From positions 161,857,408 through 161,921,407 of the forward strand of contig NC_035437.2 in assembly GCF_002127325.2 (NCBI RefSeq): 64,000 nt of DNA, in the 5' to 3' direction. Origin of the DNA: Helianthus annuus. Lineage: Eukaryota; Streptophyta; Magnoliopsida; Asterales; Asteraceae. The notes under the pieces are model-generated. The model was not told the DNA's origin and did no database searches. It was given only the letters and a program-made list of their open reading frames with translations. This document shows positions 1 to 64,000 of the stretch, in pieces. A program made the position numbers and the translations under genes. How positions within the stretch are numbered: position 1 is the stretch's first letter; each line of letters starts with the position of its first letter.

Positions 1-33
1 ATTTCGGAAATTGTTGGAATGAGTCCCCGCAAA

Positions 34-3000
34 TCATGGATTATACGGAGTTGACGATCTGTTGGTATAACCAGAGTTTCCATACCCTCGGCTTCCATAG
101 TTTTGGTAAGTGTAATTTTGATTCCTGGGTGACTCAAAATTTCTACCAAATCTAGGAGCATCTTCGTGTCTAGAGAATGATCGTGGATGATTATCCGAAT
201 GCGGTCTTTGATTTGGAAATCGGGGGGGTGACCCATTTCGATCATTCACGAATCTGTTCTGTGCATGAGGTCTAGCATAGTTGTTGTTCGAACCTCCAGA
301 ACGTTTGTCATTCTCAACGCCTTGAAAGGTGACATGATTTTGTCGTCTGTGAGGGGTTTTCTCACGAGTATCATGTCTTTGAGGGACGTTTTCTGATCGG
401 TCCCCACGGTTATTAACAGCGGGTTTCTCCTCTTGATCCTGATTTTGTTGTGATTTAACATTTGGTTTAACAACTGGTTTTACTTCATGTTTAATCACTT
501 TGGTTTTCTCAACCTTTTGATTTTTACCATTTTTCTTTTCAACATTAACTGATTCATTTTGAGGTTTGTCAACAAAAGGTTTCCTTTGATCAGGATCAAC
601 AAGTGATTTACCCCTGTCATCTGGACAGTCTGCTGCTAAGTGTCCTTTCCCACGACACTTGTAGCATTTGCGAATTTTCGCAGCGTTCTTCGGACGTTCC
701 TCATGATCGGTCGAAGATGAAGACGCATTGGTGGGATTTTTCAAAATTTGGTTCACAAACTGTGAGTTGGAACCTGTTTCAATTTTTACTTCTTCTTTGG
801 TAAAATCCTCCCCTTTAACAAACTCTGTTTTAGGGACATTTTTCAAAGCCTTTTTGTTTTTCCCACGTGACTTAGGTTTTGATTTTTCATTTTGAACTTG
901 ATTGAAAATTTCCAAAATCTTGTTGCTTATCAAATTTTCAATGTTTTCAAGGTTCACTTCATTTTTCTTAGACAAGCCACTCTTCTTCGACTGATCTGAG
1001 TCTGTAACTTCATCTGGCTCAGATTCTGACTCACTTTGTGGTTCAACTGTCAGAGGAGTCGTTGGCACAAAGTTTGCCAATTCAGGATCAATGCTTGGCA
1101 TCGATGTATAGTTATGGTTTACCGGAGGAGGCACCTTGGTATAACCAATGCCAAACATTTCTTCCTCAGATTCTTTGAGACGTTGGCTGTTAATACAGAA
1201 ATTCATCACTTCAGATGAATCCCTGAATTTTTCAATCTTTCGTTGCAAATCCAAAATCTGATTATCTTTTTCCAAAATGATTTTGTTCTTTTCCAAAACA
1301 GAATTTTGACTTGTTTCAAGTTCAGATTTTAATTCTTGATTTCTAAGATTACCCTTAGCCACAAGTCTCTCAAATTCAGAGATATCATTCTTCAGCGCTT
1401 TTATCTTAATTCGGTGTTCTTTATCCGAATTAGACAAAACCGCAATGAGTTCTCTGGATTTTTCTAAGTCTGCAATTAAGTTTGTGTTATGAAGTGCATA
1501 TCTGTCAATCTTAGTCACAAACTCAACACATCTAGCACATCGCTTATCTACAGAAGATGATTTTACCTCAATGCCAGCCATGAATGCACAAGCCTCGTTT
1601 TCTACGGAATTTTCTTCCAACCTTTTAGCTTCTGCATCCGCAAATTGCTGCATTTCAGCTGTGGAGATGTTGAATTCAAAGCGTTCTCCTTTTTCTCCAT
1701 CTTCTGTCTTGCTAGGCTTCTCAACAGTCTCTTCGATCGAAGGACTTTCATTCTCAGTAACATTTCCCGAATCCAACTCTTCCCCAAGAACTTCAGCTAC
1801 AACTGCAAGCTCCTCAATGCTTGTCTCTTCAACAACCTCTTCAAACACTTCTTCGTTCACAATTTCAGCTATGAAAGCTTGTGACACAATAGCTCCTGAA
1901 ATGTCTTCCAAAGCACAACCCCAGTCATAAGGCTCAGTCACACTCTGTAAAGGTTGAGCCACCATAGCATTGTTTGTCGAAGATGTGGTATTTTCAGACC
2001 CACTTGAACGAGCACTTGAGTTGGAGGCAGCATTTGATGTATTGTTTTGAGGTCTTGAGTTGTTTCCTCGGGAGTTGTTGTCAGATCTTTCCATCTTCGG
2101 CTTTCGACAATCACGTGCGAAATGCCCGTAGATCCCGCAGTTGTAACATTTTACCTTTGACATGTCGACCCCCATTCGAGTCTTTGTCTGACCTCCTATG
2201 AACTTCTTACCCGTCTTCAGCAGAAACTTCTTCGCTCTACGGACTAACAGAGCCATATTGAGCTGTAGATCAAGTTCTTCCATCTCGTCTTGATCTATCT
2301 GATCGAAGTCTTCATCGAGACTTGACGGTTCAACGAGTTTCCCAAGACAGAAATTCTCGTATGCAGTCATGAAGGATGCCAACAGACTCATGTTTTCTTC
2401 AATCATCTTTAAACAGCTTGCATCAATCTTAGGAATGTTCACACTTGTTCCTTGAGATTTCTGAGCGCCACTAGAAGAGTACATCCCTTGATTTGAATTG
2501 GTTGTTCCACTTGAACTGACATTGTTGCTTATGAAGGCGTGTTCACTTGCAGGACCTTCATTTTCCGAATACAAAGCAACACCGACTCCACCATTACTAC
2601 CCTTATCCGTCGGTTTCGAAGCCTTATACAACTGAGGATCTTGGATCTTCTCGAATTCAGATGCTTGATCTTCCATATTCCAAGCGTAACCCCTCAGCTT
2701 CTGAACAACTTCTTCCAATGTAAGCTCTTCGTAGAGAACACCCTCTCTGATCAAAGCGGTGTACATATTCCATTCTCTCGAAAGACAATTCAGAAACTTC
2801 TCAACCTTCTCGAATTCAGTGTAGATACCCTCTTTACTTCTATCAAGTTCGCTCAGCAGATGATAAAATCGATTCACTGTGTCATCAAATGACTCATTCT
2901 TCAAAGCCTTGAACACAACGAATTGAGTCTTCAAACGTTCGAGACGTCGTTTCTTGTACATTTCGTTTCCTTCATATCGCTGGATCATACTATCCCACAA

Positions 3001-3342
3001 TTCCTTTGAGCTATTTCTCTTACGGAACGTATGAAGTATGGATTGTGTCATTGCCATCGTTATCATTGACATAGCTTTCTCTTCACAGTCATAAAACTTT
3101 TTCTGATCGTCAGTAAGCGCCAAGTACGTATCAATCGTCAACGTACGTACTGGAGTAGCTCCACATCCTTTAACGATGCACAACCAGATTTTGATGTCTT
3201 TTGCTCGAACATATCTTTCGAAACGCTCCTTCCACTCAGGAAAATCAAGTTCGTTGATCAACAAAGGAGGTTTGTCGTTACTTCCTACCTCAGCATTGTG
3301 CTTGAGGCTTTGCACCATTGTAGTGAGATTGTTGTTTGCCAT
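34..3342 (-). CDS. gag: Copia-type Gag with two CCHC zinc knuckles and a central coiled coil
   Basis: Capsid/nucleocapsid protein of the retrotransposon, expected to package element RNA in cytoplasmic particles. I start at the first ATG (MANNNL..., about 1,102 aa). The N-terminal ~230 residues resemble the UBN2/DUF4219-type Gag of plant copia elements (PEWKERFERYV..., ELWDSMIQRYEG). A CCHC knuckle (CYNCGIYGHFARDC) lies near residue 400 and a second (CYKCRGKGHLAADC) near residue 890. Between them are an acidic stretch and a heptad-like segment around residues 620-720 consistent with a coiled coil. The C-terminal ~150 residues are basic and rich in Asn, Arg and Gly. The frame is open throughout, so this copy may be fairly young. 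The distance between knuckles (~490 residues) is unusual for copia Gag. Overlapping ORFs in other frames are shadows. Confidence 0.88.
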   Translation of the reverse strand: MANNNLTTMVQSLKHNAEVGSNDKPPLLINELDFPEWKERFERYVRAKDIKIWLCIVKGCGATPVRTLTIDTYLALTDDQKKFYDCEEKAMSMITMAMTQSILHTFRKRNSSKELWDSMIQRYEGNEMYKKRRLERLKTQFVVFKALKNESFDDTVNRFYHLLSELDRSKEGIYTEFEKVEKFLNCLSREWNMYTALIREGVLYEELTLEEVVQKLRGYAWNMEDQASEFEKIQDPQLYKASKPTDKGSNGGVGVALYSENEGPASEHAFISNNVSSSGTTNSNQGMYSSSGAQKSQGTSVNIPKIDASCLKMIEENMSLLASFMTAYENFCLGKLVEPSSLDEDFDQIDQDEMEELDLQLNMALLVRRAKKFLLKTGKKFIGGQTKTRMGVDMSKVKCYNCGIYGHFARDCRKPKMERSDNNSRGNNSRPQNNTSNAASNSSARSSGSENTTSSTNNAMVAQPLQSVTEPYDWGCALEDISGAIVSQAFIAEIVNEEVFEEVVEETSIEELAVVAEVLGEELDSGNVTENESPSIEETVEKPSKTEDGEKGERFEFNISTAEMQQFADAEAKRLEENSVENEACAFMAGIEVKSSSVDKRCARCVEFVTKIDRYALHNTNLIADLEKSRELIAVLSNSDKEHRIKIKALKNDISEFERLVAKGNLRNQELKSELETSQNSVLEKNKIILEKDNQILDLQRKIEKFRDSSEVMNFCINSQRLKESEEEMFGIGYTKVPPPVNHNYTSMPSIDPELANFVPTTPLTVEPQSESESEPDEVTDSDQSKKSGLSKKNEVNLENIENLISNKILEIFNQVQNEKSKPKSRGKNKKALKNVPKTEFVKGEDFTKEEVKIETGSNSQFVNQILKNPTNASSSSTDHEERPKNAAKIRKCYKCRGKGHLAADCPDDRGKSLVDPDQRKPFVDKPQNESVNVEKKNGKNQKVEKTKVIKHEVKPVVKPNVKSQQNQDQEEKPAVNNRGDRSENVPQRHDTREKTPHRRQNHVTFQGVENDKRSGGSNNNYARPHAQNRFVNDRNGSPPRFPNQRPHSDNHPRSFSRHEDAPRFGRNFESPRNQNYTYQNYGSRGYGNSGYTNRSSTPYNP

Positions 3343-3419
3343 TTTAGACAACAACAGTGAACTTCCAAGCAGTGAAGTGAGCTATAGTCAGAGCGTGTAT
3401 CCCGGATCACAGAACCTGA

Positions 3420-4380
3420 AATTAAACACAGACAAACAGAGCTCGGACACAACACTGTTAGAAATTCAAACTAAGACACCCTTACTGAAAAATTTGGACA
3501 CACAGCACTTATACCTCAGACAAGAATGAGAGTATTAAACTCGGACTCTAACTACAGGATAAAAGTAAACTCAGACTCAAGACAATTTTAACAAACTTGG
3601 ACTCAAAAGACTTCAATTAAACTTGGACACTTAATAAAAAGAAAACTAAACTCGGACTTAAAATACTATTTAAACTCAGACTAATTAAAATAATATATTA
3701 AACTCGGACTAAATATATGTATATTAAACTCGGACTTGACAGGAGATAATTAAACTCGGACGTATGAAAGAAAAAAAAAACTAAATTCGGACCTAGAAAA
3801 TAACAAATAAACTCGGACTTGACCACACTAAATAAATTCGGACCTATACCCTCACTACTCGGATTAATTAAACTCAGACTTCACAAAACAAACATTTAAA
3901 CTCGGATTCATTAAGCTTGAACTTCACAAATTAAACTCAGACTTCACAAAACAAACATTTAAACTCGGACTAACCTTCAATATTTAAAATTCGGACTATA
4001 TATCTTATATAATAATAAACTCGGACCAAACTATAAATCTATTTAAATTCGGACTTGACACTTATATGATAAACTCGGCCGAAACTACTTAAATTAAACT
4101 CGGACAAAGTAAAACTCAGACACAATTTTCCTAAAAATAGAAAAATTTGGACAAACCAAAACACAAACTCAGACTCTACTAACCCTAAATGGAAAACTCA
4201 GACTAGGAAAAAAGCTCACACTGGTTTGAAACTCAGACAAGTTTCAAAACTCAGAAAGAAACCAATCTTCGGAGTATCTCCCCCAATGTGACTACACACT
4301 GGTTCAACAATACCCCGGAGACACAAACACAAAGTGTAAACCTCAGACCAAGCTTCCAAAGATCAAAAACTCAGAATCTT
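3420..4380 (-). repeat. Degenerate short repeat array in the copia leader (AGTCCGAGTTT)
   Basis: On the plus strand the motif aaactcggact, with variants such as aaactcagac and aaattcggac, recurs roughly every 20-45 bases, about 25-30 times, filling the untranslated leader between primer site and gag. Spacers are unrelated AT-rich sequence. A few copies also lie in the LTR (about 4890-4990). Function is unknown; possible roles are RNA packaging or protein binding. Confidence 0.8.
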
Positions 4381-4615
4381 TATCTCCTTCAAAGCTCTGT
4401 ATGAACAAGAACAAAAAACCCTGTAAAACCCAGATGAAGAAAACACTAAAAACTCTCTAAACTACTCAAAATCCATCATCCAAACACTAGAAATGAATGA
4501 AGAATCATGAATAACATACAAAAACTCACTAAAATCTCACTAAACCCAATCAAAGTATGAACTAATCTCACCAAAACCTTCAAACTAAGAACACCTACAG
4601 TAGTATGAGCACACT

Positions 4616-4627
4616 GCTCTGATACCA
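4616..4627 (-). other. Primer binding site for initiator tRNA-Met
   Basis: Minus strand reads TGGTATCAGAGC, the classic plant PBS complementary to the 3' end of initiator tRNA-Met, two bases inside the LTR. It fixes the element's orientation and the LTR boundary. Confidence 0.93.
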
Positions 4628-4629
4628 CT

Positions 4630-5213
4630 TGAAAGGCCTCCTAATCCAAGATCTCACTCACCCAAAGCAACCAACAGGTGTGCGGAATCCACCTGATGAT
4701 CAACCACTGTAGATGAACACAAGAATGCAAGGATTTGAGAGAGAAATCAAGAATACACTGAGTATTCTTGATGAAGATGAATGACGTCACACAAAGCGCC
4801 GCCAGACAAAAAGCACAATGATTAGGGCACAGAAATTCACACAGAAATCGTTACCTTGTCTATTCCATATTAAAGTATATATACAAGGTGAATCTCAGAC
4901 TTTCCTCACCAAATAGAAAGTCCGAACAAAACATAAAGCACAAAGCCTTACTACAAAACTCAGACAAACCAAGACTAAACAAACTCAGACAAGACTAGTC
5001 CAAATAAACTCTGTCTAAAATTAAACTCTTTCCAAATAAACTCTATGCAAATAAACTCTTTCTACAAAACCTTCTAGAAGCTCTTCCATTAAACTCTTTC
5101 TAGAAAACCTTCTAGAAGCTCTTCAAATAAACTCTTTCTAAACTTTGGACAATGTTCAATAAAGACCCTTGATGTTGGAAGCCTTGCACTTATCACCCAA
5201 AAGTGCATTAACA
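4630..5213 (-). repeat. 5' LTR of the copia element
   Basis: 584 bp, TG...CA bounded, with the PBS just inside. A TATA-like stretch on the minus strand near 4872-4882 could be the promoter. It contains several ctcagac motifs like those of the leader. The partner LTR is outside the window, so identity cannot be measured. Confidence 0.82.
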
Positions 5214-6187
5214 ATACCCTTGCATTTTTTTAAGTTTATCAATATAACATATTTGGGTACTAACACCTAATTTTATTTAAGTTTAAATCAATTTTACAAA
5301 ATCTATTTATTTTTTTTATTTTCATCTTTTTATTATATCTCTTAATTAACATAAAGTCTATTTATTTTTTTATTTTCATATTTTTATTAAATTTCTTATT
5401 TAACATAAAATATACTAGTTACACCAGTATTTTTTAAATAGATTTTTTAAATAAAATCTACTAGCTATATAGTTTTATGTAAATTAAATTTCTTACTCGT
5501 TTTAAATAATGTAAACCTTACTCGTTTTCAATTTTGGATTGAAATGATTGATAATAATAAATATCTTTCATGTAAAAAAATTAAGCCTTTTTTAACTCTT
5601 TTTTTGGATTTAAATGATTGATAATAATAATAAATATCTTTCATGTAAACCTTACTCGTTAGAAAAAGGCTTAAATTTTTTTAGTTTTATCTAAAATACC
5701 TAGCTATATAGTTTTATCTAAAATACCTAGCTATATAGTTTTACTTAAATTAAATATCTTTCTAAAATAGTAAAATGTAAATGAACAAAAAAACGAGTTA
5801 AAAAAGGCTTAAATTTTTTTACATGAAAGATATTTATTAGTATCGATTATTTCAATCCAAAATTGAAAATGAGTAAGGTTTACATTATTTAAAACGAGTA
5901 AGAAATTTAATTTACATAAAACTATATAGCTAGTAGATTTTATTTTAAAAAAACTATTTAAAAAAAATACTGGTGTAACAAGTAGATTTTATGTTAAATA
6001 AGAAATTTAATAAAAATTTGAAAATAAAAAAAATAAATAGAGTTTATGTTAATTAAGAGATATAATAAAAAGATGAAAATAAAAAAAAATAAACAGATTT
6101 TGTAAAATTTATTTAAACTTAAATAAAATTAGGTGTTAGTACCCAAATGTGTTACATTGATAAACTTAATAAAATTCAAGGGTATTT
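5214..6187. repeat. Long inverted repeat (foldback element), left arm split by the copia insertion
   Basis: Left arm from 5214 rightward and right arm ending near 6187 are reverse complements over roughly 450 bp each with small indels; for example the segment starting tttaagtttaaatcaatttt (5275) pairs with the one ending aaaatttatttaaacttaaa (6124). The inner part holds an extra partial duplication (5525-5640). The right arm appears to continue outward to about 6330, whose partner would lie beyond the copia element. No ORF; non-autonomous. Confidence 0.8.
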
Positions 6188-6387
6188 TAGTCATTAATTA
6201 ACTAATTTTGGTGTTAGTACCCAAAGGTGTTACAAAATTGAAACCATAGAACCTAAACCTGTTAAAAAATAAAGTTAGTACCCAAAGGCAAAATTAAGTA
6301 TAAACCACAGGACCCATTTGTGTAATTAACTCTAATAGTTCATGTTACCCAAAACTATAAAACTTACCCTAAAACTGACCTTACATA

Positions 6388-6558
6388 CATTGGCGAAGCT
6401 TGACCCCCGTTTTTTCCGGAAACCGAGGGGGGGTGGCGAAGACGTATATACCTAAAAAATTCTATACGAAGTTATTGTTCATAACAATACGCAACGAAAA
6501 GTTCTGGGAGGGGGGGGGGGTGGGCACCCCCTCCCGCCCCAAGTAAGCTGCGCCCCTG
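6388..6558. mobile_element. hAT-type MITE with perfect 8-bp target duplication
   Basis: 171 bp. CTTACATA is present at 6380-6387 and 6559-6566. The termini are imperfect inverted repeats (left CATTGGCGAAGCTT, right reverse complement CAGGGGCGCAGCTT). The CAGGGGCG-like end and 8-bp TSD are hAT hallmarks. The interior contains G/C runs that stand out from the AT-rich surroundings. Confidence 0.82.
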
Positions 6559-6737
6559 CTTACATATCAAATATTTTACTAAAATTCTATATTTTTTAAG
6601 ACTTCAGGTTATTACCAATTCCAAAATACTATTTATTATATTTACAATATAATATATATTTTGATAAATAAATAAGTATGTGGTTTCAAGTAATCAAACA
6701 AGTTTCACCTATCATTCCATCTCAAAAAAAAAAAAAA

Positions 6738-7156
6738 GAGTAAACTCTCATTTTGGTCCCTAAGGTTTGGTTACTTTTGCCACTTTAGTTCAAAACTCAA
6801 ACCTTTTGCATCTGGATCCCTGTGGTTTAAGTTTTATTGTCATTTTGGTCCAAAAATGAAATCAGGTCATACTTGTCTTATAAAATCCTGCAATTTTGTC
6901 ATTTTCCTCAGGGGCAAATCAGGTCATATTTGTCTTATAAAATAAGGTATTTATTTATAAAAAAGAAATGATCATTTTGCCTCTGCGGAAAATGACAAAA
7001 TAACAGGATTTTATAAGACAAATATGATCTAATTTTATTTCTGGACCAAAATGGAAATAAAACTGAAACCACAGGGACCCAGATGCAAAAAGTTTGAGTT
7101 TTGAACTAAATTGACAAAATTGACCAAACCACATGGACCAAAATGGCAGTTTACTC
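6738..7156. repeat. Foldback MITE with GAGTAAACTGCCATTTTGGTCC-type ends
   Basis: Two arms of about 190 bp are inverted copies around a short AT-rich centre near 6940. Outer ends read GAGTAAACT...AGTTTACTC. Flanks are poly-A on both sides, so a target duplication cannot be scored. The minus-strand ORF across it is an artefact of the palindrome. Confidence 0.75.
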
Positions 7157-7380
7157 AAAAAAAATTACAAGTAATCTTGTATCTAAATATGTCTGGGTCG
7201 AACTTAAATTACACGCAATGTACAAATATAGCATTAAATGCATAAAATATATTAATTAATGGTATATGTATCATTTATATAATTTAGATCTAATCTAATT
7301 ATTTATGGATGAATGTCATGTCAAATAAAGTGGAAGCTAAAGATAATAATGCATATAATTTATAGATTTCAATAAATTTA
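7157..7380. other. AT-rich spacer, no feature seen
   Basis: No ORF, repeat or RNA gene recognised between the foldback element and the next MITE. Confidence 0.6.
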
Positions 7381-7680
7381 GGGATCTTGTTGTTTGGCAA
7401 CTTCTAAATGGGTAGGTACTGAACCAATAAGAGATATTTAAAGATCTGAACTATTAAGTGCTAAACCAGCAACTAAGATGTTTGAACTGTTAAAAGCCGG
7501 TATGATGCTTAACCGTTCAGAAGTAAATGTTTGACAAATTTAGATAAGAGGTCTTAACCATTCAGACTCACTATAATGTTTAACCATTCAGAGGCAAATA
7601 TCTAAATTAACCATTAAGTTTTGAACCAATAAAAGGTCTAAACCATTAAGAGCCTCATTAAGAACTAACCAAACAACCCC
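7381..7680. mobile_element. PIF/Harbinger-like MITE with TTA target duplication
   Basis: 300 bp flanked by TTA at 7378-7380 and 7681-7683. The right end read inward is GGGGTTGTTTGGTTAG; the left begins GGGATCTTGTTGTTTGG, the same terminus with a small insertion. GGGnTTGTTTGG ends and TTA duplications are typical of Tourist/Harbinger MITEs. The interior repeats variants of aaccattcag/aaccattaag. Confidence 0.72.
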
Positions 7681-7730
7681 TTAATGTGTCAAACTAAGTT
7701 TGAGTTAATCAAGTTTAACTCCTTTTACTT

Positions 7731-7879
7731 AGGGCATTCACAAAGGACGTTTGTGGACATGATGGTCTACGTGGCTCCCTGTGATAAACATTCTGCATTG
7801 TGGAGTAGTATACATGGGGGTTCGTTGGTCGAAGTCTATGGACGAACAACATGGTCATCTGAGAGAACTTAGATGCCCT
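7731..7879. repeat. Possible small MITE, ends AGGGCAT...ATGCCCT
   Basis: About 149 bp with short inverted termini (agggcattcaca / cttagatgccct). No convincing target duplication, so it may be a decayed element or chance. Confidence 0.3.
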
Positions 7880-7914
7880 ATGCGACTAGAAAAGTGACCC
7901 TAAAATATAAGCTT

Positions 7915-7932
7915 TTATATATATATATATAT
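7915..7932. repeat. (TA)n microsatellite
   Basis: Alternating TA directly left of the palindrome and outer element; one of several TA tracts that border elements in this window. Confidence 0.9.
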
Positions 7933-7936
7933 GCTC

Positions 7937-8250
7937 AAAGTGTGAGAAGTGTATTATAACACTATATATAATACTATATAACACCATATAAACACCGTAT
8001 AACAATATGTAACACCATATAATACCATATAACATTATGTAACACTATATATCATTATATAACAAATATAACACTATAGGTTGTCTGATAGCATGTCTAT
8101 GATAGATGTATAGTGTTATATTTGTTATATAATGTAATATAGTGTTACATAGTGTTATATGGTATTATATGGTGTTACATATTGTTATACGGTGTTTATA
8201 TGGTGTTATATAGTATTATATATAGTGTTATAATACACTTCTCACACTTT
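7937..8250. repeat. Large near-perfect palindrome, two 142-bp arms
   Basis: Arms 7937-8078 and 8109-8250 are reverse complements with a few mismatches around a 30-bp loop. Outer ends are AAAGTGTGAGAAGTG; the arms are built of ataacacca/ataacacta units. RNA from either strand would fold into a very long hairpin. The end motif resembles the terminal repeat of the element that begins at 8272. Confidence 0.88.
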
Positions 8251-9605
8251 AGGCCCTTTTTACACTATCGGGGTCGGGAGAAAACGCTCAAAAGTGTGAG
8301 AACGGTGAGAACGCTTCCTGGCCCAACACGTGTCACGCCGCTTAGAAAAGGGCGGAGGGGCTTTTTTGTCCTTTCATCTTCTGTTTTTCCAGTTCCGCTT
8401 TTCCCAAAATTGTTTTAATTTTTGGTTTTTAAGATTTTTGGCGTTAACTAAATTCAATAATTAATGGTGTTTTAATGGTTTCATTGTATCAACATTTTGG
8501 CGTTTATGCCGTTTATTCACATCGTATGCCATTGGAACCTAGGGGGCAGGAAATCTATTTGAATGGCGTTTTTCAAGGGGTTTTAAACAAGATGGCCCAT
8601 TGTTCTATTATTTTTTTATAAACATTTTGGCGTTTGTGGTATCTTGGTGTTTTACTATTTTTAAATGATATATTTCAACCACATAAGAAAAAATACAAGG
8701 GAAGAAAATAAATTAAAAAACCTAATCGTATCTCTTTTCACAATCTTCACTGTCATCAGTCTCTCTCTTTTTTAATAGTAGAAGAACTGTCATCAAATAT
8801 ATGGCGTTTTATGTAAAACTTAACAAACCCATCGGTTTGATTTTTTTGTCTATTCGTCTGTTGAATTGGCTTTTTTGTGGATGTTTGGGGACATAGATCT
8901 GTGCCGTGTGAGTGGCTTTTTTTCGCTTTTTCTTTATCTGGATCTTCATCTTTATAATCAACCCACTCTTCAGTGTCATTGATCTCTTCTTCTCATCCAA
9001 ACCTTCTTCAAGAACAAAAAATACATACAAAATGCCATATGACTGGTATCAGTATCTTTTTCTTGAAATTTTGTCCATCTCATGCAGCAAAATCTTTCTA
9101 AGTTAATCCCCTCTGATAACAATTCATTCAGTTTATTTTTTGGTGTTTTACAGTGAGTGGTATTTAGTAGTATTGGCGTTTTGTTTTTTTGGTTTGATCA
9201 AATAGAAGTTGCTGAGACGTATCATTTTATAGGATGTCTTTTTGGCGCCTAAATTAGGCGGTGCATTATTATAATAAAGTATTCGTCTTTTCAGTTACTG
9301 TTTTGTAATTATTGTTTTTGATAAGCTTTATCTCTGAAGTCTATAACACGTCCCATCTTTCAAGTTTGGCCTTTTAGATTCTAATATAATGAATTTTCCC
9401 TATCTTCAATACTACTGATTTGTATTTACTGTTTCTAGTTACATTTTCAAGTTTGCTTTTTTTTTTTTGGGTTTTTTATATTAATTTTTCAAAGTAATTT
9501 TATTATAGTTTGGGAGTTTTTTGGGGGCGTTTAACAGGATGATATCGTTTAAACAAGCATTTTGGCTGTTTTGGCGTTTTTATTATATATGGCGTTTTTA
9601 TTATA

Positions 9606-10946
9606 GGAAAATTACAAGTTTTGTCCTTTATTTTTAGGGTACTTTACAGGCGGTGTCCTTTTTTTTCAAATGTTGACAGGCGGTGTCCTTTAGTAGGTTT
9701 TTGTTACAAGTTTTGTCCTTTCCACCCAACCTGGTTAAAAAAATCAGTTAATTTGTAGCACATGATAAGCACATGAGGGTAATTATGTCTTTTCCATATC
9801 CCTTTACACCTACCCCATTTATTATCCCTCATAATCATTCCACCTCATTAAAAATTTTGACACCTTTTCATCATCATCGTACCATCTTTTCTATAATAAT
9901 CATCATCTTTTCACAATTGTCATCATCAACAGCAGACAAGTCATCATCTCTCATTACATCTTCATTCGAGACTCATCACCAGCCTGATCCAAGATCAACC
10001 AAACAACGGTTCACATATCATCCGAGATACACGCTTCATCTTCATCATCATTCATCCATCCCGTTCATCTCCTTTGTCTTCTCCGAACACCGAACAACCT
10101 GAAACTCCACACCATCGCTCCACTACCTCTCCATCACTTAGCGTCTCCGTTGTTTATCCGCTTCTGACTACCGTACACCTCCTCTCAACTTCTTTTACCA
10201 TCATTAAACACCGTAGCACCTTACTCCGACAACCATCTTCACCTTCATCGCTCCGACGATCACCGTCGCAATCACCGATCATCTCTTCCGTCGTCCACTG
10301 TTGTTTACCATCTTACAACCACCATCTTCGTTCCATTAATCATCCTCCAGCCACCTTCTTCACCACCATCATCTTCTCCGGTGCCGTCTCCGACCAACCT
10401 GCAACCTTGATCTTTTCATCTCCGACAACCATAAACGACGACCTCCGCAAAGCCTGCAACTCATCTTCATCACCATCGTCGTCCAACCTCATCGTCGTGA
10501 TCTTCTCCGATTCGTCCGATCTCCGTCCAACTTCATCATCGTCCAATCTCCGTTCTACTTTCACCATCACACATCCTCCGTTCACACCTTCATCATTCTC
10601 TCGGTCAGAATATTACGTCATTCCACCTGCAACTACATCGTTCATCGTTCTTCATCATAATCATCGTCAATCATCTTTAGGAACGAATTGGGGGTGAATG
10701 ATGTTATCAAGAGGGTTTATGAGGGATAATAAATGGGGTAGGTGTAAAGGGATATGGAAAAGACATAATTACCCTCATGTGCTTATCATGTGCCACAAAT
10801 TAACTGAGTTTTTTAACCAGGTTGGGTGAAAAGGACAAAACTTGTAACAAAATACCTACTAAAGGATACCGCCTGTCAACATTTGAAAAAAAGGACACCG
10901 CCTGTAAAGTACTCTAAAGATAAAGGACAAAACTTGTAATTTTTCC
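9606..10946. mobile_element. MULE / Pack-MULE-like element, perfect 9-bp TSD
   Basis: 1,341 bp flanked by TTTATTATA at 9597-9605 and 10947-10955. Long terminal inverted repeats of about 235 bp (9606-9840 and 10705-10946) start GGAAAATTACAAGTTTTGTCC and include repeated caggcggtgtcc. The 9-bp duplication and long TIRs identify the Mutator superfamily. The interior is C-rich on the plus strand and codes for Ser/Pro/Thr-rich ORFs, unlike the surroundings, which suggests captured sequence. Confidence 0.88.
10074..10697 (+). CDS. Low-complexity Ser/Thr/Pro-rich ORF inside the MULE
   Basis: A 207-codon open frame fills most of the MULE interior. It is rich in Ser, Pro, Thr and His owing to repeated tcatcaccg-like DNA. 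I recognise no domain, and the long frame could follow from composition alone; an overlapping 109-codon frame (9773-10102) has the same character. A similar C/T-rich interior occurs in the TIR element at 33185-34312, so this may be a family trait rather than a gene. Confidence 0.2.
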   Translation: MSSPNTEQPETPHHRSTTSPSLSVSVVYPLLTTVHLLSTSFTIIKHRSTLLRQPSSPSSLRRSPSQSPIISSVVHCCLPSYNHHLRSINHPPATFFTTIIFSGAVSDQPATLIFSSPTTINDDLRKACNSSSSPSSSNLIVVIFSDSSDLRPTSSSSNLRSTFTITHPPFTPSSFSRSEYYVIPPATTSFIVLHHNHRQSSLGTNWG

Positions 10947-11663
10947 TTTATTATATAACAATTAAATGAAAAAGAAAATTAAAAAAAGAACACATAAACA
11001 ATTGATCTTCTAAATCTTCATTGTCACCAGTCTCTTTCTTCTTTTTTGAATCATGTTAACTGGCTGGTTCGACTTTCGTATGATTCATTTTGTCTTTTTG
11101 TTTTTCAAGTAGTTTTTTGTGTGGCTGTTTGGAAGCACACAGTCTGACATCAGCATCTTTTTCTTGAAGATTTGTCCATCTCATGCAGCAAAATGTTATT
11201 GAGTTTAGACCCTTCAGCCAACAATCTTGAATTTTACAATCAACGATGTTTGATTTTTTAACTTTTTTGACGTTTTACCGATAAAAAGAATGCCACGAAA
11301 TAAGATCACCTTAAACCTCAAATTTTGATCATGCTAAAATCAATAATGTTTTGCTGTATGAGATGGACAATATTGTTAATCCTCGGTTAAGAAAGATAAC
11401 TATCAATGTTGTCCACCCCATACAGCTAAACTTTATTGACAACAAACCTCAATAATGTTTTTGTATGTTTTGGCGTTATAAATTGGATGGAAGTTGAGGA
11501 TAAGTCAATACGATTTTACTCAATGAAATGGACAATATCCCCACTTAAGGATTTTATCTATTTCATTGAGCGAAATCTTACTGACAGCCAAACTGAATTT
11601 CAAAAAAACATTTTGGGTTAGAAGATATTTGATGTTTGGGTTTTTTGGCGTTTCTAAGGCGAA

Positions 11664-11720
11664 TCTCTATATATATATAAATGAGAAGTGATTTGGGCTA
11701 GGTGTCATTGAATTTGGGGC
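11664..11720 (+). other. Helitron 5' terminus
   Basis: Starts TCTCTATATATATATAAATG right after an A, followed by gagaagtgatttgggctagg. TC starts and this AT-rich run are expected of a plant Helitron left end. Confidence 0.88.
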
Positions 11721-13366
11721 ATTTTTGCTGATGTGGCAACCTCATTTTTGGTGTTTAGGAGGGAATTAACAAAAGCAATAGCCTTTCTCGATATGAACAA
11801 AATTGGATGCGGGATCCGGATTGTTGTGGTTCGGGTTTTCCATTTCCGAGTTGACCCAATGCATAATTTCGGATCATTTATAAAGTTTTTCATTTTCTTA
11901 TCTCTCATCATACCTACCTCAACTTTACCTTCTTCTCTCAACCTCAAGAACATTCAATCGGTTATCTTCTCACCTTCTTTACGAAAATTACTTCAAGATC
12001 AAAGGTAAAAACGCTAAATTGAATATAAATATTTGTTATATACATTATGAATGAAGATCTGACTTTGATTGTATGTTATTAATTTATATACATAGTTATC
12101 TTTTAAAACATTGTTTCTGCTTCTGTCAACTATGATTTGGTCTGATTCTTGAGGATCCGATCATAAATCTTGAATATGTTTGTTTTCACTTTGTTGTTTA
12201 TGTAGGATTCATATTTATTCTAATGGATTGAACATGCTTAGTGTTGTTAAATAAAAACCTAAATCTAGATCAGATGTTTTGCTTGATTGTTTATGATTGT
12301 TTCTTCTTTCTAAATTAATAATTCCGTCAAAACAATCGGAATACGGAAATTGTCAAGGAACAGATGTTAGATCAAACCACCTAATTTGTTTTTGTATATT
12401 TTTCCGTTATTTTTTTTTTTAATTAACAATAATCTGTGTTAAAAATTATTGAATTTTGGTTTAAATATGATTAAATGTAATTAATTGTCTGTTTATATAA
12501 TTGGTCAATGTTTCTATAATTAATTTCATATTAACATATTATTTACTTCCTTTTGCAGTTATGGTTCCAATCAACTCTTCAACTTCTCTCCAATCTTATT
12601 CCAAGAATACCATCGGTTTCTATAAGTTCAATGAATTTATTAAGTGGATCTACATATATATATGGGTTGACGTTCTTCTATCCATACCATCTATATCTAC
12701 AATTCATTGAATCCATTCCTCAAGTTCACATATCGCTTTACAATCTGTAAGTTTTTTTTTTTAAATTAATTCTTTAGTTTTTATTCATGTGTTATTTGCT
12801 TTTATGTTATGTGTTAAATGTATTTTGATGTTTATTTAACCCTAATTCCCTTTGGAATGTAACATTTTTTAGATTTATCTTTAATTTTTGGTATTTAACG
12901 TTATTTACACTAAACCCTGTATCCGATAGAAATCAATGTCTGTCTTTACTTTTTATATGAGTTGATTTCTAATCAGTTATATTTCATTATGTTTTTTAAT
13001 GATGGGAATGTCATTCCAGATCCTTAATCCCATTAGCATTGATTTTCATGTTGATCTAACGGTGATTTTTGATGCTTACTATTTCGTAAGATTTTGTTTA
13101 TATGATTTTTCAGTCTGATGGACTTTTTAGGCTTATGTTATACATGCGATGATACTTATTGTCATATAAATTTATATTATTTGTTCAGTAATATATATTT
13201 TTTTTCATTTTTAACTTTATCTATATTTGATCATAGTATACTAGGTTTTATTATACTGCGGTAATTTGTTTATAGTAATGTCAATGCAAATCATTTTCTA
13301 AAATAATCTTTAACTACATCTGACGTGCTTTGTTTATGTAACCTTTTATTTCTGTAGGTATTTCAT
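11721..13366 (+). other. Helitron 5' region: likely promoter and untranslated exons
   Basis: No convincing coding frame. Intron-like borders (agatcaaag/gtaaaa at 12005, ttttgcag at 12559, ctgtaag near 12748, ctgtag at 13357) suggest a leader split into non-coding exons before the B3 gene. The 91-codon frame at 11733-12008 shows no recognisable domain. Confidence 0.45.
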
Positions 13367-14876
13367 ATGGCTGAAAGTTCATCAAGGTATGTCATTTTTA
13401 GAATCTGTCTTTTGTTTTAATTTTTTTTATCATGCTAACCTTAACATAAGAGATTTGATTAACATCGTAATCTTTAAATCAGTTTCAGGGGACCCTGCTT
13501 CTGTAGGCACATGAATAAAGCAGACGAGTTTATTATGGTAAATGACAACTTAATAAATATTTTTTTTTATTTTCTCTATCTTCTTATTAAGTACAGTCTT
13601 TTATTATTGTATTGTTTATATTTTTTCCCTATAATAATAAATCAATTTCTTTTTTTTATTAGTGCATTCCAGATGCCGCTGTGTGTAAACTATGGGGTGT
13701 ATATAAATGTCCTACGAATGTTGATATACACACAGAAGATGGCCGAGTATTTAATGTTGGATTAAGCGCTGCTAAAGGAAAAATATTCTTTTTTCATGGT
13801 TGGTCCAAAGTTGTAGAACATTTACGACTAACCATAGGTTGTTTGGTATTATTTAATCCTATAGATTCTACTACCTTTAAGTTAACATATTTTGTTGATG
13901 GGGTTAGTAATAGCACTTTTTGGACGTATCTGCTCCCTACATCATCTCAATTTTATGTAAGATAAGTTATATATAGAGATTTCATACTCTATTGATGTAT
14001 TACTTTAGTTATATGTAATTTACTTTTTGCTGATTATTTTTTATCCTTCCAACAGGTCATTCCTGAATGTATCCTGCCAAAACACTATGATTATTCGTCA
14101 AATGATGTAATCTCTACTGTAGTTACAGAAAACAACACGTTTGACGTTCTCATTGAAACATCTGACGGAAAAGTAGGTTTTTCCGTTGGTATTGATGTAA
14201 TTGTTAGTCAGTTACAGCTGAAGGATGGTTGTTTTCTATTTTTTACAAAATCATTTGGTAATTTTTTCCATTTAAAAGTTTGTGGGAAAAACGGTCTTGA
14301 AATGAATTTTCCGGATTTAGAGGTCGACGAGGTAAGTTACATATTTGTACGCCATTGAATATTTTATGCATGTTTATTTTAATTCAGTTCTATATATTAA
14401 ATTTTCAGACTGACGTTGCACCTATCGATGCTGAAGATGATGTTTATGAAGTATTACCTGGTGGTGTTCGTCATTTTGTTCGTATGGCTGGTGATCGTTA
14501 TTTTGTAAGTTATATAAACTTTATATGTTTCTTTCTAAACACTGTTATTTTGGTTTCATAATTTTAATTAATTTTTTTTTGTACAACAATACAGAGGATT
14601 CCCGATCCTGTTTCACGTATGGCTAGACTTGATGAAGGTTTAAGAGATATCACCGTTAGACTTAATCATCTGGATCCGCCAAAGCAATTTACTCACGGTA
14701 CCAGACGTGAAAGGAAAAGCGATGGATCTGGATGGCGATATGCTTTAACCAGTTGGAAGAAGTTTATGAAAGCTGCTGGAATTAAGGTCCGTGACAGGGT
14801 TCATTATTCTTTTGATGAAAATGACCAGGTTTTGAGTGTTGATCTGGTTTTACCTTACGTTAGGCTTAGTCATTAG
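13367..14876 (+). CDS. B3-domain (REM-like) protein, three B3 modules, Helitron cargo
   Basis: Predicted nuclear DNA-binding protein. Six exons join in frame with GT/AG borders: 13367-13386, 13483-13537, 13663-13956, 14056-14331, 14409-14504, 14595-14876, giving 340 aa without a stop. Exon 3 matches the B3 pattern (VCKLWGVYKC, DGRVFNVGL, GKIFFFHGWSKVVEH, LVLF); exon 4 is a weaker second B3-like module; the last exon holds a third (GWRYALTSWKKFMKAAG...VRDRVHYSF). The last exon starts RIP, matching RLP and RMP starts of the final exons of the two minus-strand B3 genes, so all three are paralogues. B3 proteins are plant transcription-factor-type DNA binders; the role here is unknown (regulation of the element, end binding, or captured host gene). 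ATG chosen because it opens a short first exon typical of the family. Confidence 0.8.
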
Positions 14877-15724
14877 AGATAAAACAATTATGTCATGATT
14901 TTTGGCTTCCATATGTTACTTTTTAAGTTTTTATATGGTTTTTATGGTTATTGACATTTGTTTTGGTTTTCAATTTTATGTTTTTATATTTTTTCATATA
15001 TTAACTGTTATTTTAAACAATCAATTTTGTCATCATTTTCAAAATCTATTGTATATGTTTAACAGTTAATGGTCAATTGTCACAATTAAAAAATCATTGA
15101 CAGATTCTAATGAAGTTAATAATTTATTAAAAAATGAAAGTAAACACACTTTTTTCTTAAACATTCAAATAAATTTAACATTAGTTAAACTAATATTTAT
15201 CCCATTTTTAATGAATATTGTATATCTCTATATACATAAAACTATGATTGTCAGATTTAAACTTGGATTATGCCTTCGAAATGATACAAAATAAGTTTTT
15301 GTCAACTATATTTAACATAAATAACCAATTAGTTATATTTCTTATTATATTATAAATTCAACTTTCAATATATATCTATAGAGATGATACAATACAATAC
15401 AATATAACCTTCATTTTCTTATTATGTATTTTCAAAAAATTTTAAAATCTTATACCGAAATCCAGTGTATATAATTAACATGTATAGTTTCCATTTATGC
15501 AAATTTTCATAAATGTTAATTACCTATATCGATTTATAAATTATTTTGTTTCCTTATTTATTGTATTTTAAAAAAGATGTTTATTTTGATTACATATATT
15601 AATATTATATTTCTAAAAATAATACGTTCTATTGTTTTATATAAATAGATCAATTGTTTTCTGTTTATGGCAAACAATTAGTTTTTCAACACCCTACTTC
15701 TAAACTTATTGCATCTTAGCTACA
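14877..15724. other. Intergenic, AT-rich, no gene seen
   Basis: 3' region of the B3 gene and 5' region of the RPA-like gene. No ORF with coding character. Confidence 0.6.
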
Positions 15725-18390
15725 ATGGAAATCGAAGGTCAGATCACCTTGCTGAACGACATTGATGCTCTTTCCACAAACTACACTATCAAGGTTAAAA
15801 TTGTTAGTTTGTGGAGGAAGAAAATGAGAGCTAACGAAAGAGAGACTTATCGTATAGATATGATACTGATGGATGAGATGGTAAATTTTTGATTTATTCT
15901 TTTTTGTTTTAATTAGACTGAGTTTCATATCCTTTTAAGATATCTTTTGCATGTTTTTATGGATTTTACCTACAGGGTACCAAGATCCAAGCATTTTGCT
16001 TGCATAAGCTATTTTCAAAGTTTGAGAGGCATCTTATTGTTGATGAATGCTTAATCATAAAACGTCCTTCTCTTGCTGCCAACACTACGTTTTTCAAGAT
16101 TGTACCTAACAATCAAAAGTTATCTTTTCACTACCATACGTTGGTGGAGAAGTGCAAAAATTGGGATGGTCCGCAGTATGTTTTCAATTTTGTTGATTTT
16201 AACGATGTTCTGTCACAGAAAATAAAGGAGGGTACCACAGTAGGTATGTATCTTTCGTAATAATTTTTAATTATTTATATACAATAATATTTGTTTTAGG
16301 TATTTTTTATGTTTTTTTTACATATTTATACTTTAATGATGTGCTGTTATGTATTTTTCAATATTTTTTTAGATGTCATTGGTTATGTTTGTGTTTGTTA
16401 TAACATCGAGGATACGAACAAAAAGGATGGTAGCAAAGGGAAACGCCTTAATCTTAAGCTTCAAGATATTGAGTAATAGCACTATTCATAAATTATATGT
16501 TTTATATTATATATTAGGCTTCCAAATTTACAAAATGTTTTTTATCTTATAATTTTTTGTTATAATATTTTGTAGAGATGTTCAGATCGATTTAACTCTT
16601 TGGGATGATTACGCTAAGGACATGTATTCTTACATGGTTAGTGAAAAGCGTGAAGCACATGTTGTCGTTGTTGTCCATTTCGGTGCTGTTAAGACATACA
16701 AAGGTATTTAGTTCAAACCAATTTACTTACCTCATATTACAATTTATTTAGATGTTGATACTTTATATATATTTTATTTAATGATTACTTTTTGCACATT
16801 ACAATAGGAAAATGGGGTTTGTCTAATAACTTTGATGGTTCAAGAATTTTCATTAACGACAACTTTGATGACATGCTATTGTTTAGGCAAAAGTAAGTCA
16901 TATTATAATAAATATTTATTTATTTATTTTTAATGTTGTTATTTATTTATTTTTTGTTTATTGAAGTTTATTTTTATTCAAACTGTTCTATAGGTTTCTT
17001 GCAAAACTTGCTGCTTCAACTGAGTCGAGTAGCCATGCTGGGTCATATATCATGTGTTCTGTCGAAGATGAATTTTTAAAGAACGATGTTTTTTCACCAA
17101 TTGCTTATCTTGGATCAATCCTAGAGGTTCTCATTAACAATTCATATGTTATATTTTAAATTATATGTAAAGTTTAGTCTAATTGTTGTCTTTTGTTATG
17201 TAAACAGCCAAAGAAAGTTGTTGTTGTTGGGACTATCGTTGCAATTGTTTCAGATAAGATGTGGTATTATGATGGGTGCAACTATTGCAAGTCCAAAGTT
17301 GAGCAAAAGTTTGAAACATATGATAAGGATGATGGAACAAGTGATGTTAAAGATGAGAAGTTGTATCAATGTTCTAACAAGGATTGTAATGGTAAAGAAG
17401 TTTTCCCGTTATCCAGGTAAAATGTTTTTTTATTCCTACTTTAACCTATTGTTGTGTTATACAAGACAATGTAGCTTGTATTTTTATATATTCATGAATA
17501 CGTATGTATTAATATATATACCTTTTTAAATATTTAAACTATGTTTTTACGGTTCAAAATACCGGTTCGTGTTCAAGATTCAACTGGTACGGTGACACTT
17601 ACATTGTTTGATCATGAGGCGATGAAGTTTGTTGGTAAAACTGCAAAGGAACTTATAGAAATTCAGGACGAGGTTATTTATATTTATACTTTATTAAAAA
17701 TCAGTTGTAATTAAAATTTTATATATTTTACATAACCACACCGTATATTATGTAATATATAGTTATTGAGGTCGAATGAGAATCCCGGAGAATATCCAGT
17801 TGAGTTTGAATCATTGCTTAACATAAAGTGTGCTTTCGTGATTAAAGTAAGTGACTTTAATATTGTGAATGCTGTCGAGAATTATGGAATCTCAGTTGTT
17901 ACCACTGATGAAGACATATTGGATAAGCTGAACAAAAAATTCAAAATTGACCAAGTAAGCTTACGTTTTCTAAATGTAGATATACATTTACTTTCATAAC
18001 TGTTTAAAATATCTTCAACAAATTTTCTTTTGTTTTCTCATTTTTGTTACAGCTTGATGTATCTGATTCTTTTGGTATGACTCAGTCTGAGTTCCAAGCT
18101 ACCGGTGGTGACAGTTTCAAGGTATTCAATTGGAAATTCACTTTTATGTAATTTTAATGTTGTCTAAGCACTTTTTTTTTAATTTCTTTAAGGATGCGGA
18201 TTCTTACACTGGGGATAACACCACACCTGTGTCGAAGGATTACGTGAGTGACTTGAAGCAACCATCTTCTGATATGAAGCGTAACCTGGATGATGTTTAT
18301 TTGAATGATGAGGGAGTGGGGTCGTCAGCGAGTAAGCCTCGCATGTGTGTTGAGAAGAAGGCTGTTGACGAAGATCTAAGCAACAATTGA
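15725..18390 (+). CDS. RPA70-like single-stranded-DNA-binding protein of the Helitron
   Basis: Eleven exons: 15725-15880, 15976-16243, 16373-16472, 16576-16703, 16808-16892, 16994-17126, 17208-17416, 17552-17672, 17763-17954, 18053-18121, 18193-18390; the sum is divisible by three, giving 552 aa. It resembles the large subunit of replication protein A: consecutive OB folds (YTIKVKIVSLWRKK start; DVQIDLTLWDDYA; GTVTLTLFDHEAM) and a Cys4 zinc ribbon in exon 7 (CNYCKS...CSNKDCNGK) as in DNA-binding domain C. Known in plant Helitrons, where it is thought to coat or protect ssDNA during rolling-circle transfer. The C-terminal tail is acidic/basic with KRNLDDVY and RMCVEKKA, perhaps a nuclear signal. 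Oddity: the predicted start of exon 8 (17552) is preceded by tttttacg, not AG, so the acceptor may be mutated. Confidence 0.85.
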
Positions 18391-19184
18391 TGAAGGGTAT
18401 ATGTCAAAGGGTGTTTTTAATAAGAAACAAATTATTTGTTTTTTCAGTATTGGATTTTTTTTGGTATGCTATGACTAATTTTATGTTTAAAGACATTATC
18501 TGTTTTGCGGTATGCGTTATGACATATTCATGTTTGGTTAAATATTGTTTGATTGTCAATCATGTTTTGTTATATTCGTTTTTTTACTAGAGTACGTTGA
18601 TGACTCTAATTTTTTTAATTTACTCATCCGAAAACATAAACATAACTAAATCAAACTTAAATTTAACCTTTAACATTTATTAATTTTTTGTCATCAATTC
18701 AACATTTACATTTATAAAACTATATATGATATATGATATTTAATATTCCATTACACCTTTAAACTTTTTTTAAGTAATATTTTAAATATGTCAAATTTTT
18801 ATTTTCGTTACATTTCTATACTTATTTATAGAAAATCCAATTTTTAGCATTTTTAATCAATCACCAATAAATGTGAGATTGTTTTTATATTTAATGTCAT
18901 TAATTTTCTTCCATATCATTTTACCAATTTATAGTATTCATTCCATAAATAACTAATAGCGTACTTCTATAAATTCGCAACACTTCATACTCTTTTCACT
19001 AGCATCTCATGGTTTTGTGAATTTTCATTCTCGAGTTCCTTATACGGTTGAAACATTTCGTTAATCACTTTTTATATTTCCATTAATTTTTTAGTTATTT
19101 TGTTAAAAAAATTTTCATTCATGCATTTGTTTTTCATTTTAAACTTTTATGGTTTTTGTTGTAGTACTCTGTGGTGTTAACAAA
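18391..19184. other. Intergenic, AT-rich; probable promoter/5' UTR of Rep/helicase
   Basis: No coding frame recognised between the RPA-like stop and the Rep/helicase ATG; homopolymer T and A runs dominate. Confidence 0.55.
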
Positions 19185-22100
19185 ATGCAGAATACGTTTC
19201 AACAGCTTACTTCATATTCTTCTGAACCTCTACACCCTGGCATCGGTAATAAGTGTACGTGTTTTCATACTTTCTTCTAATATAGAAATTGTTATTCAAC
19301 ATTTTTTTCGAAATATTTTTATATTTTAACAACTACATTTTCCCGCAAAATCCATTCAACAATTATTTGTACTTTTTTTCATTTTTTTTCTTTGTAGCTG
19401 ACGAAGGTAAGTATAGACGTTGGTTAAGAAAAATATATCTTGATTATAAGAAGTCAAAATCAACAGCACTTCCGGCTTATTTTGTTAGAGGTAATTTTTT
19501 TTTTCATTTATATATTCATATATGTTTATAATACATATATTTATATCATTTACAGTTATAAATCTCATTTTTATATAAAATCGATAATACATATAACAGA
19601 TTCTAATAACCAAAACCATTGTCTTTCATACCTCATTTTGGTTTTAATCCAAGAAAACATTAAAATTTAATATTTTATTCTAACATAGTAAATGTTTATT
19701 ATTCGTAACCAACCAGACATAATAATGGAAATGTTGAATCTAAATATGTCTATAATTATAAGTTAAATATTGAGCAAACATACTTATTTAAGGCAACCTA
19801 ATTTATTACATTAGTAAACGAAATAATATCATTGGTTTGTTAATTAACGTGATGTCTAACAAATAATTATTTTAATAAATATACTAAAGAACCATATGTC
19901 AACATTTATTAACTTTTTCTATTTTACTATTTCAGCTGTTCGGGCTAAACATAGGCGGAAGTTAAGAAAACTATACCTTGATAGTAAGAGATCAAGGATT
20001 AGTAGAAATTTGATTTCTAAAAGTGGATGCTCAACCTCTTCATCATCAACACGTTTTATTTTGAACAACAAAGAGAATTTAACTCCCAATTTTTCAATAC
20101 CAACATTTACTACCCAATCATCAACTCTTATACCGACACGTAAGTTAACTTTTAAAATGTAGTTAATGTTATAGAATTAACATTATGGATTTACTTTGTC
20201 AACTGCAATTATGTTATAGTACTTTTTATACTAACTATTTTTATATCGTATTAGGTAATCATTTAGATTCCTTGGTTAACGTAACATCTTCAAATTTTAC
20301 ACCTTCTACAATGAGGAAGGAAGGAAATGTACTACAAGATAAGTATACAACACCCAACCGTACACCCTTTGCAAATATAGAAAACATAACACCAGGTAAT
20401 CATACCCAATAACAAACACTTACTACTTTTTCATTTTTATAATTTTTTTTTTATTTTTATACCAAAAAAATGTCAACAAATAAGTTTCTAAATAATTATT
20501 TTGTGTTATCATGTTTTTTTCATGAATAGGAAATAATTCTAAATCTTCGAGAAACGTACCTTTATCATCGGGGCCAATTTCAAGTAAAAATATGAGGACA
20601 AATGTTTTGCATCATTCTTCAACATCAGGACGACGTATGATGCTGTCAAACAAGGAAAACATTACACCACTGTCGTGTATTACAAACATACGTACGCAAG
20701 TTCCCAGTGTACCATATTGTTCTAATGCTATGTCTTCTTTGACTCCTATATCACACGGTAAATGTTACAATTATATTCTTACATACATTATTATTTGTAG
20801 AATTCATATACTTAACTAACAAGTATTTTTTTCTTTGTTATTTAGATAATATTGCAACCTCATCAACTTTACCATTGAATGACCGCTACTCTTTTAATCC
20901 TCCAATAACAAATAAACGTAACACAAGATGTTCGATATCCGAAACTACCTCACTAAAAAAGATTTCTTCTGGAAAGCGTAGACTTATTCATAAACCAATT
21001 GAAATAGAAGCCATACCAATGGCTCCTCTTGAATCTGATGATGAAAATCATATTCACGAGATTGTTGCAGACGCCACCAAAGGCGTATCCAAAGGTAAGT
21101 TAGTAATGTTAGTCGTATTTTTTTTCTTATTTTAACTCTTCTACAAAATTATTCAGTTTGTGTTTAATGTTCAAATTCGTGTTTAATGTTCAGATTACGT
21201 TGACCATGGTGACCAATCACTTACGTGTGGTTTATGCTTTGCAAAGTTATGGGCTACCGAAGGTGGAAAGGGTCGCATTACACTTCAAAAACAAACATAT
21301 AGCTTATGTTGTGGATATGGTAAGGTTGACTTGCCTGAATATAAAGATTCTCATCCGTCTTATCAGATGCTTTTTTCCTCTTTAGATCAAGAAAGCAAGT
21401 TTTTCTTAAAGAATATAAGACGTTACAATTCTATGTTTTCCTTTACTTCAATGGGAGGAAAAGTCGATACTAAAATAAACAAAGGAAATGCTCCATATGT
21501 TTATAGAATCAGTGGTCAGAATGCACATAGTATGGGTAGTCTTCTTCCTAAGGAGGGTGCCCAGCCAAAATTCTCACAACTTTATATCTATGATACTGAG
21601 AACGAGCTTGCTAATAGAGAGTTGCTATTTGGGTAAGTATCTTTTTTGGTTCTGTTTGTTAATGTTATGTTATAACATGTAATTCTTTTTTTGTTTATTT
21701 TAAACTTTATACTGTAATTAACAATCTATCATTTATTTGCAGTGATTCTACAAGCAAAGCATCTTTAAGGGCAAAGGAACTTGATGCTAAATTTATAAAG
21801 TTTCTTACCAACATGTTAGATTCTACGAATATGCTGGTTAAAACTTACAGAATGGTACGCGACCACCTGCACGAGAATCCTAACGTTTCCCTTAAGCTTA
21901 GGTTAATCTCACAGAGAGATCGTGACGGAAGGACATACAACTTACCTACGTGTTCCGAAGTTGCTGCTTTAATAGTTGATGAACCTAATCTCAAGATAGA
22001 AAGTCGTGATATTATTGTTGAAAAGCGTTCAGGAGTCCTTAAGCGTATTAGCGAGTTACATCCTTCTTACCTTGCTCTCCAGTATCCGATTCTTTTTCCG

Positions 22101-25100
22101 TACGGAGACGATGGCTATAGGATTAATATTCCTCATAGGGAATTTGGTCCTAACACAAAAAAGACAAGACCAACTTGCACTATGAGGGAGTTTTTTGCTT
22201 ATAGAATTCAAGATAGACATAACAAGTTTTCTCTAATTCTTAATGCAAGAAGGTTGTTTCAGCAGTTTTTAGTTGATGCCTACACAATGATTGAAAGTGA
22301 GAGGCTCAACTTCATACGTTTTCAGCAAATCAAACTGAGATCTGACTCACTTAACAGTCTTAAAAATGTTCAAGAGGTTGGTCAGAGTGATTTGAGTCAT
22401 ACCGGACAACCTGTTATATTACCGTCATCGTTTACTGGTGGTTCTCGATACATGATGCAAAACTATTTGGATGCTATGGCGTTATGTCGGAATTATGGGT
22501 ATCCTGATTTCTTTATCACTATCACATGTAATCCGAAATGGCCTGAAATTGTTAGATTTATCGGTGACTCATCAATTAAGCCAGAAGACAGACCTGACAT
22601 ACTTTGTCGATTGTTTAAGATGAAACTCGATGAATTGATAACTGATTTGAAGCAAAAAAAAAATTTTGGTGATATTAATGCAGGTATGTAAATTCGATAT
22701 CCAAATTTAAGTTATTAGTTTTTTTTCTTTGTCATTCCTTTTTATCTACTATATTTAACATATATATATATTTTTTTTGTAGTTGTTTACACAGTTGAGT
22801 TTCAAAAGCGTGGATTGCCACATGCACACATTTGCTTATTTATGAAAGCTGATCATAAGCTTCCTACGGTTGAACACATTGATCCATTTATCTCAGCTGA
22901 AATTCCGGATAAAAACGAGGATCCTGAGTTGTATTATCTTGTGAGTGACTTTATGATTCATGGTCCTTGTGGACATGCCAACAAGAAATGTCCATGCATG
23001 GTTGGGAACCGTTGTTCTAACAATTTTCCAAAGAAGTTTTTGGAATCCACTTCCATTGATTCTGATGGATTTCCCGTTTATAGGAGAAGAGATTCTGGTC
23101 ACACGGTTGTGAAGAAGGGTGTTACTTTGGACAATAGGAGCGTAGTTCCATACAACAAAAAGCTTCTAAAAAGGTATCAGGCGCACATCAACGTCGAGTG
23201 GTGCAATCAGGCGGGTTCAATTAAGTATTTGTTTAAATATATTAATAAAGGACCTGATCGAGCCATGGTAGCTGTTTTTGATTCAGACAGAGGTCCAGAT
23301 GAGGAGATCCCAAAAGATGAAATTAAAGAATATTACGAAGCTAGATATGTTTCCGCATGTGAAGCAAGCTGGAGAATATTTGCCAACGAGGTTCATTATA
23401 GGTATCCTTCTGTCATGAGATTACCTTTTCATCTACCAGGACAACAAAATGTTGTATTTAGTTGTGACGACGATATTGAGGATGTCTTACACAAACCTCA
23501 AGTAAATTCTTCGATTTTCTTAGAATGGATGAAGATGAACAATTCTAAGCCTGAAGCAAGACAACTTACATATGTTCAGTTTCCTTCAAAATATGTGTGG
23601 AAGTTAAAAGATCGTTGCTGGCAGCCACGTCAAAATTATGTTGTTATTGGGAGAATATATTCTGCGTCTCCTTCTCTTGGTGAGGCTTATTATCTAAGAA
23701 TTCTTCTTACCAAGGTTAAAGGACCAAGATCATTTGAAGAAATCAGAACATATGAAGGTGTTGTTTATCCTACTTTTAGGGATGCGTGTTATGCACGTGG
23801 CCTGTTAGATGATGACAATGAATATATCGAGTGTATTAAAGAATCCAGTTTCACTGGTAACGCTCATTATCTTCGTTCTTTGTTTGGAACACTACTTTTG
23901 TCTAATACTCTTTCAAGACCTGAAGTTGTTTGGGAGAAAACGTGGGAGCTAATGTCCGAGGACATTTTATACAATATGCGTAAAGATAGTGGCATGAGCG
24001 GTATGTTTTTTTTTATCCTTTTTGTTATATTTTTTTTATGTTATATGAACAAATTGTTTCGTTATATTAAGTAATTTTTCGTTTTCATTGTAGGATTCGT
24101 TGTATCAGATGAACGTTTAAAGAATATAACATTGACCAAGATCGAAAAATTTCTTCTTCGTAATGGATCCAGCTTGCACAGGTTCTCAACGATGCCTTAT
24201 CCTGATGATGACTATCTAATGACCGAGAGCAACCGTTTGATAAACGAGGAGCTTTCGTTTGACATTGATGAACTTAGGGGTGAGTTCAATAATCTGCACA
24301 GCTCTCTAAACGAAGATCAAAGAGCAGTGTATAATGAAATTATGCATGCTGTTAGAAGTGGAAAGGGGGGTGTGTTTTTTGTGTACGGTTATGGTGGTAC
24401 GGGCAAGACTTTTTTGTGGAAAACTTTAGGTGCATCCATTAGATCCACTGGACAGATTGTTATTAATGTTGCTTCAAGTGGTATTGCATCTTTGTTGCTA
24501 TCACGAGGTCGTACTGCCCATTCACGATTTCATATTCCTATTAATCTCAACGAAGATTCGGTCTGCCATATCAAGCCTAATACTGAAGTACTGAAGTCGC
24601 TAATCTTCTAAACCAAGCCAAGTTGATTATTTGGGATGAGGCACCGATGGTACACAAACATGCTTTTGAGGCTCTTGATCGTACAATAAGGATGTTTTGA
24701 GTGTATTTGATTCACGAAATTCAGAACTTCCATTTGGTGGAAAAGCTATTGTCTTTGGTGGTGACTTTAGACAAATCCTACCGGTTGTACAAAATGGAAG
24801 CAGGCAAGATATTGTAAACGCATCTTTATGTTCATCCCATATCTGGTCCCATTGCAAGGTGTTAAAGTTGACAACAAACATGCGTTTATCGGTAGTATCC
24901 AGTACCTCAAACATCGAGGAAATAAATCAATTTGGTAAATGGCTTTTAGAGATTGGCGAAGGCAATGTTGGTCATTCTAACGATGGTGATTCACATATTG
25001 AATTACCTGATCATCTTTTGATAACTGATGAGAATGATCCGATTCAGGCTTTGATTGACTTTGTATATCCTTCAGTTTTGGATCGTTTTAAAGACCGTCA

Positions 25101-25797
25101 CTACTTTTCTGAAAGAGCTATACTCGCTCCTAAGAATGAAGTTGTTCATGATATAAATGATCGTTTGCTTGAATTGTTTCCGGGTGAAGAGGTAGAGTAT
25201 CTTAGCTCTGATAGTTTATGTCCTACTGAGGATATTAATGATCCGTTACATCAAGATTTATATAATCCAGATGTGTTAAATAGTGTGAAAGTTTCTGGAT
25301 TACCAAATCATAGATTGGTATTGAAATTGGGTGTTCCGGTAATGCTTTTGAGGAATATTGACCAGCAAAACGGTTTGTGCAATGGTACGCGTCTTCAAAT
25401 CACACGTCTTGGTAAACGTGTTATCGAGGCTAAGATATTATCTGGAAGTAATGTCGGTTCAAGAACTTACATCCCAAGAATTAGCATGATACCATCTGAC
25501 AAAAAAATACCCTTCAAGTTTCAACGAAGGCAGTTTCCAATAACCGTATGTTTTGCGATGACTATTAACAAAAGTCAAGGACAATCTCTATCCAGAGTTG
25601 GTCTATACCTTAGAGATCCCGTGTTCTCACATGGTCAGCTTTATGTTGCTTTGTCGAGAGTAAAGACTAAGGATGGCGTTAAGGTTCTAATATTCGACAA
25701 AGATGGGAGACCAACAAACAAAACTGCAAACGTTGTTTACAAAGAAATTTTGGGAAATTGTAGATTAAACTTATGTTACGTACGTGATTTATCCTAA
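19185..25797 (+). pseudogene. Helitron Rep/helicase (HUH nuclease + PIF1-type helicase), two frameshifts
   Basis: Transposase. Ten exons: 19185-19254, 19398-19490, 19936-20139, 20255-20395, 20530-20757, 20846-21094, 21194-21632, 21743-22683, 22783-24000, 24094-25797, with GT/AG borders and compatible phases. The N-terminal exons carry repeated RRxLRKxYLDxK and NKENxTP motifs. Exon 7 has a Cys-rich finger (CGLC...CCGYGK). Exon 9 holds the HUH motif (LPHAHIC, 22815-22835) and the two-tyrosine motif (YLFKYINK, from 23226). Exon 10 has Walker A (GYGGTGKT, 24387-24410), Walker B (IIWDEAP, ~24630), GGDFRQILPV, FAMTINKSQGQS and HGQLYVALSRV. Breaks: an 8-bp tandem copy of ACTGAAGT (24582-24597) and one missing base near 24690; as written, translation stops at 24611 (about 1,366 aa) with Rep and Walker A but no further helicase motifs. 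Intact length would be about 1,760 aa. Confidence 0.93.
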
Positions 25798-26177
25798 CCT
25801 AAATGTTATTGTAATTGTTTTTAATAGTTATTTTTTTATATATATAGATGTTGTCATTTATATATTTTATAATTTTCTGGTTAATAATATAAAATTTTGT
25901 TATTTGTATATAGTTAACCTCATTGTTATATCCCTGTAAGACGATATTTCTATGAATTAAACATTAAACATAACATATAAACAAAAAGTAGAACCCGTGA
26001 ATATTTATAATCACTGTTTCATACTAGAAGTCCATAATAGATAAAGATGTTAACTAGAAACATGTTAACCTACTACAAAACAACTTTTAAGAACAAATAT
26101 GTTACTGTAGCTTCCATCATTACCCAAAATTACCATATATTATGGTCAACAGTTTTTCATACTTTCAAACATCACCT
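25798..26177. other. Tail-to-tail intergenic region
   Basis: 380 bp between the convergent Rep/helicase and the small B3 gene; AT-rich, probably holding both 3' untranslated regions. No further feature seen. Confidence 0.6.
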
Positions 26178-26676
26178 TTAGCGGAACACACCAGCATGGA
26201 ACAAAACACATATACCCGGAAAGTACTGGAACTTGCAATGATCACCTTCTTGGATGTTGTTATCCTTTAGCCATTTCGCCCAGCCTTTCACAACATACTT
26301 GATACTGTTTTTATTTGGCTCCGGCCTAACATCATGTTTTGTCTCCACATTTTGCCTGTTGGCAATCTTAACTTTCAATGTTTCGTCAATTCCTGTGATC
26401 CTTGCTACTTCAACTGGTAAGCGCTATAAGTTAGAAAAAATAACAATAATTTCCATTAATGATGTTGAGATATTTGAAAAAGACCATAGTTAACCAAATT
26501 ATAAAAACATATTTCACATGTTTTAACATTTTCTTTATGTTGGAACTTACAAAGCGTTTCGTGTATGGCACAACAAATATAAGTGGTCCGATATCATCAT
26601 CATCAAAGTCATCTGATTCTGCCGAAGATTCTTCAGAAGCCGATAGCACGACAACATCGTTTTCAGCTCCAGCCAT
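26178..26676 (-). CDS. Small single-B3-domain protein, Helitron cargo
   Basis: Two exons, 26551-26676 and 26178-26423, join in frame to 123 aa with canonical borders. The first exon encodes a Ser/Glu/Asp-rich acidic start (residues ~10-28) ending VPYTKRF; the second starts RLPVEVARITG and contains KYVVKGWAKWLKDNN..EGDHCKFQYF, the C-terminal B3 signature also seen in the last exons of the other two B3 genes. It looks like a shortened relative of the 28521-30517 gene, lacking the first two modules; upstream DNA of the two genes is also similar. B3 domains bind DNA; an isolated B3 with an acidic tail could act as a competitor or cofactor, which is inference. Confidence 0.72.
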
Positions 26677-28520
26677 TCTAACAAACATTTATAAGTTTAA
26701 CCCATTTTTTTAAAAAGGTCAAGTAATACCATATAATCCCATTTATCATTATATTCAAAATCAAAATCAAGTACAAATCTTTGTTATTACATCATATATT
26801 ACCCAATAATATTTTCCTTATTTATAATCTAAATATAAAGCATATAAACAATATTATACAGAATGTCATAAATAACAATACAAATCTATGTCCAAATATG
26901 TGATTTAAGAATACAGTAAATCATACTTTATTCAACAACAAAAACCATTTATTCATCCAAATCAAAATATAAACCAACCAAATCAGTTTCTTCATACGAC
27001 TATCAACATAATATTTCAACCAAATCACACTACAAACCTAACAACCTAAACTTCCAAACACATGGTAAACATGTAATCCCTTTTTAATTTACATAACATA
27101 CTAATTAATTTTTTTAACTTTAAGTAACTGAAATTTTAACATTATCTTACTGATTAATCGTTTTTAGGGTTTGATCGTGTGAGTTATTAGGAATAAGAAA
27201 CACAACTTTAGTTTTGAAATCAGAATAACAATCTGTTTAAAAGTGATCGGATGTAAAATATGAAACTTACCTTTACTAATTTCTTGATCCTCTTTTTGGC
27301 TATTCTTGATTTATGTGAGGAAGATGAAGTAAAAGCTGTTTTAGGTATTATATATATAGAGATTCGGATAGATAATGTAAAAGGTAGAGATATTTTGATT
27401 ATTTTATTCGGTTATTGTATTATACATAACATTTACCTCTATAACTTTATATTGTTTTAGATTTAAAAAATTTAGTATAATAACATTTTACTTAATAGGT
27501 GTATAATTTAAGTTTTGGAGCTGAATTGAAAACATTAATACAATTACACAATTATTTATAACATAAGTTTATTTTTAAAGTCATATTATTTTAGTCACTT
27601 TATAAACTATATGTTGTGTAGATGTAATATTTTAAGTGTGATGGTTGTAACATAGAAGTTATATCTGTACATTTTCATACTATCATATCATATTTGATAT
27701 TTTGACTATTACAACAGATCTGTCATTTAAAAAGATTTCGTACAAAATGAGGTATAATAAACGCACATATGTATTTTTTGTGTTGTAATTTTTATTATAT
27801 ATATTCTATTTATAATGTCAAACTTTACAATTAACATATTATTTATTTTTCCTAAATTATATACATGAAATATCAAAAAATAAGTATATAATTTTATATT
27901 ATGATTTCTACTTTGTTGTTTCTATCCGTTTGTATGATAATACATTTTTAACTAAAACAGTTACACAATACGAGTCTACTGAGATGCCGAATTTATTTAA
28001 ATTGCATTTGAATCCCAAAACATTTAATGTACTACACGGCTTAACGGTTTATAATAATACTTCAAATATACTTCACAAAGACGTATTCTCAATTTTATGG
28101 TTTCATACATGTAATCAATAATTTTATAGTATTAACCAAGTTGATAAGTCTTTTACATATTTATTTTTTTATATATAAATTTTTTTTTAAAATGTAATTT
28201 ACTTTCTTTTGTTAGTTACAAATTATATAAACAATTTGAATGACATATAAATAACCACAACTTAATATATAAATATGCATATGTAAACATTCATAATCCA
28301 CAAGCATTTATAAATGTTACCAACATTACTTACATACTAAAATATGGCATCATATAAGATATAGAACTAAGAGGTTTTAAACTTAAACTACTAATTAAGG
28401 AAAGAAAAAAACTTAAACAGTATTTGCATGTCCCAAAAAAGAAGAAGTCATTTAACAGTTACACAACCATCATCATTTAGTCTGCACAAACATCTGAAGC
28501 ATTCTGTTATCGAAAATGTT
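26677..28520. other. Upstream region of the small B3 gene, AT-rich
   Basis: Probable 5' untranslated exon and promoter (around 27270-27345, by similarity to the upstream region of the larger B3 gene), then about 1.1 kb of AT-rich DNA without coding signal. Short ORFs here have no recognisable content. Confidence 0.5.
26960..27345 (-). repeat. Duplicated B3-gene upstream region, copy 1
   Basis: Shares with 30890-31420 the order aatcagtttctt, atcaacataatatttcaa, cacaactt, aagtgatcgga and a ttacctttactaat splice-donor-like site, then a gagg/gaag-rich stretch. The two copies are diverged but collinear, indicating a segmental duplication of a B3 transcription unit. Confidence 0.6.
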
Positions 28521-30517
28521 TTAACCTGCATGAACTGGATCAACCTTTGATAAGATCAGCAGATTTTGCGAACATACAAAGGTGAAATGCAATGTGTCAC
28601 CGGAATGAAGTCCGTTATCCTTCATGAACATCGGCCAACCTTCGATAGCATACCTAACAGCATCTCCATTCTTCTGCCTCCTAAGATTCATATCTATTGT
28701 TTTTCCTTTCATGTTCATCACTTTTAACTGGTGCACTTTGTTTTTGAATCCTCCAATTCTTACAATATCAGCAGGCATTCTCTGCATGACAAATATAGTT
28801 TTATAATTAATTTATGCTTATTTATATTAGAATATTTATGTTTGTCGTTGAGTATTTTAGAAAATCATACCAATCGTTTATCACCATTTTTTTTGAACTC
28901 ATGAACACCACTATTGTAAGCATCATTTACCCTTGCAACACCTTTTCTTTGCACATCCACTATCTTCAATGCTTTCTCATAACTCTTTGTATTTTCTTTA
29001 ACCTTTTGAAACATTATACAAAATGTATTATTATAGTAATATATACAAAGGTAGCAGTTATACCGCTAAGCCTCATTACTAAATGTTGTTAAGTTAAGTT
29101 ATACGTACCAAGCGGCTGTGTGTTCTCTGTCCAACAGTTGTCACTTCTGGCATTTCCACTTCGGATTCAGATATCATGCTTTTACTGATTTCTTCCTTAC
29201 AACCTTCCACCATCTTTTTTCCTTTGTTTTCAACCTGTTAAAACAATTAATAACGTTAAATAAAAACTGATCAAATAGTTATTAAATATATATAAATGTT
29301 TGTAAATATATTATTATAAGTAGTCATATATTATTTTGTTTAAAACCAATACATATCCTTTTCTTGCTTGGTTATTGTCTTCTATGCTCAAACTCTTTCT
29401 TGCTGCCTTTGACATTTGTTTTCCTTGATTGTTTTTATTCACCTTTTCTTGGTTATCTCCGAGAAGCCTTTCTATTTCCTAAATAATTAAATCCATAAAA
29501 TATTATACTAATTTCAACAAAATCTATACAAATGATTACTTATTACCTTACTAACTATTTCATCTGTTGACTCTTCATCTTCACAGAAATCCTGTTATAA
29601 AATAACATAATGAAATTAATACTATTTACATAATTCTACTCTAAGGTACTTTAAATTACTTACAAACTTAACGTTTTTGTAGTATGTCTCTCTAGGTACT
29701 TCCATCAGAGAGTCGTCTTCACTTTCTTCTTTCTTGGTAAAAATTACCTCAACTCCTCTACGGTAAATTGTCAATTCAAATGTGACGGTGTCCGTTTTCT
29801 TCAACAGCAGTATATCATCTTCTTGTATTGCAAGATCATCAAATAACTTCGGGCAACCTTTTGTAAAAACATAATGATCATTGATTCTGTCCGTGTCAAT
29901 GTTCCAAGTCTGACCTGCTGCAAAGATTTTGTAACAATCTTTGACTGGCGAATAAGTGTAACAGTTTGTTACGTAAGCTTCCGGAAGGACCTGAAAAGTT
30001 TTTAAATATTTTTATTGTTGTATATATATATGTATAGCATTTAATTAAAAAGTTTTTCAAAATAAATTTTAATTTACAACACATGTTAGTAGACTTACTA
30101 CAATCTTTAAGATGTTGTAACGGTTGACTGTCACAAACGATTCACCACAGATGTTGTCGACAAAACAATCTATTTCTATGTTTTTGTCTTCCATTATCCG
30201 CAACCGCAATAACGTCCTCTTAGGCAACTCAAGCTCCCTTATTACATTACTCCACCCGTCAGTTATAACCGATTCACCACTTACACTTCTCAATGAAACT
30301 GGCCAACTTTTTCCAGTTTCATGCTTTATCAATATCTTGGTTCTTTGCCAATAATGTCCATATACGTTCTTCACAAACTCAATTGGAAGCACCTACGGTT
30401 ACATTTATGTTATATATTTTTATTAATAAAAGATATACAGAATTGTTTGTATACATTGTATCATACCAGTTTTAACGATGATTCATCTTCTAAGAAAGCC
30501 ACACATGACGAGCTCAT
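28521..30517 (-). CDS. B3-domain (REM-like) protein, 453 aa, Helitron cargo
   Basis: Eight exons on the minus strand: 30467-30517, 30099-30392, 29664-29990, 29547-29591, 29353-29478, 29109-29234, 28871-29002, 28521-28781; all have length divisible by three and GT/AG borders, giving 453 aa with no stop. Exon 2 is a B3 module (VLPIEFVKNVYG..GESVITDGWSNVIRELEL), exon 3 a second (VLPEAYVTNCYT..FTKGCPKLFDDLAIQEDD), exons 4-7 a charged linker rich in Lys and Glu, and exon 8 a third (RMPADIVRIGG..VRYAIEGWPMFMKDNGLHSGD). Architecture resembles plant REM-type proteins. The open frame through eight exons suggests recent function. Whether it serves the element or is a captured host gene cannot be told from sequence alone. 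Confidence 0.8.
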
Positions 30518-32053
30518 TTTTAAAAACCTGTAATATACAACATATTTCAGAATCATTTACTATTCAACATAAAGTTATACATATTTGTTCATAGCAATAT
30601 AAAAATTAGTTGTTAACTAATATTCAAAAAAAAAAATATATTGAAAACTATGACTTTTTAACTGTTATATCTACAAAATTTAAAGTCATATAATTTTATT
30701 AATATTGTCATTACTTATAATCCACATATAAACAATAGTAAATTAACTGTTTTCACATGATCATATATCAATATAAATGATGAATGATTCATTAGTTTAT
30801 ATTAAACTATACATATATTATAATGATGAGCAAAAATAAAAATACATAACTTTAATAAAATCTTATGTAAATAAGGTTAATAATCATACGATTAACCAAT
30901 AAATCAGATGTAATAAATCATACTATTAACTAATAAATCAGTTTCTTTACAACCAGATAAACTCCTATTTCAACTCTATAAACAATATCAACATAATATT
31001 TCAAACAAAATCATTTAATCATCGGATTCAAACTATAAACCAAGATTGGAGAGTTTTTTTAACAATATCTACACAATGTTTCAACCAAATAACACTATTA
31101 ACCATAAAAGTAAACTTCAAATAACATGCAATTCATATAACCCTTTTAAATATACATCACACACAAAAAAATTTATTTCTTTACAAATAGTTAATCCAAG
31201 ATTTCAACTGTATTTCAGCAGTAATCGGTTCAAACAAACATAATCGTCTTACTTATTTGTAATAATAAACACAACTTCAGATTATATATGAAATTAACAA
31301 TGCTGTAGAAGTGATCGGAGATGTAATCGGAATTTTACCTTTACTAATCCTTCAACCGCCTCTTGTTGTTCTTGAGAGTTGTGAAAGAACTTGATGTGAA
31401 GTGAAGTTGCAGTATAGGGAGAAGTAGGGTGATATGGTATGATTATCAAAGATATTCTAAAAGTTAACTTTTTTTATTTGTATATACGGTTAGTTGATAC
31501 TTAAAATATACATTTTTTTTTCGTTTTATTTTCCTATATTAAATCTAATAATAAAATTAATCCGTAAATCTTAAAGATTTTCATTATTTTTTTGGTAAAT
31601 ATTACGTAATATACGAATAACATTGAATTTATTTATCAATTTATATATCTCAATATATATTTGGAAATACAAATCAGCCGTCTATTTTGAAACAATTGTT
31701 TTACAATTTTATGTGAACTTATTTCTTTTGTCACATTTATGTTTTAGATATTTGGTTTTCATATGTTATAATTTTAATTTGTTATGTTTAATAGTTTTTC
31801 ACAATGTTTAATGGTTTTTATTTTTAAGTTATTACATGTTGTCATATGTTAGATTATTATTACTTTTTGTTTTAGTGTGCAAACTTTATAGATCATTGGT
31901 TTGACTTCCAATGCAGTTTTTTGTTATCATATCCAGTCATATAAAAACTCACAGAATGTATGATTATGTATTCATACACCTTATTAATCATACAATCTTT
32001 CCGTTAATTAATTTAAGTGTATATATTTATTTTATTACAAATATAGATTTCCT
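30518..32053. other. Helitron 3' region: upstream DNA of the large B3 gene
   Basis: AT-rich. 31340-31430 looks like a non-coding first exon (ccttcaaccgcctcttgttg) with a donor-like site. No coding frame of note up to the 3' terminus. Confidence 0.5.
30890..31420 (-). repeat. Duplicated B3-gene upstream region, copy 2
   Basis: Collinear with 26960-27345 (see that entry); lies upstream of the 453-aa B3 gene. Confidence 0.6.
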
Positions 32054-32083
32054 ACCCGTGAGTATTCACGGGTTATAACCTAG
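32054..32083 (+). other. Helitron 3' terminus: hairpin plus CTAG
   Basis: ACCCGTG (32054-32060) pairs with CACGGGT (32067-32073), loop agtatt, then ten bases ending CTAG at 32083, followed by host T. Matches the Helitron terminator structure. Confidence 0.92.
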
Positions 32084-32460
32084 TGGGTTATATCTAATAT
32101 GGCATTGGGTTTTTGTGTGTGTTTTTAATTGAAGGTCTAAGATGTTGTATACATAGGATTTTTTTGGCGGTTTTTTTAGGCGGGATTTTATTATAATTAA
32201 GTTTGGCGTTTTATATCTAATGGCGTTTTACTTAGAATGGTCTGTGATTTTTGTTTTTGGCGTTTTATTTCATGAGATGGCGTTTTGTGTGGAGTAGTCA
32301 AAAGACCCTTTTACCCTTAGTGAAGCGCATACACGTAATAAAATTGATGTTATTTACGAAAACGCCACCGCGCCAATCTAGTCCATAGATTGTTTTGATC
32401 GAACGATCGATAAGCGTTCTCACCGTTCTCACACTTTCTACCGTTTTCTCTAAATCCCGA

Positions 32461-32462
<2 letters not shown>

Positions 32463-32524
<62 letters not shown>
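32463..32524. repeat. (AT)n(AG)n compound microsatellite
   Basis: 38 bp of AT then 24 bp of AG at the right edge of the outer TIR element. Mirrored by (TC)n(TA)n at 33118-33184. Confidence 0.95.
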
Positions 32525-32614
32525 GAAGTGTAGAATACAAATTCCCTAAACATACATTACGTACGCGACGATAATAGCCCTATACATGTCCCTGATTCAT
32601 TTTTCCTATGCGTA

Positions 32615-33045
32615 CGCGATTAGTGTCTGAGTTTGTGAGTCCAAGTTTATCACCATGCGATTTTGGAGATATAACATGCGAACAACCTTTTTGGGAATCC
32701 GAGTTTGTGAGTCCCATGCGATTTATGAAAATGACCGGGTTTGTGAAGCCATGCGATTTTGGACATAACATGCGAACAACCATTTTTGTGAGTCAGAGTT
32801 TGTGAGTCCATGCGATTTATGAAAATGTCAGGGTTTATGAAGCCATGCGAGTTTGGACATAACATGCGAACAACCTTTTTTGTGAGTCAGATTCTGTGAG
32901 TCCCATGCGACTTTATGAAAATGTCAGGGTTTGTGAAGCCATGAGATTTTGGACATAACATGCGAACAACCATTTTTGTGAGTCAGAGTTTGTGAGTCCC
33001 ATGCGACTTTATGAACATGTCCGGGTTTGTGAAGTCCGGGTTTGA
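32615..33045. repeat. Minisatellite of 94-96 bp units
   Basis: About 4.5 units; the segment ataacatgcgaacaacc recurs at 32671, 32765, 32859 and 32955. Units carry gcgatttt, gtgagtc and cagggtttgtgaagcc. It lies between inverted-like flanks (tgtagaatac at 32528 and gtattgtaca at 33098) and the two compound microsatellites. ORFs in it are repeat artefacts. Confidence 0.88.
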
Positions 33046-33117
33046 TAGACATAAGATCTAACGACTAGGGTCATCGCATACAATTTGTAGGATAAGGGGT
33101 ATTGTACAATAATCGAC

Positions 33118-33135
33118 ATCTCTCTCTTTCTCTCC

Positions 33136-33184
<49 letters not shown>
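33118..33184. repeat. (TC)n(TA)n compound microsatellite
   Basis: Mirror image of the tract at 32463-32524, bounding the minisatellite element on its right. Confidence 0.95.
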
Positions 33185-33189
<5 letters not shown>

Positions 33190-34312
33190 AATTACACTTT
33201 TCATCCTTTATGTTTGTAGCGGGTTGCAATGGATGACATTTAACTTCAATAATTACAGTCACAGTCCTTTATTTGCAAAACCAGTTACATGTTACGTCCT
33301 TTTGTCCTAACCTAGTTACTTTTCATGGTTAAATATAGTCATGTGTATTGCAGATGGGGGTATAATTGTCCTTTTACATATTTATTAAATAAAATAATTA
33401 ATAAAACACTTAATCACCTCATCTTTCTCTCCCTATCTGTACCCACCACCTGCAACCACTTCTTCTTCATCATCCACCAACCCTAAATCCTCCATTTCAT
33501 CATCAACCACTTCTTTCTCAACACTCTTCCCCCAATCCTCATCCGCCGAATCATCTCCACCACTTTCCACACCCCTGCAACCTAATCATCCTCAACAGAA
33601 AGCCGCCTCAACTGTTTTAACTTCTTAACCTGCTCCTTCAACAAATCAATCTTCTCTTTAGATAAATCCAAACGCTCCTCCTCAGCATCATCATACTGTA
33701 AGGACGATTTTACACTCAACCTTCGTACCAACATGTGTCGAGAGGCCAGTAAACCCTAATTCTCTTGTTAACTACATCACCGTAGGTAGGGTTTGACGCA
33801 CCAGAAGCAGGAGTTGAAGGAGAATTCCGATAACTAAGGGCGGTTTGTTAGCACTTTTGTTTTGTAGAGGCGACGGAGTTGTAGGTTTAGGGTTAGGTTT
33901 AGAGTTAGAAATAGGAGATAGTGAGTGAGGATCGGAAAATGGTGTCGATTTCAACTGTGAGGGGTTGGATCTTGATAGGCTGGATCTTGATGTTGTCTCT
34001 TTCATCAGATCTGAGTGGTTTATAGAGAAAGGGAGAGTACATGGGAGATGATGATGATATAGTTTAGGTTTATAGATTTTTATATAAGTTTTTTAATTTT
34101 GATTTTCTTTTTTTTATGTATTAAATGACTGTTTTGCCCTCATATGAGTTGCACATGACCTCACTTAATTGAAAGTTTTAACTAGGTTAGGGTTAACGGA
34201 CGTAAGATGTAACGGGTTTTAGAAATAAAAGATTATGACTATAATTATTGAAGTTAAAGGTCATCCATTGCAACACGCTACAAACATAAAGGACGAAAAG
34301 TGTAATTTACCC
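33185..34312. mobile_element. MULE-like TIR element between two (TA)n tracts
   Basis: 1,128 bp. Terminal inverted repeats of roughly 110-170 bp start GGGTAAATTACACTTTTC and include ggatgacattt/aaaggtcatcc and tttgtagcgggttgcaatgg. Flanks are TA repeats; 8 of the 9 adjacent bases agree, consistent with a 9-bp target duplication in a microsatellite. The interior is C/T-rich on the plus strand, like the MULE at 9606-10946. The 77-codon minus frame at 33772-34005 has low-complexity Ser/Pro content and no recognised domain. Confidence 0.75.
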
Positions 34313-34336
34313 GTATATATATATATATATATATAT
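34313..34336. repeat. (TA)n microsatellite
   Basis: Right border of the preceding TIR element. Confidence 0.93.
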
Positions 34337-34801
34337 GGATGGGGCAAAATAGGAACCACCTTTAGATGAGAGAACCGTAAGAACCATTATCCACCCTAGA
34401 TCTCTCATGTATTAGTGGTTGGGATTGAATTATTTAAGTTTGATTTGTCTTGTAGTGATTTTGTTGATTAAAAAAGAATAAATAATACAAGAAGAATATT
34501 TTGGAAAATTTGACTTGTGTACTATTCGTGTCGACTTGTCTAACTGACAATCAAACATCACAGACTACATCACTCCTCATCCTCATGTCAACATTAATTA
34601 CATTTATCTATTTAAAAAAAGAACTAATCATAACACATGATTTTTTATACAAAAAATTACACTACATGCATAAAAAGAAAACGTCTTCAATCTCTGATCT
34701 TGATCTTCATTTTTTGTTCGTTATTCTCGTCATTTGAACGTAAAGGCCCCAACACCTACGAAAATCAAAGAAAAACAGAGCGTTTACATTCCACAAATGT
34801 T
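34337..34801. other. Non-coding stretch, no gene
   Basis: Begins tggatggggcaaaataggaacc right after the TA tract and looks like the edge of another repeat, but no matching inverted end is in the window. Confidence 0.4.
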
Positions 34802-35245
34802 TAGAGAGCTCAGGCTGGCGAGCAGGGGCGTAAAAAAACATTTTTTATCGTATGTAATAAAAAACATTTTTTTACATTCGAAACCGTGCGCGAATTTTTT
34901 TTACATTCGAAAATGTACGAGAAACAATTTTTTCAAACGTATGTAAAAACTAAACATTTACGCGTGCCATTTTTACATACGTTTGAAAAATAGATTTACA
35001 CGTGAAGCTTAGAGGAGCTCGGACCGACGATCAGGGGCGTAAAAAACTTTTTTTTTTCGTTTGACACTGTGCGCAAAAAAAATATTTTACATTCAACAAC
35101 TTACGTAAAAACATCTTTTAAATGTACGTAAAAGCTAGTTTACGCCTTTCGTTTTTACATAAGTTTGAAAATTAGATTTACGCGTGACGTTTAGAGGAGC
35201 TCGGGTCGACGATCAGGTCCGTAAAAAACTTTTTTTACGCACATT
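34802..35245. repeat. Tandem repeat, units of about 180-207 bp
   Basis: Units start at 34802, about 35009 and about 35191 (agaggagctcggaccgacga variants), each followed by gcgtaaaaaa, tttttt runs and acgtatgtaaaaa segments. About 2.3 copies. Confidence 0.8.
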
Positions 35246-35476
35246 GTCAAGACATTTGTTTAACTGGGTTTGGTTTTCTAAAAATATTTACCGGTTTTAA
35301 AAACGTTATTGAAGTGTAAATATTATTGTGCTTTATTTTTTATCCTTTTTAGGTATATATAGAAAAAGTATATCGTACAATATGCCATAACGTACATTGC
35401 GTAGGCGATGGCAAAATCGCACATTATGATACAAAAAAATGAAAATCGCATGTTTCAATAAACCTGGAAATCGCAT
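35246..35476. repeat. Left part of a (TA)n-bordered element with gcgat motifs, split by the solo LTR
   Basis: From about 35345 the DNA carries tacattgcgtaggcgatgg and repeated aaaatcgcat, resembling 32545-32600. It resumes after the LTR at 39354-39502 with the same aaatcgcatgtt motif and ends in a (TA)n tract. Confidence 0.55.
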
Positions 35477-35796
35477 TGTAACACCCCAAAAACGGGTTTG
35501 GTAATCAAACCACGTTAATAGTAAAGACGGGTAAAACTACCGTTAGTGGTAAAAGTTAACCCGGTATATAGTGAGGTTGAAATAAATAAGCTTGATGTTA
35601 ATTAAATAGGAGAATAAATACTTTGAGTAAACAAAGTATGTAAAAAGCCCGAGTTAACGAGACTTAAAATATAACGAGTTATAACTTCCCAAACCTATTA
35701 AGTTAACTAGGACTAGTTAACCTAGTTAGTAGTATGTGGCTAAGTGATAAATGATGCGTTGTAGCTCCATTTTATCAAGATAAAAACATGAGGGAC

Positions 35797-36716
35797 TAAT
35801 GTTGTCAAGTGGGAAACTCATCTAACTACTATAATAAAAGAAACCAACTTTTGGACACGTGTCATTCATTGAAAGTATCCTCAAATTTATAATTATCTAA
35901 ATAAATAAATAATAAATTAGTAATAAATCTTATCATACTTTAATAAAATATTATTCTCAAATCTAAATTGTTAATTTAATATATTTTTAAAACAAATACC
36001 TCTCTTGTCTACTTATCTTATATAAAATATATAAATAATAAATTAATATTAAATGTTATCCTAATTTATTAAAAATATAACTTTTTTTATTATTTGGTAT
36101 ACAAAATTATGTTTACTCAGCTCGAGTAAAACGCGAGGTTTTTAAGGATATAATTTTTTTTATGATTTGGTAGATTTTTCAACCCGACTATACACGGATT
36201 TTTTAAAGATACGACGTTTTTAGTATTTAATATACAAAATAACATTTATTTAGGATATATTTTTTTTTATTATTTGGTAGATTTTTCAACCCGATTATAC
36301 ACGGGTTTTTTTAAAGATACAACGTTTTTAGTATTTAATATACAAAATTACATTTATTTAATCTGTGTAATACTCATGGTTTTTAAAGATATAACGTGAT
36401 ATATACGGGGTTTTTAAAGATGTAATTTTTTATTATTTGGTAGATTTATTCAACCCGATTATACACAGATTTTTTTAAAGATACGACGTTTTAGTATTTA
36501 GTATACAAAATTACATTTAATTTGTGTAATACACATGGTTTTTAAAGATATAACTTTTTTATTATTTGATATATAAAATTATATTTATTTAACCCGTACA
36601 ATATACAAGGTTCATAAAGATATAAGTTTTTATTATTTAATATATAAAATTACATTTATTCAACCCGTGTAATACACAAGTTTTTATTATTTAATGTTGT
36701 CAAGTGGGAAACTCAT
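35797..36716. repeat. 25-bp direct repeats flanking the nested Helitron
   Basis: Identical 25-mers at 35797-35821 and 36692-36716 (beginning taatgttgtcaagtggg). Helitrons do not normally make target duplications, so the second copy needs another explanation. Confidence 0.88.
35822..36691 (+). mobile_element. Small non-autonomous Helitron inside the solo LTR
   Basis: Starts with a Helitron-type end containing ACTACTATAATAAAAG and ggacacgtgtcattcattg, the same 5' sequence as the minus-strand copy at 53124-53915. The interior is made of diverged tandem units (aaagatataac..., cccgattatacacggg). Near the right end, acccgtgtaatacaca is a degenerate terminal hairpin; a CTAG end is not preserved. 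The exact ends are uncertain by a few bases. Confidence 0.68.
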
Positions 36717-36762
36717 ATTCATTAAAACAAACAATAACACACAACACACACACTAAGAGTGT

Positions 36763-36786
36763 GTGTGTGTGTGTGTGTGTGCGTGT
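36763..36786. repeat. (GT)n microsatellite
   Basis: GT alternation inside the solo LTR. Confidence 0.9.
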
Positions 36787-39502
36787 AATCGCCCAGGAGC
36801 AAGAAGAAAAAGGGTGTAAACCTAGTTAATCAAGATTCAACAAATTGAAAGGCAATTTAGAGCCAAATCGTATGGATTAACACAAATTCGTGATCACCAA
36901 GCTTAGGGGATCATAAGGTATGTTAAATTTTTATGTTTAGTGAAGTTGAGATTCTTGATGAACTTATGATAAACGAAATTATTGCTTGCATGTTTGATGT
37001 AAGAGTGAAATTAGGATAAATCCATGTCTAGGAACAAACCCTAGTAAGGATTTGATGAATTAATGATGAAAAATTGTGAAATAGAATATTACCCATTTAT
37101 ATGCTAAGTGGGTTTTTATGTCATTGTGACGAACACTTATATTAGGGTGTTAAATTTATGAATATTGATGTTATGATATAAGTTCTAGATGTAGTTCATG
37201 AACACTAGACATAGAGGCTTGATTTTTTATGTAAATCTTGGTAAAAATAACTAGTTATGAACTAGTAAGTAAATATGTAAAATTATGCATCTTAGGTGTT
37301 TGTTAAAATGCCTAAATGAGAACTAAAGTGTTGAAATTTAGAGTGAAAACGCGTATTTGAATGATATGGCAATTATGCGTAACATGAAGTGATAAGGGCT
37401 CTAAACATCATGTTGATTTAGACTCAATTGTGTAAACCATGTGATTGAAAGTAGTTAACTTTAATAAGCTAAGTTAACTAATGATGAAGTCGAATAGTAG
37501 TTTCGATATAGAAAATAAGTAAGGTGGAATAGTCGTGATTGTTAACGACTAATTTAACCGCCTTGTAAATCTTGACGATAGTTTGACGCTTAACGAGCTA
37601 GGTGGAGGCTTGGGAAAGAAGCGGTCAAACGAATCAAGCACGAGAAGAAAAGCGTATTCGGGATGCGAGGTAAGTGAAACTTACACACTTATGTATAATA
37701 CTTGTTTATTTTATACGTTATAAATGCGATAACGATAACGTCAGAAATACGGATTTCCGTTAAGAATGTCTTGTAGTGTAATCTAATAATGAGGAAAAGG
37801 GTAAAAATGGAAATTAGTCAAGTGTTGACTAATGTAAATCGAAGTTAAAAGGATACCCATGGCGTAAGCCAAAATGGGTTGAATTTGTGAGAAAAGGATT
37901 TAAGAGAAAAAGGATTTGGTAATAAAATCCGGGATGGGATGGATGTATGAATTGGAAATCAAAAACCATGTTTTTGATTAAATATGTAACGTTCGGCATA
38001 TAGGCCAAACGGGCCGAATGGTGGTGATAACACCATTTGACAATATCGACTAATGTGGTTGTCAAGTCTTATGTTAACAGGAGCGATTAGCAAATCGGAT
38101 AATTGCGTCGCCATAGATTGTGTGATAATTAAAGCGAGGTATAAATCGGGTCTATTTGTTGACCCGGGCCAGGTACGCTTATATGACTTTATAGTTAAAA
38201 GTGCAAGTAAGGTCGAATATTTAGTGAAGTCTTTCATCGCAAAAATGAAGGATTAAAAATGATCATAAAGCCCTTGATGGGTAAACCGGGTAAAACAACC
38301 TTTAGAGGTTGTTTAGAAATTATTATTATGATTTTATAATCCTTAGATGCGTATAAAATTTGAATGCATAAACTTTCAAGGGTTGAATGCCCTTAATGTG
38401 TCTTGCCGTAAAACAACACATTTGAGAGGTAAAAACTCGGAACAAATAGTCTATTACTTTAAATCCACCGCAATCATAGTTGTGGTGGAAGACCAACCAA
38501 TATGAATGGTTGAAATTATGAGGCATACGAGAAATGGGTGTGATTTAGGCTTAAAAGGACATAAATACCCTTAATGGGTTAAAGTAAGATTATAAGTAAA
38601 ATGGGTAAATAATGCGTAGGAACCCGTGACTGGAACCTTATATGATAGACAATGTTGGAGATAAAGGGTTCGTGAAAAATGAGGGTCGAACAAACATGTT
38701 TGTTTGATAAACACATAGACGGGTCAAAATTTAGTAAAAAGATAATAAGTCGAAGACTTAAAAGTCTCAAATTTATTTAATCCGGATGTCGGATTTTAAC
38801 TCCACATGATGGAGAATTAAATTACGATCACGTAGGAAAAAGAATCGTGTAAATCGGATCAATAACGAAAGGGTTATGCTTGTTTACGTAAAATCAAGCT
38901 TGGCTGGGAATATGCAGCAACTGATGCAAACATTCTGTCAAAATGAGGCCGTGGCGTCGCGCCATGGCCAGAAGGGTTTGCCGTCGCGCGCGGCAACGGA
39001 CTAAATTCTTGAAATTCTTGTTTATTTTGATTATTTGACCCAATTACCTTGTTGTACTTGTTATTTAACTATCAAAACTGACTTCTAAGCTGGTTTTGAT
39101 CATAGGTGAATGTCGAGAGTCCCGGGTGAAGATCAAGCGACGAGCAAGAACCAAACACACGTTAAATGAAGCTTCTGCGTCAAATCTTGATTTGTTTAGT
39201 TATAAGTGAATTATGTAAACACTTATAAATATGTTTTTGAAATGTTGTAAACATATGGGAATGTTAATATAACAAGTTTTTGTAAAGTCACATTTTAGCA
39301 TTAAAATGTGTATTTCATTTATAAAATCTTGATTAATTGACACGGTCGTTACACGCATGTGCATAAAGAAAAAAGGAAATCGCATGTTCAAAAATAGCCT
39401 AAAATCACATGTACAAGATTTTTTTGAAATCCTATGTGATAAAGGAAAAAGGAAATCGCATGTTATAAACCCAATTCACATGTTGATAATGCATCGCGTG
39501 CG

Positions 39503-39564
<62 letters not shown>
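39503..39564. repeat. (TA)n microsatellite, about 60 bp
   Basis: Right border of the gcgat-motif element. The long Tyr-Ile ORF here is a repeat artefact. Confidence 0.95.
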
Positions 39565-39567
<3 letters not shown>

Positions 39568-40520
39568 AAAAAACAAAATTTGTGGGCCCCAAGATAATGG
39601 GCCATATGCGGTCATACATACCGAACAAGATTGCCACTAACGAACGAGGTGAGGTGGCATTCATGGTTAGGTTTTTTCTTATTTTATTTAAGGTGGGGCA
39701 AGGCTGTACAAATAACTCATGCATTGATGTTTACTTGAGAAAAAGCTCACTCGATATTGAATCGGTTGTAAAGGAGTTTAGCCGAACTAGATTTGGTTTG
39801 TAAACGAACTAAGTCGCACTTGATTTTGTTTGTGAACGAGATAAGCTCATGCTCGAGTTAGCCCTAGCTCAACTTGATTCGGCTCATTAGCTAATATAAC
39901 CAATCTAAATGTAGTACTTAATTATGTATCTATTGGTATAACACCAACCTTCCTTTAGAAGAGTTAGCAAACAAAAAAAAAACATTTTAGAAGAAACTAG
40001 AGGACTTGGGTTAAAACTATATGCTATCCAACATCACCCATTTGTAAAATCATAAATTTTAATTTATCCCTATAAAAGTTAGTCGCACATGGCTCTACAA
40101 GAGTTAAAAGGGTGCCTTCTCTCTCTACAAGTAAGAAATCTGCGTAAGAAGCCCATTTGAAATTAGACTAAACACAAGTAAGAAATCATATTGAACCAAG
40201 TTGAGGTGACTCGGTTTAAAACCATGTCAAATTTGAGCTCGATATTCAGCTCAGTTTATAAATCCGATAATTCGAGTCAACGTGAGTTGACTTGATTTGT
40301 AACCTGTGTTGGAACTTTAATGTTGTGGGAAATTGTGCGTGTCCCACATTGGTGGAGAAATAAATCTTTTGTTGATTTATAATTAAAATTCTTTACAAAA
40401 ATGTATTCCTGTGTTACAAGTCACACCCATTGGTAGCCTTTCGGGTGTGAAACACCGGACGTGCACGCGCGTCCGGGACAAGGGCGATGGGCATAATGTT
40501 GTGTTTTGATGGCCCACTCT
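39565..40520. other. Non-coding, possible old LTR remnant
   Basis: No gene. From about 40312, tgttggaactttaatgttg followed by gtgtcccacattgg looks like the start of another LTR into which the next element inserted; the sequence resumes after 49124. No matching end identified. Confidence 0.4.
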
Positions 40521-43472
40521 TGTAACACCCTAACACGCTTTAACTGAAAAGACGCAGCGGAAATTCGTACTATAAAATTTCTTTCGATAAAAACGTTTTT
40601 GACCTACTTGCAAGTTCATTATAAAATACCTTCTTACAATATAAGTATCTTTTGTACATATTTACTAAATAAAAGCTTAACTTATAACTATCATTTTACA
40701 TAATCAAGCATTCCCGTACAATCTAACTTGTGACTCATCTTCGATCTCCACTCCTCAACGATCCTCGGTGACTTGTATGACCTACACTTACCATACAATT
40801 TCAAGCATTAGTACACAATGTGAACGTAACAAGATTCATACACTTTTACTTTCTATTCCGTTATTCTTTTACACTTAGACATTTCTGTCTGAGTATTCAC
40901 TCTCCGGAAAGACTTCAACATTGTTCCTGCATTATTTTTCATTCTCAAGGTACACTATTATTTGCATCAATGCACAATCATATTGAAATCATATGAGCAT
41001 ACATACTTACCTTCTGGCATATGGTTATACATGCATACTAGCATCCGCATATGTACGTTCACACCTACACGCGTATGCACCTTCGCTCTTAAATACATAA
41101 TACTTACACTCATGTATGTCTACCCACATACGCTCCTATACCGTTACCTACATACATACCTACCTACGTACATATCTACATACTTACACCCATACTTAAA
41201 ACGAAACATACATATACACGTACATACATTCACTAGTGAAATCTATTCATAAATACATACATACATACATACATACCCACGTACTTAATTCATTACCCCG
41301 CAAACTCGCTTACATACCCCGATCTCATTCGCACATCTTAAACACTTTCATAATATCTATCGGGTATGTTTCGGTTCTTAAAAATGAGGTTCATACTCAT
41401 CCGTAACTTACCAAGCCATTTGGTAGGGTTAAGGAACATTATAAAAACTTAACAAGGCTTGGAATGGTTCCACGGGGTCCGAATTCGAAGGAAAAACAAT
41501 GAAATCCACAAACTTTACATTTGCACCTGACCTCCACCGTAAGCTACGGTGACCACCGTAGCTTATGGTGGCCCCCAAAAGTCATACGGCAGCCTTATAC
41601 TGCCTTACGGCAGAAATAAAGCCCCAGCTCCCACCGTAGCTTACGGTGGGCACCGTAAGCTACGGTGACGCCCAGATCAGCCTTCCATTTCAAAACTAAA
41701 ATTTGCATAACTTGCTCGTTTTGCATCTGTTTCACTTGAAACTTGTTCCTAAACATCCGTAACACAATTCCTTACATATTAGACTAAGAATCCTTCCCCG
41801 GGTCCTTAATCATTACCCGTATTATTACCGATACCTTACTTATTCTTATTTACTCGACCCGTTTGGTCCCACAAACTACCTTCGACTATCTATATCAATA
41901 CTTATCTTAGTACTTTCAATCATTTCATACCGTACATAGCTTCTCCTCATTTACAAACAAGAAAGTCCTTATGTATACTAAGAAGTGAGTCGAAAGTCAC
42001 TTACCTTGTGCATCCGTGTTCATAACCGCTTCCTTGCCTCATCTTTGACCCGTTAACCTTCCATGCTTGGTCCATGCTAGTGTGGTTCCTATTCTTTCAT
42101 GCCGTCATGCCATAATAATGTTAGTATTCATACTCATTCATATTAACATACATTTTTCCAACTCTTATCTACATTGACTTTCACTAACACGCATACGACA
42201 TGATTTGTCAACCACTTAGATCATATTAATGACATCATATTAATTTCATACATAATGTTGTATAACACATACAACTACATGATTACCTAGTCACATACAC
42301 AATATACACAACCAATTTACACATACTTATGCTTTCATAACTCTACATTCGACAACCGCATTGTTCAACATTCACACAATCAAATTATCATCTTACATAT
42401 GTACACGACATAACTCCAACATTATCACTTATCAATAAACTACGCATCTCACATTCGTACACATTTGCTCTTAATCACCATAAATCAAGCGCATAAAGTA
42501 CATGGCGAGCATCACATCATTGGAGCATAAGGTACAAGTTCCTAATGCATAATTTTACCAAACCATACACTCAAATCCGAATTCTCATAATGACTCCACC
42601 TTAAGCATACTTAACTTATTATTTTGCTAACGGCTACACCATAAGCACCTTCTATACATAATTACCCACAACCTTCATACAATTTCACAATTTTGCTCTC
42701 TTAGGCATTTCATCGAACACTTGGCGGGTGTACTACTAACAAAACATTATGTACAAGCTTTTAAAGCGTGATTCCTACTAATTCTTCACATAACTTATTA
42801 ACAATCAATCAAGTTCATAACAATATTTCATCCTAACTAGGAACATATGATTGTGACATCAATTAGTCATAACAAGATCATCAACAACAACCAATTAACA
42901 AGTAGAAACCTCAAAATTTCTAGTCATTCCTTGACATGCAAGTGGGTTTTGCTTAAATCCATGTTCATATTCAAAATTCAACATATCTTGATGTCTACAC
43001 AACTATGGCAACCATCATTCATACTAGATTCATCATTACATTCACGAATTATACTAAACCCACTAAATCAAACATCACCAAATTGCAAAATTCGACTTAC
43101 TTGATGTAGGAAATACTTAGGTGGATCATTAGTCCATGTTCCTTCTTGAATTTGATCTACAATTAACCCCTTAATTTGGTGATCTTCATGATTAGGGTTT
43201 ATGAACCTTCAAGGAGTTCCTGGCTCCTTCTCGAACACACGTACGTGTGTGTGTATGTGTGTTTATTTTACATATATTAACTCAACTTTCTTATTAACCC
43301 ACCTTTAGTCCCTTGTGTTAGCCACTAAAGCATAAATGGGTACAACTTTAGTCATTTAGTACTTCTAACCACACACACACTTAACTAGGTTAAATAACCT
43401 AGTTATTCATTTCGTGCTAAGTCATATAAGAACACATGGCAATTATAAACATTCGGGTTTTGGGATGTTACA
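40521..43472 (-). repeat. 3' LTR of the LARD-like element
   Basis: 2,952 bp, direct copy of 46159-49119. Contains a catacata-rich stretch near 41130-41280 and a hairpin cluster at 41533-41668. Confidence 0.93.
41533..41668. repeat. Cluster of five hairpins in the LTR
   Basis: CACCGTAAGCTACGGTG, CCACCGTAGCTTATGGTGG, CTGCCTTACGGCAG, CCCACCGTAGCTTACGGTGGG in part, and CACCGTAAGCTACGGTG again: 5-9-bp stems with 3-4-nt loops within 136 bp. Repeated in the other LTR at 47183-47318. Confidence 0.88.
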
Positions 43473-46143
43473 AATCTACCCTCCTTAAAGAAGGTTTCGT
43501 CCCCGAAACCTTTCTCGTTCCTTCTCTTACCTTTCTAATGTACTCATTTAATAGGCACATTACAACATAATTCATTCGGGGTCCTTGCAAAAGTCTTAAC
43601 CATGAATAATTATGATCGTACGCATTGTGACCTTCTTAGATTAGTAATTTACTTTCATAATCACACGAGAGTCAGGGTCTGATCCAGAGCTCTTATTAGT
43701 GTCTTTCATTTTATATTGCCAATTTCTAGTACATACTATCACTAACATTTCATTCGGTGAACCTTTTTCCAAATGTATACAATTATTACTTGTATAGACC
43801 TAAGGTCACAACTCGTTTCTAGCTTCCTACTTAACCATATTACATTCATACATTTACTAACCGGGATAATTCGATTCATTTCATACTACTCATACATCAT
43901 ATGTTATCTTTCATTTTGTTCAAATGAACATGACCAACAAGTCAAGCATCAAGGTTAGTATTTCTTAACGATACTTGTCGTTTCTACTCTTGAGAGTGCA
44001 TCCAAAGACCTAGTCGTGCTATTCATACATTGTTGACTTTCAGAAAGTCAACCATCTTACCTACATACTTTCGTCATATGATCATATACTCATCTAAACC
44101 TAGTCGGCCGTACCAATGATACCATTTTCGTTTCATAATCATGGTGAAAGACACACATATACATAAGTACGTGATCAACTAATTACATATATGCACATGT
44201 ATCGTCAATTCACTCATACTAACATATACAAAATATTATAGTTGACAATCATGTTCAAAAACTAGAAATTTGACATAATCTCAACACCATTCTTTACTAA
44301 TAAGTCCATATTTCTCATACTTTAGCTTCAACTTACCTCATTTGTCCTACATTACTATTCTTCTCAATTCATGCATCACTAAAGTTGCCTACACAAGCGC
44401 ATGATACAGGTTCTTCATACGAGAGTTTAACCCATACCCGAAAGTTTCGCTCATAACTTATAAAACGTAATTCTCAATGACATGGTTCTCTCCTTATGTT
44501 AACTATAAGGAATCAACCATTCCATACTATACCATACTCCTTTCACCATTCAATTGCTGGGCGATTTCAATTTATTATTTCATACTTATCCGTCATAAAT
44601 TAAACACTTTACTTACCTCGATTCCATTCCATACTTTAACGATCCGTAATTCAGATCTGTCCACATTCTTCACGAGTACTAGCCGTACCAGGCTAGATTC
44701 CATTCATCCATGTAATGTGCCTCCACTCGTACGCATCCTTCCACCAATTCTGTTAGTTTCATCACATCAAAGATTCTAACATTATCATTAAGAAATTTAA
44801 CAGTTAGTATATTTCATTTCTCACACGAAACTTTTTCATTCTAGTTACTTATTTCGCCAACCTTCATAATTTGATCTTTCAAGGTCAACTAACATTTTTT
44901 ATTTATCGTATATGCATCGAGGTACATGTTCGTACTTCTTTCCATTCATGTTTACTTACAAAATCATTCATTACGTTATTTCGGTGCTCATGACCAAGCT
45001 TACCCTTCTCATTCATACTTAAATCATTGTCCGGGTCGTAGCCCGCCCTAAATTATGACTCCTACGAATCGATTACTAACACATTTAACACATAACAGAT
45101 TTAAAACTTCTTTCTTTCATTTTAAAACTTAAGTTTGTGTGTGTTCATTACGATCATTCTTTTGTTCGTTTACTTTGCATTTACTAATAGAACTCGTTTG
45201 ACATAACTATGGTCAATTATTGACACAATTCTAATGTGGTTAAATTTTATATTTTATATATTTTAAATCCGTCTTGCGGATTCGAATGTAACATCCATAC
45301 CTTTTACTGCTTCTATATTTTGAATCCGTCTAGCGGTTTCTAACCTACCATTCATACACTTTCTTCCTTCTACAATTTGAATCCGTCTCGCAGATTCAAG
45401 CATATCATTCCTACATTTCATTCCTTGAATCTGTCTTGCGGATTCACACATTCCATTCATATCTTTCATTTCTTAAACGTGTTGAATCCGTCCCGCGGAT
45501 TCATACAGGTCATTCATACTTCATTCCTTTCGTGTTTCGAATCCGTCTCGCGGATTCTAATACATCATTCATACTTTCATTTCTGAAAGTCTTACATTTC
45601 TCTTCACCCCCACGTCTACCTACAACCTAATTCTAACGGACATACCTGTAACAATTACCACGGTCTCACGATCGTCATACGTTTCTTGTGTACTGGCCAG
45701 GTACACAATCCACATACTAATTTCGTGTCTTCGCGTAATCGCCACCTTATGTCCGCAGAATTAAGTTTCGGCACGTGTAACATTTCCAAAACTTCCTTAC
45801 CATATTATTATTATATTTCATTTAAAATTTTCTTTCTCTTGCTTAATTATACCATTTCATGCTCCCATAAGCTAAATCTACGTACCTCGCTCAATATGTC
45901 ATATTACATACCTTGGTGCCGGCGCTAGACCGCATTTACAAATCATCCCTTCCAAGCAGTCATGCTGACCTTACACATAACATACTGTTAGTTATCTTCA
46001 AATACATACTTAAACACATACTTACCTTGGTTTCTATCCTTAGATCTTGATCGAGTCTTAGATTGTACGGGTCCTTAGTCACGAGAGCACACCGGTTTGA
46101 GTTCAAGTATTTACCTCCTTCTACTTGATTCTCTCAAACCAGG
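43473..46143 (-). other. Internal domain of the LARD-like element, non-coding
   Basis: No ORF with retrotransposon protein content in any frame; short ORFs are low-information. Contains the hairpin array at 45265-45558. Confidence 0.8.
45265..45558. repeat. Array of six GAATCCG hairpins
   Basis: Six copies of GAATCCGTCTCGCGGATTC (7-bp stem, 5-nt loop), spaced about 50-60 bp, starting near 45266, 45322, 45378, 45426, 45484 and 45539. Some have one stem mismatch or a G-T pair. The array lies about 590-880 nt downstream of the PBS in the transcript direction. Confidence 0.9.
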
Positions 46144-46155
46144 GCTCTGATACCA
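46144..46155 (-). other. Primer binding site for initiator tRNA-Met
   Basis: Minus strand TGGTATCAGAGC, three bases from the LTR end. Confidence 0.93.
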
Positions 46156-46158
46156 ACT

Positions 46159-49119
46159 TGTAACACCCTAACACGCTTTAACTGAAAAGACGCAGCGGAA
46201 ATTCGTACTATAAAATTTCTTTCGATAAAAACGTTTTTGACCTACTTGCAAGTTCATTATAAAATACCTTCTTACAATATAAGTATCTTTTGTACATATT
46301 TACTAAATAAAAGCTTAACTTATAACTATCATTTTACATAATCAAGCATTCCCGTACAATCTAACTTGTGACTCATCTTCGATCTCCACTCCTCAATGAT
46401 CCTCGGTGACTTGTACGACCTACACTTACCATACAATTTCAAGCATTAGTACACAATGTGAACGTAACAAGATTCATACACTTTTACTTTCTATTCCGTT
46501 ATTCTTTTACACTTAGGAATTTATGTCTGAGTATTCACTCTCCGGAGAGACTTCAACATTGTTCCTGCATTATTTTTCATTCTCAAGGTACACTATTATT
46601 TGCATCAATGCACAATCATATTGAAATCATATGAGCATACATACTTACCTTCTGGCATATGGTTATACATGCATACTAGCATCCGCATATGTATGTTCAC
46701 ACCTACATGCGTATGCACCTTCGCTCTTAAATACATAATACTTACACTCATGTATGTCTACCCACATACGCCCCTACACCGTTACCTACATACATACCTA
46801 CCTACGTACATATCTACATACTTACACCCATACTTAAAACGAAACATAACTATACACGTACATACATTCACTAGTGAAATCTATTCATAAATACATACAT
46901 ACATACTTACATACATACATACATACCCACGTACTTAATTCATTACCCCACAAACTCGCTTACATACCCTGATCTCATTCGCACATCTTAAACGCTTTCA
47001 TAATATCTATCGGGTATGTTTCGGTTCTTAAAAATGAGTTTCATACTCATCCGTAACTTACCAAGCCATTTGGTAGGGTTAAGGAACATTATAAAAACTT
47101 AACAAGGCTTGGAATGGTTCCACGGGGTCCGAATTCGAAGGAAAAACAATGAAATCCACAAACTTTACATTTGCACCTGACCTCCACCGTAAGCTACGGG
47201 GGCCACCGTAGCTTACGGTGGCCCCCAAAAGTCATACGGCAGCCTTATACTGCCTTACGGCAGAAATAAAGCCCCAGCTCCCACCGTAGATTACGGTGGG
47301 CACCGTAAGCTACGGTGACGCCCAGATCAGCCTTCCATTTCAAAACTAAAATTTGCATACCTTGCTCGTTTTGCATCCGTTTCACTTGAAACTTGTTCCT
47401 AAACATCCGTAACACAATTCCTTACATATTAGACTAAGAATCCTTCCCCGGGTCCTTAATCATTACCCGTATTATTACCGATACCTTACTTATTCTTATT
47501 TACTCGACCCGTTTGGTCCCACAAACTACCTTCAACTATCTATATCAATACTTATCTTAGTACTTTCAATCATTTCATACCGTACATAGCTTCTCCTTAT
47601 TTACAAACAAGAAAGTCCTTATGTATACTAAGAAGTGAGTCGAAAGTCACTTACCTTGTGCATCCGTGTTCATAACCGCTTCCTTGCCTCATCTTGACCC
47701 GTTAGCCTTCCATGCTTGGTCCATGCTAGTGTGGTTCCTATTCTTTCATGCCGTCATGCCATAATAATGTTAGTATTCATACTCATTCATATTAACATAC
47801 ATTTTTCCAACTCTTATCTACATTGACTTTCACTAACACGCATACGACATGATTTGTCAACCACTTAGATCATATTAATGACATCATATTAATTTCATAC
47901 ATAATGTTGTATAACACATACAACTACATGATTACCTAGTCACATACACAATATACACAACCAATTTACACATACTTATGCTTTCATAACTCTACATTCG
48001 ACAACCGCATTGTTCAACATTCACACAATCAAATTATCATCTTACATATGTACACGACATAACTCCAACATTATCACTTATCAATAAACTACGCATCTCA
48101 CATTCGTACACATTTGCTCTTAATCACCATAAATCAAGCGCATAAAGTACATGGCGAGCATCACATCATTGGAGCATAAGGTACAAGTTCCTAATGCATA
48201 ATTTTACCAAACCATACACTCAAATCCGAATTCTCATAATGACTCCACCTTAAGCATACTTAACTTATTATTTTGCTAACGGCTACACCATAAGCACCTT
48301 CTATACATAATTACCCACAACCTTCATACAATTTCACAATTTTGCTCTCTTAAGCATTTCATCGAACACTTGGCGGGTGTACTACTAACAAAACATTATG
48401 TACAAGCTTTTAAAGCGTGATTCCTACTAATTCTTCACATAACTTATTAACAATCAATCAAGTTCATAACAATATTTCATCCTAACTAGGAACATATGAT
48501 TGTGACATCAATTAGTCATAACAAGATCATCAACAACAACCAATTAACAAGTAGAAACCTCAAAATTTCTAGTCATTCCTTGAATGCAAGTGGGTTTTGC
48601 TTAAATCCATGTTCATATTCAAAATTCAACATATCTTGATGTCTACACAACTATGGCAACCATCATTCATACTAGATTCATCATTACATTCACGAATTAT
48701 ACTAAACCCACTAAATCAAACATCACCAAATTGCAAAATTCGACTTACTTGATGTAGGAAATACTTAGGTGATCATTAGTCCATGTTCCTTCTTGAATTT
48801 GATCTACAATTAACCCCTCAATTTGGTGATCTTCATGATTAGGGTTTATGAACCTTCAAGGAGTTCTTGGCTCCTTCTCGAACACACGTACGTGTGTGTG
48901 TATGTGTGTTTATTTTACATATATTAACTCAACTTTCTTATTAACCCACCTTTAGTCCCTTGTGTTAGCCACTAAAGCATAAATGGGTACAACTTTAGTC
49001 ATTTAGTACTTCTAACCACACACACACTTAACTAGGTTAAATAACCTAGTTATTCATTTCGTGCTAAGTCATATAAGAACACATGGCAATTATAAACACT
49101 CGGGTTTTGGGATGTTACA
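46159..49119 (-). repeat. 5' LTR of the LARD-like element
   Basis: 2,961 bp, near-identical to 40521-43472; hairpin cluster at 47183-47318. Confidence 0.93.
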
Positions 49120-49124
49120 ACTCT

Positions 49125-49727
49125 GCACTTCGGTGCGGCTCGAGCCACTGGGTTTTGTGAATTGCATAAGACTGTTCATGTTCTAATTAGTTTAGTATAC
49201 ATACAGTAGACAGATACCAACGTTTTCCCTAATTTCTTAGTCTTGCAAGCTCTTGTTTCGGGTATCCTTTCATGTGTTAGGCTAATCCCCATAGTATAAC
49301 CTACTTAGGTTGTTGTACCCTATGAAACAGAAGGGTTCACCTGGATGGTTCAAAATCAATTTTAAGGGAAGCGTCTTGAACGTGCCTCAGCCAATCCTCG
49401 TTTTTCTTCTCTTGGTTATTTACTTTGTTTGTATTAAGTTTAAGGGTTTTTTGTTTCATTATGTTTGTAACTTCTTAGAAGGATTGTAATTTGTTCTATA
49501 GTTTCTTCCTGTTATGTTTGTAATTATGTCATTTTTAGTTGTAATTTGTAATAGAAAATAATGAAGTGATATTTTATTTTATTTTGTCGACGGATGTCTT
49601 ACAAAGTTTGAATTTATGCTCTAACTTAGTTTGACTTGAAAAAAACTCTAAGGTAGAAGAAAAGTAGAGCAACAAAAGTAATAATAGAAATGAAGACTAA
49701 TAACTGATATAAATGTTTTGAATTTTA
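49125..49727. other. Non-coding flank of the LARD-like element
   Basis: Continues the sequence interrupted at 40520; no gene or clear element end recognised. Confidence 0.45.
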
Positions 49728-51217
49728 GACTGCGGGGTATGGGGCGGGGGTTTGGGCGTGGGTGGGCTGAAAACGCCCAAGCCACCACCCCGGGTGGGCA
49801 TGGGTTTGGGCGTGGCCCCTATTTCGTGGGTTTCAAGCCGGGCGTGGGGCAGTCTGGCCAAGCTGACATGGCGGGTTTTGAACGGCCAAACTAGGCTAGC
49901 CAACGGCTAGCCGTTGGGCTATTTAAAAAAAAAAAACTTTTCTTCCTTTATAAATACTTTACAATATTTATCATTTTTCTCACACAAAATCAAACACATA
50001 AAACACAATCTCGCCATGAGTTCTTCAAGTTATACTGAATCGTCATCATCATCTGACGATGGGGCGGAAATATTTCTACAAACGATCGCGACGGTGGTGA
50101 AAGTTATCGTTGAAAACGAAGAGGAGGAGGAAGAGAGTCACCAACCTAAACGCAGAAGAAGGTACATCGCTCGTGAACGGGTTACCGCTAACGATTTGTT
50201 GGTAAGCGATTACTTCTCAGCTGAACCTAAGTATGATGAAAAAATGTTTAGGCGTCGTTTTCGTATGAGTAGAAACTTATTTTTAAGGATATCTAGAGAT
50301 CTTGAGGAGAAGTATGTTTATTTTCAACAAAAACCCGATGTAACCGGGCAATTAGGATTTACTACGTGGCAAAAGGTCACGGCCGCACTTAGGCAGTTAG
50401 CGTACGGCAATAGTTCGGACATTATGGATGACTATTTAAAAATGTCTGCACGTGTAGCTAGAGAAAGTCTTCACAACTTTTGTTCGTGTATTCTAGAACT
50501 CTATAGGAAAAGATATTTGAGAAAGCCCTCGTTCAGTGACATGCAACAATTATTGGAACATCACGCAGATTATCATGGGCTACCCGGGATGCTAGGTAGT
50601 TTAGATTGTATGAAATGGGCTTGGGAACAGGGTTCAGATGGCTGCACGTAAAGACGTCGAGCGAGCATTCGGTGTTTTGAAGAAAAGGTGGCGAATATTA
50701 CAAATGCCTTGTCGACTATTGGACAAGAATCAGATTGGAAACGTGATGTACACATGTATCATTCTTCACAACATGATTTTGGAGGACGAAGGTAGAGCGG
50801 TCGTTACCTACTATGATGACGATGATTCCCAACCAGGTAACGTAACAAACCAAGATAAAGCGGTTAATGAATTTTGGATCAAGTCAAGGGATATACATCA
50901 CAACCTTCGATCTGATTTGGTGGAACATGTTTCAACGATTCCTGGGTTCGAAACCAACGAAGTCGACGAAGACGACGAAGAATGATTGTTTTTTATTTTA
51001 ATAATTATTATGTTTGTTTATGTATTTAAAAAAAATATGTTTTTTTATGTTTTTAATTAATTTAAATATATATTAAAAAATTGATGATGTGGCTAGGCCA
51101 CGCCGGCCCAACCCACGCCCAACCCAAGCCCCACCATACCCCATTAAAACTTGGGTTTGGGTTAACATCCACGTGTCAGCAATTGCCCCAATCCAAGCCC
51201 CACCGTACCCCGCAGTC
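49728..51217 (+). mobile_element. PIF/Harbinger transposon with TTA TSD, internally deleted
   Basis: 1,490 bp flanked by TTA (49725-49727 and 51218-51220). Inverted termini GACTGCGGGGTATGG / GACTGCGGGGTACGG. Carries a transposase remnant on the plus strand. GC-rich subterminal DNA contrasts with the AT-rich interior. Confidence 0.9.
50016..50985 (+). pseudogene. Harbinger (HARBI1/DDE_4-type) transposase with internal deletion
   Basis: The first segment (ATG at 50016, MSSSSYTESS, to 50651) has an acidic Ser-rich start, a KRRRRYI basic patch, and the transposase region FRMSRNLFLRISRDL...GFTTWQKVTAALRQLAYG...GMLGSLDCMKWAWE. The sequence then jumps to the conserved C-terminal part in another frame (AARKDVERAFGVLKKRWRILQMPCR..., to 50985, ending in an acidic tail). 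The middle of the DDE nuclease domain, including the second catalytic Asp region, is missing, and the join at about 50630 shifts frame. No active enzyme is expected. Family assignment rests on the LGSLDCMKW and KDVERAFGVLKKRW motifs. Confidence 0.87.
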
Positions 51218-51329
51218 TTAGTAGATGACTTGGGTGTCTTTGAACATTTTTAACCGCATCCATTATACTACTTTTCAAAGTTCGAGCTTTAAATCGTTTA
51301 TTATTTATCAATTATATAATAATACTTAT

Positions 51330-51477
51330 TAACCTATATAAATATTTTTATTTACAATGCTTACATACCCGTAAATTACATTAAATAACATCTATTGTTT
51401 TGTTTGGGATTGAACCAAAATCTCCTACTAAGAGACCAGGGCCTCTACCAAGTGAGTTAGACTCACGCTAGCAAATA
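51330..51477 (-). mobile_element. Probable tRNA-derived SINE, 9-bp TSD
   Basis: Minus strand contains A-box-like taactcacttggtagagg and B-box-like ggttcaatcc at tRNA-like spacing, followed by an AT-rich body. AATACTTAT flanks it at 51321-51329 and 51478-51486. A decayed tRNA pseudogene is the alternative. Confidence 0.55.
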
Positions 51478-51595
51478 AATACTTATACTCACTTAAGATC
51501 GGAACAAATTAACTTTTTAGCAAGCGGATAGAACTGTATGACAAGGTGATCAACTTACATCTACTATGCCCGTTGAGAAGATTACATATGACTTA

Positions 51596-52992
51596 GGGGA
51601 GGCGGGGCGGTCCGTGATAGACCTCCCACCACGCGTGGTTCTATAACGCACACCGCCGCCACTACTTTTATCACGCTTGAAAGATTAACGCGTTGAAAAT
51701 CAAAAAAAGAAACGTTAGATTGTGACCGTTTGTGACCGTTGGGGCTTTTTTGAACGTTGGGTTAATTTTTTTTGAATGTTTTATATAAAATCTATCAACC
51801 CCAATCCATTTCATATCAAAATTTATCCAACTTACTTCAAAAAATCATACAATTCTCCATTTGATTTCAAAAATAATTTTACAAGAAACATGGAAGGTTC
51901 AAGCAAGAGAGGTGGGGTTCGAAAAAAAGAGGTTCGGGTACGAAGAAAAATCCCGTAAGACCCAAGGTTCGGGCGAATCTTGGCGAGCCGACACGCTTTA
52001 GGTTGCAAGACGAACCCGAGCAAGTCCCACCCTTTCCAACCCAACAATATCCACCCTTTCAATCGCACACGTATCAAAACCAACCGTTCGTTCCACCATA
52101 AACCATTTCAACCTCACCAATTTCAACCCCAATCGTTTACAAACTTTCAAACCCAACCCCACCAACTCGACCCACTACTAGAAGACAACACCCTCATCCA
52201 TCATTTTGCAAACGCGTATCGTGAACCACAACAAAGTCTTGACGACGATGAAGATGATGATTACGTTCAAGAACAACAAGAAGAAGAAAAAAAAAAGAAG
52301 AGGAAGAAGAAGAAAATGATGACGTTCAAGAAATCGTCCCAACCGTCCGACAACATTGGACGAGCGAGGAGGAGGTGGCCTTGGTGAAGGCGTACTTGCA
52401 CATCTACAAGGCCACGCCGCAGGAGAAGTGGTGAATCATCAAGCAAAGGAAAGGAAGCGGTGGCGGAGTCGATCTTCAGAATCGAAAAGGAGAAAATGAC
52501 GCAATACAAGAAGGCCGAACAAAGAAAAGATAAAATTATGTTCGTAAAAGTTGAACGCGAGCAGGCCTACATGGGACACTTGAAAACGGTTGAAAGACAA
52601 AATGATTTAAAAATCTTGTGTGAAAAGCACGCCCATCTCGACGAACCGTTTAAGTCAATTGTAATTCAACAAAAGCGCGAGATTTGCGCAAAGTGGGGTT
52701 GGGAGATGCCACCCGTTTAATTTAAGTTTTCTTTTTCAATGTTTAGTTGTTTTTATTTTGCTGTGTAATTTATTTTTTAATTTTAATGAAATTTATAATT
52801 TAGTGTTTTATTGTTAATTTCTAATTTTAAAATAAAAATTAAAAAAATTTGGGAGTGATAGAATTCTATCACTAGTGACCACCGCCACTACAAAATGGTT
52901 GTGAGTGATAGAATAGTGGCTGATGACATGGCAGAAGTTGATTGGATATTATGAGTGATAAATTTTATCACTAGTGACCACTCCCACTCCCC
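51596..52992 (+). mobile_element. Second PIF/Harbinger element with TTA TSD, ORF1-type remnant
   Basis: 1,397 bp flanked by TTA (51593-51595 and 52993-52995). Ends GGGGAGGCGGGGCGGTC / GGGGAGTGGGAGTGGTC are imperfect inverted repeats. It encodes a Myb/SANT-type ORF1 relic and no transposase. Its TIRs differ from those of the element at 49728, so it is another family. Confidence 0.82.
51890..52720 (+). pseudogene. Harbinger ORF1-like protein (Myb/SANT plus NAM-associated C-terminus), broken
   Basis: Starts MEGSSKRGG, shifts frame within about 60 bases, then a Pro/Gln/His-rich low-complexity region and an acidic/Lys-rich run (to about 52320). In a further frame VRQHWTSEEEVALVKAYLHI is the start of the Myb/SANT-like domain, ending at a stop at 52432; most of the domain is deleted. 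The final segment (to 52720) EKEKMTQYKKAEQRKDK...KSIVIQQKREICAKWGW matches the C-terminal region of plant Harbinger ORF1 / NAM-associated proteins. At least two frameshifts and a deletion: a pseudogene. Confidence 0.72.
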
Positions 52993-53123
52993 TTAACTAA
53001 AAGATCACAATCCTCACTCTTCAATTCAGTATGATGAAATTAACTAAGTTCGTCTATCTTTATCTGTTTCCAACAATTTTAAAATATATATTTATATGGC
53101 CACTATTATCATTTATATTATAA

Positions 53124-53915
53124 CTATGTTAGAACCCCGTGTATTACACTGGTTGAATAAATGTAATTTTATATATTAAATAATAAAAAGTTATATCTTT
53201 ATGAACCTTGTCTATTGTACGGGTTAAATAAATGTAATTTTATATATCAAATAATAAAAAGGTTATATTTTTAAAAACCATGTGTATTACACATATTAAG
53301 TAAATGTAATTTTGTATACTAAATACTAAAAACGTCGTATCTTTAAAAAAATTCGTGTATAATCGGCTTGAATAAATTTACCAAATAATAAAAAATTACA
53401 TCCTTAAACACCCTGTATATTACACGTGTTGAATAGATCTAAAAAAGAGTTATATCTTTAAAAACCATGTGTATTACACAGATTAAATAAATGTAATTTT
53501 GTATATTAAATACTAAAAACGTTGTATTTGAAACAAACCCCGTGTATAGTCGGGTTGAAAATCTACCAAATAATAAAAAATTATATCCTTAAAAACCCCA
53601 TATTTTACACGAGTTGAATAAATATAATTTTGTATACCAAATAATAAAAAAAGTTATATTTTTAATAAATTAGGATAACATTTAATATGAATTTATTATT
53701 TATATATTTAATATAAGATAAGTAGGAAAGAGAGATATTTGTTTTAAAAATATATTAAATTAACAATTTAGATTTGAGGATAATATTTTATTAAAGTATG
53801 ATAAGATTTAATATTAATTTATTATTTATTTAGCTAATATAAGATAAGTATAGATTTGAGGATACCTTCAGTGAATGACACGTGTCCAAAAGTTGGTTTC
53901 TTTTATTATAGTAGA
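53124..53915 (-). mobile_element. Small Helitron, abutting the 3' end of the next Helitron
   Basis: Minus strand starts TCTACTATAATAAAAGAAAC at 53915 and contains ggacacgtgtcattcactg, as in the copy at 35822. The interior is 4-5 diverged units (about 110-120 bp) of gttatatctttaaaaacc...gtgtattacac.... The 3' end has a degenerate hairpin (CCAGTG/CACGGG) and CATAG instead of CTAG before T. Confidence 0.8.
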
Positions 53916-54268
53916 CTAGCGGTAAGACCCGTGTGCAAACACGGGTGGTTTTTAGAAAACCATGCATAACACATTTTATTAAACAACGAGTCACTATACA
54001 TTTATATAATAGAAATAGAAATGATACAATAAAAAACTATAAATACTACAAAGTAATCGTGCGAATGAGTCTTGTTCCTTAACCAAGTTATCGTGTTTCG
54101 ACAAACAGGTAACAATATAAGGGCCATGTTTAACTTCAAAGTCTCGGCTGCTATACCAAACCATTAAACCAACTAATCGTGTGAATGAGTCTTGTTCCTT
54201 AACGAACTAATGTTTTAAAATAGAATTTAAAAAACCAATTCAAACTGCTATACTAAACCAATAAACCG

Positions 54269-54434
54269 TCAGACTATGAACGACTCCTCAAATCGCTTTG
54301 GAAGTGAACGCCTCCTCGGACTCTCAACTGCTGCCCGGTTTGATCCGCCGACGTTTAAGCCTCTATCTTTTATCATCACATCATCATCGGCTCCATTGTC
54401 TTTGAACTCAGTCACGCTCATAAGATGCGAATAC
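54269..54434 (-). pseudogene. Captured exon, unidentified (SPRRRSLPKRF)
   Basis: Minus-strand open segment with VTEFKDNGADDDVMIKDRG and SPRRRSLPKRFEESF before a stop at 54269. Coding-like composition, family not recognised. Confidence 0.4.
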
Positions 54435-54502
54435 CTTGTACATGATATCTAAAAAACAAAGAGAAATGAGTATTAATCAAGGACAATATGTACTTATCTC
54501 AC

Positions 54503-54656
54503 CATCTGCCTTTGTGTGCCGGTGCTTGTCTTCAGTAGCTGTTGAAGATGATCGAAATGGTCCATGTGATAATCCGCCCAATGATTGGTGAACACTCACA
54601 TTCCTCCTTTTAACAACTTGTGGATCATCCTTTAAGACCAACTTCTTCGCCTCCAC
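54503..54656 (-). pseudogene. Captured exon, unidentified
   Basis: Bounded by cag/GTGG and GATG/gtgag; encodes VEAKKLVLKDDPQVVKRRN...HQSLGGLSHGPFRSSS. Probably from the same donor gene as the neighbouring exons; family not recognised. Confidence 0.42.
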
Positions 54657-54769
54657 CTGTCCCAAAATCGATAAAGTTTGTAACTTTACACAAATCTATA
54701 ATCAATGCAATCAAAGATTCATCTGATAGAACCTGACAATCTCATACTTCAGCATTCAAAGAATTATTA

Positions 54770-54985
54770 AGCCCTGTTTTAACCCAACAGTGGCTTCAAA
54801 CACTATTTTAACCCAACAGTGGTTTCAAACACTGTTTTAACCCAAAAGTGGTTTCAAAACACTGTTTTAACCCAACTGTGGTTTCAAACACTGTTTTAAC
54901 CCAAAAGTGGTTTCAAAACACTGTTTTAACCCAAAACAGTGGTTTCACTTTTTCTCGGGTTAAAACACTGTTTTAACCCAACAGT
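54770..54985. repeat. Minisatellite of ~31-bp hairpin units
   Basis: About six units of cactgttttaacccaacagt plus ggtttcaaa; several fold as CACTGTT/AACAGTG around ttaaccc. Confidence 0.88.
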
Positions 54986-55133
54986 GCTTAAACCTAATCT
55001 TTTTGATAAAAAACTGTCTAGTACTCGTGCATTCATTAATTAAGTACATATTTTCTCAGAAATATGAATGTTTAGTATATCTTTACAATATAGTCATACT
55101 TGTAATACCTTTGAATGCATCATCCTCAGAAAT

Positions 55134-55247
55134 TTACTCAGACAACTTCATTAATTCATTGAATGAAGCTGCTTGGTGGTTACTAATAACAGACTGTCTT
55201 AACAATGCCTGTATCTCTCTCTTCAATTTAGCAGACTCCTGTTCAGC
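55134..55247 (-). pseudogene. Captured terminal coiled-coil exon
   Basis: After a cag acceptor: AEQESAKLKREIQALLRQSV...SFNELMKLSE then TAA. Heptad-like; family not recognised. Confidence 0.42.
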
Positions 55248-55416
55248 CTGTGAAAAAGACGAAGAATTTTGTTCATCAACCATAAAAGAACACATATATC
55301 AACAATAACCAAGATTTATATTACCAAGATAAGTTTTGTTCTCAAGGAATCCAACTGTGCATCAAGATCAGAGTCTTGTATGAATTCTTTAAACGTGTAG
55401 CGAAACTTAAATTTAC

Positions 55417-55488
55417 CTTTGTTTTTGCTTGCAGTGTGTTTTTTTCCTCTTCTTTTGCATGGATTTTCTCCTCGAGCTTCGAATAGAA
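55417..55488 (-). pseudogene. Captured TPX2-domain exon (WVD2-like family)
   Basis: 24 codons between AG and GT borders: FYSKLEEKIHAKEEEKN then TLQAKTK. This matches the microtubule-binding TPX2/WVD2-like signature (xxYxKLEEKxHAKExEKxxLQAK). Neighbouring exons do not continue that domain, so the unit is a fragment or chimera. Confidence 0.68.
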
Positions 55489-55589
55489 CTGCCAAAATCA
55501 AAAGTTTAGAAACGAAATAAATAAATTAATATAATCTTAATTATTGTTATTGAATTAATTATAAAATATGCAAAAAAAAAACATGAAAG

Positions 55590-55713
55590 AAAGATCAATA
55601 CCATAAGATCCTTTTCGGGTTCAGTTGCTTCCAATGCCATGGGCACAGGTTGATCTTCCTCATCTTCAAATATCTTAAAACTCTCAGTTGACTGTTTCGG
55701 CTTCAAAACGTCC
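55590..55713 (-). pseudogene. Captured acidic exon next to the TPX2-like exon
   Basis: Encodes DVLKPKQSTESFKIFEDEED...ALEATEPEKDLM with splice-like borders on both sides; family not recognised. Confidence 0.42.
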
Positions 55714-56470
55714 TGATTTCGATAAAAAGCTTCATTTTTTAACAAAACACACATTAAAATAAACGATGACAGAGATCGACCAAAATCACAACCACATCTG
55801 AACCATTTTTTACCACTTACATTATACATACCTTTACCTCGTGACTTTGAACATACAAAATGCGCAAATTAGATCAAATTAGGGCAAATCACTTAAATAA
55901 AGAAAAGATGAAAACGATTCAAAAACTGTGCTGATATGCTACCTTGACCAATGGACTGAGAAAATAGTCCGATCATGATAACCGGACATAGTGCAAAGGT
56001 GGCACCTGCCAAAACAAAGAAACATAACATCAAATAGGTGGATCACTGGATAATGTTCTTATGAAAATTATTTAGGATGCACTGTAACTTCTTCTATTAT
56101 CATGAAAAACATGCAGAAGCGTTTTTTATTTTGCCAGGCATGTTCAAATGAAAAATATGAAGAATAAATGCAAGTTAAAATGAACAATATGAAGAATAAA
56201 TGTGTTGATTCCTCAGATATTTAAGATGATTATATGGAAGTGAATTTTAAAGACCATTAGATGATGACAGTATACCCTCTCATTCACAAGAAAATGCAGT
56301 GTTTGACTTGGCACATAGTTTAGACTATAAATTAGAGATAATGGCATAATCTACATTTATAGTAATTTACAATTTTTGAAGAGCATCCAATCTGAAAACT
56401 ATCCCTTTATAAAAAGGTGCAGACAATCTCAAAAAATAAATTTAATACATAAAAACAATAGGGTACTCAC

Positions 56471-56771
56471 CAAGATGCATGGACATCACCAGATTGTAAT
56501 CTTATAATGTCCACTCCCCACACCTTAATGGTGAGATCATCACTACAAATTTAAGCCTCAATTATTGAGTTGTTAAAAGATAATGCCCATACTGTAGATG
56601 TGTGTCCACTGAAGTCATCATGATAAATTTATTAGATTTGTACATGATGCTACTTAATCAAGACCATACGCTAAAAGACATGTTTGGTTTACTTTAAATT
56701 GTCGCCTGTTTGATTCACTTAAGAGTCTACACACAACGCCAAGCATCGCTGTCACCATCCTCTGCCCAAAC
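56471..56771 (-). pseudogene. Captured fragment of CIA1 (cytosolic Fe-S assembly WD40 protein)
   Basis: Two exon pieces: VWAEDGDSDAWRCV at the right (56771 downward), then after an intron-like gap SGHTSTVWALSFNNS and CSDDLTIKVWGVD..LQSGD. These are WD repeats of the CIA1/CIAO1 family, which links late Fe-S cluster assembly to target proteins. Premature stops (TAG after RCV; TAA after SIIEA) and a small shift show it is non-functional. Confidence 0.78.
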
Positions 56772-57008
56772 CTGAAAATACATGTAAACAATAGCACTGA
56801 TTAACTAAAAGCACATGTAAATTTCCCAGTTCAATACAGTTCCAATCAGAACCCTAGATCCTGATTAACTAAAAGCACAAGTGAATTTCCCAAAACAATA
56901 GCACTAATTAACTAAAAGCACAGGTAAATTTCCCAATTCATAAGGTTTTTAGCAATAACAACCAGCCCGTAAAAATTTATAGTGGCCCGAATCGACATAA
57001 TACTTTAC

Positions 57009-57457
57009 CAAACTGATCTCTCCAAGGAAAAATGGACCGTCAAACTTCTGAAGAGCGGATTCCAAATAATCAAAAGTAGCACCTGATCAAATTTCAAAAC
57101 ATTAAATTATAACAAAACGTAGATACAAAATGGCCATGTCACGTATTTGATAGATTGATTAATACAAAACGAGCTATAACAAAAGTTTTGAGTTATACCA
57201 GCTTCTTTCACAACATCTCCTTTCAACGATGATAACACTGTTTTACTAAATGTGTCGGTGTATGTGAATAACTCCTCAGCAAACTCTCTTTTGGCAGGAT
57301 CCTATACAAAAGCTTGTTACAATTTTGATAGAGGGTAAAAACGGAAATGTGACAGATGTTAGTTAAGTCTACATCTGGTAGTAACGCAGGCCCGTCAAAG
57401 TGAGCATCTAGATATTTCACCAAATCCAGACTCTCTCCAATGATTTTGTTGTTATGT
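57009..57457 (-). pseudogene. Captured exons of a lambda-class glutathione S-transferase, cut by an LTR insertion
   Basis: Three exons with GT/AG borders: 57373-57457 (HNNKIIGESLDLVKYLDAHF then DGPALLPD), 57199-57301 (DPAKREFAEELFTYTDTFSK then TVLSSLKGDVVKEA), 57009-57082 (ATFDYLESALQKFDGPFFLG). They match the thioredoxin-fold end and start of the helical domain of plant GSTL proteins. The first exon is interrupted at 57458 by an LTR retrotransposon. No stop in these pieces, so capture may be recent. Confidence 0.82.
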
Positions 57458-58022
57458 TGTCACGACCCCCGACCCACCCTGGACGGAATCGGGTGCCGTG
57501 AACAGTCCAGTGGTACCGGTGATTATTTTTGAAAAACATTGCAGCGGAATTTTCATCAGGACCGTGAGTTAGGAAAAATATCAGAGTTTAGAAAACACCG
57601 GATTTTATTTAAATAGATGGGATAAACCCATGTTTTATAATGGTAGCTTTAATAAAGATAAATTTTATTTTATAAAACAATATTTCTTTAATAAGCCATT
57701 TCTTGATGCCTTTCAGTGCCGTATCCAGCCTTATGATAATTACCTGAAACATGTTTGAAAAAAGGTTTTGTCAGCGGGAATGCTGAGTGAATTCATTCCA
57801 TTTTTATACAAATATATTGTTATACCTTACAGTATTAAGGTTTTATATTTATTTGCATTTACCTTACTTAATCAGTATTTTGTCATATAATAGCAATTCC
57901 AATATAACAGCAATAATATCACTCATTGGTTTACTTTCATTCAATAGTGAATTAATCAAATAACTATACTTTACTGTTATTCAATTTATCTATCATTAGG
58001 CAATTCCTATGACTGGGTCATA

Positions 58023-58457
58023 TCACTGTTGATCATTCTTTCAACTAGTGACTCTGACCATATCACTTGTTCATAACACTGTTGATCATTCTTTCAACTA
58101 AGGTCTTTGGTCATATCGCTGTTGATCATTCTTTCAACTAGCGATGGCACTGTTGATCATTCTTTCAACTAGTGCTTCTGGTCATTATCACTGTTGATCA
58201 TTCTTTCAACTAGTGATTCTAATTATAACACTGTTGATCATTCTTTCAACTAGTGTCTTTGGTCATATCGCTGTTGATCATTCTTTCAACTAGCGATTCT
58301 ATTCATGGCACTGTTGATCATTCTTTCAACTAGTGCTTCTGGTCATTATCACTGTTGATCATTCTTTCAACTAGTGATTCTAATTATAACACTGTTGATC
58401 ATTCTTTCAACTAGTGTCTTTGGACATATCACTGCTGATCATTCTTTCAGCTAGTGA
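58023..58457. repeat. Eleven-unit hairpin array with compensatory stem changes
   Basis: Each ~41-bp unit has NNACT-GTTGA, an 8-nt loop (tcattctt), TCAAC, one bulged base and the complement of the first stem. First-stem variants pair with themselves: TCACT/AGTGA, ACACT/AGTGT, GCACT/AGTGC, TCGCT/AGCGA. The last unit changes GTTGA/TCAAC to GCTGA/TCAGC on both sides. The second unit is the only clear exception (ACACT/AAGGT). Confidence 0.93.
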
Positions 58458-59389
58458 CTTTGGACATAATGATGTCTTATTACTTTGTCAAATATATTAT
58501 CTCTAGCACCAAATCATGCAAACCAGAATAATGACATTTTATGTCAATTATTATAACTTATCAAAATATGTTAATTCATTAATTGTAATATTATGATATA
58601 ATAACCTGACTACAAATAGAATACAGTATACTTGACTTTGTTATGGTATCTGCCATTTAGATTTATATATAATAATTATGGTTATGCTAACTTTCTGGGT
58701 AATAGCAATGAGAATCAAATAATGTATAATACCTCCCATACCAGTAGTTATTATAAAATATAATAACTTAATTACTGTAAGTATAACTGGTAACCATTTA
58801 GGATTTAAGAAAGCAATTTGCAATATAATTGTTTTACGAAAAGGTGATAAAACTGTGATAAAAGAGTATGGACTCACAAACGGTGAGAAAAGAGAAATGA
58901 ACTCACAGTGCAGATTTCTACGGGCAGTGTATAAGCCTACTGATTAGCCTTGATTATTTCTAATTTAACAATAATGCACACAAAACAGGATTAGTGATCA
59001 ATACAGCAGTTACGATAACTTCCCGAGATCAAATTCTCACAATGAATGACCAAGTGCAATACTTCAACTCATTTATCAAAATGACAAACGACAAAGTATA
59101 GTACTTCAACTCATTATCGAATTATCGACAACGACAAAGTACAATGCTTCAACTCATTTATCGGATTACCGACAAACGACAAAGCATAACCCAATGTGGG
59201 CGGCACTTAGGCATTCCTTGGATATATTGATCACTCGGAAAATGAATCGTAATAGCGATTGAGTTATTACCCTGATTGCGGCAGCGTTTCGAGGTTTGTG
59301 TGTGTTAATTATGGTAAACAGAGCATAACTCCGTGCCTCAGACGAATTTCTTCGTCGTTCAAACGCAGAATTTCAAGTCCCAACCTCTC

Positions 59390-59399
59390 CTATTTATAG
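59390..59399 (-). promoter_or_regulatory. TATA box of the LTR promoter
   Basis: Minus strand actataaata followed by ggagagg. Transcription would start about 30 bp below (near 59360), placing the hairpin array in the transcribed leader. Confidence 0.6.
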
Positions 59400-59719
59400 T
59401 TGAAAAATGGTCCCCCTCGCGTGTCACGACAGGGAAACCTGGTCCTGGCGCGTGGCGCGAGAGGTCACTTTTGATATGAGGTAGCCACGCGTCTCAGTAG
59501 CTTGGGTGAGTCGACGGTTCGAGAAAATTCGATTTCTATCGAAAACTGTTTAGATAATACTAACTAGGAATTACCCCCCTGAGTTTTAGGGGCCCTGATC
59601 CTGATTCCGATTGTTCTGAAACTTTCAGGGTTTGTGCAGAATTACTTGGGTGTCTCAGTTAGGTTTTCCTATTGAATAAGATAATATAATAAATAATAGT
59701 TTTGTCGAGGGTTGTTACA

Positions 59720-62700
59720 TCCTCCCCACCTTAATAAAAATCTCGTCCTCGAGATTTGGGTTATGATATTTCTGTTAGATTTATGTCATAATTTAGTCAA
59801 CAAATGACACGGAAGTGAATACAAATTTTGTGAATACCCATAAATAGGACTTAATGGTTCAACTGAATTATTTCAAGAAATTGATGATAACCGAATGAGA
59901 TAGAATGGTATAGTTTTCAAAGTGAGTAGGTTCAGGCCAAAAGATATATGATAAATAGATTTTAAAATAAATGTGAGGGACTTTTGGAATCAATAAAATT
60001 CTTTATTAAAAGAAATCTTACTTGATTGATAACTGAGGAAGATTTAGAATTGACGGGTTCAAAATGAAATAAAAGTATGAAAAATGAATTGTCAAATATT
60101 TGAGGTATGAAAAATCAATATGTTGAGATGAGTGAATTTGCAAAGATACACCAGAAGATGATAAAGTTAGTGTATTATTGTTTAGATATCCAAGTTGTTT
60201 TTGGTATGACTAACCATTATGGTATATTTGTATAGCAATTGTGATATATATATATTATTTGTTTCACATTTGTAAATGGTTACTATTTTTAAATAAATAT
60301 TATTTTAGTATTTTCACTATACTATGTAAAATAATTTATATTTATTATGTAATATAGATTACAAAATACTATAGTGAAGTTATTACATTTACAAAATATT
60401 TTAGTATTTATGGTTTTGTAAAAGAATCACTATTATTTATAACGTTGTGAATAAAAGGGGTAAAAGTATTTGTAAAATATTTTATATAACACTGGGTCAA
60501 TTCTATGTGATTACTTATTTTTATTTTGAAACCATATAGCGTTTGTAAAATGTAGTTACAAATGTTGTGGTGACTATTCCTTATGTATTACAATGTTCTT
60601 CTAACCCAATGTAGTCGCTGACTACTATATTATTCTTATATGGTTATTTTCTTATTAGAGTGCTATGGTGCATAATTACCACAATATAGGTGATACATAA
60701 TTATTTATTTTATGTGTTCCTTTAATTCTGGTATTGTTTTATGAAAATATGTTTTCTCTTTACAGTACAAAGTAAAATATATAATTAAGATTTACTAAAT
60801 AAGTATGATGACTTAATTAACTAGTCATTATCATGGCGAATATTGGTTAGCGCTGCCTTGTTTAAGCATAGGTGGCCAGTCCATGCCTAACTAAGGCTAG
60901 GCTATTCAATACATGCCCTTGATAATAATTCTAGTATCTAAAAATAATAATACTAATAATATTAATATTAATTGTCAAAAATGCATAAATTTAAATGAGA
61001 GTATACTTTAAACAAAATTTTATACGTAAAAATATAAATTCTTTACCTTAATGGTTTAACAAGAATTTTAGATATAAGAATATTATATTGTAAGTTTCCA
61101 TATAATCAATTAAATTTATATAATGTTTTTCGATCAATGATGATAAAGTAAGAAATATCACGAAAGGCTCGGTTGGTTGTAAGGACTACGGAATTTAGGA
61201 CATGAAATGGTGGATCATTATTTTAGCACATAATTGTGTTAAGATTGCTTTTATAAAATAAATCAATAAAGCGGATTCAATATAAATAAATAAATAATTA
61301 AATCTTAGATTAGCGCAATATTTAAATTTTGTGAAAATGTCATTTACAAAGTGATCGTGATTAAAGAAATAATTTAGTGAGGTCGAAGGTCAAGAAAGCA
61401 TGCTATAGTTCAAGAGAATTGAAGTGCTTGTCGGGACTATTTAGAATATGATGGCTTCAATCCATCATATGGGATTTTGAATTGAATACGTAATACGAGC
61501 GAGTTTAAATAATTGAACTTGGTGTAAACAAAACGAGTTCATGTATTAATAAGAAATTTTGGATATGGTTACAACAAAAACCATGTATGCTAAAGGGAAT
61601 TGAGTTTTTCAAGAAACTTATTGACTCGATATCAAAGAGTCAACGTTTTGCAATAAACGTGGTTTATAAATGGAAAGATCAAGTATAGTGATACAATATT
61701 TGAACTTTTGATAAAAATAACAATTTGGAATGAAGCCCTCCAGTGGTCTTTATAACTCAAACGAACCATATGCGCAACAAACAGTGCATGTGTAAGATGT
61801 GGAATTACCAAGAAATGAAATAAATCAATATTTGCTACTATGAAAGAAATCCTCATGATATGACGACTATTAGAGGAAGTAGAAATGCGAAAGTCAACTT
61901 TTTATAGGCAGAAATCAGAATTGTAACGAAAGAAATATAAGAACTTCTTATCTGGAATTTCGTGTGATAACTATTTGTTAAATGACATTATCAGAGAATG
62001 TCGAATGAAGTGAAATGAAATCGGGGATTTGTAAAAATATATGACTTCTTTTGTAGTGCTAATAATTATGACTTAGGTTAGACTGTGCATCGAAAATTGT
62101 GAAATTTTGTTACAACGTACCTCGGCGAGATTTATGTCAGTTGTAGGATCCTGTGGAAAAGTGCTTCTTTTTAATTAGTAGTTTTTCTATTTACAGAATT
62201 AGTATTGGTGTCATCGTGCCTAATTTATATTTTCCAAAGGTCTTTGTATGTGATATACTTTGACCTTTGTGGACATATAAGGTTCATGTGTTTTCTTGTG
62301 TATTAGCACAACTTTATATGCTTCTTACTTGCATTAATAGTCTATGGTAATGTTTTGGAAATTCTTATATTTTTGATGATATCCTAATTTTAAAGAGTTC
62401 TCATTTACGAGGTAGATGATCAAACGAAATAATGTTTGATATCGAAAAAGAGATTCCTGATAAAGAAATCTAGACACAGACGCTTGTGCTTTATTTCAAA
62501 TTGTCGATCCTTATGGTTTTTGGAATTTCTTATAGATACACATATCTATATAATTATATATTTCACATGCTGTAATATACATACCCTTTATAAGGTTAAT
62601 GTATTTAACAGATTCTTTATTTTCAAAAACAAGTCTGATATTAGGCCATGATACTTATTTAGGGAAATCTTGTCACTTGTTTGACATTTTATATACCCCA

Positions 62701-63287
62701 TCTTACCCGGTTCGCGCTGGAGAGGCAATTTCAGTATATCCGGACAAGCTGGAGAGTCTGCTACTCTATACCCAGTTTTGCCGGAGAAAATTTTCTATTT
62801 CCCATAAATAGTATCTTTTCAAAAAGTGCCTCTTTTATTAGAGCGTTTATCCAGACTCAAGGAAATTTGCATTTCCATATATATCTTTATTCTAGACTAA
62901 GTAATATCAATGAACAAGAATAAATAGCAATTAAATGCTGTTACCTGCTAATCGTTATTTTTATGGAATACCAATATCCATTACATTATACTTATTTATA
63001 CTTATATAAGTAATTTTATTTTGAAGCTTGTATTAAGGCAAAATTCATAAGTTCGAGTCTAAGTATCATTATGAGTGCTATCAGATAATATTAAATTTCT
63101 AACTTTTCGTTTAGGTATTATTATAACACCTAATCGTTTTAAACAAGTGGCTTAGCTTATACTAAGGCATCTTTTCTTATGTTCAAGTCTAAATTTTATC
63201 AGATGTGCTACCAGTTAATAGCAATCTCCTAACTCTTTTATTTAAGTATGGTTATCACAACACTTATAGGCTTAAAGCAGTGGCTTA
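59720..63287 (-). other. Internal domain of the second LARD-like element, non-coding
   Basis: AT-rich, no ORF with retrotransposon protein content. Near its right end (63020-63287) two diverged units of about 130 bp repeat, ending aagtggcttagct. Confidence 0.78.
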
Positions 63288-63299
63288 GCTCTGATACCA
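63288..63299 (-). other. Primer binding site for initiator tRNA-Met
   Basis: Minus strand TGGTATCAGAGC, five bases from the LTR. Confidence 0.92.
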
Positions 63300-63304
63300 C
63301 CTTC

Positions 63305-64000
63305 TGTCACGACCCCCGACCCACCCTGGACGGAATCGGGTGCCGTGAACAGTCCAGTGGTACCGGTGATTATTTTTGAAAAACATTGCAGCGGAATTTT
63401 CATCAGGACCGTGAGTTAGGAAAAATATCAGAGTTTAGAAAACACCGGATTTTATTTAAATAGATGGGATAAACCCATGTTTTATAATGGTAGCTTTAAT
63501 AAAGATAAATTTTATTTTATAAAACAATATTTCTTTAATAAGCCATTTCTTGATGCCTTTCAGTGCCGTATCCAGCCTTATGATAATTACCTGAAACATG
63601 TTTGAAAAAGGTTTTGTCAGCGGGAATGCTGAGTGAATTCATTCCATTTTTATACAAATATATTGTTATACCTTACAGTATTAAGGTTTTATATTTATTT
63701 GCATTTACCTTACTTAATCAGTATTTTGTCATATAATAGCAATTCCAATATAACAGCAATAATATCACTCATTGGTTTACTTTCATTCAATAGTGAATTA
63801 ATCAAATAACTATACTTTACTGTTATTCAATTTATCTATCATTAGGCAATTCCTATGACTGGGTCATATCACTGTTGATCATTCTTTCAACTAGTGACTC
63901 TGACCATATCACTTGTTCATAACACTGTTGATCATTCTTTCAACTAAGGTCTTTGGTCATATCGCTGTTGATCATTCTTTCAACTAGCGATGGCACTGTT
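63305..64000 (-). repeat. 5' LTR of the second LARD-like element, truncated by the window
   Basis: Direct copy of 57458 onward, including the first hairpin units from 63869. Confidence 0.93.

Follow-up and report, generated by a model that had tools for sequence, protein, structure and literature searches.

A sunflower Helitron with three B3 DNA-binding protein genes between its ends

The 64,000-bp stretch of sunflower (Helianthus annuus) DNA analysed here, hereafter the window, contains one plant Helitron of 20.4 kb, which extends exactly from position 11664 to 32083 and has B3 genes within its ends. The gene order on the element is G1 (a B3 gene), an RPA-like gene and RepHel on the plus strand, with G4 and G5 (both B3 genes) on the opposite strand (Table 1). 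The gene models were assembled by eye, with exon joins placed at GT/AG sites, and full-length database relatives with identical joins were found for G1 (98.5%, P0001), RPA (99.5% across the whole protein, P0129 from H. annuus) and G5 (61%, P0066). All five genes were backed by Pfam. The B3 domain scored 42.7, 32.4 and 79.5 bits in G1, G4 and G5, respectively (cut-off 30.1), with E-values of 9.4e-8 for G4, which is tied to the B3 family by this domain, and 2e-22 over three stretches for G5. It was also detected at E 0.01 in 23 of 27 G1 relatives (set A3) and all 10 G5 relatives (set A4). Three domains exceeded the cut-off in RPA (DUF223, REPA_OB_2 and Rep_fac-A_C). The RepHel model, comprising 10 exons as far as a frame break plus one further open reading frame, matched Helitron_like_N (2.2e-57) and PIF1 (in two pieces), and contains TITCNP, HAH and two-tyrosine motifs, which we take to be the HUH Rep signature. 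An HUH Rep with a PIF1-type helicase and an RPA gene beside RepHel are hence both present. The three B3 frames are all open, and the chance of a stop-free frame of such length at the element's stop rate, uncorrected for the selection of exons, was ~2e-11 (G1), 6e-15 (G5) and 1e-4 (G4). The five multi-exon genes proposed in the initial annotation are therefore borne out by the exon models, by Pfam, and by the full-length relatives of G1, RPA and G5.

Table 1. Positions of the termini, genes and leader regions of the sunflower Helitron within the window.
Feature	Position	Strand	Description
5' terminus	11664..11697	+	starts TC, directly after A
Untranslated leader stretch upstream of G1	12557..12744	+	conserved in other copies
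G1, B3-domain protein	13367..14876	+	340 aa, 6 coding exons
G1 coding exons	13367-13386, 13483-13537, 13663-13956, 14056-14331, 14409-14504, 14595-14876	+	
Possible alternative GT-AG intron	14791..15719	+	would join G1 (to residue 312) to RPA in frame
RPA-like single-strand-binding protein	15725..18390	+	552 aa, 11 exons
RepHel	19185..25797	+	Rep (HUH, two-tyrosine motif) and PIF1-type helicase
G4, single-B3 protein	26178..26676	-	123 aa, 2 coding exons
G4 leader region	26941..27280	-	70% identity to G5 leader region
G5, three B3 stretches	28521..30517	-	453 aa, 8 coding exons
G5 leader region	31007..31348	-	resembles the leader ahead of G4
3' terminus	32054..32083	+	8-bp hairpin, 6 nt, CTAG, next base T

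Helitrons are defined, in the relevant part of PMC4683698, by a 5' TC, a 3' CTRR, insertion between A and T, and a 3' hairpin about 10-12 nt ahead of the end. All of these terminal features are found in the sunflower element: it begins with TC, ends with CTRR and lies between an A (base 11663) and a T (base 32084), and its 8-bp stem closes 10 nt before the last base. The hairpin (ACCCGTGA-GTAT-TCACGGGT) had a predicted energy of -8.8 kcal/mol as single-stranded DNA (z -4.27), with one in 200 shuffles equally good. The 5' 34-mer occurs a single time in the window (0.00 expected), as does the 3'-end pattern with up to three mismatches (mean of 0.01 in 100 shuffles, one of which had a match), although the latter is proof of uniqueness only, because the pattern was built from the end itself. 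An unbiased scan of the window for a stem of at least 7 followed by CTRR and then T returned, on the plus strand, the 3' hairpin site alone (background in ten simulated sequences: zero in nine and one in the other) and, on the minus strand, two sites (53916 and 49891), both beyond the element. The ends and A/T insertion site claimed earlier thus stand at exact coordinates, together with the hairpin fold and the scan. When the joined flanks were compared with the window using blastn, no repeat crossing the 11663/32084 junction was found.

The copy in the window is damaged. The helicase frame of RepHel has two breaks, between about 24590 and 24690, and exon 8 of RPA, which starts at 17552, has a non-AG acceptor; both were overlooked in the initial annotation. 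The intact RepHel frame of an autonomous Helitron is accordingly absent from the sunflower copy. Given the two frame breaks and the non-AG acceptor of RPA, the description of this element as self-contained fails for the window copy, unless the breaks and the acceptor are sequencing errors.

G1 and G5 are collinear over three domains (domain-wise alignment E-values of 3e-10, 6e-9 and 2e-11 for domains 1 to 3), and the first B3 exon of each is 294 nt long and flanked by phase-0 introns. In a structure-model fold search, the folds nearest to G1 domain 1 were those of At1g16640 and VRN1. Domain 1 alone was clearly B3 by fold, with domains 2 and 3 supported by profile matches to G5. Restriction-enzyme B3-like domains appeared lower in the G1 fold lists, a likeness that we take as one of shared fold only. 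The structure model of G5 (mean pLDDT of 46.9) was too poor for use. Sequence matches to solved structures were weak, At1g16640 being the best for both proteins (G1, E 0.15; G5, E 0.027), and two G5 matches are named 'At4g34400-like'. The placement of B3 domains at both protein ends resembles that of plant REM-type factors (VDD, VAL, REM12 and REM13), and Arabidopsis REM factors with this layout recruit Pol IV via GDE1, as described in part of PMC12270911. Unlike REM-type factors, the sunflower B3 genes sit in a transposon, and the closest relatives found are from Helianthus only. A word search of the texts of two papers on REM expansion (PMC10949715 and PMC2688026) found neither 'transpos' nor 'Helitron'.

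We assessed how widely the gene arrangement recurs among database proteins. Helianthus accounted for 64 of 64 matches to G1, 11 of 11 to G5, and 117 of the 118 protein clusters matching a G1 profile. The H. annuus locus tags listed for those clusters name at least 12 chromosome numbers, over several assemblies. Sunflower clusters in this set often bear the host name 'transcription factor B3-Domain family'. By eye, G1-like and G5-like clusters seemed to share chromosomes, but this pattern was given no weight, because a chromosome is too large for shared location on it to be informative. G1-like sequence was joined to RPA sequence in 10 of 129 fetched proteins, with the RPA part 32-100% identical to that of the window; these fusions are gene predictions, and other copies are known here from predicted proteins alone. 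As 10 of 129 proteins join both parts, the B3(G1)-RPA order does recur in other Helianthus copies, bearing out this portion of the five-gene order whose recurrence the initial annotation had raised. The fusion junction that the possible alternative intron in Table 1 would produce is likewise annotated in P0128 and P0129. Homology reaches the G1 leader (12501-12900) in 18 of the 129 proteins (at 12524-12744 among the matches listed), and none of the 129 matched the left flank of the element; P0071 also matches the right flank (50442-50558). In P0041 and P0126, a different B3 gene is fused upstream of the G1-like gene, and therefore the arrangement varies. RepHel was matched by none of the 129 proteins, RepHel fusions being mostly beyond the length limits of the searches.

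The two joined parts have also diverged together. Distances for the G1 end (57 residues) and the RPA start (44-47 residues) were strongly correlated (Mantel r 0.957, p 0.0002) across the window and nine fusions (P0047 excluded), although this p-value overstates the sample, because the fusions are gene predictions representing about four lineages. In 32 of 45 pairs, conservation was higher in the G1 part than in the RPA part, and over longer stretches of P0077 G1 was 65% of 255 versus 36% of 388 for RPA. Judging from these predicted proteins, G1 is no one-off capture, and at least one B3 gene seems to have been a long-time traveller with the Helitron.

Alternatively, the host B3 (REM) genes might be chance passengers of an ordinary RPA/RepHel Helitron, acquired in the way that maize Helitrons acquire gene fragments and useless to the element. 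Helitrons do frequently capture host sequence, and three of the five genes here belong to B3, a large host family. However, what is captured is usually a fragment and only exceptionally a full gene (both points from a portion of PMC6431247), whereas the frames of G1, G4 and G5 are all open, and the adjacency of G1 to RPA in about four diverged lineages, with G1 the better conserved part in most pairs, makes chance capture unlikely. We consider it less probable still that the Helitron consists of the 5' half only (G1-RPA-RepHel), with G4 and G5 either having been inserted later or belonging to a second element whose 3' end is the same. These two genes are antisense to the others and have similar leaders of their own, and the evidence for recurrence covers G1-RPA only. 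Nevertheless, the stem and CTRR scan found no second Helitron 3' end inside the element on either strand, and none of the best (longest) 25 of the window's 177 inverted-repeat pairs falls inside it. Moreover, the three-domain order of G5 equals that of G1, and both have Helianthus-only matches. Far less credible is a host B3 cluster that was enclosed when a Helitron end was bypassed, its genes still serving the plant: many relatives are named as host transcription factors in databases, but 118 clusters naming at least 12 chromosome numbers, together with the RPA-joined proteins, are unlike a single host locus.

Comparison with known elements places this Helitron close to the RPA-type families of rice. 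It shares the TC and CTRR termini, 3' hairpin and A/T insertion with rice RPA Helitrons (e.g. the Mothra sister family, in which RPA and RepHel are also adjacent), but differs from them in its length and its three B3 genes, B3 going unmentioned in the relevant parts of PMC4683698. The earlier description of the element as giant holds only in relative terms: it exceeds the 8,064 to 15,513 bp of rice RPA+RepHel elements given in that source, yet lengths of up to 39 kb are given for fragment-capturing maize Helitrons in sections of PMC6431247. The maize elements in those sections are likewise large with host-like genes inside, although they hold gene fragments, whereas the sunflower element holds whole multi-exon genes, one of them recurrent beside RPA. 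VANC-encoding VANDAL/MULE elements are also DNA transposons with a sequence-specific DNA-binding protein of their own, in this case an anti-silencing one (PMC5735166, in part), but they represent a different transposon class, and VANC-type motif clusters were not found in the sunflower element by k-mer search. No 8- to 12-mer was overrepresented clearly above expectation, and degenerate motifs would escape such a search. Gene capture, with VANC among the topics, is reviewed in PMC13317346 (in part), and a section of PMC1657028 describes insertion of a RAV-like B3 gene in a maize haplotype. Among the openly available papers listed in our literature searches, the titles and abstract openings contained no report of Helitron-encoded B3 proteins.

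Taken together, the reading that we favour, with a probability of roughly 0.7, is a Helianthus lineage of plant RPA-type Helitrons in which genes for B3 DNA-binding proteins are long-term residents. By analogy with the family, Rep would nick the TC end, the helicase would peel off one strand, RPA would coat it, and the hairpin would end it; the window copy would need RepHel in trans. More tentatively, one REM-like B3 gene may have entered the element and then been duplicated inside it, and the resulting proteins might bind promoters or ends of that same element, either to drive its genes in reproductive tissue or to keep silencing off the element. By analogy, the B3 proteins are best described as putative regulators of the element, and the apparently long association of at least one such gene with it hints that it may encode its own. 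A more specific proposal, that REM-like B3 regulators belonging to the Helitron lineage act against or through REM-GDE1-Pol IV silencing, together with an alternative in-frame B3-RPA fusion that would tether the single-strand binder to element DNA, is speculative and rather doubtful.

If the B3 genes are the element's own, Helitrons would join the DNA transposons that have sequence-specific regulators. For annotators, many of the 118 clusters matching the G1 profile may be transposon genes. Because REM-type B3 proteins determine where small-RNA silencing acts in the female reproductive tissue of Arabidopsis (part of PMC12270911), a B3-carrying transposon would make Helitron silencing and its evasion directly testable.

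The initial annotation had placed a Helitron of 20.4 kb at 11664-32083, its Rep/helicase gene surrounded by B3 and RPA (single-strand-binding-protein) genes, and we found the element present with exact termini: base 11663 is A with TC starting at 11664, while CTAG finishes at 32083 and base 32084 is T. Each end was found once in the window, against 0.00 occurrences expected for the 5' 34-mer and 0.01 for a 3'-end pattern derived from the end itself. The 3' hairpin has an 8-bp stem (fold z -4.27; 1 of 200 shuffles equally good), and an unbiased scan of the window for a hairpin plus CTRR before T returned this end as its sole plus-strand site, with 0 or 1 plus-strand sites in each of 10 simulated sequences. 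On the minus strand the same scan gave two sites (53916 and 49891), both beyond the element interval. The element was also richer in AT (29.7% GC versus 34.8% and 34.0% in the flanks).

Genes of the Helitron, with Pfam matches and full-length database relatives (exon joins made by eye, supported by such relatives for G1, RPA and G5 only)
Gene	Position	Strand	Product	Pfam	Relative (identity)
G1	13367-14876	+	B3 protein, 340 aa, 6 coding exons	B3, 5.7e-11	P0001 (98.5%)
RPA	15725-18390	+	552 aa, 11 exons	DUF223, REPA_OB_2, Rep_fac-A_C	P0129 (99.5%)
RepHel	start 19185, final ORF to 25797	+	Rep + helicase	Helitron_like_N, 2.2e-57; PIF1	
G4	26676-26178	-	123 aa	B3, 9.4e-8	
G5	30517-28521	-	453 aa	B3, 2e-22, three stretches	P0066 (61%)

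RepHel also contains the Rep motifs. The description of the element as self-contained was contradicted in this copy, in which two breaks at roughly 24590-24690 interrupt the helicase reading frame, dividing PIF1 among different frames, and RPA exon 8 is preceded by a non-AG acceptor. Either mutation or sequencing error may underlie these defects; as its sequence reads, the copy is probably non-autonomous. Less damaged copies probably exist, since RPA is annotated as complete in the H. annuus protein P0129 and is identical at 99.5% across all 552 residues.

Recurrence of the B3-RPA order was seen in 10 of 129 fetched database proteins (P0027, P0042, P0047, P0061, P0064, P0077, P0110, P0127, P0128 and P0129), each matching both G1 and RPA. 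Their RPA parts are 32-100% identical to that of the window, so this order is present in copies with strongly divergent RPAs. Distances for the G1 end (57 residues) and RPA start (44-47 residues) agreed across the window and nine fusions (Mantel r 0.957, p 0.0002; P0047, which lacks the start of RPA, was excluded), a p value that flatters because the rows, three identical and five close, amount to about four independent lineages. The G1 part was the more conserved in 32 of the 45 pairs. In the window, G1 can splice in frame from 14790 to 15720 (GT-AG), yielding the same junction as the P0128 and P0129 annotations; this may be a mere gene-prediction habit or a genuine B3-RPA isoform. The leader region upstream of G1 (12501-12900) was matched by 18 of the 129 proteins, the left flank by none and the right flank by one, P0071, read here as a chimeric prediction. 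RepHel was matched by none of the 129, RepHel fusions being mostly above the length limits of the searches. The N-terminus of P0071 matches 50442-50558, and 49911-50651 is an open frame that carries a Plant_tran transposon domain.

Profiles of G1 and G5 are collinear over three domains (d1-d1 3e-10, d2-d2 6e-9, d3-d3 2e-11; whole profile 1.1e-21), and the d1 exon is 294 nt in both, flanked by phase-0 introns. Of these domains G4 holds only the last; the leader regions of G4 and G5 share 70% identity over 353 columns. The simplest reading is a single founding gene that was copied inside the element. The number and order of B3 genes differ between lineages, because in P0041 and P0126 a different B3 gene is joined just upstream of the G1-like start, an arrangement absent from the window. 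Relatives were named Helianthus in 64/64 cases for G1, 11/11 for G5 and 117/118 for the G1-family profile, whose one other match carries no name, although distant relatives from other plants may be missed because the protein search requires common 5-residue words. The nearest G1 relative is from H. debilis (98.5% identity), and H. annuus locus tags among the profile matches listed carry 12 different chromosome numbers, several assemblies taken together.

Elsewhere in the window, the minus-strand site at 53916 is another Helitron-like 3' end, in which the hairpin ACCCGTGT-TTGC-ACACGGGT is followed by 7 nt and CTAG, and its element would lie to the right; the hairpin and CTAG at 49891 differ from it in sequence. 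Inverted arrays at 36083-36702 and 53130-53690, with units whose hairpin resembles the Helitron 3' end and blocks up to 94% complementary, bracket 36-53 kb. Direct repeats comprise 40519-43423 and 46157-49070 (spacing about 5.65 kb, 97-100% identity among blocks listed) and 57458-58058 and 63305-63904 (about 5.85 kb, 100% over two adjacent 300-nt blocks). A minus-strand 1115-aa open frame at 34-3381 encodes copia-type gag with zinc knuckles. The G4 promoter contains GAATCTCTATATATATA (27349-27365, minus strand), the same 17 letters as the element's 5'-end junction; the promoter copy is probably a TATA box and not an element end.

Rice Helitrons with RPA and RepHel span 8,064-15,513 bp (PMC4683698), whereas the sunflower element spans 20.4 kb. 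For maize, the review PMC6431247 gives captured fragments of up to 39 kb and describes full-length gene capture as exceptionally rare. No earlier report of a Helitron-encoded B3 gene was found among the literature matches listed, and we therefore call B3 genes on a plant RPA-type Helitron an apparently new feature of a known element type.

By analogy with the Helitron family, Rep would nick the TC end, the helicase would peel off one strand, RPA would protect it and the 3' hairpin would terminate the process. We favour self-regulation as the role of the B3 proteins, which would bind the element's promoters or ends, although no enriched motif was found within the element, which counts against this reading. 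In Arabidopsis REM factors (a plant B3 subfamily) with a B3 at each end, AlphaFold3 predicts that the first B3 dimerises and the last reads DNA, and these REM factors with GDE1 recruit Pol IV (both from PMC12270911). If the element's B3 proteins act in a REM-like manner, the transposon could drive its own genes in reproductive tissue; alternatively, they could hold the host REM-GDE1 off.
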